From Rhizorhapis suberifaciens (GTDB lineage: Bacteria; Pseudomonadota; Alphaproteobacteria; Sphingomonadales; Sphingomonadaceae), in contig NZ_JACHOV010000002.1 in NCBI RefSeq assembly GCF_014200045.1, positions 186,001 to 250,000 on the forward strand: DNA of 64,000 nucleotides. Direction: 5' to 3'. The stretch's first letter is position 1. The number at the start of each line of letters is the position of its first letter. The translations under genes were made by a program, and so were the position numbers. Shown in pieces: positions 1 to 64,000 of the stretch. The notes under the pieces were generated by a model that was not told the origin of the DNA, ran no database searches, and saw only the letters and a list, made by a program, of their open reading frames with translations.

Positions 1-14
1 CTGGGAGAGAGGAC

Positions 15-1499
15 GTGAGCGGCGACTTGATTCTGGTTCTGGACGAGGGCACCACCTCGACCCGAGCCATCGTCTACACGGGGGACGGCAAGATCCAGTC
101 CGTGGCGCAGCGGGAACTGACGCAATATTATCCCGCGCCCGGCTGGGTCGAACATGACGCGGCGGAAATCTGGGACAAGACGCTCGTCTGCGCCCGCGAA
201 GTCGTCGCGCAAGCTGGTGGCGCGGACCGGATCGCCACCGTCGGCATTACCAACCAGCGTGAAACTGTCGTCGCCTGGGACCGGCAGACAGGGCAACCCG
301 TCACGCACGCCATCGTCTGGCAGGACCGGCGCACCGCTCCCTTCTGCGACGATTTGCGTGAAGCGGGTCTGGAACCGCGCCTCCAGCAGCGCACCGGCCT
401 CGTCATCGACCCCTATTTTTCCGGAACGAAGATTCGCTGGATACTCGACAATGTGCCCAATGCGCGGGCGCTGGGGAACCGCCTCGCCGTCGGCACGGTC
501 GAAAGCTGGTTGGTGTGGAAACTGACCGGCGGCCTGCACATCAGCGATGCCAGCAACGCCAGCCGCACCCAACTGCTTGCACTGGACGGCGCCGACTGGG
601 ATGAAGATCTCCTCGGCATCATGGGCGTGCCCCGTGGGGTCCTGCCCGAAGTGGTCGACAGCCTCGGCCGTTTCGGATCGACCCTTCCCGACCTCTTGGG
701 TCGCGCCATCCCGATCTGCGGCCTCGCGGGTGACCAGCAGTCGGCGACCATAGGCCAGCATTGCCTGCGTCCTGGCGATACCAAGGCGACATTGGGCACC
801 GGCGCCTTTGTCCTCACAAATATGGGCAAGACCCTGGCCAGTTCGCAACACCGCCTGCTCGGCACCGTGCTCTACCAGATCGGCGGAGAGCGCACCTATG
901 CGCTTGAAGGCTCGATCTTCGTCGCGGGCAGCCTCATCAAATGGCTGCGCGACGGGCTGGGCGTCATCCGCGACGCCGCCGAGACGGAGCATCTAGCCTG
1001 CTCCGTGCCCGACAATGGAGGCGTCCTGTTCCTGCCAGCGCTGGCGGGTCTGGGCGCGCCGCACTGGCTCCCCGATGCGCGCGGCGTACTCACCGGTCTC
1101 AGCCAGGGCACCGGCCGCGCCCACATCGTCCGCGCAGCGATGGAATCGCTCGCCCATCAATGCCACGACCTTCAAACCGCCTTCGCCTCCGACGGGGCGC
1201 GTTGGACCATGCTGCGCATCGACGGCGGAATGAGCGCCAATGACTGGATCGCCCAGGATCTGGCTAATATTCTCGACATTCCAGTCGAACGCCCGGCGGA
1301 CGTGGAAACGACGGCGCTGGGCACGGCGATGCTTGCGGGGGTCGGAGCTGGACTATACGGCTCCCTGGAGGATGCCATTGCCATGCGCGGCACCGTCACC
1401 AGCTTCGCGTCGAAGTTGGAGGAGGCACGGCGACGAGAGCGTATCACGCTCTGGCGGTCCGGTCTTGCCCAGCATCTGATGATCGAGACGCCAAACTGA
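15..1499 (+). CDS. glpK: Glycerol kinase
   Basis: Cytoplasmic FGGY-family kinase that phosphorylates glycerol to sn-glycerol 3-phosphate with ATP. The 494-aa length is normal for GlpK. The N-terminal phosphate-binding motif DEGTTSTRAIVY lies near residues 10-21, and GDQQSATIGQ and GTGAFVLTN in the middle mark the second ATPase domain. The start is GTG at position 15 behind a GAGAGG ribosome-binding site; the window begins just upstream, so the promoter is not seen. No glpF or glpD is adjacent on the downstream side. The next gene is convergent. Confidence 0.95.
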   Translation: MSGDLILVLDEGTTSTRAIVYTGDGKIQSVAQRELTQYYPAPGWVEHDAAEIWDKTLVCAREVVAQAGGADRIATVGITNQRETVVAWDRQTGQPVTHAIVWQDRRTAPFCDDLREAGLEPRLQQRTGLVIDPYFSGTKIRWILDNVPNARALGNRLAVGTVESWLVWKLTGGLHISDASNASRTQLLALDGADWDEDLLGIMGVPRGVLPEVVDSLGRFGSTLPDLLGRAIPICGLAGDQQSATIGQHCLRPGDTKATLGTGAFVLTNMGKTLASSQHRLLGTVLYQIGGERTYALEGSIFVAGSLIKWLRDGLGVIRDAAETEHLACSVPDNGGVLFLPALAGLGAPHWLPDARGVLTGLSQGTGRAHIVRAAMESLAHQCHDLQTAFASDGARWTMLRIDGGMSANDWIAQDLANILDIPVERPADVETTALGTAMLAGVGAGLYGSLEDAIAMRGTVTSFASKLEEARRRERITLWRSGLAQHLMIETPN

Positions 1500-1515
1500 T
1501 GATCGGAACGGCGCA

Positions 1516-1530
1516 TCCGGCATAGCCGGA
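1516..1530. terminator. Hairpin between convergent genes
   Basis: A perfect 6-bp stem (TCCGGC/GCCGGA, 3-nt loop) lies just after the glpK stop, where transcription from the convergent methyltransferase gene also ends. It has no U-run on either strand, so its role as a terminator is a guess from its position. Confidence 0.3.
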
Positions 1531-1577
1531 GTGAATCATCTTCACTGGCCGGAGCATGAAGCGTCTGCCGGTGGCAT

Positions 1578-2282
1578 TCACACAAGACTTGGGCTTCGGG
1601 AATTCTTCGCCGTTAGCGCGGTCGGGGCAGGTTTTTTTCGGGCTGGGCTAACTCTGCACGCAATGTAGGATTTCACCATGCCCAGCACGCGCTCGCTATG
1701 GAGATCGGCGTCGGGAAATATTGTTTCGAGCCTTTCCCTGGTCAGCACCCTCGTTCCAGCAATGAATTCGCCATAAGCAGGCCGCCGTCTCCTCCAGCGC
1801 CTGATGAACGCCTGTCGCCAGGCTTGCGGATAATACCACCAGAAGGGGAGGCCAGTATGTGCCTCGACGGGGAAATGGATGGATGGGGTCTGAATGAAAT
1901 AGGAAGGCGCCAGGCGGCGTACCTCCTGCGCGAAAGCGGCTTGCTTGTCGCCGTCGCCGACATGTTCGATGCAGCTATTGGAAAAAACCAGGTCGAAGCT
2001 GTCGTCTGCAAATTCCCTGAGATCGGTCGCGTCGCCCCTGGCGATGGTGAAACGATGGGCCCCATATGTGAACTCGTCGATCCGCTGGCTTTCGAGGTTC
2101 ACTACGGTGATGTTGAGCGGTGTTTCGACGAATTTCCAGATCTTGGTGCTGCCGCCCAGGTCAATGACGCGCAGCCCTGGCTTTATCTGCATCATCTGTT
2201 CGAACTGCTTCATGCGCGCTGCGCGGGCGCGGGGTGAAACGGCCCTCAGCATCATCCTCAAAATTCTGGAATGCAGGCTCAT
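1578..2282 (-). CDS. Class I SAM-dependent methyltransferase
   Basis: Small cytoplasmic methyltransferase of about 234 aa. Motif I is visible as GLRVIDLGGSTKIW, followed by an acidic loop (ARGDATDLREF) and the post-core motif DSFDLVFSNSCIEHV, typical of the Methyltransf_11 type. The substrate cannot be told from sequence. I chose ATG at 2282 (MSLHSRIL) rather than the longer reading to 2327, because the extra residues do not look like part of the fold. It is convergent with glpK and stands alone. Confidence 0.75.
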   Translation of the reverse strand: MSLHSRILRMMLRAVSPRARAARMKQFEQMMQIKPGLRVIDLGGSTKIWKFVETPLNITVVNLESQRIDEFTYGAHRFTIARGDATDLREFADDSFDLVFSNSCIEHVGDGDKQAAFAQEVRRLAPSYFIQTPSIHFPVEAHTGLPFWWYYPQAWRQAFIRRWRRRRPAYGEFIAGTRVLTRERLETIFPDADLHSERVLGMVKSYIACRVSPARKKPAPTALTAKNSRSPSLV

Positions 2283-2579
2283 GACTTTCCCCTGGATGGA
2301 ATCATGGTCTCCGGAGAGAATGACCAAGCAATGACCTGCAGATCGGAACTAGACTGATATCACCAACGCCTTCGCAGAATTCCAACTGCAGAACATGCAT
2401 GCGATTGTGCGCCCGATTTGAATGACCGCCGTAGACGGTCAATTGCCGCCGGTCCAGATCGCTATCCATCAGAGCCAGAGGACGATCCATTATCGCATCG
2501 CCCCTGTACAACGGGCCGGGTGATTCACGACAGGTTGCCCTGGGCGGCGCGGAACCCGTCAGCATGAGGAGGCATTTGT

Positions 2580-2605
2580 GGAACGATCTTCCCTCGCCCT
2601 CCGTT
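2580..2605 (+). promoter_or_regulatory. Candidate EcfG (general stress sigma factor) promoter
   Basis: GGAAC at 2580-2584 and CGTT at 2602-2605 are separated by 17 nt. This matches the known alphaproteobacterial EcfG consensus (GGAAC, 16-17 nt, CGTT). It points at the lipoprotein gene starting at 2685, which would have a leader of roughly 70 nt. The match is seen directly; its function is inferred. Confidence 0.6.
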
Positions 2606-2684
2606 GATCGGACAGCGTCCGGTAGAACCCTGCGCAAGAGCAGAGATCTGGCCGTGGCGGATCGTAAATGGAGAGGAAATATAT

Positions 2685-2993
2685 ATGAACAGGTTCACCC
2701 TAGCAGGGCTGCTGCTCGCGGGCCTGTCCTTAAGCGCCTGCCAGAGCGAAAATCGCACCCTGCGCGGCGCGGCTGTCGGTGCAGGCGTGGGCGCTGCTGG
2801 CGGCGCTGTCGCGGGCGCCGTCATTCCTGGCGTCAGCGTTGGTGAAGGCGCGGCCGCAGGGGCTGTGGCCGGCGGCGTGATCGGCGCAGTCAGTTCCGAT
2901 GGCCGTCGTTATTATTGGGACGACCGGGGCGACTGCTACTATGTCAAGGACGACCGCCGGGTCTATGTCGATCGCAATAAGTGCCAGGGCTAA
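2685..2993 (+). CDS. Glycine-zipper lipoprotein
   Basis: A 102-aa exported protein. The N-terminus has a short hydrophobic segment ending in LSLSAC, a good lipobox, so it is probably a lipoprotein. Residues about 25-70 form a Gly/Ala-rich zipper with GAAVGAGVGAAGGAVAGA, as in 17-kDa antigen/YMGG-type outer-membrane proteins. The C-terminal part is rich in Tyr, Asp and Arg. ATG 2685 is preceded by GAGAGGAAA at a good distance; the open frame to 2604 upstream is probably untranslated. A candidate EcfG promoter upstream suggests stress induction. The exact function is unknown. Confidence 0.75.
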   Translation: MNRFTLAGLLLAGLSLSACQSENRTLRGAAVGAGVGAAGGAVAGAVIPGVSVGEGAAAGAVAGGVIGAVSSDGRRYYWDDRGDCYYVKDDRRVYVDRNKCQG

Positions 2994-3206
2994 GGCGCGG
3001 GTTATGGCATAGTGGGCTGGCATGAGACTTTGGCGCCGCCCGATAGCTCTCGTCGGCGCGAGTTCAGGCCGTATATGCCCCCGCTTTCATCCCATTGATT
3101 TTAGCTATATGGTGCCGGGACATTAGGTTGGTTGTTTCCCGCGTGGCGAGTCGACGCGAAAGCCGGACTACAAGGCATGGCCCGCCCGCATAGGAGGGGA
3201 GAGCCT

Positions 3207-4076
3207 GTGCCAGTTGCGATAGCCATCGCCTTGCTTGTCCTGGGTTCGATCATATTCCATTTGGTCAGCCCTTGGTGGATGACGCCCCTTGCGTCCAACT
3301 GGGGTTCGCTCGACGATGCGTTGAACATCACCCTCTGGATCTGCGCGGTCGCCTTTATCCTGCTGAACCTCTTCATGGCGTGGGCGCTTTGGAAGTACCG
3401 GCACAAAGCCGGAAACCGCGCCCATTATGAGCCCGAAAATGCCTCGCTGGAAAAGCGGCTGACCTTCTGGACGGCTATCGGAATTGCCGGGATGCTGGCG
3501 CCGGGCCTTATCGCCTGGAGCCAATATGTGACGGTGCCCAAGGACGCTTCGGTTGTCGAAGCGACGGGCCAGCAATGGCAATGGAGCTTCCGCCTTCCCG
3601 GACCTGACGGTGTTCTGGGGACGGCGGCGGTGGGGCACATCACGCCTGACAACAGCTTCGGCCTTAATCCCCGCGATCCATTTGGCCGGGACGACCTATT
3701 GGTGGAAACCAACGAACTGCATCTGCCGATTGGGAAGCCCGTGAAGATGGTCTTGCGGTCCAAGGACGTGCTTCATGATTTCTACGTTCCGCAATTTCGG
3801 GCGAAGATGGATCTGGTTCCCGGCATCGTGACCTATTTCTGGATGACCCCCACCAAGACCGGGAGCTATGAGATTTTGTGCGCAGAGCTTTGCGGCGTCG
3901 GTCACCATGAGATGCGGGGTACGGTGGTGGTGGAATCGCCCCAAGCCTATGAAAAGTGGCTGAGCGATCAAGTCACCTTCAGCGAAGTCATGGCGCAAGC
4001 CGCGCCGTCCTCCATCTCCGCCATTTTGGCGAGTTCGGATAGTTGCACGACACCGGTAACGGGGAGCCTGAACTGA
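3207..4076 (+). CDS. coxB: Cytochrome c oxidase subunit II, alternative aa3 type
   Basis: Inner-membrane subunit carrying the CuA centre that receives electrons from cytochrome c. CuA ligands are visible as CAELCGVGHHEM (C225, C229, H233, M236), with the upstream His in VLHDFYVPQF. The aromatic electron-entry stretch QQWQWSF is present, and hydrophobic segments lie in the first ~110 residues. I chose GTG 3207 because GGAGGGG lies 7 nt upstream; ATG 3177 and the longer reading to 3132 lack such a site. First gene of a six-gene oxidase operon; its stop overlaps the next start (TGATG). The order resembles the coxMNOP alternative oxidase of Bradyrhizobium. Confidence 0.93.
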   Translation: MPVAIAIALLVLGSIIFHLVSPWWMTPLASNWGSLDDALNITLWICAVAFILLNLFMAWALWKYRHKAGNRAHYEPENASLEKRLTFWTAIGIAGMLAPGLIAWSQYVTVPKDASVVEATGQQWQWSFRLPGPDGVLGTAAVGHITPDNSFGLNPRDPFGRDDLLVETNELHLPIGKPVKMVLRSKDVLHDFYVPQFRAKMDLVPGIVTYFWMTPTKTGSYEILCAELCGVGHHEMRGTVVVESPQAYEKWLSDQVTFSEVMAQAAPSSISAILASSDSCTTPVTGSLN

Positions 4077-5794
4077 TGGCAACGACGATTGCTGACGACC
4101 TTCGCCCGCTGCATCACCCCAAAACTTGGATCGGCAAATATGTCTGGAGCCAGGATCATAAGGTTATCGCGATCCAATATGGCGTGACCGCAATTTCAAT
4201 CGGCCTGGTGGCGCTGGTGCTTTCGGCCTTGATGCGGTTGCAGCTTGGTTTTCCGGGATTGTTCCCAGCGATCCAGCCCGAAAATTACCTGCAATATGTC
4301 TCCATGCACGGGATGATCATGGTTGTGTACTTGCTGACGGCGCTGCTGCTCGGCGGGTTCGGCAATTATCTTATCCCGTTGATGGTGGGCGCGCGGGACA
4401 TGGTGTTCCCATTCGTCAATATGCTGTCCTATTGGGTCTATCTGCTCTCCGTTCTGGTGCTGGTGGCGAGCTTTTTCGTGCCTGGCGGGCCAACCGGGGC
4501 GGGATGGACGCTCTATCCGCCGCAAGCAATCACGGAGGGGACGCCGGGACATCAATATGGGATCATATTGATGCTGGCGAGCCTGGCGATCTTCATCATT
4601 GCCTTCACCATGGGCGGCCTCAACTATGTGACTACTGTGCTGCAGGCGCGGACGAAGGGGATGACGCTGATGCGGATGCCCTGCTCGGTCTGGGGCATTT
4701 TCGTCGCCTCGATCATGGGCCTGCTGGCCTTTCCCGCATTGTTCGTCGCCGCGATCATGATGTTGCTCGATCGGATCGCGGGCACCAGCTTCTTCATGCC
4801 TGCGGTGCTGTCCATGGGCCAGCCGACCGATCATGAGGGTGGAAGTCCGATCCTTTTTCAGCATCTTTTCTGGTTCTTCGGCCACCCAGAGGTTTACATT
4901 GTCGCGCTGCCCGCGTTCGGCATCGTGTCCGACCTTATCAGCGTCCATGCGCGTAAAAATATCTTTGGGTATCGCATGATGGTGTGGGCCATTGTCATCA
5001 TCGGGGCTTTGAGTTTTCTGGTGTGGGCGCATCACATGTATGTCAGCGGCATGAACCCATATTTCGGGTTCTTCTTCGCGACATCGACGCTGGTGATAGC
5101 CATTCCGACCGCGATCAAGGTTTACAATTGGCTGCTGACCCTATGGCGGGGCGATATCCACCTGCGCGTGCCGATGCTGTTTGCCATCGCCTTCCTCTTC
5201 ACCTTCATTCATGGCGGCCTCACGGGGCTGTTCCTGGGCAATGTGAGCGTCGATGTGCCGCTAAGCGACACATTCTTCGTGGTGGGGCATTTCCATATGG
5301 TGATGGGGGTGTCGCCAATCCTGGTGATTTTTGGCGCGATCTATCATTGGTATCCAAAGATGACTGGCCGGATGTGGAATGATGCGCTGGCGAAGGCGCA
5401 TTTCTGGATCACCTTCATCGGCGTCTACGCGATCTTCCTGCCGATGCATTATCTGGGCGTTCTCGGGGTCCCCCGCCGCTATTTCGCTTTGGGGGAGACG
5501 GCCTTCATTCCCGCCTCGGCGCATTTCGCCAATGAAATGATCAGCATCGCCGCGATGGTGGTGTTTGCGGCGCAGTCCCTCTTTTTCTACAATATGATAT
5601 GGAGCTTGTTCCGGGGCCCCAAGGCCGATCCCAATCCTTGGGGTGCGGCGAGCCTGGAATGGCAGACGCCCGATACGCCCCCCAAGCATGGCAATTGGGG
5701 AGCGAAGCTGCCGACGGTCTATCGTTGGGCCTATGATTATAGCGTGCCGGGGCATCATCGCGATTTCATCCCCCAAAATGAGCCGCAATCATGA
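4076..5794 (+). CDS. ctaD: Cytochrome c oxidase subunit I
   Basis: Catalytic subunit of a haem-copper oxidase, 572 aa, reducing O2 at the haem a3-CuB site. Visible landmarks are HPEVY (CuB His cross-linked to Tyr, with the proton-channel Glu), WAHH for the other CuB ligands, HFHMVMG for the haem ligands, IKVYNW with the K-channel lysine, and the D-channel motif DMVFPFVN. These place it in the A1 class. ATG 4076 overlaps the stop of subunit II, so the two are translationally coupled, and the stop overlaps the next gene. Confidence 0.96.
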   Translation: MATTIADDLRPLHHPKTWIGKYVWSQDHKVIAIQYGVTAISIGLVALVLSALMRLQLGFPGLFPAIQPENYLQYVSMHGMIMVVYLLTALLLGGFGNYLIPLMVGARDMVFPFVNMLSYWVYLLSVLVLVASFFVPGGPTGAGWTLYPPQAITEGTPGHQYGIILMLASLAIFIIAFTMGGLNYVTTVLQARTKGMTLMRMPCSVWGIFVASIMGLLAFPALFVAAIMMLLDRIAGTSFFMPAVLSMGQPTDHEGGSPILFQHLFWFFGHPEVYIVALPAFGIVSDLISVHARKNIFGYRMMVWAIVIIGALSFLVWAHHMYVSGMNPYFGFFFATSTLVIAIPTAIKVYNWLLTLWRGDIHLRVPMLFAIAFLFTFIHGGLTGLFLGNVSVDVPLSDTFFVVGHFHMVMGVSPILVIFGAIYHWYPKMTGRMWNDALAKAHFWITFIGVYAIFLPMHYLGVLGVPRRYFALGETAFIPASAHFANEMISIAAMVVFAAQSLFFYNMIWSLFRGPKADPNPWGAASLEWQTPDTPPKHGNWGAKLPTVYRWAYDYSVPGHHRDFIPQNEPQS

Positions 5795-6444
5795 GCCTGT
5801 TCTCACGCCTTACAGAAAAAAGCTGGCTGACACCGGGGGTTGAGGGCTTCGCAGATCCCGCTGACTACCGTCCGATGGCGATGAGCGTCGGCCTTTACGT
5901 CTATTTCGCCGTGATGGTCGTGATCTTCTCGCTGATTGTTGCCGCTTACCTGATGCGTATGGGCGTGCATGAGGCAATGGGGCATAGTGCAGGCGACTGG
6001 CGGCCGATGCCGGAGCCGGCGCTTCTATGGGTGAATACGGCGATATTGGTGCTGAGCAGCGTTGCGTGGGAAGTTGCGAGGAGGGCTACTTTCCAAAGAA
6101 GCTGGATCCCCGCGTTCGCGGGCATGACGAAGTTAGGAAGTGACGCGCAGAGGATGCGCCTGGGCACCATTATAGGGGGGCTGCTCGGCATAGCCTTCCT
6201 TGGCGGGCAGCTAATGCTCTGGAGGGAATTTTATGCGGCGGGCTATTATCTCTCGGCCAATCCCGCCAATGCCTTCTTCTATTTTCTGACGGCGATGCAC
6301 GGCCTGCATCTGGCTGGCGGGTTGGTGGCATGGTTGCGGGTTCTTGCCCGTCCAACCCTTTCGGGCATCAGGCTGTGCACGCTTTATTGGCATGTCCTGC
6401 TGCTGATCTGGGTCCTGCTGGCGGGACTGTTGCTATCGACCTGA
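5791..6444 (+). CDS. Cytochrome c oxidase subunit III-like protein carrying an in-frame palindromic repeat
   Basis: A 217-aa membrane protein of the subunit III superfamily; the C-terminal half has typical features such as LMLWREFYAAGYYL and FYFLTAMHGLHLAGG. It overlaps ctaD by 4 nt, and a second subunit III gene follows, as in coxO/coxP of Bradyrhizobium. Residues about 102-117 (FQRSWIPAFAGMTKLG) are foreign to the family: they translate a palindromic intergenic-type repeat at about 6091-6140 sitting between two helices. The frame remains open, so the protein may still work. Confidence 0.85.
   Translation: MSLFSRLTEKSWLTPGVEGFADPADYRPMAMSVGLYVYFAVMVVIFSLIVAAYLMRMGVHEAMGHSAGDWRPMPEPALLWVNTAILVLSSVAWEVARRATFQRSWIPAFAGMTKLGSDAQRMRLGTIIGGLLGIAFLGGQLMLWREFYAAGYYLSANPANAFFYFLTAMHGLHLAGGLVAWLRVLARPTLSGIRLCTLYWHVLLLIWVLLAGLLLST
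6091..6140. repeat. Palindromic repeat inserted in a coding sequence
   Basis: The core GGATCCCCGCGTTCGCGGG is followed by CATGACG. The CCCGC/GCGGG stem closes a 4-nt loop at 6114-6117. It matches the intergenic repeat at 53764-53851, whose right arm contains GGATTCCCGC, a short loop, GCGGGAATGACG. Limits of the element are approximate. Confidence 0.7.
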
Positions 6445-6459
6445 ACGGAGCGATCTATC

Positions 6460-7155
6460 ATGTCGCAGTTGGTTGTAAGGGAAAGGGAATATCATAAAGC
6501 CGCGTCCCAGGGCGTGCGCGACATCGCCTCCGACTGGTCGTCGGATCAGGAAGTCTTTCGCCATACCCATTGGGGTAAGGCGATGATGTGGATCTTCCTT
6601 TTAAGCGACACCTTCATCTTTTCCTGCTTCCTGGTTTCCTACATGACCATGCGCGCTTCGGCGACCCTCCCCTGGCCCAATGCCAGCGAGGTTTTCGCGC
6701 TAACTATCGCAGGCCAATCCATTCCGCTCATCCTGATCGCGATCATGACCTTCGTTCTTATCAGTTCCAGCGGCACCATGGCGATGGCCGTCAACTTCGG
6801 ATATCGGCGCGACCGCAAGAAGACCGCAGGCCTGATGTTCGCCACCGCCTTGTTCGGGGCGACCTTCGTCAGCATGCAGGCGTTCGAATGGACCAAGCTT
6901 ATCCAAGAAGGCGTACGCCCCTGGGGCAATCCCTGGGGAGCGCCGCAATTCGGAGCAAGCTTCTTCATGATCACCGGCTTCCATGGCCTGCACGTGACCT
7001 GCGGCGTCATCCTATTGCTGATCATCGCGTCCAAGGTGCTGCGCGGGCATTATGACCGGAGCGGCGATTATTCTGCGGTTGAGATCGCCGGGCTGTACTG
7101 GCACTTCGTCGACCTTGTCTGGGTCTTCATCTTCGCCTTTTTCTACCTGTGGTGA
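6460..7155 (+). CDS. Cytochrome c oxidase subunit III
   Basis: A 231-aa integral membrane protein of the CtaE/CoxIII family. It has five or so hydrophobic segments and family motifs such as SDTFIFSCFL, QAFEWTKLI, FFMITGFHGLHVTCG and GLYWHFVDLVWVFIF. It is the more conventional of the two subunit III proteins in this operon and probably stabilises subunit I. A gap of 15 nt separates it from the previous gene. Confidence 0.92.
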   Translation: MSQLVVREREYHKAASQGVRDIASDWSSDQEVFRHTHWGKAMMWIFLLSDTFIFSCFLVSYMTMRASATLPWPNASEVFALTIAGQSIPLILIAIMTFVLISSSGTMAMAVNFGYRRDRKKTAGLMFATALFGATFVSMQAFEWTKLIQEGVRPWGNPWGAPQFGASFFMITGFHGLHVTCGVILLLIIASKVLRGHYDRSGDYSAVEIAGLYWHFVDLVWVFIFAFFYLW

Positions 7156-7169
7156 CGGAGAGAAGCGTC

Positions 7170-7529
7170 ATGAATCACGAGATGTCTGCAACAGTTCGAC
7201 CACAGGTGGAAGTGCATGAGGGGCAGCAGCATCCCATCGGCCTTTACCTCAAGATCTGGGGCTATCTCTTTGTCCTGAGCACTCTGTCCTACCTTGTGGA
7301 TTATTTCCACTTTCACGGCATTGTCCGCTGGTCTCTCATCGTCGCCTTCATGCTGCTGAAGGCGGGCCTGATCGTCACTATTTTCATGCATATGGCCTGG
7401 GAGCGGCTGTCGTTGCTCTATGCCATATTGGTGCCGCCGCTGGTGCTGCTCGTGCTGGTCGGCATCATGAGTATCGAGTCCGATTATGTGTTCTGGACGC
7501 GCGCGATCTTCTTTGGCGGCGGTGCTTGA
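7170..7529 (+). CDS. Cytochrome c oxidase subunit IV family protein
   Basis: A 119-aa protein with three membrane segments (about residues 27-45, 52-74 and 82-105), as expected for the small CtaF/CoxIV family that accompanies bacterial aa3 and caa3 oxidases. I chose ATG 7170, behind GGAGAG, over the GTG at 7149 that overlaps the previous gene. It is the fifth gene of the oxidase operon. Confidence 0.85.
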   Translation: MNHEMSATVRPQVEVHEGQQHPIGLYLKIWGYLFVLSTLSYLVDYFHFHGIVRWSLIVAFMLLKAGLIVTIFMHMAWERLSLLYAILVPPLVLLVLVGIMSIESDYVFWTRAIFFGGGA

Positions 7530-7532
7530 GCC

Positions 7533-8225
7533 ATGGACCGGGAAGCATGGAAAATCGCCTGGATTGCATCGGCAGGAGCGGTTGCGGTCATCCTGGGTGG
7601 AGATTGGTTTGCGGACCAGCTGATCCCCACCACTTATCCGGGCCAATTGGCCTTCAAGGGCGCCGACGATCTGCCGCCCGCTGTCGATCTGGCTGCGGTC
7701 CAGCGAGGGTGGCCGAGCGGATTGAAGGGGCCGGGCGAGCGCGGCCGCCTGATCGCCTATATGGATGATATCGAACACCAGCCGGTGCCCCGGCCCGCCG
7801 TGGCGACAGCCGCTGCGCCGAAGGAAGTGGCGGACCTTGGAACGCTGCTCGCCAGTGCGGACGCGACGGCGGGCGAAGGCAAGGCAAGAGTCTGCAGCAC
7901 ATGCCATAGTTTTGAGCAGGGCGGTCCAAACCGTATCGGTCCCAATCTTTGGGGTGTAGTCGGGCGCAAAATCGCGACACATGGCGGCTTTGCCTACTCC
8001 CCCGCCATGAAGTCTCATGAAGGTACATGGACCTATGAGCGGCTGGACAGCTTCCTCGCCTCTCCGGGCAAGGACGTGCCCGGCACCAAAATGTCCTTTG
8101 CGGGTCTGCGCCGGCCAGCCGATAGGGCTGCTGTGATCAAATATCTGGCGAGCCTGGGTTCGGGCGCACCGCCCCTTCCACAGCCGATGGCCGCAGCCGG
8201 AGGGCAGGGCAAAGGGGCTCGATAA
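7533..8225 (+). CDS. Membrane-anchored class I cytochrome c
   Basis: A 230-aa protein with an N-terminal hydrophobic anchor (about residues 8-25), a linker of about 90 residues and a C-terminal cytochrome c domain. Haem is attached at CSTCH (residues 121-125), and the Met ligand is in PGTKMSF. It resembles the CycM/c552 group, which hand electrons to an oxidase from the periplasmic face. It starts 3 nt after the subunit IV stop, so it is very likely the dedicated electron donor of this oxidase and the last gene of the operon. Confidence 0.88.
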   Translation: MDREAWKIAWIASAGAVAVILGGDWFADQLIPTTYPGQLAFKGADDLPPAVDLAAVQRGWPSGLKGPGERGRLIAYMDDIEHQPVPRPAVATAAAPKEVADLGTLLASADATAGEGKARVCSTCHSFEQGGPNRIGPNLWGVVGRKIATHGGFAYSPAMKSHEGTWTYERLDSFLASPGKDVPGTKMSFAGLRRPADRAAVIKYLASLGSGAPPLPQPMAAAGGQGKGAR

Positions 8226-8339
8226 TTTTCCACTTCCGTCCTTGAGGATGTGGATGAAGCTGTCATCAGCGTCTAATATACCGGGGAAGAAAGCCTGGGG
8301 CCCGGCTGAGCAGGGACTACGGACTTACTGAATTCAGGC

Positions 8340-8690
8340 GGGGAGCTTCTGTTGCCCGGTGCTCCCCAAACCGCTGGAATCCGCTTCTGTTGCCCGGTGG
8401 GTCCAACCGCGTTCTTTTTGGGTAATGTCAGGGCGTGAGCCCATCAATTACGCAGCAAGAGCAAGAGCCTCGTTATCGTTGGCACTTGTAGGTTTTGAAC
8501 AGTTTTACGGCTTACTCGGGCCGGGCAAAAATATCGTCTTTCAACACACGTCTATCCTGGTTCGGCCCCGTCAGGACGGGCTTCGCTATGGGACGAAGCC
8601 CTTTCTGGTGGAGCCGCCGGGTACTGCCCCCGGGTCCGCTGCGCCTATTACACGACACAATTTATCGCCATAGCCGGACAGGTCCGGCAC
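8340..8690 (-). ncRNA. ssrA: Transfer-messenger RNA, circularly permuted two-piece type
   Basis: Read on the minus strand. The acceptor piece comes first and ends in GGCTCCACCA at 8615-8606. A spacer (about 8605-8570) follows, then the coding piece starting GGGGCCGAACCAGGAT at 8569. GGGGCC pairs with GGCTCC to form the acceptor stem with a G3-U pair, the alanine identity element. The tag reading frame at about 8484-8449 encodes ANDNEALALAA and then TAA, the expected proteolysis tag. Downstream are pseudoknot-like hairpins, including GGGGAGC/GCTCCCC at 8340-8367. Outer ends are approximate. Confidence 0.93.
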
Positions 8691-8750
8691 CACCCTATAT
8701 AGGGCGTCTTAAATGAATGAAAAGTGTCGAAAAGAGAAGAACCGCGCTAA

Positions 8751-9029
8751 TCAGCGAGGAGCGGTTTCTTCGGCCTTATCGGCAGCTTTTTCGCCTTGCT
8801 CGCGTGTTTGCTCTGCCTTTTCTTCAAGCACGTCGGCTTGGTTTTCCATAGCATTGGCGGTCGCAGCATTATTGGTGACGTCCGCCTGCTCTTCCATCGT
8901 TGCGGCCTGGTTTTCCATCATGTCCGCTTGGTTTTCGGCGGCATTCTCGATGGCGTTTTCCTTTTTGGAATCGCACGCCCCGAGGGCAAGCATACCGGCA
9001 ATCGCAAGACCATTGACTATGACTTTCAC
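8751..9029 (-). CDS. Small repeat-rich lipoprotein
   Basis: A 92-aa exported protein. The N-terminal hydrophobic stretch ends in ALGAC, a lipobox. The rest is a charged, probably coiled-coil segment built from variations on ENQAD (ENQADMMENQAATMEEQAD and so on). I chose GTG 9029 because AGGAGG lies 7 nt upstream; the frame upstream to 9113 is then leader. A candidate EcfG promoter is positioned correctly. The function is unknown; small coiled-coil lipoproteins like this often act in the envelope stress response. Confidence 0.7.
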   Translation of the reverse strand: MKVIVNGLAIAGMLALGACDSKKENAIENAAENQADMMENQAATMEEQADVTNNAATANAMENQADVLEEKAEQTREQGEKAADKAEETAPR

Positions 9030-9075
9030 GTCAGAACCTCCTGTTACCGCCAATTTGAGCATGGCTAGGCGCACC

Positions 9076-9101
9076 AACAGGCTGCCATCGCGCTTTGTTC
9101 C
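9076..9101 (-). promoter_or_regulatory. Candidate EcfG promoter
   Basis: On the minus strand GGAAC (9101-9097) and TGTT (9079-9076) are 17 nt apart. This fits the EcfG consensus except for the first base of the -10 element. It would give the small lipoprotein gene (start 9029) a leader of roughly 40 nt. Confidence 0.5.
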
Positions 9102-9155
9102 CTGGAAAAGCACTTTCCGTCGTATTTGTTTCGGCGGCTGCGCCCGCCTTGATGC

Positions 9156-9578
9156 CTATTTTTGCAGCAAATCCCTAATTTCCCTAAGCAGGACAACCTC
9201 TTGGGGTTCAGCTGCGGGCGCTTCCTCTTCCTTGCGAAAAAGCTTGCCCGCCTGCCGCACGATCAGGAAAATGATGAAGGCGAGGATCAGGAAGTTAATG
9301 ACGACGGTCAGGAACTGACCCCATCCCAACAGCGCCACGCCGGCGGCTTTCAGATCGGCATAACTGGCGGTCGAACCTTTGAAGTCCGCGGGAATGTCGC
9401 CAAGGACAAGAAAGTGGTTGGAAAAATCAAGGCCGCCGAACAGCGCCGCTACCAAGGGCATGATGATGTCGTCGGTCAGCGACTTTGTAATCGTTGCAAA
9501 GGCCGCCCCAATGATGACGGCGACCGCAAGGTCGAGGACATTGCCGCGCGCTATGAATTTGCGGAATTCAGCCAGCAT
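9156..9578 (-). CDS. mscL: Large-conductance mechanosensitive channel
   Basis: A 140-aa inner-membrane channel that opens under osmotic downshock. The N-terminal amphipathic helix and first transmembrane segment (FRKFIARGNVLDLAVAVIIG, about residues 5-24) are the family hallmark. A second segment lies near residues 88-108, followed by a charged C-terminal helix ending in LLREIRDLLQK. Length is normal. It faces the LemA gene divergently and is followed on the same strand by the small lipoprotein. Confidence 0.96.
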   Translation of the reverse strand: MLAEFRKFIARGNVLDLAVAVIIGAAFATITKSLTDDIIMPLVAALFGGLDFSNHFLVLGDIPADFKGSTASYADLKAAGVALLGWGQFLTVVINFLILAFIIFLIVRQAGKLFRKEEEAPAAEPQEVVLLREIRDLLQK

Positions 9579-9703
9579 TTGATCTTCCCCTCTTGGATCG
9601 GAGCTGTTTTACAAAAATAGTACAGCCAATTGTTGCGGACAGGCAATCAGCCTCCTATTTTGCAGCCATTGGTTGGAACTGCAACGTCCTGCTGGAGAAT
9701 GAG

Positions 9704-10303
9704 ATGACCGATCGTCGTTTTTCCTACGCTCTGTTGGCCCCGGTGGCGGCGATCTCGCTTTCGGCTTGCGGTATTAATTCGGTGCCGGCGTCGGAGGAAA
9801 ATGTGAAGGCGAAATGGGCCGACGTGCAAAATCAGTATCAACGCCGCGCCGATCTGGTGCCAAACCTTGTCGCTGTGGTGAAGGGCTATGCCAAGCAGGA
9901 ACAGGACACCCTGACGCGAGTCACTGAGGCTCGCGCCAAGGCGACTTCCGTGCAGGTGAGCGCCGATGATCTCCAGGATCCGCAAAAGGTTGCGGCCTTC
10001 CAGGCTGCTCAGAATGAGCTTGGACGTTCCATCGGCCGCCTGCTCGTGTCGGTCGAAGCTTATCCTGACCTGAAATCGAACCAGAACTTCCTGGCCCTGC
10101 AAAGCCAGCTGGAAGGTACAGAAAACCGGATCGCCGTTTCCCGGCGCGATTATAATGAGGCGGTGCGCGACTATAACACCCGCATCCGCACTTTCCCGGA
10201 AATGATCGGGGCGAAACTGGTGCATGGCGCCAAGCCCATGACGCCGTTCGAAGCGACGACGCAAGGCGCGGAGGAAGCGCCGAAGGTGGACTTCGGGGCC
10301 TAG
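9704..10303 (+). CDS. lemA: LemA family lipoprotein
   Basis: A 199-aa LemA protein. The N-terminus has a signal segment with lipobox LSACG; after it come the conserved WADVQNQYQRRADLVPNLV helix and a long helical body ending in the SRRDYNEAVRDYNTRI region. ATG 9704 is used because GGAG lies just upstream; the reading to 9593 is unlikely. It is the first gene of a LemA-TPM-TPM operon, a common arrangement. The molecular function of LemA is not established. Confidence 0.88.
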   Translation: MTDRRFSYALLAPVAAISLSACGINSVPASEENVKAKWADVQNQYQRRADLVPNLVAVVKGYAKQEQDTLTRVTEARAKATSVQVSADDLQDPQKVAAFQAAQNELGRSIGRLLVSVEAYPDLKSNQNFLALQSQLEGTENRIAVSRRDYNEAVRDYNTRIRTFPEMIGAKLVHGAKPMTPFEATTQGAEEAPKVDFGA

Positions 10304-10315
10304 GCCCGGCGTTCG

Positions 10316-11134
10316 ATGATGATCGCGGCACTATATGATCAAAGGCGGGATTTTTGGATTAAAAGCCTGATCGCGCTTCTTTTTGTCGTCCTCACGCTTT
10401 CCACCGTCCAAGCCCAGACCTTCCCCAAGCTCACGGGCCGCGTTGTCGACAATGCCAATATTCTGGATCCCGCCCAGGAGCAGGCCCTGACGGCCACGCT
10501 AAAGGGGATCGAGGACCAAAGTGGCAGGCAAGTGGTGGTTGCCACCCTGCCTGATCTTCAGGGTTATGATATCGCCGATTATGGCTATCAGCTGGGTCGT
10601 CAGTGGGGGATCGGACAAAAGGAACAGAATAACGGGGCGCTGCTGATTGTTGCGCCCAACGACCGGAAGGTGCGGATTGAGGTCGGCTATGGTCTGGAAG
10701 GCATTTTAACGGACGCGATGTCCAGCATCATCATTCAAAATGCGATCATTCCGCGCTTCAAGGATAATGACTATCCTGGCGGTATCGTCGCCGGCGTGGA
10801 TGAGATCGGTAAGCTGCTCGCCTTGCCGCCGGACGAAGCGCGCGCTCGCGCGCTGGCGGCGCAACAGCAGGCCAAGGAGCATCGTTCATCTGGGAACGGC
10901 TTCATGCTGTTCTTCTGGATCGCAATTCTGCTCTTTTTTATTCTCCCGACGATGTTTGGCCGCGCTTTTGGAGGACGTCGTTACCGCCGCGGACTTGGTC
11001 CGGTTGTTATCTGGGGCCCTGGCCTTGGCGGCGGCTGGGGCGGCGGCAGCGGGGGGTCAAGCTGGGGCGGAGGCGGTGGATTTGGCGGCGGGGGCGGCAG
11101 CTTCGGCGGCGGTGGCGCTTCGGGGGGCTGGTGA
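10316..11134 (+). CDS. TPM domain membrane protein, YgcG family
   Basis: A 272-aa protein with an N-terminal signal or anchor segment (about 17-32) and a TPM domain of about 130 residues, beginning at LTGRVVDNANILDPAQEQAL. A membrane segment lies near 195-213, and a strongly Gly/Ser/Trp-rich tail forms the end. The tail is typical of YgcG-type proteins. It sits 12 nt after lemA and overlaps the next gene, so the three are likely co-expressed. Biochemical role unproven. Confidence 0.85.
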   Translation: MMIAALYDQRRDFWIKSLIALLFVVLTLSTVQAQTFPKLTGRVVDNANILDPAQEQALTATLKGIEDQSGRQVVVATLPDLQGYDIADYGYQLGRQWGIGQKEQNNGALLIVAPNDRKVRIEVGYGLEGILTDAMSSIIIQNAIIPRFKDNDYPGGIVAGVDEIGKLLALPPDEARARALAAQQQAKEHRSSGNGFMLFFWIAILLFFILPTMFGRAFGGRRYRRGLGPVVIWGPGLGGGWGGGSGGSSWGGGGGFGGGGGSFGGGGASGGW

Positions 11135-11820
11135 TGCGCACAGTGAACAGGCTGACGCCGCAGGAGCATGCGGAGGTTACCGCAGCAGTGGCTGAGGCCG
11201 AACAACGGACCGATGGGGAGATTGTCACCATCGTCGCGGACCGGTCCGACAGCTATCATGATGTCGGACTGCATTGGGCCGTGGCGGCCATTTTCCTGAT
11301 GCTATCGTCAGTGGCCATGTTTCCCGCCTGGTTCATGGATCGGCTGCACGGGATGCTCGGTGGAGGCTGGGAGCGGGAACTGACGGCTGGGCTGACACTT
11401 TCCGTTTTGCTGGGATTGCTCATCGCCATATTTCTGATGACCCGTTACCTGCTCGCCATCATGCCGCTGCGCATGGCCCTGACGCCCAAGCGCACAAAGG
11501 CGCGGCGGGTGCGCCGAAAGGCCATTGCCTTCTTCAAGGTCGGGGCCGAGCGCCGCACCATCGGCCGCACCGGCATTCTGATCTATCTTTCGCTGGACGA
11601 GCATCGAGCGGAAATCGTGGCCGACGAAGCCATTGTCGCCAAGGTCCAACCGGAAGTCTGGGGCGACGCGATGATTGCCCTGATCGACGAGGTGCGCCTT
11701 GGCCGGCCGGGCAGGGGCATGGCTGAGGCGGTGCGGCTCGTCGGCATGGTGCTGGCGGAACATTTTCCTAGAGGCGACACCAACCCCAACGAGCTGCCGG
11801 ACCGGCTGATCGAATTATAA
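11134..11820 (+). CDS. TPM domain protein
   Basis: A 228-aa protein with a TPM-like domain split around two hydrophobic segments (about residues 45-65 and 80-105). The N-terminal LTPQEHAEVTAAVAEAEQRT and the later GRTGILIYLSLDEHRAEIVA match the second type of TPM protein found beside LemA. The start ATG 11134 shares a base with the upstream stop, indicating coupling. Third gene of the lemA cluster; function unknown. Confidence 0.82.
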   Translation: MRTVNRLTPQEHAEVTAAVAEAEQRTDGEIVTIVADRSDSYHDVGLHWAVAAIFLMLSSVAMFPAWFMDRLHGMLGGGWERELTAGLTLSVLLGLLIAIFLMTRYLLAIMPLRMALTPKRTKARRVRRKAIAFFKVGAERRTIGRTGILIYLSLDEHRAEIVADEAIVAKVQPEVWGDAMIALIDEVRLGRPGRGMAEAVRLVGMVLAEHFPRGDTNPNELPDRLIEL

Positions 11821-11841
11821 TCTGTTCATTTAAGGAGCCCC

Positions 11842-12369
11842 ATGACCCAGCCCGTCGAAACCATGTGGGAAGGCCGCTTCATCACGGCGAAACGCGAAGG
11901 CACATGGGAATATGTCTCGCGCAGCCGCGGCATTCAGGCCGCCGTTATTCTGGCCATTGAGGAGGCAGCTGATGAGCCTCATATATTGCTGGTCGAACAA
12001 TATCGGGTGCCGCTGAAGTCTCGATGCCTGGAACTGCCGGCAGGCCTCATCGGCGATGATGGCATGGACGAAGAGCCGGCCGCAGCAGCGGCACGGGAGT
12101 TGCAGGAAGAGACCGGCTATCATGCTGGCCGCATGGAAGATCTGGGCCGGTTCTACAGCTCACCTGGGATGGTGTCGGAAAGCTTCACTCTGTTCAGGGC
12201 GTCCGAGCTTGTACGGACGGGCAAGGGTGGCGGCACCGAAGGAGAGAACATCATCGTCCATCGCGTGCCGCTTGCCGAAGTCTCCGGCTATATCAAGGCG
12301 CGGAGAAGCGAGGGAATGGCGCTGGACGTGAAGCTGCTGCTGTTACTGGCGGCGGATTATTTGCGCTGA
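11842..12369 (+). CDS. Nudix hydrolase, ADP-ribose pyrophosphatase-like
   Basis: A 175-aa cytoplasmic hydrolase with a complete Nudix box: G-x5-E-x7-REL-x-EE-x-GY starting at GDDGMDE. The preceding LLVEQYRVPLKSRCLELPAG is typical of ADP-ribose and sugar-nucleotide pyrophosphatases. An AAGGAG ribosome-binding site precedes ATG 11842. It follows the TPM gene by 21 nt and may be in the same transcript. The exact substrate is inferred only from family resemblance. Confidence 0.85.
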   Translation: MTQPVETMWEGRFITAKREGTWEYVSRSRGIQAAVILAIEEAADEPHILLVEQYRVPLKSRCLELPAGLIGDDGMDEEPAAAAARELQEETGYHAGRMEDLGRFYSSPGMVSESFTLFRASELVRTGKGGGTEGENIIVHRVPLAEVSGYIKARRSEGMALDVKLLLLLAADYLR

Positions 12370-12388
12370 GAATGTGCAAGATCCAACA

Positions 12389-13060
12389 TCAATAGCCCGT
12401 CCGGGTCGGCTTAGGCGGTTCGTCGCCGCCCAGGGGATCGCGACCATAGACATTCCCCGGCGGGCCATAGCGGCAGACCAGATATTCGTCCTTGCGATTG
12501 TCGGCGATGGCGCAGCCTAGATCGGTGGTGCTGTGCCAGATGATCTGGGTGTAATGCGCCACATCGGCCCATCGGCCGGTCGTGCTGACCCTGGGCATCG
12601 CCGCCCTGCGGAACCAGCGCTTTTCATTGATCCAGCTCCCGATCATCTCGTCATAGCTGAAATAGCCGGAACTCCCCATCCAGAGGTTTTCGCCTTGCGG
12701 GGTAGCGCCGCGCGGCTCCCGGCTGTGCTTGAAGACCCGCGTGCGCGCCAACTGATTGGCATAGCGTTGTGCGTCGGCCGCTAAAGTGGCGTTCCAGCGC
12801 AAAGGGCGCTGGCCGGCGGAGCGGCGCGCGTCATTGTGCCGCTTCAGCAGTACGGATCGGAACATGCTCGCTCCGCGCTGCTGCTCTTCTTCCGGCGCCT
12901 CGTCCCAATAGACCGGCGGAGCCTCATCCTCAGCATCTCGATCGCCGTAGTAGCGATAATCTTCCTCATACCGCTCGTCGGGATAGCGCTGGGCGGCTGC
13001 TGGACTGACGAGGGAGGGGGCGAGGGCCAGGAACAGGGCGAGGGCGGCCGGCGTCTTCAT
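12389..13060 (-). CDS. Secreted CAP (SCP/PR-1) domain protein
   Basis: A 223-aa exported protein. A signal peptide (MKTPAALALFLALAPSLV, cleavage after PAAA) is followed by a Tyr/Asp/Glu-rich low-complexity stretch and a CAP domain. The CAP residues are visible: His in LKRHNDARR, Glu in PQGENLW and His in VAHYTQIIWH. ATG 13060 gives the cleanest signal peptide; ATG 13075 and 13105 are alternatives. It is divergent from hemW with almost no space between them. Bacterial CAP proteins have no settled function. Confidence 0.85.
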   Translation of the reverse strand: MKTPAALALFLALAPSLVSPAAAQRYPDERYEEDYRYYGDRDAEDEAPPVYWDEAPEEEQQRGASMFRSVLLKRHNDARRSAGQRPLRWNATLAADAQRYANQLARTRVFKHSREPRGATPQGENLWMGSSGYFSYDEMIGSWINEKRWFRRAAMPRVSTTGRWADVAHYTQIIWHSTTDLGCAIADNRKDEYLVCRYGPPGNVYGRDPLGGDEPPKPTRTGY

Positions 13061-13105
13061 TATTGGCTTTTCCATCGGAAGCTTTGCGATCATAGGGTGA
13101 CGCAT

Positions 13106-14272
13106 ATGAAGGAATCCAATGTGAATGCAGCCCTAACGGAGCCGCTGGCGCTGTATGTGCATTGGCCTTTTTGCGTCTCCAAATGTCCTTATTGCGATTT
13201 CAACAGCCATGTGCGGGAAGGTGTGGACCAGGAAGCCTGGCGCGAGGCGCTGCTCAAGGACATGGCGCATGAGGCGGCCCTGACTGGCGGACGGCGGCTT
13301 TCATCCATCTTCTTTGGCGGCGGCACCCCTTCGCTGATGCCGCCCCAAACGGTCGAGGCTTTGCTGATTGCGGCAGAGCGACTCTGGGGATTTGCCGACG
13401 ACATCGAAATCACCCTGGAAGCCAATCCCTCATCGGTCGAATCGGCGCGCTTCGCCGATATCGCGCGCGCCGGGGTCAACCGGGTGTCGCTGGGTCTCCA
13501 GGCGCTTGATGACCAGGACCTGCATTTTCTCGGACGGGCTCACGACGTTCGGGAGGGGCTGGCCGCGCTGGAAGCGGCGCAAGGGCTTTTTGCGCGCGTG
13601 AGTTTCGATCTTATTTATGCGCGGCCTCGCCAGACGGAAGCGGAATGGGAGCGGGAGCTGACACGAGCCCTCTCTTTCGGTACCACGCATCTTTCGCTCT
13701 ACCAGCTTACCATTGAGCCGGGCACGCGTTTCGACACGCTGGTGCGCAAGGGTGAGCTGAAGCCCGCGGACCCCGACCATGCGGCGACGCTGTTTGAGCT
13801 TACTCAGGCCCTCACCACTGCGGCCGGAGTTCCCGCTTATGAAATCAGTAATCATGCGCGGCACGGTGATGAGAGCCGCCATAACCTCATCTACTGGCGC
13901 TATCAGGACTATGTCGGGATTGGCCCCGGTGCACATGGGCGGCGTGGCGGCATGGCGAGCCAGCGGCGGAAGAAGCCGGAGAACTGGCTTGCCGAAATCG
14001 GCCGTAGCGGCCATGGCATAGAAAATCTGACGCCCTTGTCAGCGACGGACAAGGCAACCGAGGCCCTGCTCATGGGTCTGCGACTGCGCGAAGGTGTGGA
14101 CCTCGCAAGAATAGCGGAGCGGTCCAGCATCGCTCAGGAAGCGCTGGTGGACCGCAGGGCGGTCGAACAGCTCCAAACATTGGGTCTGGTCGCCGCTGAG
14201 GGCGATCGGCTCAAAGTGCTTGAGCCGGGCATGTTGCTTCTGGACGCCGTCCTGCCGCAGATCGTTGCGTGA
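13106..14272 (+). CDS. hemW: Radical SAM haem chaperone HemW
   Basis: A 388-aa cytoplasmic protein of the HemN/HemW group. The radical SAM cluster motif CVSKCPYC is near the N-terminus after LYVHWPF, which is characteristic of the group. FFGGGTPSL and LEANPSS follow, and a C-terminal HemN_C-like region is present. HemW-type proteins bind haem and are often misnamed coproporphyrinogen oxidase. ATG 13106 is chosen; GTG 13121 is possible, and the frame open to 12836 is the shadow of the CAP gene. In many genomes it lies beside rdgB, which is not seen here. Confidence 0.88.
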   Translation: MKESNVNAALTEPLALYVHWPFCVSKCPYCDFNSHVREGVDQEAWREALLKDMAHEAALTGGRRLSSIFFGGGTPSLMPPQTVEALLIAAERLWGFADDIEITLEANPSSVESARFADIARAGVNRVSLGLQALDDQDLHFLGRAHDVREGLAALEAAQGLFARVSFDLIYARPRQTEAEWERELTRALSFGTTHLSLYQLTIEPGTRFDTLVRKGELKPADPDHAATLFELTQALTTAAGVPAYEISNHARHGDESRHNLIYWRYQDYVGIGPGAHGRRGGMASQRRKKPENWLAEIGRSGHGIENLTPLSATDKATEALLMGLRLREGVDLARIAERSSIAQEALVDRRAVEQLQTLGLVAAEGDRLKVLEPGMLLLDAVLPQIVA

Positions 14273-14290
14273 AGCCTTATCCTTGACCTC

Positions 14291-15124
14291 TCATTTGGGT
14301 GTTCTGGTAAGGTTCGCCGTCTTTGGTGCAGGCGCTTCTGCCGCAGCGGCAGCCTCTGACTGCATGGCGCTGGCGGCCAATGCCAAAGCCTTGGCTGCAT
14401 CCTGTAGAGCTTGGGCAGCGGTGGGCGCTGCTGCTGCAGGCGCTGGCGTTTCGGCCACTGTCACCACCTTTGGCTGCGTTCCGGCTTCTGCAGTGACGAG
14501 TGCCGGTGTTGCTGTATCCGCCACTGCACCAGCGGAGGTGGGGGCTCCGCTATTGCCGGCGAAATCGGCCGCTGGCGCTGCTGCCGGTTCAGCCTTTGCG
14601 CTGGCGCTTGCCGCAAAGGAGGGAGCAAGCCCTTCATCTGCTTGCGCGAAGGTCGGGCACGTCATCTCCAACGACTCCTGGCCTACCACTCTGGCAAGTT
14701 CTCTCAGATCCGCCTCGGATGCGTTGGCGGCCATGCGGCCCATGGCGCCAATGGCTTCGCACCGCCCCAGATTATCGGCCGATGAGTGACGGTTGCCAAC
14801 GCGGGTTTCATAATCCCGGAAGGCGCCTGTGCCACTGGAATCGCCATAGTTGCGGATGAAGTGCGATGTCAGAATATATTGATTGGCCACAACCAGGTCC
14901 CGCTTGATGGACATGAAGCGGTTATATCCCTCCAAAGCCGCCGGGGATCGGTCACGGCATTTGAGCGCCCCTACCATCAACATCGTCTGAAAATTATGCA
15001 ACTCGGCGGCCGCAACTTCGTCGGCCTGCCAGCAATTTTTGTTGGGGAGATCGGCATTCGCAGGGACAGAGACGAGGCACAAAGGCAACATGGCAGTCCA
15101 TGCCGCAAACATATGGCGGTGCAT
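14291..15124 (-). CDS. Exported protein of unknown function with Ala/Pro-rich tail
   Basis: I do not recognise a family. The 277-aa product starts with a signal peptide (MHRHMFAAWTAMLPLCLVS, cleavage near ANA). A helical globular part of about 140 residues contains Cys in NKNCWQ, LKCRDR, GRCEAIG and EMTCP, perhaps forming disulphides. From about residue 150 the sequence is low-complexity, rich in Ala, Pro, Glu and Lys, like a periplasmic linker. ATG 15124 has GGAGGA 6 nt upstream; the ATG at 15130 is too close to that site. It runs convergently toward hemW. Confidence 0.65.
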   Translation of the reverse strand: MHRHMFAAWTAMLPLCLVSVPANADLPNKNCWQADEVAAAELHNFQTMLMVGALKCRDRSPAALEGYNRFMSIKRDLVVANQYILTSHFIRNYGDSSGTGAFRDYETRVGNRHSSADNLGRCEAIGAMGRMAANASEADLRELARVVGQESLEMTCPTFAQADEGLAPSFAASASAKAEPAAAPAADFAGNSGAPTSAGAVADTATPALVTAEAGTQPKVVTVAETPAPAAAAPTAAQALQDAAKALALAASAMQSEAAAAAEAPAPKTANLTRTPK

Positions 15125-15268
15125 TTTCATTCCTCCAGTCAAGATGACTGACGGCTTTTGGTCCCCTAATTATCTCCTGAAGAGTCGTCGCCTTATATTT
15201 ACCATTTCGGCGGAAATGGGGCAATCGGCAATGCCTGCTAAAATCCCAAAATTGGACGGCAAACGGGA

Positions 15269-16132
15269 TCAGGTCGTCCGCGCCGCGGCGTAGGCCTGCG
15301 TGCCCCGGGTGATGATGTCGTCGCCGTCTACCAGCGCTCCTATTTCAATGTCGGGCAGCTTTTCGAGCTCGGCATAAAGGGGTGCGAAATCGGTCGCCAG
15401 GGTCTGACGCAACAGTTCGTCAAAACTGTGAAGCACGAAATAGTTCTGCTGGAAGTCGTCAATGCGATATTTGGTCCGCATCACTCGCTTCAGATCGAAC
15501 ATGATGCGATTGGGACTGGGATCGTCGAGCGCGAATATGCTTTCGCCGTGGCTGGAGACGATGCCCGCGCCATAAATGCGCAGATTGCCATTCTCGCGTA
15601 CCAGGCCGAACTCGACCGTGTACCAGTAGAGCCGCGCAAGCCGGTGCAGCGCGCCATATTGCAGGCTGCGCAATCCTCCCTGTCCATAAGCCTGCATATA
15701 GTCGGCGAACACTGGTTCGGTGAGCAATGGGACATGGCCGAATATGTCGTGAAATACGTCGGGTTCCTGCAGATAATCGAGCTGATCGCGACGGCGGATG
15801 AAATTGCCGGATACGAAGCGGCGATTGGCGAGATGATCGAAGAAGATATCGTCTGGTATAAGGCCGGGAACCGCCACCACCTGCCAGCCAGTGGCCGCGC
15901 CTAGCCGCTCTGACAATTCCGCGAAGTCGGGAATGCCGGCCCTGGTCAAGTGAAGTACGTCCAGGCCGCGCATGAACGCGTCGGTCGCGCGTCCGGGTAA
16001 AAGCCTGGATTGGCGGGCGAACAGTTCATCCCATATGGCGTGATCCTCTGCGGTATAGTGGGACCAGTTCTGGGGAATCGTCCAATCCGCTGCGGCGCCT
16101 TTGGGCGGTTGCGGAGACGCACCATTTTCCAT
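15269..16132 (-). CDS. phhA: Phenylalanine 4-monooxygenase
   Basis: A 287-aa monomeric bacterial aromatic amino-acid hydroxylase that converts phenylalanine to tyrosine using tetrahydropterin, Fe(II) and O2. The iron ligands are visible in FHDIFGHVPLL (two His) and the Glu in YWYTVEFGLV. The pterin-side region GLIPDDIFFDHLANRRF is conserved. Start ATG 16132 has GGAG 6 nt upstream; an ATG at 16144 is possible. No pterin-recycling gene phhB is next to it. Confidence 0.95.
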   Translation of the reverse strand: MENGASPQPPKGAAADWTIPQNWSHYTAEDHAIWDELFARQSRLLPGRATDAFMRGLDVLHLTRAGIPDFAELSERLGAATGWQVVAVPGLIPDDIFFDHLANRRFVSGNFIRRRDQLDYLQEPDVFHDIFGHVPLLTEPVFADYMQAYGQGGLRSLQYGALHRLARLYWYTVEFGLVRENGNLRIYGAGIVSSHGESIFALDDPSPNRIMFDLKRVMRTKYRIDDFQQNYFVLHSFDELLRQTLATDFAPLYAELEKLPDIEIGALVDGDDIITRGTQAYAAARTT

Positions 16133-16166
16133 TTGCTTCTCCATCCCCGCCCTATAGCATTTTCCA

Positions 16167-16901
16167 ATGGCCTTTTCGAGAGCAGCGCAGCCCAGCCGGA
16201 TTGAAGAGGTGGTCAGATCGCTGGCCCGAAAGCTGACGGCCGTCCTGGCGGTGTCAGTGGCTCTGGTGCTGGCCTATCTTTCGGCCGCGCTAGTCGGGTC
16301 GCTGGTCCCTACTCATCCTGAATGGAACGAGCCGCATCAAGGCGTTCGTATCTTCGTCTACAGCAATGGCGTGCATACCGGCCTGGTCCTGCCGGTAAGA
16401 AATGAATTGCAGGACTGGACCCGTCTGGTGAGCGCGAAGGATATCTCCGATCCTCGCTATGCAGCATCCAGCCATCTGCTCTTTGGTTGGGGCGAACGCA
16501 ATTTCTACCTCAACACGCCGCGCTGGTCCGATCTCGACCCGCTTGTCGCCGTGCGGGCGGTCGTCGCGGGTCGACGCACGCTGCTTCACATCGACCATAT
16601 CCATGCTCCCCAACCGGGGTCAGACATGCGGCCGCTTATGATCAGCGGACGCCAATATCTGCAACTGTCCCGGCAACTGGAAAGCTATTTTCGGTTAAAT
16701 GCCATGGGCCGCACACAGCCTTTGAAAGGCTATGGCCCCTCGGATGTTTTTTATGAATCTTCCCGCCGCTACGATCTTTTTCATACCTGCAATGAATGGA
16801 CCGGCGCGCAATTGCGGCGGATTGGCGTTCGGATCGGAATTTGGACGCCGTTCAGCAAAAGCGTGATGATATGGTTCGATCCCAAGGGAAGGTTCCGCTA
16901 G
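16167..16901 (+). CDS. DUF2459 / TIGR02117 family protein
   Basis: A 244-aa protein with one N-terminal membrane segment (about residues 28-50) and a conserved domain outside it. Conserved stretches include VYSNGVHTGLVLPV, LLFGWGERNFYLNTP and FHTCNEWTGAQLRRIG. These fit the family annotated as TIGR02117 or DUF2459, which has a papain-like look (Cys in HTCNEW, His in GVHTG) but no assigned activity. It is divergent from phhA with about 35 nt between starts. Confidence 0.75.
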   Translation: MAFSRAAQPSRIEEVVRSLARKLTAVLAVSVALVLAYLSAALVGSLVPTHPEWNEPHQGVRIFVYSNGVHTGLVLPVRNELQDWTRLVSAKDISDPRYAASSHLLFGWGERNFYLNTPRWSDLDPLVAVRAVVAGRRTLLHIDHIHAPQPGSDMRPLMISGRQYLQLSRQLESYFRLNAMGRTQPLKGYGPSDVFYESSRRYDLFHTCNEWTGAQLRRIGVRIGIWTPFSKSVMIWFDPKGRFR

Positions 16902-16981
16902 GCCCAGGCTCGCAGTCAGCTTCATGAGCATGGTCCATATCGCAGCCGCAAGGTATTTGTCAGGCCCCAGAAACAGTTGGA

Positions 16982-17022
16982 GCCCGGAACGCCGTCGGGG
17001 GGGGGGAGAAAGCGTTCCGGGC
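16982..17022. other. Long inverted repeat with a ten-G loop
   Basis: An 11-bp perfect inverted repeat (GCCCGGAACGC at 16982-16992, GCGTTCCGGGC at 17012-17022) encloses a 19-nt loop containing ten consecutive G. It lies in a 417-bp gene-free interval between the DUF2459 gene and the histidine kinase. It could be a terminator, a protein-binding site or part of a small RNA; nothing decides between these. Confidence 0.5.
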
Positions 17023-17153
17023 CCATGTTGTTGGATAGCAAGAGCGGGGGGCAAAAGATTTACTATCCGTGGTGCCAAACGACGCCCGCCGACATTGGTT
17101 CCAGAAAAAATCCATTTACCAGAAAATTTTTCTGCATGCTCAATAACCTCCAG

Positions 17154-17183
17154 AAAAGAGGAGGAGTTCGATCCGCCTCTTTT
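17154..17183 (+). terminator. Terminator-like hairpin upstream of the histidine kinase
   Basis: AAAAGAGGAGG (17154-17164) pairs with CCGCCTCTTTT (17173-17183) with one mismatch and an 8-nt loop, ending in a T-run. This is the shape of an intrinsic terminator on either strand. There is no gene immediately upstream except the DUF2459 gene 250 bp away, so it may end a small RNA or a leader. Confidence 0.5.
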
Positions 17184-17318
17184 CCGTTTCTTGACGGCAT
17201 GTGGACGGCATGTAATTTTCGTCGGGTTGGGCTGCATCAGGACCAATGGACGGTCTCCGCGCCCGCCCCGGCAGAGCGGCGGCGTCGATCCGGACTTGTG
17301 CAAGGGATAAAAAGGGGC

Positions 17319-18548
17319 ATGACCATCTGGAGTTGGCTTTTCAATCCGTCCGGGCTCACTCCTCATGGCTTCTGCCTGCTATGGTCCCCCGGCCTTATCT
17401 GGCTTCATGCGGCCTCGGACGCGGTGATCGGCCTTGCCTATTTTTCCATTCCCCTTGCGTTGTTCTGGTTTGTCCGGCGCCGAAGGGATTTGGAGTATCG
17501 GTGGGTATTCTTTTTGTTTGTTGGCTTCATCCTTGCCTGCGGGATGACCCATTTCATGACGATCCTGACGCTTTGGGTCCCTGCCTATGGCGTGGAAGGA
17601 TTGGTCAAGCTGGTGACCGCCCTTTTGTCCGTCGGCACTGCGATCCTGCTTTGGCCCCTGGTTCCCAAGCTGCTGGCTCTTCCCTCACCGGCCCAACTGG
17701 GGCTGTTGAATGCAGAGCTTTCCGGCAGGGTGGAGGAGCAGGAGCGGACAGAAAAACTGCTGCGGGAAAGCGAAGAGAAGGTGAGGCAGGCGAATGCCGA
17801 ACTGGAAAAGCGCGTGGAGGAGCGTACGGCCGACCTCAGGGTATCGAACGATCGCCTGATGGACACGCTTGCGGAGCTGCGGGTGGCAAAGGCCGATTTA
17901 GAGATCGTGGTGGAAGAGCGTACCTTGGCCTTAAAGCAGCGTGACCTGCTGTTGCGTGAAGTTTATCACCGGGTGAAAAACAATCTCCAGGTTATCGACG
18001 GCTTGGTGATGATGCAGGCACGTCAACTGAACGATGCCGCGGCCAAGGATGCGCTCCAGGCGCTGCGTGGCCGCATTTACGCGCTGGGATTGGTGCATCA
18101 GCAACTCATGACCTCGCATGACCTGCAAACCTTCGACATCGCGCCTTTCCTTGAAGAACTGTCCGGTCATATCGTCGATGGAGGTGCGGACGGCGACATT
18201 GAACTGGTCGTCGACGCTTGCCCGCTAACGGTAAATTTGGATTTTGCCATTCCGCTTGGCTTGCTGGTAACCGAACTTGTCACAAACTCGCTCAAACATG
18301 CCTTTCCCGAGCGCAAGGGAAAGGTTTCGGTGAGCTTGAACATTGACGAGGGGACAAGGGAAGTCGTCCTGACGGTGGCCGATGACGGCGTGGGCCATGA
18401 TGGGCTTAACGGTAAGACGCTTTACACCAACGGCCTCGGCACCAAGATAGTACAGGGCCTGGTGGCTCAACTGAATGGCAAAATGGACGTGAAAAGAGAC
18501 GGCGGAATGGTGACCGAAGTTATACTGCCCGCTCCGGACCGCAAATGA
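17319..18548 (+). CDS. Histidine kinase with ethylene-receptor-like sensor domain
   Basis: A 409-aa inner-membrane sensor kinase. Residues 1-110 hold three hydrophobic segments resembling the ethylene-binding domain of plant ETR1. Asp34, Tyr41, Pro45, Ile71, Cys74 and His78 sit at the same spacing as ETR1 Asp25, Tyr32, Pro36, Ile62, Cys65 and His69, where Cys and His bind Cu(I). A coiled coil (about 125-205) follows, then a HisKA_2-type phosphoacceptor (EVYHRVKNNLQ, His217) and HATPase motifs (NSLKHAF, DDGVG, GLGTKIV). ATG 17319 follows AAGGGG; the longer frame to 16977 is rejected. It overlaps the response regulator by 4 nt. Confidence 0.87.
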   Translation: MTIWSWLFNPSGLTPHGFCLLWSPGLIWLHAASDAVIGLAYFSIPLALFWFVRRRRDLEYRWVFFLFVGFILACGMTHFMTILTLWVPAYGVEGLVKLVTALLSVGTAILLWPLVPKLLALPSPAQLGLLNAELSGRVEEQERTEKLLRESEEKVRQANAELEKRVEERTADLRVSNDRLMDTLAELRVAKADLEIVVEERTLALKQRDLLLREVYHRVKNNLQVIDGLVMMQARQLNDAAAKDALQALRGRIYALGLVHQQLMTSHDLQTFDIAPFLEELSGHIVDGGADGDIELVVDACPLTVNLDFAIPLGLLVTELVTNSLKHAFPERKGKVSVSLNIDEGTREVVLTVADDGVGHDGLNGKTLYTNGLGTKIVQGLVAQLNGKMDVKRDGGMVTEVILPAPDRK

Positions 18549-18925
18549 CCGGCCGTCCCCTGAGCGCTCTCATAGTGGAGGATGAGTATCTGATTGCGGA
18601 GGGCTTGCGCTTCCAGCTTGAGGATATGGGCTTTTCGATTTGTGGTATCGCATCCTCCGCCAAGGCGGCCGTAGCGCTGGCGGAGGCGCATAAGCCCGAT
18701 CTGGTTTTGATGGACATGAGGCTTTCGGGCGACGAAGATGGGGTAGATGCGGCGCTCGCTATTCATGAGAAGATTGGGTCGAAGGTGATTTTCGTCACCG
18801 GATCGCGTGAGCCGTCCACTATGGAGCGCATTGCGCAAGATCATCCCTCCTGCGTGCTCTTCAAGCCCATTTTCGGCCGGCAGCTTCAGCGGGCGGTAGA
18901 GAATGCGCTTGAAAGTGGCTGTTAG
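18545..18925 (+). CDS. Single-domain response regulator
   Basis: A 126-aa receiver domain with no output domain. The acidic pocket is Glu12-Asp13, the phosphoacceptor is Asp57 in LVLMDMRLSGDEDG, the switch Thr is in FVTGS and the Lys is in FKPIF. It overlaps the kinase gene (ATGA), so it is almost certainly its partner. Lone receivers beside HisKA_2 kinases often work in a phosphorelay or by protein contact; no downstream target is visible here. Confidence 0.88.
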   Translation: MTGRPLSALIVEDEYLIAEGLRFQLEDMGFSICGIASSAKAAVALAEAHKPDLVLMDMRLSGDEDGVDAALAIHEKIGSKVIFVTGSREPSTMERIAQDHPSCVLFKPIFGRQLQRAVENALESGC

Positions 18926-18935
18926 AGTGATTTGA

Positions 18936-18957
18936 CGGCAGATGGAATCATCTGCCG
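18936..18957 (+). terminator. Hairpin after the two-component pair
   Basis: A 9-bp perfect stem (CGGCAGATG/CATCTGCCG) with a GAAT loop lies 11 nt after the response regulator stop. It has no U-run, so it may be a Rho-type end or an RNA-stabilising hairpin. Confidence 0.45.
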
Positions 18958-19113
18958 GCCGGAAATTACGGAAAACTATGAATCTGGACCCGCTCCGGTT
19001 CAGCCTGAACGCGATGGAGTCTAGGCGCTGGCTATGAACGGCAAATCTCAACTTTTGCCCTTCCTCTATTCCTTTGCTTGCTGTTCTGCATGCTCTCCCG
19101 CTACAGAGACAGC

Positions 19114-20109
19114 ATGACCGTTTACAAGAATACGCTGGCGCTCATCGGAAATACGCCGCTCGTGCGCTTGAAAGGCCCCTCAGATGCGACTGGATGCGAC
19201 ATCTTCGGCAAGTGCGAATTCGCCAATCCGGGGGCATCGGTAAAAGACCGAGCCGCGCTCTACATCGTCAATGACGCGGAAGAGAAGGGGCAGCTCAAGC
19301 CCGGAGGCGTGATCGTTGAAGGTACGGCGGGCAATACAGGCATCGGCCTGGCCTTGGTCGCTAATGCCAAGGGCTATCGCACAATCATCGTCATGCCGGA
19401 GACGCAGAGCCGGGAAAAGATGGACACGCTGCGGGCTTTGGGCGCGCAGCTTGTGACCGTGCCGGCCGCCCCATATTCCAACCCCGGCCATTTCGTTCAT
19501 ACCAGCCGCCGCATCGCCGAAGAGACGGAAAATGCCGTCTGGGCCAATCAGTTCGACAATATCGCCAATCGCAAAGCCCATATTTGCGGGACGGCAGAAG
19601 AAATCTGGGCGCAGATGGACGGCCGCATCGACGGTTTCACCTGTGCTGCGGGAACTGGCGGCACTATTGCGGGCGTAGGCCTGGGTCTCAAGGCGAAGGA
19701 TGAAAGCGTCACCATCGCGCTTAGCGATCCGCACGGCGCCGCGCTTTACAATTATTACGCCCATGGAGAGTTGAAGGCAGAAGGGACTTCCGTCGCTGAA
19801 GGCATCGGGCAAGGGCGTATCACGGCCAATCTGGACGGTGCGCCCATCGACACGCAATTTCGGATTTCCGATGAGGAAGGCTTGGCGCAGGTCCGCGAAC
19901 TCCTGGCCAAGGAGGGGCTTTGCCTTGGTCTCTCCTCAGGCATTAATGTGGCTGGAGCCATGGCGCTTGCACGGGAACTGGGACCGGGCAAGCGAATTGT
20001 GACGATCCTGGCGGATACCGGGTTTCGCTACCTCTCCACGCTCTACAATAAGCAGTGGCTGCAAGAGAAGGGGTTGACGGTCTTGCCCTGGCTGGAGAAG
20101 AATAGCTGA
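19114..20109 (+). CDS. cysK: Cysteine synthase A
   Basis: A 331-aa PLP enzyme (fold type II) that makes cysteine from O-acetylserine and sulphide. The PLP lysine is in PGASVKDRAAL, the phosphate loop is seen as GTGGTIAGVG, and the substrate loop is EGTAGNTGIGLA. ATG 19114 gives the usual N-terminus (NTLALIGNTPLVRLKG); the in-frame start at 19078 would add 12 unlikely residues. The QFDNIAN region matches CysK rather than cystathionine beta-synthase. Monocistronic as far as can be seen. Confidence 0.9.
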   Translation: MTVYKNTLALIGNTPLVRLKGPSDATGCDIFGKCEFANPGASVKDRAALYIVNDAEEKGQLKPGGVIVEGTAGNTGIGLALVANAKGYRTIIVMPETQSREKMDTLRALGAQLVTVPAAPYSNPGHFVHTSRRIAEETENAVWANQFDNIANRKAHICGTAEEIWAQMDGRIDGFTCAAGTGGTIAGVGLGLKAKDESVTIALSDPHGAALYNYYAHGELKAEGTSVAEGIGQGRITANLDGAPIDTQFRISDEEGLAQVRELLAKEGLCLGLSSGINVAGAMALARELGPGKRIVTILADTGFRYLSTLYNKQWLQEKGLTVLPWLEKNS

Positions 20110-20143
20110 AGCGACCTTTTACGAACGCCAGCGAAAGCTTTTG

Positions 20144-20479
20144 ATGCCGAACAGTCGCAGCAAGGACATGATGCAGAGAATCCAGATCGGGCTCACCGGT
20201 CTGGCCGGCGTCGTATTGCTTGTCGGTCTTGCGAATATCGTCATTAACAAGGCAGCGATCCGGGAGGATGCGGCGGTCGACGGATCGCCACCGATGCTTG
20301 TTGCTCCTGGGAACACTGCCCTTCCCGAGGGCGAACCGGGTCCCGAACCCCTGGCTGAACTAGGCGTTACTCCCGCATTGCCCGACAATTCGGACGATAA
20401 TAGATCCAGGCAAGTGGTTCCTGACCTGGAGCCCAATCCTGCGATCAACAAGCGAATGGACCGCGAACCTGGCCGGTAG
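20144..20479 (+). CDS. Small membrane protein of unknown function
   Basis: A 111-aa protein with one hydrophobic segment (about residues 15-35, GLTGLAGVVLLVGLANIVI) followed by a Pro/Glu-rich hydrophilic part. I recognise no family. The start is uncertain: ATG 20144, or ATG 20168/20171 behind AAGGA. It ends 9 nt before the next gene, another membrane protein, and the two probably form an operon. Confidence 0.6.
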   Translation: MPNSRSKDMMQRIQIGLTGLAGVVLLVGLANIVINKAAIREDAAVDGSPPMLVAPGNTALPEGEPGPEPLAELGVTPALPDNSDDNRSRQVVPDLEPNPAINKRMDREPGR

Positions 20480-20488
20480 TGGAATGGA

Positions 20489-21766
20489 ATGAAAGCCTGC
20501 GCCCCCGCGAGGTCACGCGTCCAAGCCCCTGCGCAACCGCTTCCCGACTTGACCGCCGTCATTCTTGCCAGCCTGCTCTATTTTCCAGCAGGCCTTGTGC
20601 TGGGCGGTGTCCTGGCCACGGGACAGGCCGAACCGCTGCGCTGGCTGTCGGTCGGCCTTTACCTTGCCGCCTTGCTCGCCTTCTGCCTGCGTAGGTCTGG
20701 CAAGCGGCGGCGCTGGTGCTATGGCGCGGCCGCGCTGTGTTCGGGGCTGGCGGTGCTCATCTTCTGCGGTGTGGCTGGACGATATTGGCCTTGGAGCCAC
20801 GGCTTGATGCTGGGGGTCGCAAATTTCGTCCTTCTCGCGCTAGTGGACTGCCTTTTTCGGATCAGGCGAGCAGGCAGCTTTGTTTTGGCCGCGATGCTAG
20901 TGGCAGGGATGCTGATTCCGGCGCGAGCCTATCTCTGGCCGCTGAATTCACCCGTGCCTTCGCTCCGTCCCCCGCTTGTGATCATGACCTCGCTTCCCAT
21001 CGCGCCGATGCAGGGGCGAGCCATTGGCGATATTCTGAGGGGCGAGGACGGCCTCAATCCGGTGGCTGCTTTGCTCTCCCGCCATTTTCAGTTACGTTTC
21101 ATCGACTTTCTCTCACGCGACACTTTGGCCGGGGCGAAGCAACTGCTGCTGGCGCATCCTCGTGCCATGCAGCCGAGGGAACTTGTTGCGCTGGATGATT
21201 GGGTCCGTGGGGGCGGGAAGGTTGTCATCCTCGCTGATCCGCTGCTTGCATGGCCCAGCAGCTTTCCGCTTGGCGATCCCCGCAACCCGCCTGTTACCAG
21301 CCTGCTCGACCCACTGCTTGCCCATTGGGGCTTGGAGCTGGAACCAGTCCGCGATGGCCCGGTCCGTAAAGTCCTTCTAAACCGCCGCCTGCTTGTTACC
21401 GCCGGTGCAAGTCGTTTCAGCATCACCTCCAGAACCTGCGCGACGCAAGCCGATGGGCTGATCGCCCGATGCCATCTTGCCAGTGGTACTGCGCTGGTTA
21501 TTGCGGACGCGGACCTGTTGAACCCCGCTCGCTGGATGAAAGGAAATCGCCCGGACAATTTGGAGATAAACCGGACGGCCGATAATATGCAGCTACTCCT
21601 GCAGTGGCTTGGCGTGCCCCAAAGCCATCTTGCACCGCCGTTGGCCTGGATTTTTTCCGTCAACGCTATGGCTTCTGGTTTTGCCGCCGCCTTGTTGCCT
21701 CTCCTGCTGCTTCTTTTTTTACCGGCAGCACATGGTATAATTTGGAACAACGCTCGGGATCGGTAG
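20489..21766 (+). CDS. Membrane protein with GldG/ABC_transp_aux-like domain
   Basis: A 425-aa protein with about five hydrophobic segments in the first 150 residues and one near the C-terminus (about 390-415). The part between resembles the auxiliary domain of GldG-type gliding/transport proteins, with LDDWVRGGGKVVILADPLL and SLLDPLLAHWGLELEPV. These normally pair with ABC transporter subunits, but no ATPase or permease is adjacent, only the small membrane protein upstream. The role is unknown; the domain assignment is from memory of the family. Confidence 0.6.
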   Translation: MKACAPARSRVQAPAQPLPDLTAVILASLLYFPAGLVLGGVLATGQAEPLRWLSVGLYLAALLAFCLRRSGKRRRWCYGAAALCSGLAVLIFCGVAGRYWPWSHGLMLGVANFVLLALVDCLFRIRRAGSFVLAAMLVAGMLIPARAYLWPLNSPVPSLRPPLVIMTSLPIAPMQGRAIGDILRGEDGLNPVAALLSRHFQLRFIDFLSRDTLAGAKQLLLAHPRAMQPRELVALDDWVRGGGKVVILADPLLAWPSSFPLGDPRNPPVTSLLDPLLAHWGLELEPVRDGPVRKVLLNRRLLVTAGASRFSITSRTCATQADGLIARCHLASGTALVIADADLLNPARWMKGNRPDNLEINRTADNMQLLLQWLGVPQSHLAPPLAWIFSVNAMASGFAAALLPLLLLLFLPAAHGIIWNNARDR

Positions 21767-21941
21767 AAAAAACCAAACGGATACGCCAGTCTTTGACCTT
21801 GCCAATGCTTTTTTGAGACCGCAAGATTGAGCGCGTTGGGGCGGTCGCAAAGGTCCCTGCCTGACGGCAGTCTCATGATCAAACTGGCCAATGCAATCGT
21901 TATTGGCCATACGCAATATATTGTAGATTCGGAGCGAATGG

Positions 21942-23630
21942 ATGCCTCAACCTTCCTATGTAAGCGGCCTCAGTACCAAGCCATTGATCGGCGAAACCAT
22001 CGGCCGGTATTTCGACTGCGTCTGTGCAGCCAATCCAGACCGTCTTGCCTTAATCGTTCGCCATCAGGGCGTGCGCTGGACATATGCGGAGCTGAAAGAA
22101 CGCGTCGATGCCTTGGCGGCCGGCCTTCTTGCGCTTGGCCTGGAACCGAATGACAGGGTGGGAATCTGGGCGCCAAATTGCTGGGAATGGCTGGTCACGC
22201 AATATGCCACCGCCAAGGCGGGCCTCATCCTCGTCAACATCAATCCGGCCTATCGAACGGCCGAGGTGGAATATGCGCTGAACAAGGTGGGATGCAAGGC
22301 CCTGATCACGGCATCAAGCCACAAGAAAAGCGATTATATCGCCATGCTGCGTGAGCTCGCGCCTGAATTGACCGGGACAGGACAGCAGCGGTTGAACGCG
22401 CAAGCCCTGCCACAGCTTCGCTTGGTGATAAGTCTGGGTGAACAGCCCCACGAGGGATGTCTGCGGTTTGACGATGTCCTCACGCTGGCGACGGCCGATC
22501 ATTACCAGAAGCTCGACACGCTTTCACAAGAGCTGCAGTTCGACGATGCAATCAACATCCAGTTTACCAGCGGCACGACAGGCTTCCCGAAGGGCGCCAC
22601 GCTCAGCCACCATAACATCCTGAACAACGGTTTTTTCGTTGGAGAGGCGATCAAGCTGCAGCCGGATGACAGGCTTTGCGCGCCAGTTCCGCTCTATCAC
22701 TGCTTTGGCATGGTGATGGCCAATCTTGGTTGCCTCACCCATGCGGCCTGTGTCGTCTACCCCAGCGAAGCCTTCGATCCCGGGGCGGTCCTGGAAACCG
22801 TGGAGGCCGAGCGCTGCACAGCGCTTTACGGCGTCCCGACAATGTTCATCGCGGCCCTGAACCACCCGGAATTTCCCCGTTTCGACCTCTCATCCTTGCG
22901 GACCGGGATAATGGCGGGGGCCAGTTGTCCGATCGAACTTATGCGCCAGGTGATCGAACGCATGCACATGAAGGAAGTGACCATCGCTTATGGCATGACC
23001 GAGACTTCGCCCGTAAGCTTCCAGTCGAGCACAGACGATACGCCCGAACGCCGGGTCACGACGGTCGGCCGCATTCAACCGCATCTTGAGGTGAAAATCG
23101 TCGACGCGGAAGGGCGCGTGACCCCTCGTGGCGTGTCGGGCGAACTTTGGACACGCGGCTATTCCGTGATGCTGGGCTATTGGGAAGATGTGGAACGAAC
23201 CGCAGAAGCGCTCGATGCGGCAGGCTGGATGCACACAGGGGACCTCGCCGTGCTGGACGAGGAGGGCTATTGCAACATCGTCGGTCGCATCAAGGACATG
23301 GTGATCCGTGGCGGTGAGAACATTTACCCCCGCGAGATCGAAGAATATCTGTATCGTCATCCTGCAGTGCAGGACGTTCAAGTCATTGGTGTGCCGGATA
23401 TGAAATATGGGGAAGAGCTGTGCGCCTGGATCATTCTTAAGCCTGGGAACATGCTCGACGATGGCGAAATTCGCGAATTTTGCCGCGGGCAGATCGCTCA
23501 CTACAAGATTCCGCGCTACATCAAGTTTGTGGATGCCTTTCCAACGACAGTAACCGGGAAGGTCAAGAAATTTGTCATGCGGGACGCCATGATCGCTGAA
23601 CTGGGGCTCTTGACCGAAGCGACGGCTTAG
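21942..23630 (+). CDS. Acyl-CoA synthetase (AMP-binding)
   Basis: A 562-aa adenylate-forming enzyme that activates a fatty or related acid to its CoA thioester. The P-loop is [17 protein letters not shown], the A5 motif is [12 protein letters not shown], the hinge motifs are [14 protein letters not shown] and [19 protein letters not shown], and the catalytic lysine is in TVTGKVKKF. The chain-length preference cannot be read off; medium-chain or FadD-like activity is plausible. A TetR-type regulator follows 33 nt downstream and may control it. Confidence 0.87.
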
Positions 23631-23663
23631 CTGGACGACCCATTTCGCTGAGGAGCTTATTTA

Positions 23664-24227
23664 GTGACGTCTGATACGCGCGAAACGATTATGGCGCTGG
23701 CCCGGCTAACCGTGCAAGCACATGGCTATAATGGGCTGAGTTTCCGCGAGTTGGCGAAGGCAGTCGGTATCAAGAGCGCCAGCATTCATTATCATTTCCC
23801 GACCAAGGGTGATCTTGGAGCTGCCCTTGCGCGGCGATATTGGCAGGATGCGCAGGCCCATTTCGAAAGCATCGGGGCGGAATCTCAAAACCCGACGCTG
23901 AGCTTGCGGAAATACACCGAAGTTTTTCGCCGGGCGCTGGAGAACGACAATCGAATGTGCCTGTGCGGCTTCATGGCTGCTGAATATCACGATCTGCCTG
24001 AAGCGGTGAAGGTTGAGGTTCAGGCCTTCGCCGACGTCAACATATCTTGGCTGACAAAGCTTTTGTCTTCCATGGACAGCGTCGGTATCAATTTGGCGGA
24101 GGAAAGGGCGTTCGCCATCTTCGCTGCCATTACCGGCGCCCAACTGACTGCCAGAAGTCGGGCCGACGTCTCCCTTTTCGATAGAATTGTGGAAAATTAC
24201 CGCAGGGCGGGTCTAATTCCCACTTAA
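23664..24227 (+). CDS. TetR/AcrR family transcriptional regulator
   Basis: A 187-aa one-domain repressor. The N-terminal helix-turn-helix is clear: LSFRELAKAVGIKSASIHYHFPTKGDL (read in two parts, LSFRELAKAVGIKSA then SIHYHFPTKGDL). The C-terminal ligand-binding part resembles the AcuR/NemR-like group, with conserved Cys in RMCLCGFMAAE that could sense electrophiles. The start is GTG 23664 behind GAGGAG. It lies directly after the acyl-CoA synthetase and probably regulates that gene. Confidence 0.85.
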   Translation: MTSDTRETIMALARLTVQAHGYNGLSFRELAKAVGIKSASIHYHFPTKGDLGAALARRYWQDAQAHFESIGAESQNPTLSLRKYTEVFRRALENDNRMCLCGFMAAEYHDLPEAVKVEVQAFADVNISWLTKLLSSMDSVGINLAEERAFAIFAAITGAQLTARSRADVSLFDRIVENYRRAGLIPT

Positions 24228-24257
24228 CGGACCGTCGGACCCGGATCGTTGTTGGCC

Positions 24258-24276
24258 GTTGCAGCCGCACTGCAAC
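24258..24276. terminator. Hairpin between convergent genes
   Basis: GTTGCAG (24258-24264) and CTGCAAC (24270-24276) form a perfect 7-bp stem with a 5-nt loop between the convergent TetR and rnhA genes. No U-run follows, so the terminator role is inferred from position. Confidence 0.4.
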
Positions 24277-24313
24277 CCGAGCAAAATTGAACTCGGAGAA
24301 TATTCCATCGACC

Positions 24314-24763
24314 CTATCGCCGGCCAATTTGAAGGGCCGCGTCACTTGCCAGTTGGTCCGCCCTTTCATTTTCAGGATGTCCGGCATGGCCGCGCACCCA
24401 GCGCCAATCGACCTTGTGCCTGCGTACAGCCTCCAGCAGCGCTTGCCACAGATCGGCGTTCTTGACCGGTTTTTTGTCCGCCGTTCGCCAGCCGTTTTTC
24501 TGCCAGCCGAAGATCCACTTGGTGATGCCGTCCTTTACGTAATTGCTATCGGTCGACAGGACGACGTTGCATGGCCGGGTGAGGGCGTTCAAAGCCTCGA
24601 TGGCCGCCGTCAGTTCCATGCGGTTGTTGGTGGTGTGGCTTTCGCCTCCCGATAATTCCTTCTCATGACTGCCATAGCGGATCACCACTCCCCAGCCGCC
24701 GGGGCCGGGATTGCCCTTGCAAGCACCGTCGGTAAAGACTTCGACCGTCGATAAGTCGCTCAT
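24314..24763 (-). CDS. rnhA: Ribonuclease HI
   Basis: A 149-aa endonuclease that cuts RNA in RNA-DNA hybrids. The catalytic acidic residues lie in [38 protein letters not shown] and [19 protein letters not shown] 24763 overlaps the stop of thrB by 4 nt. The thrB-rnhA coupling is common in alphaproteobacteria. The longer frame upstream is thrB in another frame. Confidence 0.95.
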
Positions 24764-25722
24764 GCGCCGAGCAGCGTCGCGGCATCCGCGTCCACATAAA
24801 AATCGAGCCGGCGAAGAAAGGCGAGCGGGTCCTTGCGGGTCACCAGTGCACCGGGCGGCGTATTGATCCAGTCGTAAGCCCGGGTCAGCATGAAACGCAG
24901 CGCCGCGCCCCGGCACAAAATGGAAAAGACGGACCGCTCTTCCTCGCTGAGCCCGAAAACCTCATCATAGCCCTTGATCAGCGCCGCAGCGCGGTCGCCA
25001 TGATAATGCTTCCCATCGAAATCGAAACACCAGGCGCTGTGGGTAACGGCGACATCATAGGCTCGCACATCGGTGCAGCTGAAATAGAAATCGATCAGGC
25101 CAGTGACTTCATTGCCGTGCATCAGGACATTGTCTGGGAATAGATCGGCATGAATGACTGCACGTGGCAGGCTGACTGGCCAATGAGCGTCCATGAAAAC
25201 AAGTTCGTCCGCGACCCGCCTACCAAGGCCAGGTGCAATCTCGTCAAAATGGTCGCCGCACCTGTCGGCCAGATCATGCCAGCCCGCAAGATCGAGTGCA
25301 TTGGGGCGGCTCCCAGTGAAGTCAGCGGCCGCGGCGTGCATTTCGCCCAGCGCTCGTCCAGCAGCATGGCTTTGCGCAGGCGTGGGCTCGGTGACGGAAA
25401 TGCCGGTCAGAAACTCGATCAGGCACGCCGGCCTGCCTGAAAGCTGTTGCAGTTGGCAGCCTTCCCGGTCGGCAATGAAGCGCGGCACCTTGCATCCACG
25501 TGACGCAAGATGGTCGAGCAGGTCCATGAAAAAGGGCAGGTCCGCCTCGTCCACCCGTTTTTCGTACAAGGTCAGGATGAACCGGTCCTTGCTCGTTTCG
25601 ACCAGATAATTGCTGTTCTCCACACCCTCGGCAATGCCCTTCGCAGACAAGAGTTCGCCGGCATCGTAGCGCGTGAGGAAGTCGGCCATCTCTTCGGCTG
25701 GTACATGCGTATAGACCGCCAT
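24760..25722 (-). CDS. thrB: Homoserine kinase, APH-fold type
   Basis: A 320-aa kinase of the aminoglycoside-phosphotransferase fold that phosphorylates homoserine in threonine synthesis. Family motifs are [13 protein letters not shown] near the N-terminus, the catalytic loop [12 protein letters not shown] and [18 protein letters not shown] with the metal-binding Asp. Length is normal for this ThrB class. It starts 6 nt after the ispH stop and overlaps rnhA, giving an ispH-thrB-rnhA operon. Confidence 0.94.
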
Positions 25723-25728
25723 GAGCGC

Positions 25729-26676
25729 TTATGCCGCCTCCAACCCGCGAGGCATTTTGAAGGCGATCGTCTCCCGTGCGGTCTCGATCTGTTCCTCGGT
25801 AACGGTGAAATGGGTGGCAAGGCGGTCTACAACCTCGCGGACCAGCAGTTCCGGCGCGGACGCACCTGCCGTAAGACCAAGCGTGCGGACATTCTTCACC
25901 CAGGCAAAGTCTATGTCGGCGGCGCGCTGGATAAGGCGGGCGGGCGTACCTTCGCGTTCCGCGACTTCAACCAGGCGAAGGGAGTTTGAACTGTTGGGCG
26001 CGCCGATCACCAATACCAGGTCGCACGCATCTGCTATTGCCTTGACCGCGCCCTGCCGGTTGGAGGTGGCGTAGCAGATATCCTCCCCCTTTGGGGCAAT
26101 GATATTGGGGAAGCGTCGTCGCAGGACGGCAACCACCGCCGCGGTGTCATCCACTGACAGCGTGGTTTGGGTAAGGAAGGCAAGATTTTCAGGATCGGTC
26201 GCCTCATAGGCTTCCGCGTCCCGAACGGTTTCGACCAGGGTCATGCTGCCGTCTGGCACCTGGCCGAACGTGCCGATAACCTCCGGATGGCCCTTATGTC
26301 CGATGAAAAGGATATGACGCCCCGCCTCCACCTGCCGCTCGGCCTGGCGATGCACCTTCGATACTAGGGGGCAGGTGGCGTCGAGGTAGGAAAGGCCGCG
26401 TTCCTCCGCCTTTGCCGGTATTGCCTTGGGCACGCCATGGGCGGAAAAGACCACGGGGACGCCATTGGGTACCATGTCCAATTCCTCGACGAACACGGCG
26501 CCCTTCGCCTTCAGGCTGTCCACTACATATTTATTGTGGACGATTTCATGCCGGACATAGACTGGTGTGCCACATTTCTCGATTGCGCGCTCGACGATGG
26601 TGATGGCGCGATCGACGCCCGCGCAGAAGCCGCGCGGAGCCGCGATCAATATGGTCAAGGGCGGAAGATCGGTCAT
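25729..26676 (-). CDS. ispH: 4-hydroxy-3-methylbut-2-enyl diphosphate reductase
   Basis: A 315-aa iron-sulphur enzyme of the last step of the MEP isoprenoid pathway, producing IPP and DMAPP. The three cluster cysteines are in [21 protein letters not shown] and [11 protein letters not shown]. Other conserved parts are FSAHGVPK and [11 protein letters not shown] 26676 is used; the frame open to 26775 adds sequence not found in the family. First gene of the ispH-thrB-rnhA operon and divergent from a lipoprotein gene. Confidence 0.96.
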
Positions 26677-26785
26677 GGAAAGAGCCTGTAGTCTGTTCCG
26701 TGCCGAAGCGAAAGCCGGTTCCTTTCGGTTGCGCCTGTTCAACGGCCCGGATAAGAAGCCGGAACGCCTCAGCAAGGGATATAAT

Positions 26786-27427
26786 GTGTCAGTTCAAAAA
26801 GCCCTCATCGCCACCATCGTCCTTTTGTCCACGGCGGGCTGCGCCAAGGTCGGCGATCTCGACGTCACCGGTGGCGTCATTGCCAAGCGTTCGGCCTGTC
26901 CCACCGTCGGTATTCCAGACTATACAGGCGATGTCACGCTGTTCAATCCACCGGAAAGTCGGGAGGCGAGGGCGATCGATGTGGTGGCGAACATCACCAA
27001 TTTGCGCTCGACCTGCAATGACAGCGGCGACCAGATCTATTCCCAGGCGACCTTCGATGTGCTGGCGCGGAGGAGCGATCCCAGCGGCGCGCGGGAGGTG
27101 ACCTTGCCCTATTTCTCCTCCGTCATGCGCGGCGGCAATGCGGTCGTGTCGAAACGCGTCGGCACCGTCCGCATACGTTTCGAGGACGGCCAAAATCGCG
27201 CCAGCGCTTCGGCCCGGGCGGAATCCTATGTCGACAAGTCGCAAGCCACGCTTCCGGCCGATATTCAGGAACGCATTACGCGCGAGCGCAAGGCGGGCGA
27301 TCCTGACGCCGCGCTTGACCCCATGTCCGATCCCGCCGTGCGTGCCGCGCTCCAGCGAACCAGCTTCGAACTGCTCATTGGGTTCAACCTGACCCAGGAC
27401 CAGCTAAAATATAATGTAACCCGGTGA
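26786..27427 (+). CDS. Putative lipoprotein, unknown function
   Basis: A 213-aa exported protein. The N-terminus ([14 protein letters not shown]) is a lipoprotein signal with lipobox Ser-Thr-Ala-Gly-Cys. The mature part has a beta-rich look and four Cys or more, with a helical C-terminal 50 residues. GTG 26786 is chosen because AAGGGA lies upstream at a suitable distance. Similar hypothetical lipoproteins occur next to argS in sphingomonads as far as I recall. No function can be given. Confidence 0.65.
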
Positions 27428-27489
27428 ATTCCAGCGGCTAGGCGGCGTCATGTTTCTGTCGCCAGCCGGCAGATGCAAAGGCTTTTGCT

Positions 27490-29217
27490 TTGACACTTTA
27501 CGCCTGTTTCGCCGCGCATGTGAATGCGGCGCTCGATGCCCTTGAAACCGAAGGCGCTTTGCCCACCGGTCTGCCCCGCAATGCTGTTGCGGTGGAGCCG
27601 CCTCGCGATCCTGCACATGGCGATCTTGCAACCAATGCCGCCATGGTGCTCGCCAAGGGCGCAAAGACCAACCCGCGCGCATTGGCGGAGGCGATAGCGG
27701 CCAAGCTGTCCGCGCTCGCCGAAGTGGATGACGTGGAGGTCGCTGGCCCCGGTTTTATCAACCTGCGCCTGACCGATGCCACCTGGCGCGCTGAACTCGG
27801 CGCTATTCATGCTGAGGGCGACGATTACGGCCGGTCCGACATGGGCAAGGCCACGCGGGTCAATGTGGAATATGTTTCGGCCAATCCCACCGGCCCCATG
27901 CATATGGGCCATTGCCGCGGTGCCGTGGTGGGCGACGCACTGGCCACGGTGCTGGAATATGCCGGCTACAAGGTCACCCGCGAATATTATATCAACGATG
28001 CGGGCGGCCAGGTGGATGTACTCGCCCGTTCCGCGCACTTGCGCTACCGCGAAGCGCTGGGTGAAAATATTGGTGAGATCCCGGAGGGGCTTTATCCTGG
28101 CGATTACCTGAAGCCTGTCGGTGAAAAGCTTGCCGCCGAGCATGGCGATACGTTCGTCGCCTCGCCTGAAGGCGAATGGCTCATCCTGTTCCGCAAGGAA
28201 GCCGTTGCCGCGATGATGGACATGATCCGGGCCGACCTGGCGCTGCTCGGCATCCATCATGATGTGTTTTCGTCGGAAGCGGAACTGCAGGCCGCCGGGA
28301 AGCCCGAAGCGGCTGAGGCAGAGCTGCGCGCGCGGGACCTTGTCTATAATGGCATGCTCGAAGCGCCGAAGGGAGAAACCCCTGAGGATTGGGAGCCGGT
28401 TGAACTGCCATTGTTCCGTTCAAGCCAGTTCGGCGACGACCAGGACCGGCCGATCAAGAAATCCAACGGCAGTTGGACCTACTTTGGCGCTGACCTCGCC
28501 TATCATTATCAAAAGGCGCAAAATGCCGACCAACTGATCGACATCTGGGGCGCGGATCATGCCGGAACCGTGAAACGGATTCGCGCGGCAGTAAAGGCGC
28601 TCACCAATGACAAGGTGCCGCTCGACGTCAAGCTGGTGCAGATGGTGCGCCTGCTGCGCGAAGGCGAGCCTGTCAAAATGTCGAAGCGCGCGGGCAATTT
28701 CGTGACGCTGGCCGATGTGGTGAATGAGGTCGGCAAGGACGTCGTCCGCTTCACCATGCTGACGCGCAAGGCCGACGCGCAAATGGATTTCGATTTCGCC
28801 AAGGTGGTGGAAGCATCAAAGGACAACCCCGTTTTCTACGTCCAATATGCCCATGCGCGCATCTGTTCGCTGGAACGCAAGGCAAAGGAAGCGGGCATCG
28901 CCTTGGTGGCGCCAGATCTGTCCCTGCTTGGGACGGAGGAATTGGCGTTGGTAAAATTGGCTGCGCAATTCCCAAGAATTGTGGAATCCGCTGCCCAGAG
29001 CCATGAACCGCATAGAGTCGCGTTCTATTTGAACGATCTTGCCGCGGCATTTCATGCGTTCTGGAACATGGGCAACGACCGCACTGAATTGCGGATGGTG
29101 ATTGCGGATGACCCTGCTACTACTTCGGCGCGGCTTTTCCTCGCCGGAGGAATAGGGCAGATTGTTCGTAACGGGTTGGCGCTTATGGGAGTGAAGGCCC
29201 TTTCGGAGATGCAGTAA
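27490..29217 (+). CDS. argS: Arginyl-tRNA synthetase
   Basis: A 575-aa class I aminoacyl-tRNA synthetase. The HIGH motif is HMGH at residues 138-141, after YVSANPTGP, and the KMSKS motif is KMSKR at 396-400. An N-terminal Arg-tRNA-specific domain and a C-terminal DALR anticodon domain are present. The start is a TTG at 27490, which fits the usual ArgS N-terminus; no ATG or GTG is available nearby in frame. Its stop overlaps the SPOR gene start (TAATG). Confidence 0.96.
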   Translation: MTLYACFAAHVNAALDALETEGALPTGLPRNAVAVEPPRDPAHGDLATNAAMVLAKGAKTNPRALAEAIAAKLSALAEVDDVEVAGPGFINLRLTDATWRAELGAIHAEGDDYGRSDMGKATRVNVEYVSANPTGPMHMGHCRGAVVGDALATVLEYAGYKVTREYYINDAGGQVDVLARSAHLRYREALGENIGEIPEGLYPGDYLKPVGEKLAAEHGDTFVASPEGEWLILFRKEAVAAMMDMIRADLALLGIHHDVFSSEAELQAAGKPEAAEAELRARDLVYNGMLEAPKGETPEDWEPVELPLFRSSQFGDDQDRPIKKSNGSWTYFGADLAYHYQKAQNADQLIDIWGADHAGTVKRIRAAVKALTNDKVPLDVKLVQMVRLLREGEPVKMSKRAGNFVTLADVVNEVGKDVVRFTMLTRKADAQMDFDFAKVVEASKDNPVFYVQYAHARICSLERKAKEAGIALVAPDLSLLGTEELALVKLAAQFPRIVESAAQSHEPHRVAFYLNDLAAAFHAFWNMGNDRTELRMVIADDPATTSARLFLAGGIGQIVRNGLALMGVKALSEMQ

Positions 29218-29951
29218 TGACCGATACTGACCGCGACAGCCTGGACCTCCAGGATGAGGACAGGCTGCCCTGGCTGGAGGCTGTGGACGACAGCGACGAT
29301 GATGATGGCATCTCCATCGTTCGTCTCGTTCTGCTGATCCTCGCCGGTCTGGTTTTTCTCGGCGGGATTATCGGCGGCATCTACTGGCTTCAGAACAAAA
29401 ATGCCGAGAATGGCGACGATACGCTTATCGCTGCCCCAAAGGGTGACTATAAGACACCGGCGGAGGACCCGGACGCCCGCCATTTCGAAGGCGAAGGCGA
29501 TAGCAGCTTCGCCACCAGCGAAGGTGTCGAGGGCAGCGGCAAGCTCGACCCCGGCATGTTGCCGGAAGCTCCCGTCACTGGCCCTGGCGCTGCGCCTAAG
29601 AAACCAGCCACGCCCAGCGCGCCTGCGCCCAAGGTAAAGGCCACAGTGGCCGATAACACCAAGGCCGCGCCAGTAGTGAAACCCGCTCCGGCCAAAGCGA
29701 TGAGTAGCGGTGGTGGCGCGATGATCCAGCTTGGCGCTTACGGCACGCAGAGCGGCGCGGAGCAGGCGTGGACGGCCCTATCCAAACGCTTCGACTATCT
29801 GGCTGGGCTGGAAAAGTCGGTTTCCCCCGTCGATGTCAACGGCGCGACGCTCTATCGCCTGCGGGCGCGGGCCGGCTCCAATGGGCAGGCGAATGATCTC
29901 TGCGGAAAGCTGAAGATCGCCGGGGAGAATTGCTTGGCGGTTTCGAACTAG
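29217..29951 (+). CDS. SPOR domain protein
   Basis: A 244-aa bitopic membrane protein. A short acidic cytoplasmic N-terminus is followed by a transmembrane helix (about residues 38-62). A long Pro/Ala/Lys-rich periplasmic linker leads to a C-terminal SPOR domain starting near AMIQLGAYGTQSGAEQAW. SPOR domains bind denuded glycan strands at the septum. It overlaps argS. In related genomes the next genes are nagZ and scpAB, but here the neighbourhood differs after this gene. Confidence 0.88.
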   Translation: MTDTDRDSLDLQDEDRLPWLEAVDDSDDDDGISIVRLVLLILAGLVFLGGIIGGIYWLQNKNAENGDDTLIAAPKGDYKTPAEDPDARHFEGEGDSSFATSEGVEGSGKLDPGMLPEAPVTGPGAAPKKPATPSAPAPKVKATVADNTKAAPVVKPAPAKAMSSGGGAMIQLGAYGTQSGAEQAWTALSKRFDYLAGLEKSVSPVDVNGATLYRLRARAGSNGQANDLCGKLKIAGENCLAVSN

Positions 29952-30026
29952 GCTGTCCTAGACAGGCGGGTTAGTTCGTCGGTCGTTCCGGAGCAGAAAC
30001 GAGGAGGCGACGGGTGAGGTGCTCCT

Positions 30027-30326
30027 TCAAACCGTCAGGATTAAAGTGTCATCGGATCGCGGTGCCGCTGCCTCGTAGGACGGCAAAGGTTCGAATGTCT
30101 CATCCAGCAATTCTGTTGCAACAAGGCCCGCCAGTTTAAACTGCCCCAGTCGCGGCTCGACGTCAGTCCGCCAGTTTTTGCTCATGTTCAACGCGCTGAC
30201 AAACAGGTCGCCATGCCTTTCAAAAAGCAGATGGGGCGCCAGCTTGATGAGGTCGCCATTGTAACGCGCCGCGACAGTCTGCTTGCGGGCGATAGCCTCT
30301 ATCATCGTTATTCGTGTTTCGCTCAT
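30027..30326 (-). CDS. WYL-like small protein
   Basis: A 99-aa protein consisting of little more than a WYL-type fold: IEAIARKQTVAARYNGDLIK, then LAPHLLFERHGDLFVSALN. There is no helix-turn-helix, so it is not a full WYL regulator. The start could be ATG 30326 or ATG 30341 (MDKPHMSE); neither has a strong ribosome-binding site. It might bind a ligand or nucleic acid by itself, which is speculation. It stands alone between convergent and divergent neighbours. Confidence 0.65.
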   Translation of the reverse strand: MSETRITMIEAIARKQTVAARYNGDLIKLAPHLLFERHGDLFVSALNMSKNWRTDVEPRLGQFKLAGLVATELLDETFEPLPSYEAAAPRSDDTLILTV

Positions 30327-30607
30327 GTGCGGTTTATCCATGAGGCGTGCAATGTGTATTGTGCATCGCAGCGTAATGCGAAAAGGGGCGAGAAGTTGCA
30401 AGTTTTATCGCAGTTGGGTGCCGAAACCGATCCTGCTAGAGCGGCGAGCCTGAAATCTGAATCGCGGGAGATTCCCATTTGGTGGTTTTTGTGATTCACC
30501 CTATTTGGAGCCTGGGCGGGAATTGCGATGTCGGATGGATTCTTGTCAGGCTGCTTTGTAACTTTCATGGTTGGATAACTGCCCAAAATAGAATGACGGG
30601 AACAATT

Positions 30608-31045
30608 ATGGAAATACGACAGGACGATCCGGCTTCACCACTTGTTGGTGGATTATTGGCCCACCATCTTCAAGAATTGCAGTCCGTGATGGCAGATTAT
30701 GCTTTCGCGCTTGATGCTTCGGGGTTGTCGGCAGCTAACGTAACATTCTGGACAGCATGGCAGGCTGACACACTATTGGGCTTCGGTGCCCTGAAGGAAT
30801 TAGATGGCTTCCATGGAGAGGTAAAGTCCATGCGTGCAGCTCCTGCGGCACGAAGAAAAGGTGTTGGACGCGCCATCCTGAACCATATCATCACAGAGGC
30901 CCGCAAACGCAGCTACACACGGATCAGCCTGGAAACGGGGACAGCACCGCTGCATGAGCCTGCTATCCGGCTCTACCGTAGTGCCGGGTTCGTGTCGTGC
31001 GACGCATTCGCGGACTATCACCAAGCCCGCATAATCAATTCATGA
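30608..31045 (+). CDS. GNAT family N-acetyltransferase
   Basis: A 145-aa acetyl-CoA-dependent transferase. Motif A is visible as APAARRKGVGRAIL, followed by RISLETGTAPLHEPAIRLYRSAGF, which matches the YafP/ElaA-like GNAT group (given here as RISLETGTAPL and PAIRLYRSAGF). ATG 30608 is chosen; ATG 30593 is an alternative and the frame to 30479 is unlikely. The substrate is unknown. It is AT-richer than its neighbours, which hints at a different history. Confidence 0.8.
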   Translation: MEIRQDDPASPLVGGLLAHHLQELQSVMADYAFALDASGLSAANVTFWTAWQADTLLGFGALKELDGFHGEVKSMRAAPAARRKGVGRAILNHIITEARKRSYTRISLETGTAPLHEPAIRLYRSAGFVSCDAFADYHQARIINS

Positions 31046-31228
31046 GGCTTGTTTTGGCTGTTTGACGCAACTGCAATTGATAGGCTGTAAAGCCCATCCT
31101 GGTCGGTTCGTGCGGCAGCACACCGCGCGCAGAACACATCACCATTCCCGCCGTGCAACCATAAACATTTCTTATCCTAAAAACCATCTGCCGCTGACAA
31201 ACCCGTCAAAAGCCGCTTAAAGAAGTTT

Positions 31229-33004
31229 ATGGCGTTTGAAGTAAACAACAGCGGTTTTAGCGACGCACTGGTTATACTGGGCGCGGCTGGGTTGGTCATT
31301 CCCGCTTTCGCGCGCTTTCGGATCACTCCGGTTATCGGGTTTATTTTGGTGGGTATGCTGGTAGGTCCGGCGGGTCTTGGATCGCTTGTCGACCAGTTTC
31401 CCTGGCTTTATTATATTACCATAACGGATCCCCACGCGATTGAGCCCTATGCTGAACTGGGGATCATCCTGCTGCTGTTCTCCATTGGCCTTGAATTGAG
31501 TTTCCGGCGGCTTTGGTCGATGCGGACGCTGGTTTTCGGCGTGGGCGCGGCGGAATTGTTCGGGTCGGGGCTGGTCATCGGTCTTGCCCTGCACCTCATG
31601 GGACAATCGTTGGCGGGGGCGGTAGGGCTTGGCCTTGCCCTCGCCTTGTCCTCGACGGCGCTGGTGATGCCGATGGTCGGCACGCAGTCGGCCGTGGGCA
31701 AGTCGGCCTTTTCCATGCTGCTGTTTGAAGATCTGGCCATCGTTCCCATCATCTTTGCGCTGGGCGCGATGGCCCCCAATGCGCAGGATAGCGGCTGGAC
31801 GGGTCTTGCCGGAACCCTGGCGGCGGGCGGCATCACTGTCGTCATCATGTTCGTCGCCGGGCGCTTCTTCCTGCCCCGTCTATTTGCGCAGGCCGCGCGG
31901 ACGAAAAGCCCGGAGATATTTCTGTCGGCGAGCCTTCTGGTGGTGATCGCGGCTAGCCTGGCCACCACAATAGCGGGGCTTTCGCCCATAGTGGGTGCGC
32001 TGCTCGCGGGGCTGCTCATCGCCGAAACCGAATATCATGGCGAAGTTGAGGTCATCACCGCTCCGTTCAAGGGACTGGCGCTCGGTGTGTTCCTCATCAC
32101 CGTCGGCATGAGCATCGACATTCGAATGATCGTGGCGAACTGGCCCAGCCTGGTGTTGGCGGTGTTGGGAGTGGTTGTGGTCAAGGTGGCGGTGACCACA
32201 TTGCTGCTGCGGCTGAGCGGCGCGCGGAGGTCCACGGCGCTTGAGGTCGGGGTGCTGATGGCCTCACCGTCCGAAACGACGCTGATCGTGCTGTCGGCGG
32301 CGTCGGCAGCGCAGCTTATCCTGCCATCCACAGCGGCCTTCTGGCAGATTGTGACCGCCATCGGGCTTACCATAACGCCGCTGCTCGCGCGGGTCGGGCA
32401 TGATATCGCCCGCCGCATGGATATGGGCGCGGCGGAGGAACCCAATATCGAACTCGGCCCGGGCGCCCGGCCGGTCGCGGTGATCATCGGTTTTGGCAGG
32501 GTCGGCCGGATGGTCGCGGACATGCTTCGCAAGCACCAGCAGGCCTTCGTCGCCGTGGAATCGGATATCGATGCGGTGGCCCAGGCGCGGCGCGATGGTT
32601 ATCCGATAATTTTTGGCGACGCCTCCCGCCCTGAACTGCTCGACAAACTGCAACTCGGCTATGCCAAGGCGCTCATCCTGACAATGGACGAGCCCGTGCT
32701 GTCTGTCCGCATCACGAAGCGGGTACGGGGTTGGGTGCCCAATCTCACCATCATCGCACGCGCGCGGGACACCGATCATGCCGCCGAACTGTATAAGGCA
32801 GGCGCAACAGACGCCGTGCCGGAAACGCTAGAAAGCTCGCTTCAGCTTTCGGAGGCTGTGCTGGTGGACCTGGGCATCGCCATGGGGCCGGTCATAGCCT
32901 CTATCCATGAGAAGCGCGATGAGCTTCGGCGGGAGATCAAGGAGGCGGGCAATCTCGACCGCGACCCGCTGTTGCGCCATCTGCGAATGGATGAGGCGGG
33001 GTAG
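31229..33004 (+). CDS. CPA2 family cation:proton antiporter (Kef-type) with TrkA-N domain
   Basis: A 591-aa inner-membrane antiporter. The N-terminal 385 residues hold about 12 membrane segments with family motifs FILVGMLVGPAGLG and LALSSTALVMPMV. A cytoplasmic NAD-binding RCK/TrkA-N domain begins at VAVIIGFGRVGRMVADML. It resembles YbaL/KefB, moving K+ or Na+ in exchange for protons under control of the nucleotide-binding domain. No ancillary KefF/G-like gene is adjacent. Confidence 0.9.
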   Translation: MAFEVNNSGFSDALVILGAAGLVIPAFARFRITPVIGFILVGMLVGPAGLGSLVDQFPWLYYITITDPHAIEPYAELGIILLLFSIGLELSFRRLWSMRTLVFGVGAAELFGSGLVIGLALHLMGQSLAGAVGLGLALALSSTALVMPMVGTQSAVGKSAFSMLLFEDLAIVPIIFALGAMAPNAQDSGWTGLAGTLAAGGITVVIMFVAGRFFLPRLFAQAARTKSPEIFLSASLLVVIAASLATTIAGLSPIVGALLAGLLIAETEYHGEVEVITAPFKGLALGVFLITVGMSIDIRMIVANWPSLVLAVLGVVVVKVAVTTLLLRLSGARRSTALEVGVLMASPSETTLIVLSAASAAQLILPSTAAFWQIVTAIGLTITPLLARVGHDIARRMDMGAAEEPNIELGPGARPVAVIIGFGRVGRMVADMLRKHQQAFVAVESDIDAVAQARRDGYPIIFGDASRPELLDKLQLGYAKALILTMDEPVLSVRITKRVRGWVPNLTIIARARDTDHAAELYKAGATDAVPETLESSLQLSEAVLVDLGIAMGPVIASIHEKRDELRREIKEAGNLDRDPLLRHLRMDEAG

Positions 33005-33477
33005 GGCGGTTCCTAAATTTGCTCCAGGGTCCTGCCGAAACGGCGACGCATGGACCTTCCAATATTCATTGAAAGTCAATCACCTTAGACCCTTTGGCGA
33101 TTAAAAATATTTTCGGGCTCGCCACATTGCTGGCCTGCATTTTTACCCTTGGCGCAAAGCCGCAGAAGCCCTTGGGTTGTCATGGTCCTGCCATAAGAAA
33201 TATCGAGGAACGATTTCGTGACGATATCGCAACGAAGCGTTAGGCATCTATTTACCCCTTGCATCGTGACTCATCTGTGGCACTATCAGTGGTACAGGGA
33301 TCAGGGGGATGGCCCATATATTGTGGTTATTTAGCGACGGAGCCATCCGGCGCTCCACCCTCTTTGTCTCTGTCGGATCGCGAATAGCGGTCCTATTTCT
33401 TGATAAAAAGTGCTAGACGGAACGCTTGCCTCAAAGGGTCGGCCGAGTCGAACGGAACGGGAACATCGGGGGCGAAC
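33005..33477. other. Gene-free interval upstream of nrdA
   Basis: No coding sequence is credible in these 473 bp. Seen are a possible stem-loop around 33198-33230 (ATATCG with CGATAT arms), a small AACGAAGCGTT palindrome near 33233-33243, and an AT-rich ATATATTGTG near 33317-33325 that partly recalls an NrdR box. The nrdA promoter is presumably here, but I cannot place it. Confidence 0.4.
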
Positions 33478-35427
33478 ATGGATTTCAGAGAGACACAGGA
33501 AACAGGTGCAGCCGACATGACCGATCAAAGCGATTTGCTGGAAGCGCCGGCGAAGGTCGCGAAGGAAGCGACCGCCAAGCTTGCCGAGGCCATGGCTTCG
33601 GCGGCCGTCGAAGAAAACAGCCGCACGGTGCGGCCTCAACTTTTCGACGTGCGGAAGGATGAAAGCCGCGACGATCTGCTGACCGAGTTCGGCAAGGAGA
33701 CTTTGAAAGACCGCTATCTCCTGCCCGGCGAAAGCTTTCAGGACCTGTTCGTGCGCGTGGCGTCCGCCTATGCCGATGATGCCGCGCACGCCCAGCGCAT
33801 CTACGACTATATCAGCCGCCTGTGGTTCATGCCCGCGACACCCGTGCTGTCGAACGGCGGCACCGGCCGCGGCCTGCCGATCAGCTGCTATTTGAACAGC
33901 GTTGATGACAGCCTGGAAGGCATCGTCAACACCTGGAACGAGAATGTATGGCTCGCCTCACGCGGCGGCGGCATCGGCACCTATTGGGGCAATGTGCGCG
34001 GCATTGGCGAGCCGGTTGGTCTCAACGGCAAGACCAGCGGCATCATACCCTTTGTCCGCGTCATGGATTCGCTCACCCTCGCAATCTCGCAGGGATCGCT
34101 CCGCCGTGGTTCGGCCGCCTGCTATCTCGACGTCTCTCACCCGGAGATCGAGGAGTTCCTCGAAATCCGGAAACCCAGCGGCGATTTCAATCGTAAGGCG
34201 CTGAACCTCCACCATGGCGTGCTCCTGACCGACGCTTTCATGGAAGCGGTTCGCGACGGAACCGAATGGGAGCTTAAATCTCCCAAGGACGGCTCGGTTC
34301 GTGCCAAGGTGGATGCCCGGGCGCTGTTCCAAAAGCTCGTGGAAACCCGCCTTGCGACGGGTGAGCCCTATATCGTCTTCTCCGACCAAGTGAACCGCAT
34401 GATGCCCAAGCATCACCGCGACCTGGGCCTCAAGGTCTCCACATCAAACCTGTGCAGCGAAATCACGCTGCCCACCGGCCGCGACCAGCATGGTCAGGAC
34501 CGCACCGCCGTTTGCTGCCTGTCCTCGCTCAACCTTGAAACCTGGGACCAGTGGCATGACGACAAGCAGTTCATTGAGGACGTCATGCGCTTCCTCGACA
34601 ATGTGCTGCAGGATTATATCGACCGCGCCCCGCCGGAAATGGCCCGGGCCAAATATAGCGCCAGCCGGGAACGTTCAGTCGGACTGGGCGTCATGGGCTT
34701 TCACAGCTTCCTTCAGGCGCGCGGCCTGGGCTTTGAATCCGCGTTGGCGAAAAGCTGGAACTTCAAGATCTTCAAACACATCAACGCGAAGGTGAATGAG
34801 GCCTCGATGATGCTCGCGCAGGAACGCGGCCCGTGTCCCGACGCAGCCGAAATGGGCGTGATGGAGCGTTTTTCGTGCAAGATGGCGATCGCGCCCACCG
34901 CATCGATCAGCATCATCTGCGGCGGCACATCGGCCTGCATCGAGCCGATCCCGGCCAATGTCTATACCCACAAGACGCTGTCGGGCAGCTTTTCGATCCG
35001 CAATCCCTATCTGGAAAAACTGCTGATCGAAAAATCGAAGAACAGCGAGAATGTCTGGAATTCGATCCTCGAAAAGGGCGGATCGGTTCAGCATCTTGAT
35101 TTCCTCACGCCGGAGGAAAAGGACACCTATAAGACCAGCTTTGAAATCGACCAGCGCTGGCTGATCGAACTCGCCGCCGATCGAACGCCCTATATCGACC
35201 AGGCGCAGTCGCTGAACCTGTTCATCCCGGCGGACGTGGACAAATGGGACCTGCTGATGCTCCACTATCGCGCCTGGGAGTTGGGTATCAAGTCGCTCTA
35301 TTATCTGCGGTCAAAGAGCGTCCAGCGTGCGGGCTTTGCCGGCGGCGTGGAGGCGGACAACACCCCCGACGCCAAGCGCATCGAGGTGGAAGTGACGAAC
35401 TATGATGAGTGCCTGGCATGTCAGTGA
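33478..35427 (+). CDS. nrdA: Ribonucleoside-diphosphate reductase, alpha subunit (class Ia)
   Basis: A 649-aa large subunit that reduces ribonucleotides to deoxyribonucleotides. Active-site stretches are visible: SCYLNSVDDSLEGI and SNLCSEITLPT (redox cysteines), CCLSSLNLETW, and the C-terminal ECLACQ that shuttles electrons. It is shorter than the E. coli protein and lacks a full N-terminal ATP cone, as in many alphaproteobacteria. ATG 33478 follows a G-rich ribosome-binding site; the frame to 33400 is rejected. nrdB follows after a palindromic repeat. Confidence 0.94.
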   Translation: MDFRETQETGAADMTDQSDLLEAPAKVAKEATAKLAEAMASAAVEENSRTVRPQLFDVRKDESRDDLLTEFGKETLKDRYLLPGESFQDLFVRVASAYADDAAHAQRIYDYISRLWFMPATPVLSNGGTGRGLPISCYLNSVDDSLEGIVNTWNENVWLASRGGGIGTYWGNVRGIGEPVGLNGKTSGIIPFVRVMDSLTLAISQGSLRRGSAACYLDVSHPEIEEFLEIRKPSGDFNRKALNLHHGVLLTDAFMEAVRDGTEWELKSPKDGSVRAKVDARALFQKLVETRLATGEPYIVFSDQVNRMMPKHHRDLGLKVSTSNLCSEITLPTGRDQHGQDRTAVCCLSSLNLETWDQWHDDKQFIEDVMRFLDNVLQDYIDRAPPEMARAKYSASRERSVGLGVMGFHSFLQARGLGFESALAKSWNFKIFKHINAKVNEASMMLAQERGPCPDAAEMGVMERFSCKMAIAPTASISIICGGTSACIEPIPANVYTHKTLSGSFSIRNPYLEKLLIEKSKNSENVWNSILEKGGSVQHLDFLTPEEKDTYKTSFEIDQRWLIELAADRTPYIDQAQSLNLFIPADVDKWDLLMLHYRAWELGIKSLYYLRSKSVQRAGFAGGVEADNTPDAKRIEVEVTNYDECLACQ

Positions 35428-35489
35428 TTAGTCCCCCTGCCCTTGTGGTAGAGGGACGTAGCCCGGCAAAGGTCGGGGTCCAGGTCGGA

Positions 35490-35531
35490 GGTCGCGTTTC
35501 CGGATTCCGGCCTTCGCCGGAATACGCGACC
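35490..35531. repeat. Nested palindrome between nrdA and nrdB
   Basis: An outer 8-bp arm (GGTCGCGT/ACGCGACC) encloses a perfect inner hairpin (ATTCCGGC, loop CTTC, GCCGGAAT at 35504-35523). A short TTCCGG bulge sits on one side. It may act as an RNA-stabilising or transcription-attenuating element within the nrdA-nrdB transcript; it looks like a repeat of the REP kind. Confidence 0.6.
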
Positions 35532-35569
35532 GTCTAAACTCTCAATTAATTTCCTGCGGGAGTAATCCA

Positions 35570-36622
35570 ATGCCTCTTCTTCAAGCCTCCAAGCAGTATA
35601 AGCCCTTCGAATATCCCTGGGCATTCGAATATTGGAAGCGCCAGCAGCAGATCCACTGGATGCCGGAGGAAGTGCCTCTGGGCGAGGATTGCCGCGACTG
35701 GGCGCAGAAGCTCACCGATCATGAGCGCAACCTGTTGACGCAGATCTTCCGCTTTTTCACACAGGCCGATGTCGAGGTGCAGGATTGCTACCACGACAAA
35801 TATGGCCGCGTGTTCAAGCCGACCGAAATCAAGATGATGCTGACCGCGTTTTCGAATATGGAGACGGTCCACATCGCAGCCTACAGCCATTTGCTCGACA
35901 CGATCGGCATGCCCGAAAGCGAATATGGCATGTTCCTTCAATATAAGGAGATGAAGGACAAGCACGATTATCTCGCCACCTTCGGCGTCGACACCGACGA
36001 GGATATTGCACGCACGCTCGCCATGTTCGGCGGCTTCACCGAGGGGCTTCAGCTCTTCGCGAGCTTCGCGATGCTGATGAACTTCCCGCGCTTCAACAAG
36101 ATGAAGGGCATGGGCCAGATCGTCACTTGGTCGATCCGCGACGAAAGCCTTCACTGCGAAGGCATCACTCGCCTGTTCCACGCCTTCGTGAACGAACGCA
36201 ATTGCCTTACCAAGGCAGTGCGTGAGGATATCATGGACGTTTGCCAGAAGACCGTTCGCCTGGAGGACGCCTTCATCGATTTGGCTTTTGAACAGGGCTC
36301 GGTCCCCGGCATGACTCCCAAGGAGATCAAGAAGTACATCCGCTATATCGCCGATTGGCGCCTTGGACAGCTTGGCTTCCAGCCCATCTACATGATCGAC
36401 GAACACCCGCTGCCCTGGCTCGCCCCCCTGTTGAACGGGGTGGAACATGCCAACTTCTTCGAAACGCGCGCAACCGAATATTCCAAGGCCGCAACAAGGG
36501 GCAATTGGAACGAGGTGTGGGAGAGCTTTGACCGCCGCAAGAAGGTGCGCGCCAATGACGATGGCTTGGTAAAGGACGAGGGCGAGGACATGTTCGCCAA
36601 GGCAGGAATTGCGGCGGAGTAG
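35570..36622 (+). CDS. nrdB: Ribonucleoside-diphosphate reductase, beta subunit
   Basis: A 350-aa small subunit that carries the diiron-tyrosyl radical. Metal ligands are visible in the first Glu-x-x-His pair, METVHIAAYSH (Glu98, His101), and in the second, DESLHCEG. Tyr105, four residues after His101, is at the position of the radical Tyr122 of E. coli NrdB, so this is a conventional class Ia/Ib-like R2 with tyrosine. It follows nrdA by 142 bp and is presumably co-transcribed. Confidence 0.95.
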   Translation: MPLLQASKQYKPFEYPWAFEYWKRQQQIHWMPEEVPLGEDCRDWAQKLTDHERNLLTQIFRFFTQADVEVQDCYHDKYGRVFKPTEIKMMLTAFSNMETVHIAAYSHLLDTIGMPESEYGMFLQYKEMKDKHDYLATFGVDTDEDIARTLAMFGGFTEGLQLFASFAMLMNFPRFNKMKGMGQIVTWSIRDESLHCEGITRLFHAFVNERNCLTKAVREDIMDVCQKTVRLEDAFIDLAFEQGSVPGMTPKEIKKYIRYIADWRLGQLGFQPIYMIDEHPLPWLAPLLNGVEHANFFETRATEYSKAATRGNWNEVWESFDRRKKVRANDDGLVKDEGEDMFAKAGIAAE

Positions 36623-36713
36623 GAGGACACGTCCAGCTCACTTGATTGGTGATTTCGCCTCGCGCAGGGGTTCAGGTCGTTCGGGATGACGAACTGAGCC
36701 CCTTCGGGTTCCG

Positions 36714-36845
36714 GCTGGCTTCCTGGTCGACTCGCAATGGTTGGGGACCCATGACGTCGCCAAGAGTTCGGCATCCAACTATGATCGAGACGGCTGGCTC
36801 GAGCGCGTCGCACGTGGCGTCTATCGCCGCCCCTACCCAGGCAAG
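36714..36845 (+). pseudogene. Relic of an AbiEi-type antitoxin N-terminus
   Basis: A short open stretch encodes VDSQWLGTHDVAKSS and then DRDGWLERVARGVYRRPYP. This resembles the winged-helix N-terminus of AbiEi antitoxins (type IV toxin-antitoxin). No start, no continuation of the antitoxin and no AbiEii toxin are visible, so it is a fragment. The family call rests on the GWLERVARGVYRRP signature from memory. Confidence 0.45.
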
Positions 36846-36939
36846 CCAGCGGGAAACGGCGACGGCAGTTGTTCGATTCGAATTCTCTTGGAATCCAGGA
36901 CCATGACTTCGACCCTGCGGCAGGGACTGGGCCGAACCC

Positions 36940-37345
36940 CTGGGACTGGTGCGCACTTGGCGCGACGGCATCGAAGTAACCTTCGAGGTCCGACGCAGTG
37001 CTACCCAGCCGTTTCTAATCGAGCGCATCGCTGTGCGGGAGGAAGTGCCGGGCCCTTGACGAACTCTATGCAATCCTCACCGATTGGACCGTGCGCACCG
37101 CCAAGCTCGCACTCGATGAAATACAGACTCGCCTGAAGCTCATCGCTGAACTGGATGCAAAGCTCCACGACGAAACGATGGACGAGGTCGCAGACTTGCA
37201 GCCGCTGTTCGAGCGCAGCTTGTGGGTGTTCGGGCCAGAGTTCGAAAGCCTCGAGTTCACCAGCAATCGCGGCATGACCACGGTCATCAACAAGATCTTC
37301 GGCAACGGAAAGGATCGCTGCAGCGCCCGGACTTCGTCATGCTGC
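36940..37345 (+). pseudogene. Frameshifted relic, ATPase/nuclease-type protein C-terminus
   Basis: The reading frame changes at least twice. Frame one gives LVRTWRDGIEVTFEVRR and ends in TGA near 37058; the next frame gives DELYAILTDWTVRTAKLALD through DLQPLFERSLWVFGPEFESL; a third gives RPDFVMLPHH near 37324. Read together these look like the C-terminal part of a large HSP90-like ATPase protein with a Shedu-like tail, a class often found among defence genes. The assignment is uncertain; the decay is plain from the frame changes. Confidence 0.5.
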
Positions 37346-37428
37346 CTCATCATCGGCAAGCTCCAGCAGCTATGCCGCGTTGCCACCAGATATGAAAGGC
37401 TCCAGCAAACTCCCTCGCCGACTGAACC

Positions 37429-38649
37429 TCAGATCTTATTAGTCTGCGAGGCTATATGTTGTGCAGCCCTGCGGCCCGAGAAAACGCCGTCCGACAGTGA
37501 CATCCCACTCATATATCGGTTCGCGCAGATGCCGATTGCGGCGCGCCCGATTGCGTAGAGCCCCCGCATCTGATTGCCCTGCTGGTCTAGAACCTCGCCG
37601 CTATTCTCGTCGACAGCCAGTCCGCCCAGCGTCAGAAAAGGTGCGAGAATGAACTTGTTCCAGACCGACATGTTGACGGCGTGGTACGGCCCGTCACCCA
37701 AGGCGCGATAGTAATCGGCGGACTTCCCAAGAGGGTCGCCCCCGTTCGCCGCCATCGCCTCACGGCTGATCCGCGCTTCCTCATGTAGCCCGGCCGCCTC
37801 AATTCCGCATTTCTTGGCCAGGGCGTCGAGTGTTCGCCCCTTGCGGCTGCCGCCAAACAGAATATTGGCCAGCGCCGGCAGGTGCCACATCATGAAAAGT
37901 CCGTCATTCCGGGGCAGTATCTGCTTGCGCAGCTTGCGCCATGTTTCGCCGTCCATAACGAGCCACGCCTTGCCGCCGGATTGTTCGGCAATGGCGGCGC
38001 CGAGCTCTGCATTATAGGCATCCTCGTTGTAGAAACGGCGACCCTGCTGGTTGACGACGATGCCTTCGACAAAGGCCGAGGGCGGGGAAATGATGCGGCC
38101 GTAAAAGCTGTTCTCCAATTTATGGGTCTTGCCGCCCACCGACTGGCCCAACTGAATCCCGCTTCCATCGCACCCCATCGAACCCATGCGCAGCATCGCC
38201 GGTGCGAATTCGGCATAATAGGGCATGTGTTCCTTGAGCATCTTCGTATTGTAGCAAAAACCGCCGGTTGCCAGGACCACCCCCCGCCTCGCGCGAAGGT
38301 AGATCCGCTCGCCCTTCGATTCCAGCGCACGCGCATTGGCGATGGCATTTTCATGCTTTTTGAAGGCAAAAGGAGCAGGCGCGACCTTGGCGTAGAGGCG
38401 GGCATGTTCCTTGTGATCCTGCGGCGTCAGGGCAAGAGCTTCTGCACCGATGACGCGGCCTTGCCTGTCTTGGACCAGTCGGACGACGCGTGTGTGACGC
38501 TGGACGGCGATCGCGCGGGCCTCGATGGCTTTGAGCAGTTTGGCGAAATAGACATGGCCGGTGTAGCTGCTGCCGACAACGCGGTGGCCGCGAACCGCTG
38601 GCCTCGCCTGGGCGGCATAGGCCGGGAGTGGTTCGTTCCCGGAATTTTC
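37429..38649 (-). pseudogene. 5'-truncated FAD-binding dehydrogenase (3-ketosteroid dehydrogenase-like)
   Basis: The frame stays open from the natural C-terminus (SGMSLSDGVFSGRRAAQHIA) back to about 38649, some 400 codons. It includes GEALALTPQ-like text, VVLATGGFCYN and GLAVDENSGEVLDQQG, typical of FAD_binding_2 flavoproteins of the KstD/fumarate reductase group. The N-terminal FAD-binding GxGxxG is missing: the gene stops abruptly where a plus-strand 3-hydroxyacyl-CoA dehydrogenase fragment begins. A start at 38280 would give only 283 aa with no FAD site, so a functional protein is unlikely. Confidence 0.7.
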
Positions 38650-38934
38650 AATAATGACGCAATCCGTCTCGTCGAAGAAGGTGTTGCTGAACCAGAAGAG
38701 ATAGACAAGGCGATCAAGGGTGCCCTGGGATATAAGATGGGTCCAATGGAACTGCTCGATCTCGTCGGCCTTGATACGCAGATTCTTCTTTGTGAGGCAC
38801 TCTACGGCATAACCGGAGAAAAGCGTGCGAGTTGTCCGCCATTGTTACGACGGATGGTGGCTGCGGGCCGGTTGGGACGCAAGACGGAGCGCGGCTTTCT
38901 GAATTACAACAACACCGCGATTTTCGGAGCCTGA
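38632..38934 (+). pseudogene. 3'-end fragment of a 3-hydroxyacyl-CoA dehydrogenase
   Basis: About 100 codons encode FVPGIFNNDAIRLVEEG, GYKMGPMELLDLVGLDTQI and LRRMVAAGRLGRKTERGF. This is the C-terminal 3HCDH domain of a PaaH/FadB-type enzyme. The NAD-binding half is absent; upstream the plus-strand frame only continues through antisense flavoprotein sequence. The stop overlaps the start of the next gene (TGATG), so the original operon continued to the right. Confidence 0.7.
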
Positions 38935-39602
38935 TGATGACTTACAAAATGATCTTGGCGGGTGAAAGCCGATCCTTTCCGGAGAATGATCCCTTCCTGT
39001 CGTCGGACGACAAGGCAGCAACGCTGGTGATTGCGGGAACCCAGGCTGGCGGGGCTTTCGCCGGTCTTTCTGATGTCGACCAATATGATCTCGTTCTGAT
39101 CGAACTCGGTTCCGAATGCCTTGGCGTTCATACCGGTGAAAGCCGAGGAGAGGAGGGGGGGGATGTGCTCGGTTTCGCTCGCTTCCGTATGGGCGATCTG
39201 CCGCCAACTAATCTGGTGGAGCTTGTTCGTCAGCCCGGGTCGGACCCCGCCCGCGTCGAGCAGGCACGTGCTCTTTTTGAGTCACATGGTTTCATGGTCG
39301 CCGTCTGTGGTGACTTTCCCGGGCGCATCATCGATCGACTGGTTCGACCTTATTACAATGCCGCACTTAGCCGATTGGACGCGCGGCTGGCGACTGCTGC
39401 GGACATGGATCTGACTCTCAAACTCGGGCTGGGCTATCCAAAGGGTCCGATCGAACTGCTGGAGGAGAGCGGGATCGTGCATCATCATGATGTGACCAGC
39501 GCGCTTTACGATGCGCTTGGCGATGCTGCCTATTACCCGGCACGCCGCGCGCAGATTGCCGCCGTCCGCAGTCGGAGGAGCCACGACAATGCAGCCGCTT
39601 GA
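38934..39602 (+). CDS. Short 3-hydroxyacyl-CoA dehydrogenase-like protein
   Basis: A 222-aa protein. The last 100 residues resemble a 3HCDH C-terminal domain (RLVRPYYNAALSRL, LGLGYPKGPIELLEESG). The first part, with TLVIAGTQAGGAFAG, is less clear and has no complete dinucleotide site. It resembles the second half of the 506-aa paralogue at 40735, suggesting that a PaaH-like enzyme is split over this gene and the fragment before it. It overlaps both neighbours. Whether it is active without an intact partner is doubtful. Confidence 0.55.
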   Translation: MMTYKMILAGESRSFPENDPFLSSDDKAATLVIAGTQAGGAFAGLSDVDQYDLVLIELGSECLGVHTGESRGEEGGDVLGFARFRMGDLPPTNLVELVRQPGSDPARVEQARALFESHGFMVAVCGDFPGRIIDRLVRPYYNAALSRLDARLATAADMDLTLKLGLGYPKGPIELLEESGIVHHHDVTSALYDALGDAAYYPARRAQIAAVRSRRSHDNAAA

Positions 39603-40704
39603 TGGTATTCTGGTCCTTGACTTCAGTACTTTGCTGCCTGGCCCGCTCGCGAGCCTTCTACTCGCAGAGGCAGGGGCACGTGTAGTTAAGCTCGAACGCC
39701 CCGATCGTGGCGACGAGATGCGTACCTACGAACCCAAGCTCGGCAAGAGTTCCGCCAATTTCGTCATGCTCAACCGTGGCAAGCAGAGCATCAAGATCGA
39801 CCTCAAGGCGCCCGAGGCGATCGCCAGACTGGAGCCGCTGATCAAGCGCGCGGACGTTCTGATCGAGCAATTTCGCCCTGGTGTCATGGACCGGTTGGGA
39901 TTGGGTTACACACAAGTTCGCGCGATCAATCCGCAGATTATCTATTGCTCGATTACCGGCTGGGGACAGAGCGGACCGAAAAGGGACGTTGCTGCACATG
40001 ATCTAAATTACATGGCCGAAAGCGGCGTCCTGGGCCTTGCGCGAGATCAGCAGGGGGCACCGGCGCTGCCGCCAATCCTTGCGGCCGATATCGGGGGCGG
40101 AACTTATCCTGCCATGATAAACATCCTGCTCGCACTTCGGCAGCGCGACATGACCGGACTGGGCAGCTATCTGGACATTGCCATGGCGGAGAACCTCTTT
40201 ACCTTCGCCTATTGGGGATTGGCCGAGGGGCTTGGCTGCGGCCAATGGCCGACAGAAGGCGAGGGGCTGGTGACCGGAAGTTCACCCCGCTATCAGATAT
40301 ACCGCACCGCTGATAATCAGTAGGTTGCAGCAGCTCCGCTCGAGGACAAATTCTGGGCTAATTTCTGCGAGCTTGTTGAACTGCCCGAAGAACTTCGCAC
40401 GGCAAACGCGCCAGCGGCCGAGGTGCGCGCCAAGGTTGCAGAAATCATTGCCAGTCGCCCAGCCGAAGCATGGCGTGCCATGTTCGATGGCAAAGACGTT
40501 TGCTGTTCAATCGTTGCGGATCTCAAGTCGGCGGTTGAAGATCCGCACTTCGTCGACCGGCGGATATTCTCACGGAAGACCGTCGCCGACAAGAGAGTTG
40601 TTCACGCCTTGCCCGTACCAATAGTATCCGATTTTCGCTCATCCGTCGAACGATCAATCTCTCCTGAATTGGGTGAAAGCTGGGATCCCATGCTTTCAAT
40701 CTAA
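39589..40704 (+). pseudogene. CaiB/BaiF CoA-transferase with an internal amber codon
   Basis: A family III CoA-transferase reading frame of 371 sense codons. It starts MQPLDGILVLDFSTLLPGP and includes GADVLIEQFRPG-like and DLNYMAESGVLGL sequence. Codon 245 is TAG (40321-40323) in YRTADNQ-stop-VAAAPLEDKFW; the same frame then runs on with normal family sequence to a TAA at 40704. The position normally holds an aromatic residue such as Tyr, so one base change probably made the stop. The truncated product would lack about a third of the enzyme. Confidence 0.8.
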
Positions 40705-40734
40705 CAGTAGGTCAGCGCGGAGCGAGGAATTTCG

Positions 40735-42255
40735 ATGGGCGGTATTTCCAAGGCAGCGACAGTGGGGGTTATTGGCGCCGGAGCTATGGGCTCGGGCATA
40801 GCGCAGGTTGCAGCGCTCGCCGGTCATCAGGTCATCATCTTTGATGTTATCGAAGGGGCGGCGAAGCTCGCCAGGAACCGGGTCGCATCGGCGCTGGAAG
40901 CGCTTGAACGCAAGGGACGCCTTGATTCTGAAGAGCGTGATCGCGCGGTTTCGTGCCTCCAGGTAGCAGAGGATATCACCGACCTGCGCAATGCCGGTCT
41001 GATCATCGAAGCCATTGCAGAAAAACTCGAGGCAAAACAGGCGGTGTTTCGAGAGTTGGAAGAACTCGTTCCGGAAAGTTCCATTTTCGCCACCAACACC
41101 TCGTCTATTTCGATCACGGCCATCGGTTCTGTACTTTCCGATCCAACACGACTAGCGGGATTTCATTTCTTCAACCCCGCACCCGTCATGAAGCTGGTCG
41201 AAATCGTGGCCGGGCTCGCGTCCAGCCAACATGTCATTGGGGTGCTTGCAGCGACTGCGCGGGACTGGGGCAAAACAGCCGTCCATGTCCGCTCTACGCC
41301 CGGCTTCATCGTCAATCGCGTGGCGCGTCCTTATTATGGGGAGGCGCTTCATCTCCTGGAAAACGGCGTTGCGGATGTTGCTACCCTCGATTTCATCTAC
41401 ACGCGCAGCGGCGGCTTTCGCATGGGGCCGTTCGCATTGATGGACATGATCGGCCACGATGTGAACTTTGCTGTGACGTCGTCGGTCCACGCCGCGTTAT
41501 TTGGCGACCCCCGCTATCGCCCGGCACTGGCGCAGCAGGAACTGGTGGCTGCTGGTTGGCTGGGTCGAAAGTCCGGTCGAGGATTCTATGAATATGTTGG
41601 AGCGGCCGATACAGCACCGCCAACATCTATCTGTCCGAATTATCCTGCTCCTCACAATCTAGTCCTTGAGGGAGCCAGCGCGGATTTGCACGAACTCATC
41701 GCCATATGCCGGTCAAAAGGGATTGATAGTGTTGAGGAAAAAGGAGACGGCTACATCCGTGTGGACGATGTTCATCTTGCACGGACAGACGGTCGTTCCG
41801 CGAGCCAAAGGGTAGCCGATGGCGCCCCGCGCAACCTCGTGCTCTTCGACCTGACGTTCGACCTGTCGAGCACGGAACTCATCGTCCTCACGCAAGCAGA
41901 TCGGGCTTCGAGCTTCGCGATCGAGCGCGCTGCCGCTCTGTTCCAGTCGCTTGGCAAGTCTGTAGTGGTCATAAGCGATTACCCCGGCATGGTCGTCATG
42001 CGGACGCTGGCCTTGCTCGTCGACGAGGCCGCTGACGCCGTTCAGAAAGGCATTGCAACGCCGGCCGACATCGAAGTGGCGATGCAAACCGGCGTCAATT
42101 ACCCGCGGGGACTACTCGACTGGGGGGACAGGATCGGGCCTGATATTCTGGTCCGGGTTCTCGATCATCTCCATCACGCAACAGGCGACGGCCGCTATCG
42201 CGCATCCGAACGACTGCGCCGCAGCGCCGTCACGGGCGTTTCGCTGGCTGCCTGA
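40735..42255 (+). CDS. paaH: 3-hydroxyacyl-CoA dehydrogenase, PaaH-like
   Basis: A 506-aa NAD-dependent dehydrogenase. The N-terminal Rossmann motif is [20 protein letters not shown]. The catalytic region has [16 protein letters not shown] and [16 protein letters not shown]. Two C-terminal 3HCDH domains follow, as in 3-hydroxyadipyl-CoA dehydrogenase (PaaH, formerly PaaC). With the thiolase next door it could perform the last two steps of phenylacetate or adipate breakdown. The rest of the paa pathway is absent from the window. Full length and intact. Confidence 0.82.
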
Positions 42256-42285
42256 ACCATCAACGAATCGAAGGTAAAAGTCACC

Positions 42286-43488
42286 ATGCCCGATGCATTT
42301 ATCTGCGATGCGATCCGTACTCCGATCGGGCGCTACGGTGGCGCGCTGGCGACCGTTCGCGCGGACGACCTGGCGGCCGTACCGCTGGCAGCGCTGATGG
42401 CGCGTAACCCCAATGTCGACTGGGCAGCGGTCGATGACGTCATTCTGGGCTGCGCTAACCAGGCCGGCGAGGATAATCGCAACGTCGCGCGGATGGCGGC
42501 GCTTCTCGCGCAGCTCCCCGTTGAAGTTCCCGGCACGACGGTCAACCGGCTATGCGGATCGGGAATGGACGCTGTCGGCATCGCGGCGCGGGCCATCAAG
42601 GCCGGGGAAGCCGACTTCCTGATCGCCGGCGGCGTGGAAAGCATGTCACGCGCACCGTTCGTGATGGGCAAGGCGGCCAGTGCGTTTGCTCGCACCGCTA
42701 GGCTGGAAGATACCACAATGGGCTGGCGCTTCGTGAACGAGGCGATGCAGGCGCAGTACGGCACAGACACGATGCCGCAAACGGCAGAGAATGTTGCGGA
42801 AGCCTTTGGCATCTCGCGACAGGATCAGGATGCGTTTGCGTTGCGTAGCCAGAAAAGAGCGGGCGCCGCCATGGCAGCGTCCAGGTTTGATGCCGAGATT
42901 GTTGGTGTATCTGTCCGATCCAAGGCGGGTAGTCGAACGATCGATCAAGATGAGCATCCGCGCCCTTCATCCACAGCCGAAGATTTCGCTAAACTTAGAG
43001 GTGTGGTGTCACCGGACGGGTCGGTCACAGCAGGGAATGCTTCGGGTATCAACGACGGAGCCTGTGCCCTGCTGGTCGCGAGCGAGGGAGCGGCGAAGCG
43101 CCACGATCTGACGCCGATCGCGCGTCATGTTGGTACGGCCGTCGCTGGCGTTCCGCCTAGGGTGATGGGAATGGGGCCGGTCCCCGCAGTGCGCGCGCTC
43201 CTCGATCGCACCGGGATCGCGCTCTCACAGATAGACGTGATAGAGTTGAACGAGGCCTTTGCCGCGCAGGCGCTCGCTGTCCTACGCGAATTGAACATCC
43301 CGGAGGACGCCCCACACGTCAATCCTAACGGCGGCGCAATCGCGCTTGGTCATCCTCTGGGCATGTCCGGCGCAAGACTCATCGCCACCGCTGCCTACGA
43401 ACTCCAGCGCACGGGCGGCCGCTACGCCTTATGTACGATGTGCATCGGCGTTGGACAAGGCATTGCAACGCTGATCGAGCGGGTCTGA
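42286..43488 (+). CDS. pcaF: Acetyl-CoA acyltransferase, 3-oxoadipyl-CoA thiolase type
   Basis: A 400-aa thiolase. The active-site Cys is in [12 protein letters not shown], the His in [16 protein letters not shown] and the second Cys in [23 protein letters not shown] and [14 protein letters not shown] are typical of PcaF/PaaJ, which cleave 3-oxoadipyl-CoA to succinyl-CoA and acetyl-CoA. It follows the paaH-like gene by 30 nt. I use pcaF as the symbol, but paaJ would fit as well. Confidence 0.85.
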
Positions 43489-43587
43489 ACAGCGGCGCAA
43501 TCTCCACAGTGGAGTGAGGTCTTTGGGTTATACTGTGCCCTTCTTATGCGGGGGTCTTTCAGCAACAGGTGATTAGGCGATATTCTG

Positions 43588-44346
43588 ATGATTACAATGT
43601 TCGGAACGGCCAGTCCAAACGTGTTCAAGATCCTGTTGATGCTGGAGGAAAGCGGAACCGAATATTACGTGAAGCATGTGGCGGTCATGCGCGGCGAGGG
43701 ACAGGACCCGGCTTTCCTCGCGATGAATCCGTTCGGAAAAGTGCCTGTGATTGTCGACCGCAACCAAGAGGGCGAGCAGGTCGTTTTCGAGTCCGGTGCC
43801 ATTTTGATCTACCTTGCGGATACCTATGCGCCGGCGCTGCTTCCCGCATGCGGGGCGGCCCGTTGGGCGACGTTGGAATGGCTTGTAGCGCAGGTGGCCT
43901 ATGCCGGACCGATGCTTGGGCAGGTGAACCACTACCAGCTCATTCCCAGTGAGGCGGATTCCTACGCGGCGGCCAGGTACAAGGATCAGGCCGCCAAAAT
44001 CTATCGAACCTTCGACGACCGGCTGGCCGCGGTGCCATGGCTGGCGGGGCAATCCTATTCCGTCGCTGACATAGCCATGTACCCATGGTCGGCCTACCTC
44101 TCGCGCCATGGCTTCGATGAAGCCGACTTCCCCAACCTTGTAGCCTGGCGCGCGCGAATTGATGCGCGGCCTGCCTGGCGTCGAGCACAGGCAGGTATCG
44201 CGTCTCTCGTCCGGGCAGGCGCTGCCACTGGTGCCGGAATAACGGAATCAGATATTGACCGGTTCCTGGGCCGAACCAAACCCGGGCCGGCGGCCGATCT
44301 TGTTGGTTACGCCGCCCGTGGGTCGTACATCCGGAGAAGCGATTAA
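43588..44346 (+). CDS. Glutathione S-transferase family protein
   Basis: A 252-aa cytoplasmic protein with an N-terminal thioredoxin-like domain (TMFGTASPNVFKILLMLEE, PFGKVPVIVD with the cis-Pro, and FESGAILIYLAD for glutathione) and a helical C-terminal domain (YSVADIAMYPW). It resembles the YghU/YfcG type. It sits at the right end of the catabolic segment, 99 bp after the thiolase; its substrate is unknown. Confidence 0.85.
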   Translation: MITMFGTASPNVFKILLMLEESGTEYYVKHVAVMRGEGQDPAFLAMNPFGKVPVIVDRNQEGEQVVFESGAILIYLADTYAPALLPACGAARWATLEWLVAQVAYAGPMLGQVNHYQLIPSEADSYAAARYKDQAAKIYRTFDDRLAAVPWLAGQSYSVADIAMYPWSAYLSRHGFDEADFPNLVAWRARIDARPAWRRAQAGIASLVRAGAATGAGITESDIDRFLGRTKPGPAADLVGYAARGSYIRRSD

Positions 44347-44527
44347 AGTGTTGAGGGCTTTGTTCCTGCAATTTAGAGAAGACACTATTTCCGCCCGATA
44401 GAGATGTCACGGTTCGATGCAGCAGGGGCTGTGCGTAGCCCTTCGATATTGCGCAGCGCAGACCCTGCTGGTGCACAGGTCCAGCGGTCTGAGAGCCCCG
44501 GACCCGCTGCGCATGCAGTGGGCTCCC

Positions 44528-44857
44528 TCAGCAGCTCTCGAGCAGCCGCTGCGCCGCCTCGATCGGGGTGAGCAGGCGAAGGGGAGGGCGCCCGCGCTTA
44601 AGCTTCACCGGGGCTTCTTCCGCGGGCTCGGGCGAGGGAAACAGGTGAATGCCCTGCGAGCGCCGGCAAGGCTCGTTGTTGTTGCGCTTCCGCGGCAGCA
44701 GCTCCTGCATCGCCCTGGCCATCGCCAGCGCCGCATCGAGGTGCTTGTTCTCGACCATCGCGGCCTGGTTCACCTGCCTGATCTTGTCGAACATTCGGTA
44801 GGGAAGGACATGCTCGCCGTGCCGGATCTCGAGCCGGCCATCGGGATGCTCCTCGGA
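44528..44857 (-). mobile_element. Transposase remnant, ISNCY-like C-terminus
   Basis: About 110 codons without a start encode DGRLEIRHGEHVLPYRMFDK, then VNQAAMVENKHLDAAL and a basic tail. This resembles the C-terminal end of ISNCY-type transposases, where an LPY..YDRL..V.QGAIVENKRL stretch is conserved. The rest of the element is gone, and the fragment ends 9 nt from the tRNA-Leu gene. The family name is from memory. Confidence 0.55.
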
Positions 44858-44865
44858 AGAACAAA

Positions 44866-44952
44866 TGGTGCCCAGAAGAGGACTCGAACCTCCACGGCCT
44901 TGCGACCGCCAGCACCTGAAGCTGGTGCGTCTACCAATTCCGCCATCTGGGC
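44866..44952 (-). tRNA. tRNA-Leu (CAG)
   Basis: An 87-nt tRNA on the minus strand including an encoded CCA. The acceptor stem is GCCCAGA/TCTGGGC, the T-loop is GTTCGAGTC, and the anticodon stem CCAGC/GCTGG encloses TTCAGGT with anticodon CAG. The long variable arm (GGCGGTCGCAAGGCCGT) is as expected for leucine. Confidence 0.97.
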
Positions 44953-45125
44953 ACGGGGTAGGCGGCGGCGATTAGCGGTCAGGGGGGGCTTTTGTCAATC
45001 GCCCTTTGCGCTAATTTTTGAATCATCCCACGCCTTTGCAGTTGTCAAGGAGATCGCTCCGTTGCAAGGGGGCGGAAGCCACACGGCTATTATAAAGCGG
45101 CCATTCCAGGGAGCACGCGGCAGAT

Positions 45126-46064
45126 ATGCAGTACAAGCTGGTGACTATCTTCGGCGGAGGCGGTTTTCTTGGCCGCTATGTCGCTCAGGAACTGCTTCAG
45201 GCGGGCGCCCGCATCCGTGTTGCTGAGCGCGATCCTTCCAGCGCCATGCACATCAGGCCCCTGGGAGGCCTTGGCCAGGTCCAGATGGTTGCTGCAAATG
45301 TGACCAAGGCAGAGTCGCTTGCCCGCGCCGTCGAAGGGGCCGACGCTGTCATCAATTTAGTCGGCGTTCTGAAAGGTGAATTCTACAAGGTTCATGTCGA
45401 GGGCGCGGCCAATGTGGCCCGAGCCGCGGCGGAAGCGGGTGCATCCAGCCTTGTTCACATCTCAGCCATAGGTGCCGATCCTCAGAGTCACTCGGAATAT
45501 GGCCGTACGAAGGGCCAGGGAGAGGAAGGGGTCAGGGCAAGCTTTCCCGGCGCGGCGATCATGCGGCCATCCATCCTGTTCGGACCGGAAGACCAGTTCA
45601 TCAATCGTTTCGCTCATTTGATCCGAACCGCGCCGATCGTACCGATTATCGGTGGCAACACGAAGTTCCAGCCGGTCTATGTAGCGGACGTTGCAAACGC
45701 GATTGCACTCGCCGCACTGCATCCGGGCAGATATGGCGGTAAAATCTATGAGCTTGGCGGGCCGCAGGTGATGACGATGGAAGAGATCAACCGGTGGATA
45801 GCCTCGGCCACCGGACGGCACCGCAATTTCATCACGGTGCCTGATGGTGTAGCGGACCTGCTTGCCAGTCTAACCGGATGGATGCCGGGTGCGCCAATCA
45901 CCTCCGACCAATGGAAAATGCTTCAGCATGACAATGTCGTGTCGGCTGGCTCCAAGGGCCTGCCTACCTTTGGCATTGAGCCCACTCCACTGGCAGCGGT
46001 CGCTCCGGGCTGGTTGGTGCAGTATCGCAAGCATGGCCGGTTTGGCATGGGCGCGTCGGCCTGA
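45126..46064 (+). CDS. NAD(P)H-binding protein, complex I NDUFA9-like
   Basis: A 312-aa short-chain dehydrogenase-like protein of the atypical SDR group. The Rossmann motif TIFGGGGFLGRYVAQELL is at the N-terminus, with IRVAERDPS as the second strand. GRTKGQGEEGVR and GPEDQFINRFA match the NDUFA9-like family, which in mitochondria is an accessory subunit of complex I. Its bacterial role is not settled. It starts 170 bp after the tRNA on the other strand and precedes uppP. Confidence 0.85.
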   Translation: MQYKLVTIFGGGGFLGRYVAQELLQAGARIRVAERDPSSAMHIRPLGGLGQVQMVAANVTKAESLARAVEGADAVINLVGVLKGEFYKVHVEGAANVARAAAEAGASSLVHISAIGADPQSHSEYGRTKGQGEEGVRASFPGAAIMRPSILFGPEDQFINRFAHLIRTAPIVPIIGGNTKFQPVYVADVANAIALAALHPGRYGGKIYELGGPQVMTMEEINRWIASATGRHRNFITVPDGVADLLASLTGWMPGAPITSDQWKMLQHDNVVSAGSKGLPTFGIEPTPLAAVAPGWLVQYRKHGRFGMGASA

Positions 46065-46167
46065 CGCCTCATTCTGTTCGGGGGTGAGCCTGCTGACGCC
46101 CCGCGACCCTCCCAGAACATACTGCCCATTGACCAACTGAGGGCGAACGGAAGGAACGCTGTGACCA

Positions 46168-46971
46168 ATGGATAACAATATTTGGACGGTCATCCTGCTG
46201 GGCATTGTTGAAGGGTTTACTGAGTTCATTCCCGTTTCCTCAACCGGTCACCTGGTTTTGGCCGGAGAGCTGCTGGGTTTTGAAAGCAAAGCTTCAGGTA
46301 CGTTCGAGATCGTCATTCAGCTTGGCGCGATTCTGTCGGTTGTTGTTCTCTATTGGAAACGTTTCTGGGAAGTCCTTCAGGGGCTCAGCCGAGCCAATCC
46401 GACGGCAATCGCCTTTACACGAAATATCCTACTGGGCTTTCTGCCTTCAGCGGTGATTGGCCTCATTATCTACAAGATGGTGAAGGCGATGCTGGAAACG
46501 CCGGAGATTACGGCGATAGCGCTCATTCTGGGCGGCATTGCCATATTGGCGATTGAACGCATGGTGAAGAAGCCTCACACATTCCTGGTTGAAGGGATGA
46601 GTTGGAAGACCGCGCTAGGTGTCGGCATTGTGCAGTGCCTGTCGATGATCCCTGGTGTCAGCCGCTCAGGCGCGACGATCATGGGGGCATTAAGCTTGGG
46701 CGTGGAGCGCAAGACGGCTGCTGAATTCAGCTTCTTCCTGGCTATCCCCACCATGCTTGCAGCCTCGGCTTACGATTTGCTGAAGACGGGGGCTTCGCTA
46801 GGGCAAGACGACTGGACCGCCATAGCAATAGGTTTCATTGTCTCTTTCGTGGTGGCGATCATCGTGATCAAATGGTTTATCGCCGTTGTTAGCAAGTTCG
46901 GTTTCGCTCCCTTCGCTTGGTATCGCATTGTTGCTGGAAGCGTGGCGCTCGTCTGGCTGATGATGAAGTAG
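46168..46971 (+). CDS. uppP: Undecaprenyl-diphosphatase
   Basis: A 267-aa integral membrane enzyme (BacA family) that dephosphorylates undecaprenyl diphosphate to recycle the lipid carrier of cell-wall synthesis. The two active-site motifs are clear: EGFTEFIPVSSTGHLVL and PGVSRSGATIMGAL. Seven or eight membrane segments and the length fit the family. Overproduction in other bacteria gives bacitracin resistance. It follows the NDUFA9-like gene by about 100 bp. Confidence 0.96.
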   Translation: MDNNIWTVILLGIVEGFTEFIPVSSTGHLVLAGELLGFESKASGTFEIVIQLGAILSVVVLYWKRFWEVLQGLSRANPTAIAFTRNILLGFLPSAVIGLIIYKMVKAMLETPEITAIALILGGIAILAIERMVKKPHTFLVEGMSWKTALGVGIVQCLSMIPGVSRSGATIMGALSLGVERKTAAEFSFFLAIPTMLAASAYDLLKTGASLGQDDWTAIAIGFIVSFVVAIIVIKWFIAVVSKFGFAPFAWYRIVAGSVALVWLMMK

Positions 46972-47133
46972 GTCCGTATCGGCCCTTTATGGGCGGCTCG
47001 GATGAACAAGGGGTTCAGGAAAGAGGATGAGCCGCTCCATAGAAGGACAGTTTTATTGACCTAAACTGGAAAATTCCCGTGACTCCCGTGGCTGTTCAGG
47101 TTATAGGCCCGCGCAATCAAGGAGTGACGAGAC

Positions 47134-48585
47134 ATGGCTGACAATCCCATGCTGAAATTCGTAGCCACTGGACAGTCTTATCCGGAAAAGCGCGCCGCGG
47201 CCGAACGTGCCGCAGATTTCAGCGAGATTTCGCGCAGCTTTGCGCTGGAAAGGGCGGAGGAACAATCTTCCCGCTGCTCCCAGTGCGGCGTGCCTTATTG
47301 TTCGACTCACTGCCCGCTCCACAATCATATTCCCGACTGGCTGCGCCTCACCGCCGAAGGCCGCCTGCGCGAGGCCTATGAGCTTAGCAATGCGACCTCG
47401 ACCATGCCGGAGATCTGCGGCCGCATCTGTCCGCAGGACCGCCTGTGCGAGGGCAATTGCGTCATCGAATTTTCCGGCCATGGCGCAGTCACCATTGGCT
47501 CGGTCGAAAAGTTCATCACTGACACCGCTTGGAAGGAAGGCTGGGTCGAGCCGCTCGTCCCGGGTGCCGATCGCGGCCAGTCGGTGGGCATCATCGGCGC
47601 TGGCCCCGCGGGTCTTACGACCGCGGAATATCTGCGCAAGGCAGGCTATGAAGTGCACGTCTATGATCGCCACGACCGCATGGGCGGCCTGCTGACCTAC
47701 GGCATCCCCGGCTTCAAGCTGGAAAAGGAAGTCGTCACGCGCCGCGTGGACCGGCTGGCCGAGGGCGGCATCGTCTTCCACGAGAATTTCGAAGTCGGTC
47801 GCGACGCCACGATGGAGGATTTGCGCGAGCGCCATGATGCGATCCTGATCGCTACCGGCGTTTACAAATCGCGGGACATCAAGGCGCCGGGCGTGGGCAC
47901 GCAGGGCGTGATGAAGGCGCTCGATTATCTGACTGCCTCCAACCGCAAGAGCTTTGGCGACGAAGTTGCGGCGTTCGAGGATGGATCCCTCAATGCGGCG
48001 GGCAAGAATGTCGTCGTCATCGGCGGCGGCGACACGGCGATGGATTGCGTCCGCACCGCCATCCGCCAAGGCGCGAAGTCGGTGAAGTGCCTTTACCGCC
48101 GCGACCGGGAAAACATGCCAGGTTCGCAGCGCGAAGTGGCGAATGCCGAGGAGGAAGGCGTCGAATTCGTCTGGCTCTCCGCCCCCGTCGCCTTCGAGGG
48201 CACGGAGCACGTCACTGGCGTCAAGGCCACGAAGATGCGCTTGGGCGCTGCCGACGCGAGCGGCCGCCGCTCGCCCGAGCCCGATCCGGGCACGGAGTTC
48301 ACGCTGGAGGCGGACCTTGTCATCAAGGCGCTCGGCTTCGACCCGGAAGAGCTGCCAAAGCTGTTCGGCTGCGACGACCTCGCCGTCACTCGCTGGGGCA
48401 CGCTGCGTGTCGATCACCGCACGATGATGACGTCGCTTGATGGCGTGTTTGCGGCAGGCGACATCGTGCGCGGCGCTTCGCTGGTGGTCTGGGCCATCCG
48501 CGACGGGCGGGATGTGACCGACCACATGCATAAATATTTGAAGGTGAAGGCGCGGGAGAAGCGAGAAGAGCGAGTGGCGGCGTGA
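47134..48585 (+). CDS. gltD: Glutamate synthase (NADPH) small subunit
   Basis: A 483-aa flavoprotein that passes electrons from NADPH to the large subunit. The N-terminal cysteine clusters CSQCGVPYCSTHC and ICGRICPQDRLCEGNC bind 4Fe-4S clusters. The FAD site is GIIGAGPAGLTTAE, and the NADPH site is VVIGGGDTAMDC. AAGGAG lies upstream of ATG 47134. It precedes gltB with a DUF2059 gene in between, overlapping that gene by 4 nt, so all three are probably one transcript. Confidence 0.95.
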   Translation: MADNPMLKFVATGQSYPEKRAAAERAADFSEISRSFALERAEEQSSRCSQCGVPYCSTHCPLHNHIPDWLRLTAEGRLREAYELSNATSTMPEICGRICPQDRLCEGNCVIEFSGHGAVTIGSVEKFITDTAWKEGWVEPLVPGADRGQSVGIIGAGPAGLTTAEYLRKAGYEVHVYDRHDRMGGLLTYGIPGFKLEKEVVTRRVDRLAEGGIVFHENFEVGRDATMEDLRERHDAILIATGVYKSRDIKAPGVGTQGVMKALDYLTASNRKSFGDEVAAFEDGSLNAAGKNVVVIGGGDTAMDCVRTAIRQGAKSVKCLYRRDRENMPGSQREVANAEEEGVEFVWLSAPVAFEGTEHVTGVKATKMRLGAADASGRRSPEPDPGTEFTLEADLVIKALGFDPEELPKLFGCDDLAVTRWGTLRVDHRTMMTSLDGVFAAGDIVRGASLVVWAIRDGRDVTDHMHKYLKVKAREKREERVAA

Positions 48586-49176
48586 GGTGGTTAACCTCAT
48601 CGGCAGCGATCGTACTACTGACGCTTTGCTCCACTGCACAAGCATCGGGTAGAGAAACGATCAATGCATCTTCTAACCTCGATCCCGTTCGGGTTGAGAA
48701 GGCAAGAGTGATTGTCGAGTTGATTGTTCCTGCCGATCAACGTGAGGCAATGTTCTCCAAAATTATAGATGCTTTTATGACCAATTCCATTGCCGGTGTT
48801 ATGCAGGCTAACCCCGAAATCAACCAATTGTTGTCGGAAGAGCCGGAACTGCGTCAGATATTCGCTACATTCGTAGAGCGACAACGCAACCTAGTCCTCC
48901 AGGATTTGGAGGAAACGTCGCCCGAACTGATGTTCGCATATACCAATGCTTATGCACGCGCATTCACGGCCAAAGAACTGGACGGTCTCAATGCATTTTT
49001 CGTCACCCCAGTGGGAAGAAAATATGTGTCAATGGCGCCAGGGTTAATGGCCGATCCCGACTTCGCGGCGTGGCAAAAAGGTGTCGCGGCTCGAGCAGAA
49101 GCCAGAAAAGATGAAGAGCTGAAGAAGTTGATGGATCAAGTTATGCCCGTGATCAGGGCCAAGGGAGCAAAGAATC

Positions 49177-49187
<11 letters not shown>
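48582..49187 (+). CDS. DUF2059 family exported protein
   Basis: A 201-aa protein with a signal peptide (WLTSSAAIVLLTLCSTAQAS). The C-terminal half has the DUF2059-type helical sequence AYTNAYARAFTAKELDGLNA followed by FFVTPVGRKYVSMAPG. The start is GTG 48582 within the gltD stop (GTGA), and the stop overlaps the gltB start by 11 nt. It is AT-richer than either flanking gene. DUF2059 proteins are periplasmic with no known activity; a link to glutamate synthase is not expected from the family. Confidence 0.8.
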
Positions 49188-53694
<4,507 letters not shown>

Positions 53695-53763
53695 TCTGCG
53701 AGGGTGTGGCATCATGACCCTTCTTTGAAGGGTACTGTTGCGAAGCAGGCCTAATTATTTCTT

Positions 53764-53851
53764 GTCATGCCAGCGAAGACGGGAATCCATCTTAGGACGT
53801 AAAACCAAGCGATTGGTACGAGAGATGGATTCCCGCCCGCGCGGGAATGAC
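53764..53851. repeat. Intergenic inverted repeat
   Basis: Two imperfect arms of 29 nt (53764-53792 and 53823-53851) point at each other across a 30-nt spacer. They share GGGAATCCATCT and GTCAT ends. The right arm contains its own CCCGC/GCGGG hairpin. The same core occurs inside the subunit III gene at about 6091-6140, so this is a dispersed element of this genome. It may also help to end gltB transcription. Confidence 0.75.
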
Positions 53852-53892
53852 GGTCAATAGAATTTGGCGACACACCTTATGTGAACGGCGAT

Positions 53893-54210
53893 TTACCAGC
53901 GATAGCCGTAGCGCCGATCCCGATAGTGCCAGCGGTCACGATCGCGCCGCGCCCAACGACGTTCCCGCTCCAGCTCGCGCTTCTGCATGCGATATTCCCA
54001 GCGGCTGATATAGCCATGACGATAGGCATAGCGAAGTTCGCGCAACGCTCGATCATAGCTGTTCAAGCGGCTGTGCCGGCGATCGCCATTATAATAATAG
54101 TGGCCGCCGCGATAATCGCTATAGCCATAGCGCCCCCCGTCATGCGCCAGCGCCGTGCCCGTAGGGACAAGCACCGTCACAGCCGCCGCCATGAGCAGCT
54201 TCTTAAACAT
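53893..54210 (-). CDS. Small exported Arg/Tyr-rich protein
   Basis: A 105-aa protein with a signal peptide (MFKKLLMAAAVTVLVPTGTA, cleavage after ALA). The mature part is rich in Arg, Tyr and Asp, with RALRELRYAYRHGYISRWEY and a basic helix ending in YRDRRYGYRW. It is likely a periplasmic or surface protein of high positive charge. ATG 54210 follows GGAAGGAGAGGA; the frame to 54270 is not needed. No named family is recognised. Confidence 0.7.
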   Translation of the reverse strand: MFKKLLMAAAVTVLVPTGTALAHDGGRYGYSDYRGGHYYYNGDRRHSRLNSYDRALRELRYAYRHGYISRWEYRMQKRELERERRWARRDRDRWHYRDRRYGYRW

Positions 54211-54380
54211 TCGTCCTCTCCTTCCTCTGGAATGGAAGGAGAGTAAGCGCCTGTTGCGCTGAATAGGCACTGAACTTTTTGTTCAGAATCGGGACAGTTG
54301 AAGCCCGGAGCGGCTTTTCACTATGTAGCTTGGCACGAGAAAAGAAGGGCGCTATGTCCGCCGGGAAGGTCGGATATTTC

Positions 54381-54700
54381 GATCTTCATGATCGCGCCGG
54401 TGCCCCACAAGGGGCTTGAATGGGAATGCGGTGCGGAAGCTTTGGCTTCCAAATCCGCGGCTGTCCCTGCAACTGTAAGCGGCGAGCGCGATGCACATCG
54501 CTCCTTTTTCAAAAAGGGGCAGCCACTGGGTTGCGGCATGAAGATGCTGATCCTGGGAAGGCCGTGCATCAAGCTTTGACCCGCGAGCCAGGAGACCTGC
54601 CGGCGCACTGGTCGCTCTTGCCTTGGTCCAGGGGTTGGTCACGGCACGGTAATCCTCCGTCTGAGCGACGAATGAGCGGCTGGGGCCGCATCGGAACGTG
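54381..54700 (+). repeat. 320-bp direct repeat, copy 1
   Basis: Matches 59607-59926 at 319 of 320 positions, with T at 54551 against C at 59777. Offset is 5226 bp. Flanking sequence diverges at once on both sides. It contains the whole cobalamin aptamer and about 95 nt beyond it. Confidence 0.97.
54394..54606 (+). promoter_or_regulatory. Cobalamin riboswitch 1
   Basis: An RNA aptamer that binds a cobalamin. Stem P1 pairs GCGCCGG (54394-54400) with CCGGCGC (54600-54606). Conserved pieces are seen in order: TTGAATGGGAA, CTGTCCCTGCAACTGTAAGC, GCAGCCACTGGG, CTGGGAAGGC and the B12 box GCGAGCCAGGAGACCTGCC. It precedes the TonB-dependent receptor operon and should lower its expression when B12 is plentiful. 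Confidence 0.95.
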
Positions 54701-54757
54701 CGTCGGTCGCTTATGGCGTCGGGCCGCCGCGCGTGCCGACCGTTCGTAAACGGCACG

Positions 54758-54785
54758 CCCCCGCCACGTCGCAAGGCGCCGGGGG
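54758..54785 (+). promoter_or_regulatory. Possible RBS-sequestering hairpin of riboswitch 1
   Basis: CCCCCG (54758-54763) can pair with CGGGGG (54780-54785), the ribosome-binding site of the receptor gene. An upstream hairpin (GCGTGCCG at 54731-54738 with CGGCACGC at 54751-54758) would compete for the same strand. This would let the aptamer control translation. Pairing is seen; regulation is inferred. Confidence 0.5.
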
Positions 54786-54793
54786 AAGTTTTT

Positions 54794-56935
54794 GTGATCA
54801 ATATCTTATTTTCCAGCAGTGCACTCGCCGCATTCCTGTTGCCTGCATTGGCCCATGCCGAGATTGGCGCAGAAGCTGCGGGCAAGACCGATATCCTCGT
54901 GCTCGGCAATCATGATGACGAGGTGAATGCGCCAACGCAGACCGGAAGCCGCCTTGGCCTGACCATCCTTGAAACACCTGCCAGTGTCGAAACCTTGCCG
55001 GGCGACATGATCCGCAGGCGAGGCGATCTATCGATCGTCGATGCAGTGACTCGCGCCACGGGCATCAGTTCGGTCGCCAATCCAGGCAATGGCGGCACTG
55101 GCCTCGCCGCGCGCGGCTTTTCCGGCCAGGGCTCGGTCATGATCCTCTATGATGGCGTCCGCCTCTATCCGGGGGCCGGCACCGTCACTTTTCCGACCGA
55201 TCCCTGGACAGTGGACAGGATCGAGGTGCTGCGCGGCCCGGCGTCCGTGCTTTATGGCCAGGGCGCCATAGGCGGCGCGGTCAATGTCATATCCAAAAAG
55301 CCCAACACCGAGCGGACCGAGCTTGAGGCGGAGGCCAGCTATGGTTCGCAGAATAGCTGGCGTATCGGCGCTGGGGTCGGTGGCCCCGTGAACGATCTGC
55401 TGGCCTACCGGCTCGACGTCAGCCGGACCCAATCGGACGGCTGGGTTGATCGCGGCAAATCGGAGGGGCTGGCGATCTCGGGATCGCTGCAGTTCCGCCC
55501 TATCGAGACGCTGACCTTCACTTTGTCCGACGATTATAGCGACCAGCAGCCGATGCGGTATTTCGGGACGCCGCTGATCGACGGGCGGCTTGATGATCGA
55601 AATAAGCGCAGCAACTACAATGTCGCCAACGCGGCGATACGTTACAAGGACAACCGCACAACGGTCAAAATCGAATGGATCCCGAACGATACCATCACCG
55701 TTCGCAACACCAGTTACCGCCTGACGACCGACCGCAGATGGCGCAACCTCGAAAGTTATTTTTGGAACGGTGTCAGCGGAAAAGTCGACCGCTTCGATTT
55801 CTTCGGCATCGATCATGACCAGACGCAGGTCGGCAACCAGGGCGATGTCACGATCCGCAGCAATTGGGGCGTGCTGAAGAACGAACTGCTCGTCGGCTTC
55901 GACGTCAACAACATCAAGTTCCGGCATTCGAATGATTTCGATTCCGGCTCGCCCCCGTCAGGTTTCGCAGAGCCCGTCGATCCGTTCAGCTTCGATCCCG
56001 GTCTCTATTACAACACGTTTGGCGTGCGCCCCCAATATCGTACGCGTACGCGCCAATATTCCCTCTTTGCCGAGGATCGCCTGACGATCAGCGATCATCT
56101 GTCGGTATCGGCGGGCATCAATTTCGACCGAGCCAATGTGAAGCGCTACGTTATCAGCCACGGCGCGGGCGGCGCGACAAGCGAAGCCTTGGGGCTGGAC
56201 AAGACGCTGCGGAATGTCACCTGGCGGGTAGGTGCCGTCTATAAGCCCGTCTCGACGCTGTCGATCTACGGTCAATATGCGACCGCCGTCGATCCGCTTG
56301 GATCGCTTGTAACATTCTCGGTGGGACAGGCGGCGTTCAAGCACACGACCGGCGATCAAGTAGAGGCCGGGGTGAAGGCCAGCTTTATGGGCGGGCGCGG
56401 CCTTGCGACCTTCGCTGCCTACCGGATCGTGAAGAAGAACCTCCTCGCCACGATTCCCGGAAGTCTTCCGCCAGTGCAGGATCAGGTCGGGCAGCGTTCG
56501 GCCAAGGGGATCGAGGCGTCAATCACGCTTGATTTGCCCGGCGGGTTTGGGATCGATGCCAACGGCACAATCCTCGACGCTCAGTTCGACGAATTCCTCA
56601 GCGGAAGCATTTCTTTTAGCGGCAATACGCCGCCCAACATTCCCGAAGAGACCGCCAATCTCTGGTTGCGCTACGATGTCACCGAGCGGGTCCAGACGCG
56701 GGTCGGCTTGCGCTATGTCGGCAAAACCTATTCGGACAACGCCAACCAGTTCCGGGTGCCGGCTTATGCGGTGGTGGACGGGGGCATCTCCTTTGCTGTG
56801 ACCAAGAACGTCGCTGCCAACCTGCGCATCTATAATCTGTTCGACAAGGATTATGCGACCACCACCTATAATAACGAGCAGTGGTTGCTCGGGCGGCCAC
56901 GCTCGATCGACGCTTCGGTCAGCATGCGTTTCTGA
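54794..56935 (+). CDS. TonB-dependent receptor, B12-riboswitch controlled
   Basis: A 713-aa outer-membrane receptor. After a signal peptide (about residues 1-22, ending AHA) comes a possible TonB box (DILVLGN), then the plug domain with TPASVETLPGDMIRRRG and VLRGPASVLYGQGAIGGAVN, and a 22-strand barrel ending in SIDASVSMRF. It looks like the siderophore-receptor group rather than classical BtuB. GTG 54794 is chosen because GGGGGA lies 7 nt upstream. Control by a cobalamin riboswitch suggests that the cargo is a corrinoid or a cobalt chelate. Confidence 0.87.
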   Translation: MINILFSSSALAAFLLPALAHAEIGAEAAGKTDILVLGNHDDEVNAPTQTGSRLGLTILETPASVETLPGDMIRRRGDLSIVDAVTRATGISSVANPGNGGTGLAARGFSGQGSVMILYDGVRLYPGAGTVTFPTDPWTVDRIEVLRGPASVLYGQGAIGGAVNVISKKPNTERTELEAEASYGSQNSWRIGAGVGGPVNDLLAYRLDVSRTQSDGWVDRGKSEGLAISGSLQFRPIETLTFTLSDDYSDQQPMRYFGTPLIDGRLDDRNKRSNYNVANAAIRYKDNRTTVKIEWIPNDTITVRNTSYRLTTDRRWRNLESYFWNGVSGKVDRFDFFGIDHDQTQVGNQGDVTIRSNWGVLKNELLVGFDVNNIKFRHSNDFDSGSPPSGFAEPVDPFSFDPGLYYNTFGVRPQYRTRTRQYSLFAEDRLTISDHLSVSAGINFDRANVKRYVISHGAGGATSEALGLDKTLRNVTWRVGAVYKPVSTLSIYGQYATAVDPLGSLVTFSVGQAAFKHTTGDQVEAGVKASFMGGRGLATFAAYRIVKKNLLATIPGSLPPVQDQVGQRSAKGIEASITLDLPGGFGIDANGTILDAQFDEFLSGSISFSGNTPPNIPEETANLWLRYDVTERVQTRVGLRYVGKTYSDNANQFRVPAYAVVDGGISFAVTKNVAANLRIYNLFDKDYATTTYNNEQWLLGRPRSIDASVSMRF

Positions 56936-56937
56936 CA

Positions 56938-58494
56938 ATGCACGGGTCTGCTATCCCGCCATCCACGGCGGCCATGGGGAAGAGAGGCGCGGTGCTGCGC
57001 CTCATTCTTGTCCTGCACCGCTGGCTGGGCGTCGTCATCGGTGTGCTGATGACCATCTGGTGCCTGTCCGGCTTCGTGATGCTCTATGTCGATTATCCCC
57101 GGCTTCTACCGACCGAACAGTTGCGCGGTCTCTCACCCTTGCAACTGCCCGTCGCGGAAGACTGGGACCGCATAGCCCTAGCCCCGCAAACGGCTCTCGC
57201 TTCGGCGCGGGTGGAGATGATGGCCGGCCGGCCGGTGCTGCGGGTGGTGCCGGACAGCGCTGGGCAACGTGCGATCTGGCAGACGCGCGCCTCTCCGCAA
57301 AATTATGAGCTTGTCACTGGTAAGCTCGTGCAGCCGCTGTCCGCGGACGACATGCGGAGAGTCGGCGGTGATTTCGGCCGCAACTTCGGCATTCCCGGAC
57401 CCGTAGCGGCAGCGACGCCGATCACGGTCGATCAATGGACGGTCCAGGCTTTCAGGGACAATAGTCCGCTCTGGCGTATCGACTATACCGACAGCGCAGG
57501 GGCGACGGCCTATATCGCTGGCCGGACCGGCGAGGTGGTGCAGGAAACGACCCGCTTCGAACGCTTCTGGGGCTGGCTGGGCGCTATACCCCACTGGCTG
57601 TACCCCACGATGTTGCGACAGCATCCGCACGCGTGGGCGCAAGTCGTCATCTGGACTTCGCTCGCCGGCTGCTTCCTGACCGTCACGGGACTTTGGGTAG
57701 GGATTGCCCGCCTGAGACGCGGAAGGGATGGGAAGACTGGATCGCCTTATCGCGGCCTTTGGTGGTGGCATCATATATCCGGGCTGGTCGTCGGACTTAT
57801 TACCCTGAGCTGGGTGGCTAGCGGGCTGTTGTCCGTAAGCCCCTGGGGCGTGTTCGACAGCGACGCGGGTGCAGCGGAGCAGCATCGCTTAACCGGAACG
57901 ATGCACTGGACCGATGTGCGTGAGGCGCTGCGCAATATCCGCCAGCTTCCACCCGGCACAGTCCGTATCGAAAGCGCGCCCCTGGGCGGACGGATTTTTT
58001 TCGTCACAACGGACTCGCATGGACACATGGCGCGGATCGATGCGCTGGGACGACCGGCGATTTTGAAACATGGGGCAGTCGAAGCGGCCTTGCGCAACGG
58101 GCCGCCCCTGGCCTCCCTGACGCTGCTGCGATCCGAGGACCCCTATTATTATGCCTATAAACAACCGGTGAAGCTGCCGGTGTGGCGAGCGATCCTTTCA
58201 GATTCCCAGCGTACGCGCCTCTATATTGACGCCCAATCGGGGGCCTTGATCCATGTGGTCGATGGCGTGTCCCGTGCCGAGCGCTGGTTGTGGAACGCTC
58301 CGCATAGCTTTGACCTGCCGGGCTTGCGCGCGGGGCTGTTGCGCAACCTCGTCATCCTGCCCCTGCTGGCGGCCGTGGCGTTTGTCTGCGCCACAGGCAG
58401 CTGGATGGGCTTTCGAAAGCTGGGCCGCGACTTGCGGCGTATCCGACGGCGCGGGCCGCCCCATTCCCCCTTTCCTCACCAGGAGCATTCATAA
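56938..58494 (+). CDS. PepSY domain membrane protein
   Basis: A 518-aa inner-membrane protein with four or so membrane segments: about residues 25-45 (WLGVVIGVLMTIWCLSGFVM), 235-255, 285-310 and near 475-495. Large periplasmic PepSY-like parts lie between them. HHISGLVVGLITLSWVASG and LHRWLGVV with conserved His resemble the PiuB/FsrB-type proteins thought to reduce metal chelates after import. It starts 2 nt after the receptor stop and overlaps the transporter gene, so it belongs to the cobalamin-controlled operon. Confidence 0.85.
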   Translation: MHGSAIPPSTAAMGKRGAVLRLILVLHRWLGVVIGVLMTIWCLSGFVMLYVDYPRLLPTEQLRGLSPLQLPVAEDWDRIALAPQTALASARVEMMAGRPVLRVVPDSAGQRAIWQTRASPQNYELVTGKLVQPLSADDMRRVGGDFGRNFGIPGPVAAATPITVDQWTVQAFRDNSPLWRIDYTDSAGATAYIAGRTGEVVQETTRFERFWGWLGAIPHWLYPTMLRQHPHAWAQVVIWTSLAGCFLTVTGLWVGIARLRRGRDGKTGSPYRGLWWWHHISGLVVGLITLSWVASGLLSVSPWGVFDSDAGAAEQHRLTGTMHWTDVREALRNIRQLPPGTVRIESAPLGGRIFFVTTDSHGHMARIDALGRPAILKHGAVEAALRNGPPLASLTLLRSEDPYYYAYKQPVKLPVWRAILSDSQRTRLYIDAQSGALIHVVDGVSRAERWLWNAPHSFDLPGLRAGLLRNLVILPLLAAVAFVCATGSWMGFRKLGRDLRRIRRRGPPHSPFPHQEHS

Positions 58495-59540
58495 TGGCCC
58501 TGCCACTGCCATCCGTCCGTTCAAGATTTGGTCGCCGCGTCAGTTGGCTCTTTGGGTTGTTGCTGGCGGCGAATGTCGCCATATGGATTTGGGCGCTTTC
58601 CCTTTTTCATGACCAACCCGTGATGCTGGGTACAGCCTTGCTTGCCTGGGGGCTAGGGCTGCGCCATGCCGTCGATGCCGATCATATCGCGGCAATCGAC
58701 AATGTGACGCGCAAGCTGATGCAGGACGGTCAGCGACCTATATCCGTGGGTTTCTGGTTTGCCATCGGCCATAGCGCGATCGTTCTGATCGCAGCCGTCG
58801 CCATTGCGATGACCACTGCCGCCCTGACGAGTCTGGAAGAGTTCAAGCAGGTTGGCGGCCTGATTGCGACATCGGTCTCGGCTACATTTCTCTTTGTTAT
58901 TGCCGCAATGAACCTCATTATCCTGCGGTCCGTCTGGAAAACCTTCGTGCATGTCAGGGCAGGGGGTGTTTATGTCGAGGAGGACCTCGACCTGTTGATC
59001 GGCAATAGGGGTTTGCTGGCGCGACTGTTCAAACCATTGTTCCGGCTCGTCAACCGCAGTTGGCACATGGCGCCGCTGGGCTTTCTGTTCGGTCTGGGTT
59101 TCGATACCGCAACGGAAGTCGCCATTTTAGGTCTGTCCGCCAGTCAGTCGGCCGACGGTTTTTCGATCGGCACGGTTCTGGTGCTGCCGGCGTTGTTCGC
59201 GGTTGGCATGGCGCTGGTCGACACCGCCGATGGCGTGGTCATGATGGGCGCGTATCAATGGGCGTTCGTAAAGCCGATACGCAAGCTATACTACAACATC
59301 ACCATCACATTGATTTCGGCGATAGTCGCCATCGTGATCGGCGGCATAGAGGCGGTTGCTCTCCTGGGCGAAAAGCTGGGCCTTACCGGTGCCCCGTGGA
59401 CGCTTGCTGCTGAATTAGGCGAAAATTTCAACAGCATGGGCTTTGCCATCATCGGCCTTTTCATTTTCTGCTGGATTGCCAGCTTCGTCATTTATCGCTG
59501 GAAGCGCTTTGATGAGATCGAGGTCACGCTCGCCGCGTGA
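58494..59540 (+). CDS. Nickel/cobalt transporter, HoxN/NixA (NiCoT) family
   Basis: A 348-aa inner-membrane permease with about eight membrane segments. The NiCoT signature is clear: LGLRHAVDADHIAAIDN in segment II, with the metal-binding His and Asp. LGFDTATEVAILGL and LFAVGMALVDTADGVVMMGAY are the other family motifs. Under a B12 riboswitch its substrate is most likely Co2+ rather than Ni2+. ATG 58494 overlaps the PepSY stop (TAATG). Last gene of the operon, followed by the second riboswitch. Confidence 0.92.
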   Translation: MALPLPSVRSRFGRRVSWLFGLLLAANVAIWIWALSLFHDQPVMLGTALLAWGLGLRHAVDADHIAAIDNVTRKLMQDGQRPISVGFWFAIGHSAIVLIAAVAIAMTTAALTSLEEFKQVGGLIATSVSATFLFVIAAMNLIILRSVWKTFVHVRAGGVYVEEDLDLLIGNRGLLARLFKPLFRLVNRSWHMAPLGFLFGLGFDTATEVAILGLSASQSADGFSIGTVLVLPALFAVGMALVDTADGVVMMGAYQWAFVKPIRKLYYNITITLISAIVAIVIGGIEAVALLGEKLGLTGAPWTLAAELGENFNSMGFAIIGLFIFCWIASFVIYRWKRFDEIEVTLAA

Positions 59541-59606
59541 TGCTATCGCGAATTTGCATTCAAATGTTTTTCGTTTAGGAGCTGAATCCGAAGGTTGGGT
59601 AACATT

Positions 59607-59926
59607 GATCTTCATGATCGCGCCGGTGCCCCACAAGGGGCTTGAATGGGAATGCGGTGCGGAAGCTTTGGCTTCCAAATCCGCGGCTGTCCCTGCAACT
59701 GTAAGCGGCGAGCGCGATGCACATCGCTCCTTTTTCAAAAAGGGGCAGCCACTGGGTTGCGGCATGAAGATGCTGACCCTGGGAAGGCCGTGCATCAAGC
59801 TTTGACCCGCGAGCCAGGAGACCTGCCGGCGCACTGGTCGCTCTTGCCTTGGTCCAGGGGTTGGTCACGGCACGGTAATCCTCCGTCTGAGCGACGAATG
59901 AGCGGCTGGGGCCGCATCGGAACGTG
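59607..59926 (+). repeat. 320-bp direct repeat, copy 2
   Basis: Second copy of the repeat at 54381-54700, with one difference (C59777). The homology ends at AACGTG; what follows is unrelated to copy 1. The repeat carries no transposase gene and no visible target duplication. Confidence 0.97.
59620..59832 (+). promoter_or_regulatory. Cobalamin riboswitch 2
   Basis: Same aptamer as riboswitch 1, with P1 arms at 59620-59626 and 59826-59832. The single change (A-T-C to A-C-C at 59777) lies just before the conserved CTGGGAAGGC and should not disturb binding. It precedes cobW and cobN. Downstream, a 7-bp hairpin with a T7 loop (59931-59951) and a CCCC stretch near 59990 that faces the GGGGA ribosome-binding site of cobW form a different expression platform. 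Confidence 0.95.
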
Positions 59927-59930
59927 ACAA

Positions 59931-59951
59931 CGGGCGCTTTTTTTGCGCCCG
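59931..59951 (+). terminator. Hairpin downstream of riboswitch 2
   Basis: CGGGCGC (59931-59937) and GCGCCCG (59945-59951) form a perfect stem around seven T. The T-run is in the loop rather than after the stem, so a classical terminator is doubtful. It replaces the hairpins found after copy 1. Confidence 0.4.
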
Positions 59952-60026
59952 CCCGGGGTCGCGTACTGACCGACATTTCCGTCGGCAAGCCCCTGCCATC
60001 GTTGCTCCGGCGCATGGGGATCATCG

Positions 60027-61064
60027 ATGTCCGATCTGAATAAAGTGCCTGTGACGATCATAACCGGTTTTCTGGGCGCCGGAAAAACCACGCTGATCAG
60101 TCATCTTATCCGGAACGCGGAAGGGAGCAGGCTGGCAGTGGTCGTGAATGAGTTCGGCACTCTGGGCGTCGATGGCGATATCCTGAAATCCTGCTCCATT
60201 CCCGATTGCCCGGCCGAAAATATCGTCGAGCTTGCCAATGGGTGCATTTGCTGCACCGTGGCCGATGATTTCATTCCCACAATCGAAAAACTGCTCAATC
60301 TGGACCAACGCCCTGACCATATCTTGATCGAGACATCGGGCCTCGCCCTGCCAAAGCCCCTGCTCAAGGCGTTCGACTGGCCCGACATCCGGTCGCGCGT
60401 CACCGTGGATGGCGTGATCGCGCTGGCTGATGCAGAGGCGGTTGCGGCGGGCCGCTTCGCCCCGGACCTAGACGCACTTGAAGCTCAGCGCGCTGCGGAT
60501 AGCAATATCGATCATGAGACGCCGCTGTCCGAAGTGTTTGAAGATCAGCTCGCCTGCGCCGATATGGTGCTGCTGACGAAGGCCGATCTTGCAGGGCCAG
60601 AGGGCGTCGCCGCCGCACGAGCCGTCATTGCTGCCGAAGCAGCGCGCTCGATCCCGGTAATAGAACTGAAAGAGGGAGCGATTGACCCGCGCTTGATCCT
60701 GGGCCTTGGCGCTGCCGCAGAAGACGATATCGCGGCGCGTCCATCGCATCATGACGGGGAAGGCGACCATGAGCATGATGATTTTGACAGCGTGGTTGTG
60801 GAATTCGGCCAGATCATCGACCCTGCCGATCTGTCCGCGCGGATCGAGAGCTTGGCGCGGGATCAGAATATCTTGCGCGTCAAGGGCTACGCCGCGGTAG
60901 CGGGCAAACCCATGCGTCTTTTGGTCCAGGCGGTGGGTGCGCGAGTGCGCAGCCAATATGATCGGCTCTGGCGTGAGGACGAGCCGCGTATAACTCGGCT
61001 GGTGGCTATCGCCGAGCGCGATCATATTGACGCAGACGCAATCCGGCAGGTTGTCGAGGCCTAA
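60027..61064 (+). CDS. cobW: CobW-type GTPase, cobalt chaperone for cobalamin synthesis
   Basis: A 345-aa G3E GTPase. The Walker A motif is GFLGAGKTT (residues 14-22), the metal-binding CxCC motif is in ANGCICCTV, and the guanine motif is in LLTKADL. A His/Asp/Glu-rich stretch (SHHDGEGDHEHDDFDS) before the C-terminal domain can hold metal. CobW is thought to deliver Co2+ to the CobNST chelatase. ATG 60027 has GGGGA 6 nt upstream. It precedes cobN by 6 nt. Confidence 0.95.
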   Translation: MSDLNKVPVTIITGFLGAGKTTLISHLIRNAEGSRLAVVVNEFGTLGVDGDILKSCSIPDCPAENIVELANGCICCTVADDFIPTIEKLLNLDQRPDHILIETSGLALPKPLLKAFDWPDIRSRVTVDGVIALADAEAVAAGRFAPDLDALEAQRAADSNIDHETPLSEVFEDQLACADMVLLTKADLAGPEGVAAARAVIAAEAARSIPVIELKEGAIDPRLILGLGAAAEDDIAARPSHHDGEGDHEHDDFDSVVVEFGQIIDPADLSARIESLARDQNILRVKGYAAVAGKPMRLLVQAVGARVRSQYDRLWREDEPRITRLVAIAERDHIDADAIRQVVEA

Positions 61065-61070
61065 GCCCCC

Positions 61071-64000
61071 ATGCATGTCATCTTCCGCGAAACCCACGGG
61101 CTTGAAGAAATGGCGGTTCCAAAGGATCTTGGGCAAACGCCTGCGGATCTTGTGGTCCTGTCTTTTTCCGACAGCGATCTTGGTGCATTCGCGGCTGGGT
61201 GGCGGCGTGCGCAAGCGGCAGGCTCTCCATTGAGCAGCCTTCGCCTCGCCAACCTATCAGAACTAACGCATCCGCTGTCAGTGGACACCTATGTCGAAAA
61301 GACGCTGTCAGGCGCCAAGGCAATCCTGATCCGGTTGATCGGCGGGTCTTCCTATTGGGCCTATGGGCTCCAGCAGGTTGAGGCATTGGCGAGGACGCGC
61401 GGAATCGCACTCGCGGTTTTGCCCGCCGATGGCAGGATCGACACGCGGCTCAATGAGTTCTCGACGCTGCCGGGGCCGCTGCTGCATGAACTTGCGCAGC
61501 TTTGCGACGCCGGCGGGGAGGTCGCGGCGCAAATGGCGCTTACGAAGCTGGCGCTGGCAACGGGGCTTGAGAGCGAACGGGTGCAAAGCGCCCATGCAGT
61601 CGCAACAGTCGGGGCGTGGCATGCAGATGAGGGTATCACCTGTCCTGCGGCCTTTGCCTTGACCTCATCCCGGCCAAAAATCCTGCTTGTTTTCTACCGC
61701 GCCTATTTGACGGCAGCCGATCTGCACCCTTTTGAGGTTTTGCATGCCGCATTCAGGAAAAAGGGCTTTGATGTGCTGGGGCTGTTCGCGCCGTCACTAA
61801 AGGACCCCAGCGCTCGCGAATGGTTGGAACGGTGGGTGCAGGCGCTTGCTCCCGTTGCCATCGTTAATGCCACTGCGTTTTCGGCACGCGGGGAGGATGG
61901 GGCGACCCCCCTCGACGCTGCTGGCGTTCCTGTGTTTCAGCTCGCTCTCGCGACTTCCGGGCGCGAAGCTTGGGAAGCGGCATCTCGCGGTCTTTCTCCA
62001 GCCGATCTGGCCATGCACATAGTGCTCCCCGAAGTCGACGGACGGCTATTTGCCGGTGTGGCGAGTTTCAAGCAAACAGCTATCATCGATGCCGATCTGG
62101 AATATGCGCGGTCGGAGCATCGGGCGGAACCATCACGGATCAATGCCATAGTCGAACGGATCACTGCCTGGGTAAGGCTGGGGCAGAAGGCTGCGGATCA
62201 ACGGCGGTTGGCGCTGATTCTTTCAACCTATCCCGGCAAGGACCATCAGATGGCCCATGCGGTCGGCCTTGACGCTTTGGCATCTGCTAAAGCGATTTTG
62301 CATGATCTGTCTTGCGCAGGTTATGTAACGGATGATCGCGAGAACCTCGCCATTGCGCTTCAGACGGATCGATTGAGCTGGTCGCTGGAGGAATATCGCG
62401 AGGCGCTGAAATGCGTGCCGGATACTTTGCGCGCGGAACTGTCCGCGGCTTGGGGGGAACCCGAGGACGACCCCTCAGCCCTCGACGGCAAATTTATATT
62501 CGCGGCATTGCAAGCGGGGGCAGTCACGATTGCGCTGCAGCCGGAGCGCGGCATGCCCCACACGCGTGGCGATGATTATCATGATCTGTCGCGCTTGCCG
62601 CGCCATGCCTATGTCGCCTTTTATCTCTGGCTGCGGGAGCAGGGGATCGATGCACTGCTGCATATCGGCGCGCACGGCACGCTGGAATGGCTGCCCGGCA
62701 AATCGGTCGCCCTGTCGGACACCTGCTGGCCGGAGATACTCTTGGGGCCGACGCCCGTGATCTACCCCTTCATTGTCAACGATCCGGGCGAAGCTGCGCA
62801 AGCCAAGCGCCGCATCGGGGCCGTGACGCTGGGGCATGTGCCGCCGCCGATGAAGGTGGCGGAAGGCGGCATGGGTCTGGCGCGTATAGAAGCGCTATTG
62901 GACGAATTTTCCAATGCCGACGGACTTGATCCAGCCCGGCGCAACCGGTTGCAGTCCGACATCCGTTCCGAGGCGCAGGCGCTTGGGCTGGAAGAGGAAC
63001 TTGGTCTCGACAGCGCCACCACGACGATTGAAGCTATCTCCCGCATCGACAGGTTTGTTTGCGACGTGAAGGAAAGCCAGTTCGGCGACGGTTTGCATAT
63101 TTTCGGCCGGGGCGAGCATGGTGATGCGGAACGCAACGGGCTTCTGACGGCGCTTGCGGGGCGGCGCATCGCGCCGGGTCCGTCTGGCTCGCCCTTTCGC
63201 GGGCGGTCCGATGTACTGCCTACGGGCCGCAATCTATACACTATCGACCCACGCGCCGTGCCATCCCGCGCGGCCCATGAACAAGGCGTCAAGGTGGCGG
63301 AAGAACTCATCCGGCGGCACTTGCAGGATCATGGCGATTATCCCCGCAGACTGGTGGTGGACCTATGGGGCTCGGCTACGATGCGAACCGCGGGCGAAGA
63401 GTTCGCCATGGCTTTGCATCTATTGGGGGCGAAGCCCGTTTGGGATATGACATCAGAGCGAGTGTCGGGCGTGGAGATTCTGCCGCTTGTGCTGTTCGAC
63501 CGTCCCCGCATAGATGTGACGCTGCGGGTGTCCGGGCTGTTCCGGGACGCCTTTCCGACGCTTCCCGCGCTCTTCGGACAGGCGGTGCGGGCGTTGTGTG
63601 CACGCGATGAACCGCCGGAATGGAACCCCTTTGCCGGCCGCGCCGTCGCCCCGCGTGTCTATGGACCGCAACCGGGAAGTTATGGCCTGAACGTCGATTC
63701 TGGCGCTTTTAGCGTGCAGGATCGATTGGCGGCGGGCAGGGCCTGGCTTGCGGCGTCCAGCCATGCATTGGACATGGGGTCGGAACAGTTCGATCCTGAC
63801 GGCCTGCGGCTTCGCGTGGCGTCGGCGGACGCCTTTGTTCATTTGCAGGACCTTCCTGAAACGGACCTTCTGCTAGCTGCGGACTATGCGGCGCATGAGG
63901 CGGGGTTTGCCGCCGCGCAACTTGTGACGGGCGGATCGGCCAGCCTCTATCACCTGGACGCCCGTAATCCTGAGCAAGTCAGCGCGCGGACCCTGACAGA
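61071..64000 (+). CDS. cobN: Aerobic cobaltochelatase subunit CobN (partial, runs off the window)
   Basis: The frame is open from ATG 61071 to the window end, over 970 codons, with no stop. CobN is the large subunit of the ATP-dependent chelatase that inserts Co2+ into hydrogenobyrinate a,c-diamide. Family stretches are visible: STYPGKDHQMAHAVGLD-like sequence, IGAHGTLEWLPGKSVALSD, NLYTIDPRAVPSRAA and LRVSGLFRDAFP. The C-terminal third lies beyond the window. The start codon is 6 nt after cobW. Shared control by riboswitch 2 is expected. Confidence 0.93.
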   Translation, partial: MHVIFRETHGLEEMAVPKDLGQTPADLVVLSFSDSDLGAFAAGWRRAQAAGSPLSSLRLANLSELTHPLSVDTYVEKTLSGAKAILIRLIGGSSYWAYGLQQVEALARTRGIALAVLPADGRIDTRLNEFSTLPGPLLHELAQLCDAGGEVAAQMALTKLALATGLESERVQSAHAVATVGAWHADEGITCPAAFALTSSRPKILLVFYRAYLTAADLHPFEVLHAAFRKKGFDVLGLFAPSLKDPSAREWLERWVQALAPVAIVNATAFSARGEDGATPLDAAGVPVFQLALATSGREAWEAASRGLSPADLAMHIVLPEVDGRLFAGVASFKQTAIIDADLEYARSEHRAEPSRINAIVERITAWVRLGQKAADQRRLALILSTYPGKDHQMAHAVGLDALASAKAILHDLSCAGYVTDDRENLAIALQTDRLSWSLEEYREALKCVPDTLRAELSAAWGEPEDDPSALDGKFIFAALQAGAVTIALQPERGMPHTRGDDYHDLSRLPRHAYVAFYLWLREQGIDALLHIGAHGTLEWLPGKSVALSDTCWPEILLGPTPVIYPFIVNDPGEAAQAKRRIGAVTLGHVPPPMKVAEGGMGLARIEALLDEFSNADGLDPARRNRLQSDIRSEAQALGLEEELGLDSATTTIEAISRIDRFVCDVKESQFGDGLHIFGRGEHGDAERNGLLTALAGRRIAPGPSGSPFRGRSDVLPTGRNLYTIDPRAVPSRAAHEQGVKVAEELIRRHLQDHGDYPRRLVVDLWGSATMRTAGEEFAMALHLLGAKPVWDMTSERVSGVEILPLVLFDRPRIDVTLRVSGLFRDAFPTLPALFGQAVRALCARDEPPEWNPFAGRAVAPRVYGPQPGSYGLNVDSGAFSVQDRLAAGRAWLAASSHALDMGSEQFDPDGLRLRVASADAFVHLQDLPETDLLLAADYAAHEAGFAAAQLVTGGSASLYHLDARNPEQVSARTLT

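Follow-up and report, generated by a model that had tools for sequence, protein, structure and literature searches.

The window analysed here, a stretch of 64,000 nucleotides from Rhizorhapis suberifaciens, carries two cobalamin riboswitches, very probably old and separately placed copies that gene conversion has recently made alike over a 320-nt core. The two copies lie in direct repeats differing at a single position (319/320 in a direct script comparison; Table 1), as the sequence-only reading had proposed. They adjoin genes for B12 and cobalt handling (a TonB-dependent receptor, a PepSY protein, a NiCoT transporter and CobW), and such genes are named among the neighbours in relatives too.

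Near-identical aptamers and the domains around them

In an Rfam model search both aptamers span the entire RF00174 model (positions 1-189), with scores well above the gathering score of 31.5. As in other members of the class, genes for a receptor, for cobalt transport and for CobW follow them, and L5 is complementary to a candidate L13. No difference in kind from RF00174 came to light; the window has a predicted hairpin before each aptamer and a conserved domain after it. The repeat finder returned one family between positions 45000 and 64000 (54381-54680 and 59607-59906, spacing 5226). The sole mismatch, at repeat position 171, falls within the aptamer (54381-54618 in copy A), so that the aptamers, which had been called identical, are only nearly so. 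According to the Rfam alignment the base faces a U and is unpaired in either copy; its interpretation as a G-U to G-C change finds no support in that alignment and was dropped. It had also been claimed that identity runs past the aptamer and ends sharply. The sharp end stands, the bases differing just beyond both ends of the repeat, but the 82 nt that follow the Rfam match are conserved among relatives and are no arbitrary flank.

Table 1. Features of the two riboswitch loci in window coordinates
Feature	Position	Strand	Basis or remark
Predicted hairpin 5' of aptamer, copy A (3' arm partly within repeat, 5' arm outside)	54365..54387	+	folding prediction
Repeat copy A (W_A): aptamer and conserved 3' domain, 5' of TonB-dependent receptor gene	54381..54700	+	repeat finder, RF00174, script comparison
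Cobalamin aptamer RF00174, copy A	54381..54618	+	103.1 bits
L5 hexamer UCCCUG, copies A and B	54464..54469; 59690-59695	+	
Lone mismatch between copies, inner end of P6-like helix	54551 (T), 59777 (C)	+	reading of Rfam alignment
3' domain with closing stem GUCGCUC/GAGCGAC, containing P13-like and ACGG/CCGU hairpins, copy A	54611..54669	+	folding and conservation
Candidate L13 hexamer CAGGGG, complementary to L5, copies A and B	54629..54634; 59855-59860	+	
Near-invariant block, repeat positions about 275-292	54655..54672	+	switch from B-type to A-type falls here
A-specific leader remainder	54701..54793	+	orthologous to relatives' A flank; 62.9% to window's B flank
Predicted RBS-occluding hairpin, receptor gene, CCCCC/GGGGG	54758..54785	+	pairing probability 0.99
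TonB-dependent receptor, BtuB-like by context	54794..56935	+	Plug, TonB_dep_Rec_b-barrel
PepSY-associated TM protein (5' start approximate)	56938..58494	+	PF03929
NiCoT cobalt/nickel transporter	58494..59540	+	PF03824
Predicted counterpart hairpin 5' of aptamer, copy B	59590..59613	+	
Repeat copy B (W_B): 320 nt with one mismatch to copy A, 5' of cobW	59607..59926	+	repeat finder, RF00174, script comparison
Cobalamin aptamer RF00174, copy B	59607..59844	+	102.6 bits
B-specific leader remainder	59927..60026	+	orthologous to relatives' B flank
Predicted RBS-occluding hairpin, cobW, CCCC/GGGG	59990..60019	+	pairing probability 0.98
CobW	60027..61064	+	PF02492, PF07683

The L5 and candidate L13 hexamers are complementary in all 137 scored rows (150 rows in all), a count partly built in because the L13 search pattern demanded CA followed by purines. 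The telling part of the pairing evidence is a double-compensated change seen in seven rows of one relative clade. Folded in isolation, the 3' domain forms its closing stem in 114/114 cases; among longer folds the stem appears in 15 of 24 (10/12 for A copies, 5/12 for B copies) and is absent from that of copy B of the window.

Divergent pairs in relatives

Fifty-eight other pairs, mostly from sphingomonads, provide the background. Identity within a pair spans 61.9-83.3% (median 75.7; one pair reaches 85.1 in another alignment), and 57 of the 58 flank a NiCoT gene, locus L121 having given no NiCoT hit. The search kept 80 loci, of which 74 had a hit and 64 had two forward copies; removal of the truncated L046 and of ten loci whose copies are separated by over 6.5 kb left 53, to which five fetched loci were added. 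Relatives were sampled at one genome per species, and the identical or near-identical records L045, L047, L048, L050 and L137 were counted separately. One further genome of the genus was in the set; RF00174 matches it once, at a sequence only weakly like the repeat. A presence survey found a match in 188 of 199 genomes of the family, showing that the riboswitch is common there; since it gives no sequences, it cannot tell identical pairs.

The sequence-only reading had offered recent duplication and gene conversion as alternatives, and had taken relatives with two distinct aptamers at the same places as evidence against itself. Such relatives exist, yet they indicate that the copies were distinct first and homogenised later. 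A recent duplication, which would have placed a copy of one riboswitch in a leader previously without any, would account for 319/320 identity with a sharp end. We nevertheless hold it to be very improbable as the origin of the pair: relatives have a riboswitch at both sites, each copy in the window runs on into the orthologous 3' leader of its own site, and the tract they share is a composite of A and B types. Because the relatives' pairs have diverged and the 3' flanks belong to their own sites, we prefer gene conversion between two old paralogues to a fresh duplication.

The likeness of the two copies is out of proportion to that of any other pair. Among 75 columns that are hypervariable in relatives, 74 agree between the window copies, while the best of 63 other pairs reaches 0.71 and the median is 0.43. 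These figures uphold the earlier claim that the likeness exceeds normal divergence and needs a recent event. They also leave next to no chance that purifying selection alone has kept two old copies alike: the aptamer core is indeed strongly conserved, but the agreement extends to the very columns that vary elsewhere. Concordant polymorphic columns continue unbroken for up to 98 columns in the window; across 6844 A-B comparisons between genomes the longest such run is 46. These comparisons replaced a Sawyer-type permutation test, which gave low p values for most pairs and is confounded by a conserved core lying beside variable flanks. By the cross-genome measure the window pair alone is set apart: L042 has a run of 44 that a cross-genome pair matches, L136 has one of 42 that a cross-genome run of 46 surpasses, and L076 leads by one column only.

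The window copies are sisters with support of 100/99 in a careful tree of 75 rows, many others having been removed beforehand. On the same tree an AU test does not reject a single clade of all A copies (p-AU 0.375). States common to both window copies and rare (3% or less) in other rows number only two. Older homogenisation in two Sphingomonas clades, hinted at by a quick tree, is not required by the careful one and is not claimed here.

A composite tract and site-specific 3' flanks

For 13 relatives chosen by hand from the 58, the 3' flank of copy A is nearer to the relatives' A flank than to their B flank in 12 (the misfit being L058), and that of copy B is nearer to their B flank in all 13. 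Similarity of the 5' flanks is at the random level and carries no signal, so that orthology cannot be confirmed on that side.

The shared 320 nt themselves combine both types: most markers in repeat positions 226-274 are B-type, and 292-312 is A-type. There are exceptions: within 226-274 two diagnostic columns are A-type and two are of neither type, and position 318 is B-type again. Two markers that are B-type in copy A of the window are A-type in every one of the 45 A copies scored at other loci, and the A-type 3' end of copy B has one true counterpart (L033_B) among 43 other scored B copies. The second marker is A-type in 16 of 56 other B copies; the markers are thus not clean, and homoplasy or variation of long standing could explain some states. 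Of 119 rows the marker script left out 15, and the A-type label of L025_B is a pattern artefact. Because the tract is a composite, it seems that sequence was taken up at both loci.

This bears on the possibility that one copy was filled in from the other during assembly. The genome is a draft of 34 contigs, but one difference persists between the copies, both lie within one contig with orthologous 3' flanks, and the B-type states of copy A could not be derived from copying A into B, which would have left copy A without them; we judge such an artefact to be very unlikely. A mobile repeat was also considered and set aside, as neither many dispersed near-identical copies nor terminal repeats of 40 nt or more were found. 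The next-best match to the repeat in its own genome is at 78%, the repeat finder detected no inverted repeats of at least 40 nt in positions 45000-64000, and the repeat has no match in a phage collection at E 1e-5.

Possible signs of exchange occur elsewhere. A B copy on a complete Sphingomonas plasmid contains a separate A-like stretch, and sharp-edged sharing comparable to that of the window is seen in L136, over 103 nt without a difference, and between two copies in L121 (94.8% inside, about 51% outside).

We propose that homologous recombination, presumably by RecA-type machinery, recently homogenised the 320-nt core of two old sites, of which copy A precedes the TonB-receptor-PepSY-NiCoT genes and copy B cobW. 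Sequence would have moved both ways, as two or more patches or as one patchily repaired heteroduplex; the order of these events is part of what we infer. Loss of the 5.2-kb segment by deletion between the repeats is possible.

Predicted private outputs, known systems and significance

Both RNAs may be ordinary translational B12 off-switches acting through the putative L5-L13 kissing loop, with the predicted RBS-occluding hairpins 3' of the shared tract as output. As these hairpins lie beyond the repeat and differ, an equal B12 response is not forced on the two operons, and the earlier statement that a common B12 level must act on both was too strong. RBS pairing of at least 0.8 is seen for 13 of 18 scored A leaders but for only 8 of 25 scored B leaders. 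The folding energy of both RBS regions is no better than that of shuffles, and for cobW the MFE of the shuffle test pairs differently from the predicted hairpin.

One could speculate, tentatively and on rather long odds, that the sphingomonad B12 sensor is an exchangeable cassette, repeatedly reset by gene conversion to that of the neighbouring operon, with the junction often in repeat positions 275-292 and the RBS output hairpins private to each operon. If so, the regulon would keep a common sensor with separate gains.

Gene conversion and concerted evolution of bacterial paralogues are familiar from rRNA operons and tuf genes, and rRNA and protein genes are the usual topic of work on concerted evolution. 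The window resembles these cases in that copies within the genome are far closer than same-site copies elsewhere, with sharp limits and mosaic states; it differs in that conversion would have acted on a cis-regulatory RNA, whose attached outputs stay different. A literature search found no published report of riboswitch gene conversion. In Sphingomonas haloaromaticamans a riboswitch precedes btuB-hoxN-cobW-cobN (PMC6970198), a similar set of genes under B12 control; the portion of that report considered here names one riboswitch and mentions neither a second copy nor exchange. The lysine riboswitch and the lysW gene, for which there is likewise more than one riboswitch copy per genome, were proposed, in the part of the account drawn on here, to have been duplicated together and then to have diverged (PMC5584792), whereas in the window old copies have become alike again.

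Paralogous riboswitches of one genome are not safely treated as independent in trees or covariation counts. Natural mosaics (the window, L136 and the L010 group) are ready sensor/output chimeras for testing where in the leader the response is set. Concerted evolution appears to act here on two cis-regulatory RNAs with different target genes, which suggests a way for a regulon to keep its sensors alike without a common protein regulator.

Two near-identical riboswitches in an old layout

A repeat finder and direct comparison bore out the 320-nt direct repeats with one mismatch described in the sequence-only reading. Both copies, A and B, contain a full-length cobalamin riboswitch aptamer (see table; RF00174 gathering score, 31.5 bits). 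Their single difference, T at 54551 in copy A and C at 59777 in copy B, lies opposite a U at the inner end of a P6-like helix, as read from the Rfam alignment; since neither base pairs there, the mismatch is probably neutral. The genome has four RF00174 matches, and the next closest relative of the repeat in it is 78% identical. Genes for a TonB-dependent receptor, a PepSY protein and a NiCoT transporter follow copy A, and cobW follows copy B. The order receptor, NiCoT, cobW, cobN is annotated on plasmids of Sphingomonas paeninsulae, Sphingopyxis sp. 113P3 and Novosphingobium sp. ES2-1, the first of which also has a PepSY-like gene between the annotated cluster genes. The direct repeats could recombine, removing 5.2 kb.

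Features of the window and of compared B12-cluster loci (L numbers)
Feature	Position	Strand	Remark
Aptamer, copy A	within 54381-54700		RF00174, 103.1 bits
Aptamer, copy B	within 59607-59926		RF00174, 102.6 bits
Inverted-repeat unit, looking like a REP-type element	53764-53851		between upstream gene and riboswitch; about GTCATGCC...GGGAATCCATCT / AGATGGATTCCC...GGAATGAC
tmRNA gene	8376-8727	-	alphaproteobacterial permuted type, ordinary
Third riboswitch, L134 (own genome, contig C6)	6854-7167		78% identical; downstream ORF reads like a candidate TonB-dependent receptor
Copy B, L136 (complete S. paeninsulae plasmid)	14275-14585
Riboswitch pair, L121 (genome G245)	2354-2641; 3333-3638		spaced 979 nt
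Third copy, L121	9466		upstream of cobW

The two-riboswitch layout itself is not new to this genome. Among 80 NiCoT loci from other genomes, 74 matched the repeat at least once and 64 carried two forward copies. One locus was left out as truncated and ten because their copies lay far apart, and five fetched loci were added, which gave 58 other pairs, all but one of which (57/58) have the NiCoT gene between the copies. Within these pairs A and B are 61.9-83.3% identical (median 75.7; the pair of locus L075 reaches 85.1% in an alternative alignment), and the best same-site match in another genome is 77.4-100% for untruncated pairs; A and B are therefore old paralogues. The window's best same-site matches in other genomes are 81.8 and 81.7%, and its A/B pair is the only near-identical one among the pairs seen. 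Separately, the riboswitches of five B12 clusters (L045, L047, L048, L050 and L137) labelled Croceicoccus (MAGs), Sphingobium, Sphingomonas (MAG) and Sphingopyxis (mobilizable plasmid) are identical or nearly so, a hint that the cluster spread horizontally not long ago.

Probable sequence exchange between the two riboswitch copies

Judged from sequence, the likeness of the window copies points to gene conversion between old paralogues. We compared the leader just 3' of the repeat core with those of 13 relatives that we chose from the 58 pairs, L045 and L137 among them being core-identical. The copy A flank is 72.9-84.9% identical to the A flanks of 12 of the 13 (53.6 for the exception, locus L058) and 59-64% to their B flanks; the copy B flank matches B flanks at 59.8-72.6% and A flanks at 52.3-59.4%, and is closer to B in 13/13. 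Each copy is therefore still in its own old leader. The two window flanks share 62.9% identity, more than shuffled sequences do (mean 50.3, maximum 60.2), in line with their being old paralogues. Within the repeat, the longest concordant run covers 98 polymorphic columns, against a maximum of 46 over 6844 cross-genome A-B comparisons. Across 137 other rows 75 columns vary freely, and the window copies agree at 74 of these (best agreement in 63 other pairs 0.71, median 0.43); the tree places the two copies as sisters with support 100/99.

The shared sequence is a composite. Of its diagnostic columns at repeat positions 226-274, six are B-type, two A-type and two neither; it is A-type at 292-312 and B-type again at 318, and the switch from B-type to A-type falls in a near-invariant block at about 275-292. 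Both upstream markers are A-type in 45/45 scored A copies of other loci and B-type in the window's copy A. The markers are not fully diagnostic, the second being A-type in 16/56 other B copies. At the 3' marker, the A-type end of the window's copy B is genuinely common to one of 43 other B copies scored, that of L033; a second candidate, in L025, was rejected as a pattern artefact. From these marker states, transfer seems to have gone both ways, with B-type sequence reaching locus A and A-type sequence reaching locus B. A CGTG common to most A and B leaders compared marks the end of the core, as would be seen if tracts extend only as far as homology does. With one difference per 320 nt, against 14-18% from the nearest relatives, the last homogenisation would date to roughly 2% of the time since the split from those relatives, if rates were even. 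None of the literature matches listed, all open-licence papers, describes riboswitch gene conversion, which may have been mentioned elsewhere.

Predicted structure and regulation

The nucleotides beyond the aptamer are predicted to form a conserved domain, with a GUCGCUC/GAGCGAC stem around two hairpins, one P13-like and one ACGG/CCGU. Folding the domain by itself gives this stem in 114/114 rows; of 24 longer folds 15 contain it, and that of the window's copy B lacks it. The L5 hexamer is complementary to the candidate L13 hexamer in all 137 rows scored (of 150), a result partly built in by a search pattern that required purines in L13. Double compensation (UCUCUG/CAGAGG) occurs in seven rows of one clade and a one-sided change in four rows; kissing between L5 and L13 is established in other corrinoid riboswitches (PMC10653944, PMC9600662). 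A hairpin ahead of the aptamer was predicted, without shuffle control, for 116 of the 118 leaders scored; its arms straddle the repeat boundary in the window, with pairing predicted to be kept in both copies. GGGG runs near the starts have predicted pairing probabilities of 0.99 in copy A and 0.98 in copy B; among leaders scored, 13 of the 18 for A and 8 of the 25 for B reach 0.8. Folding energies of the window's start-proximal regions were not better than those of shuffles.

We propose with moderate confidence that B12 would repress translation at both leaders through near-identical sensors and different output hairpins. The earlier claim that both operons respond at the same B12 level was thus a guess about sensing, not response, because near-identical sensors would feed output hairpins that differ.

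Conversion-like cases elsewhere

In L136, the two copies are the same over a 103-nt stretch that ends at GACGAA; copy B has A-type states there and B-type states after it, and its sequence suggests a separate, partial conversion. B copies of L010, L012, L013, L014 and L017, four of them labelled Sphingobium, are A-type at the upstream markers and B-type at the 3' marker. Between the aptamer start and the GACGA block the L121 pair is 94.8% identical, with about 51% on both sides. Two results speak against generalising: the concordant runs of L136 and of another locus, L042, are equalled or exceeded by cross-genome runs, and a single clade of all A copies was not rejected by an AU test (p 0.375). 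Gene conversion of such riboswitches is likely to be recurrent, but the pair in the window is the one clear-cut case.
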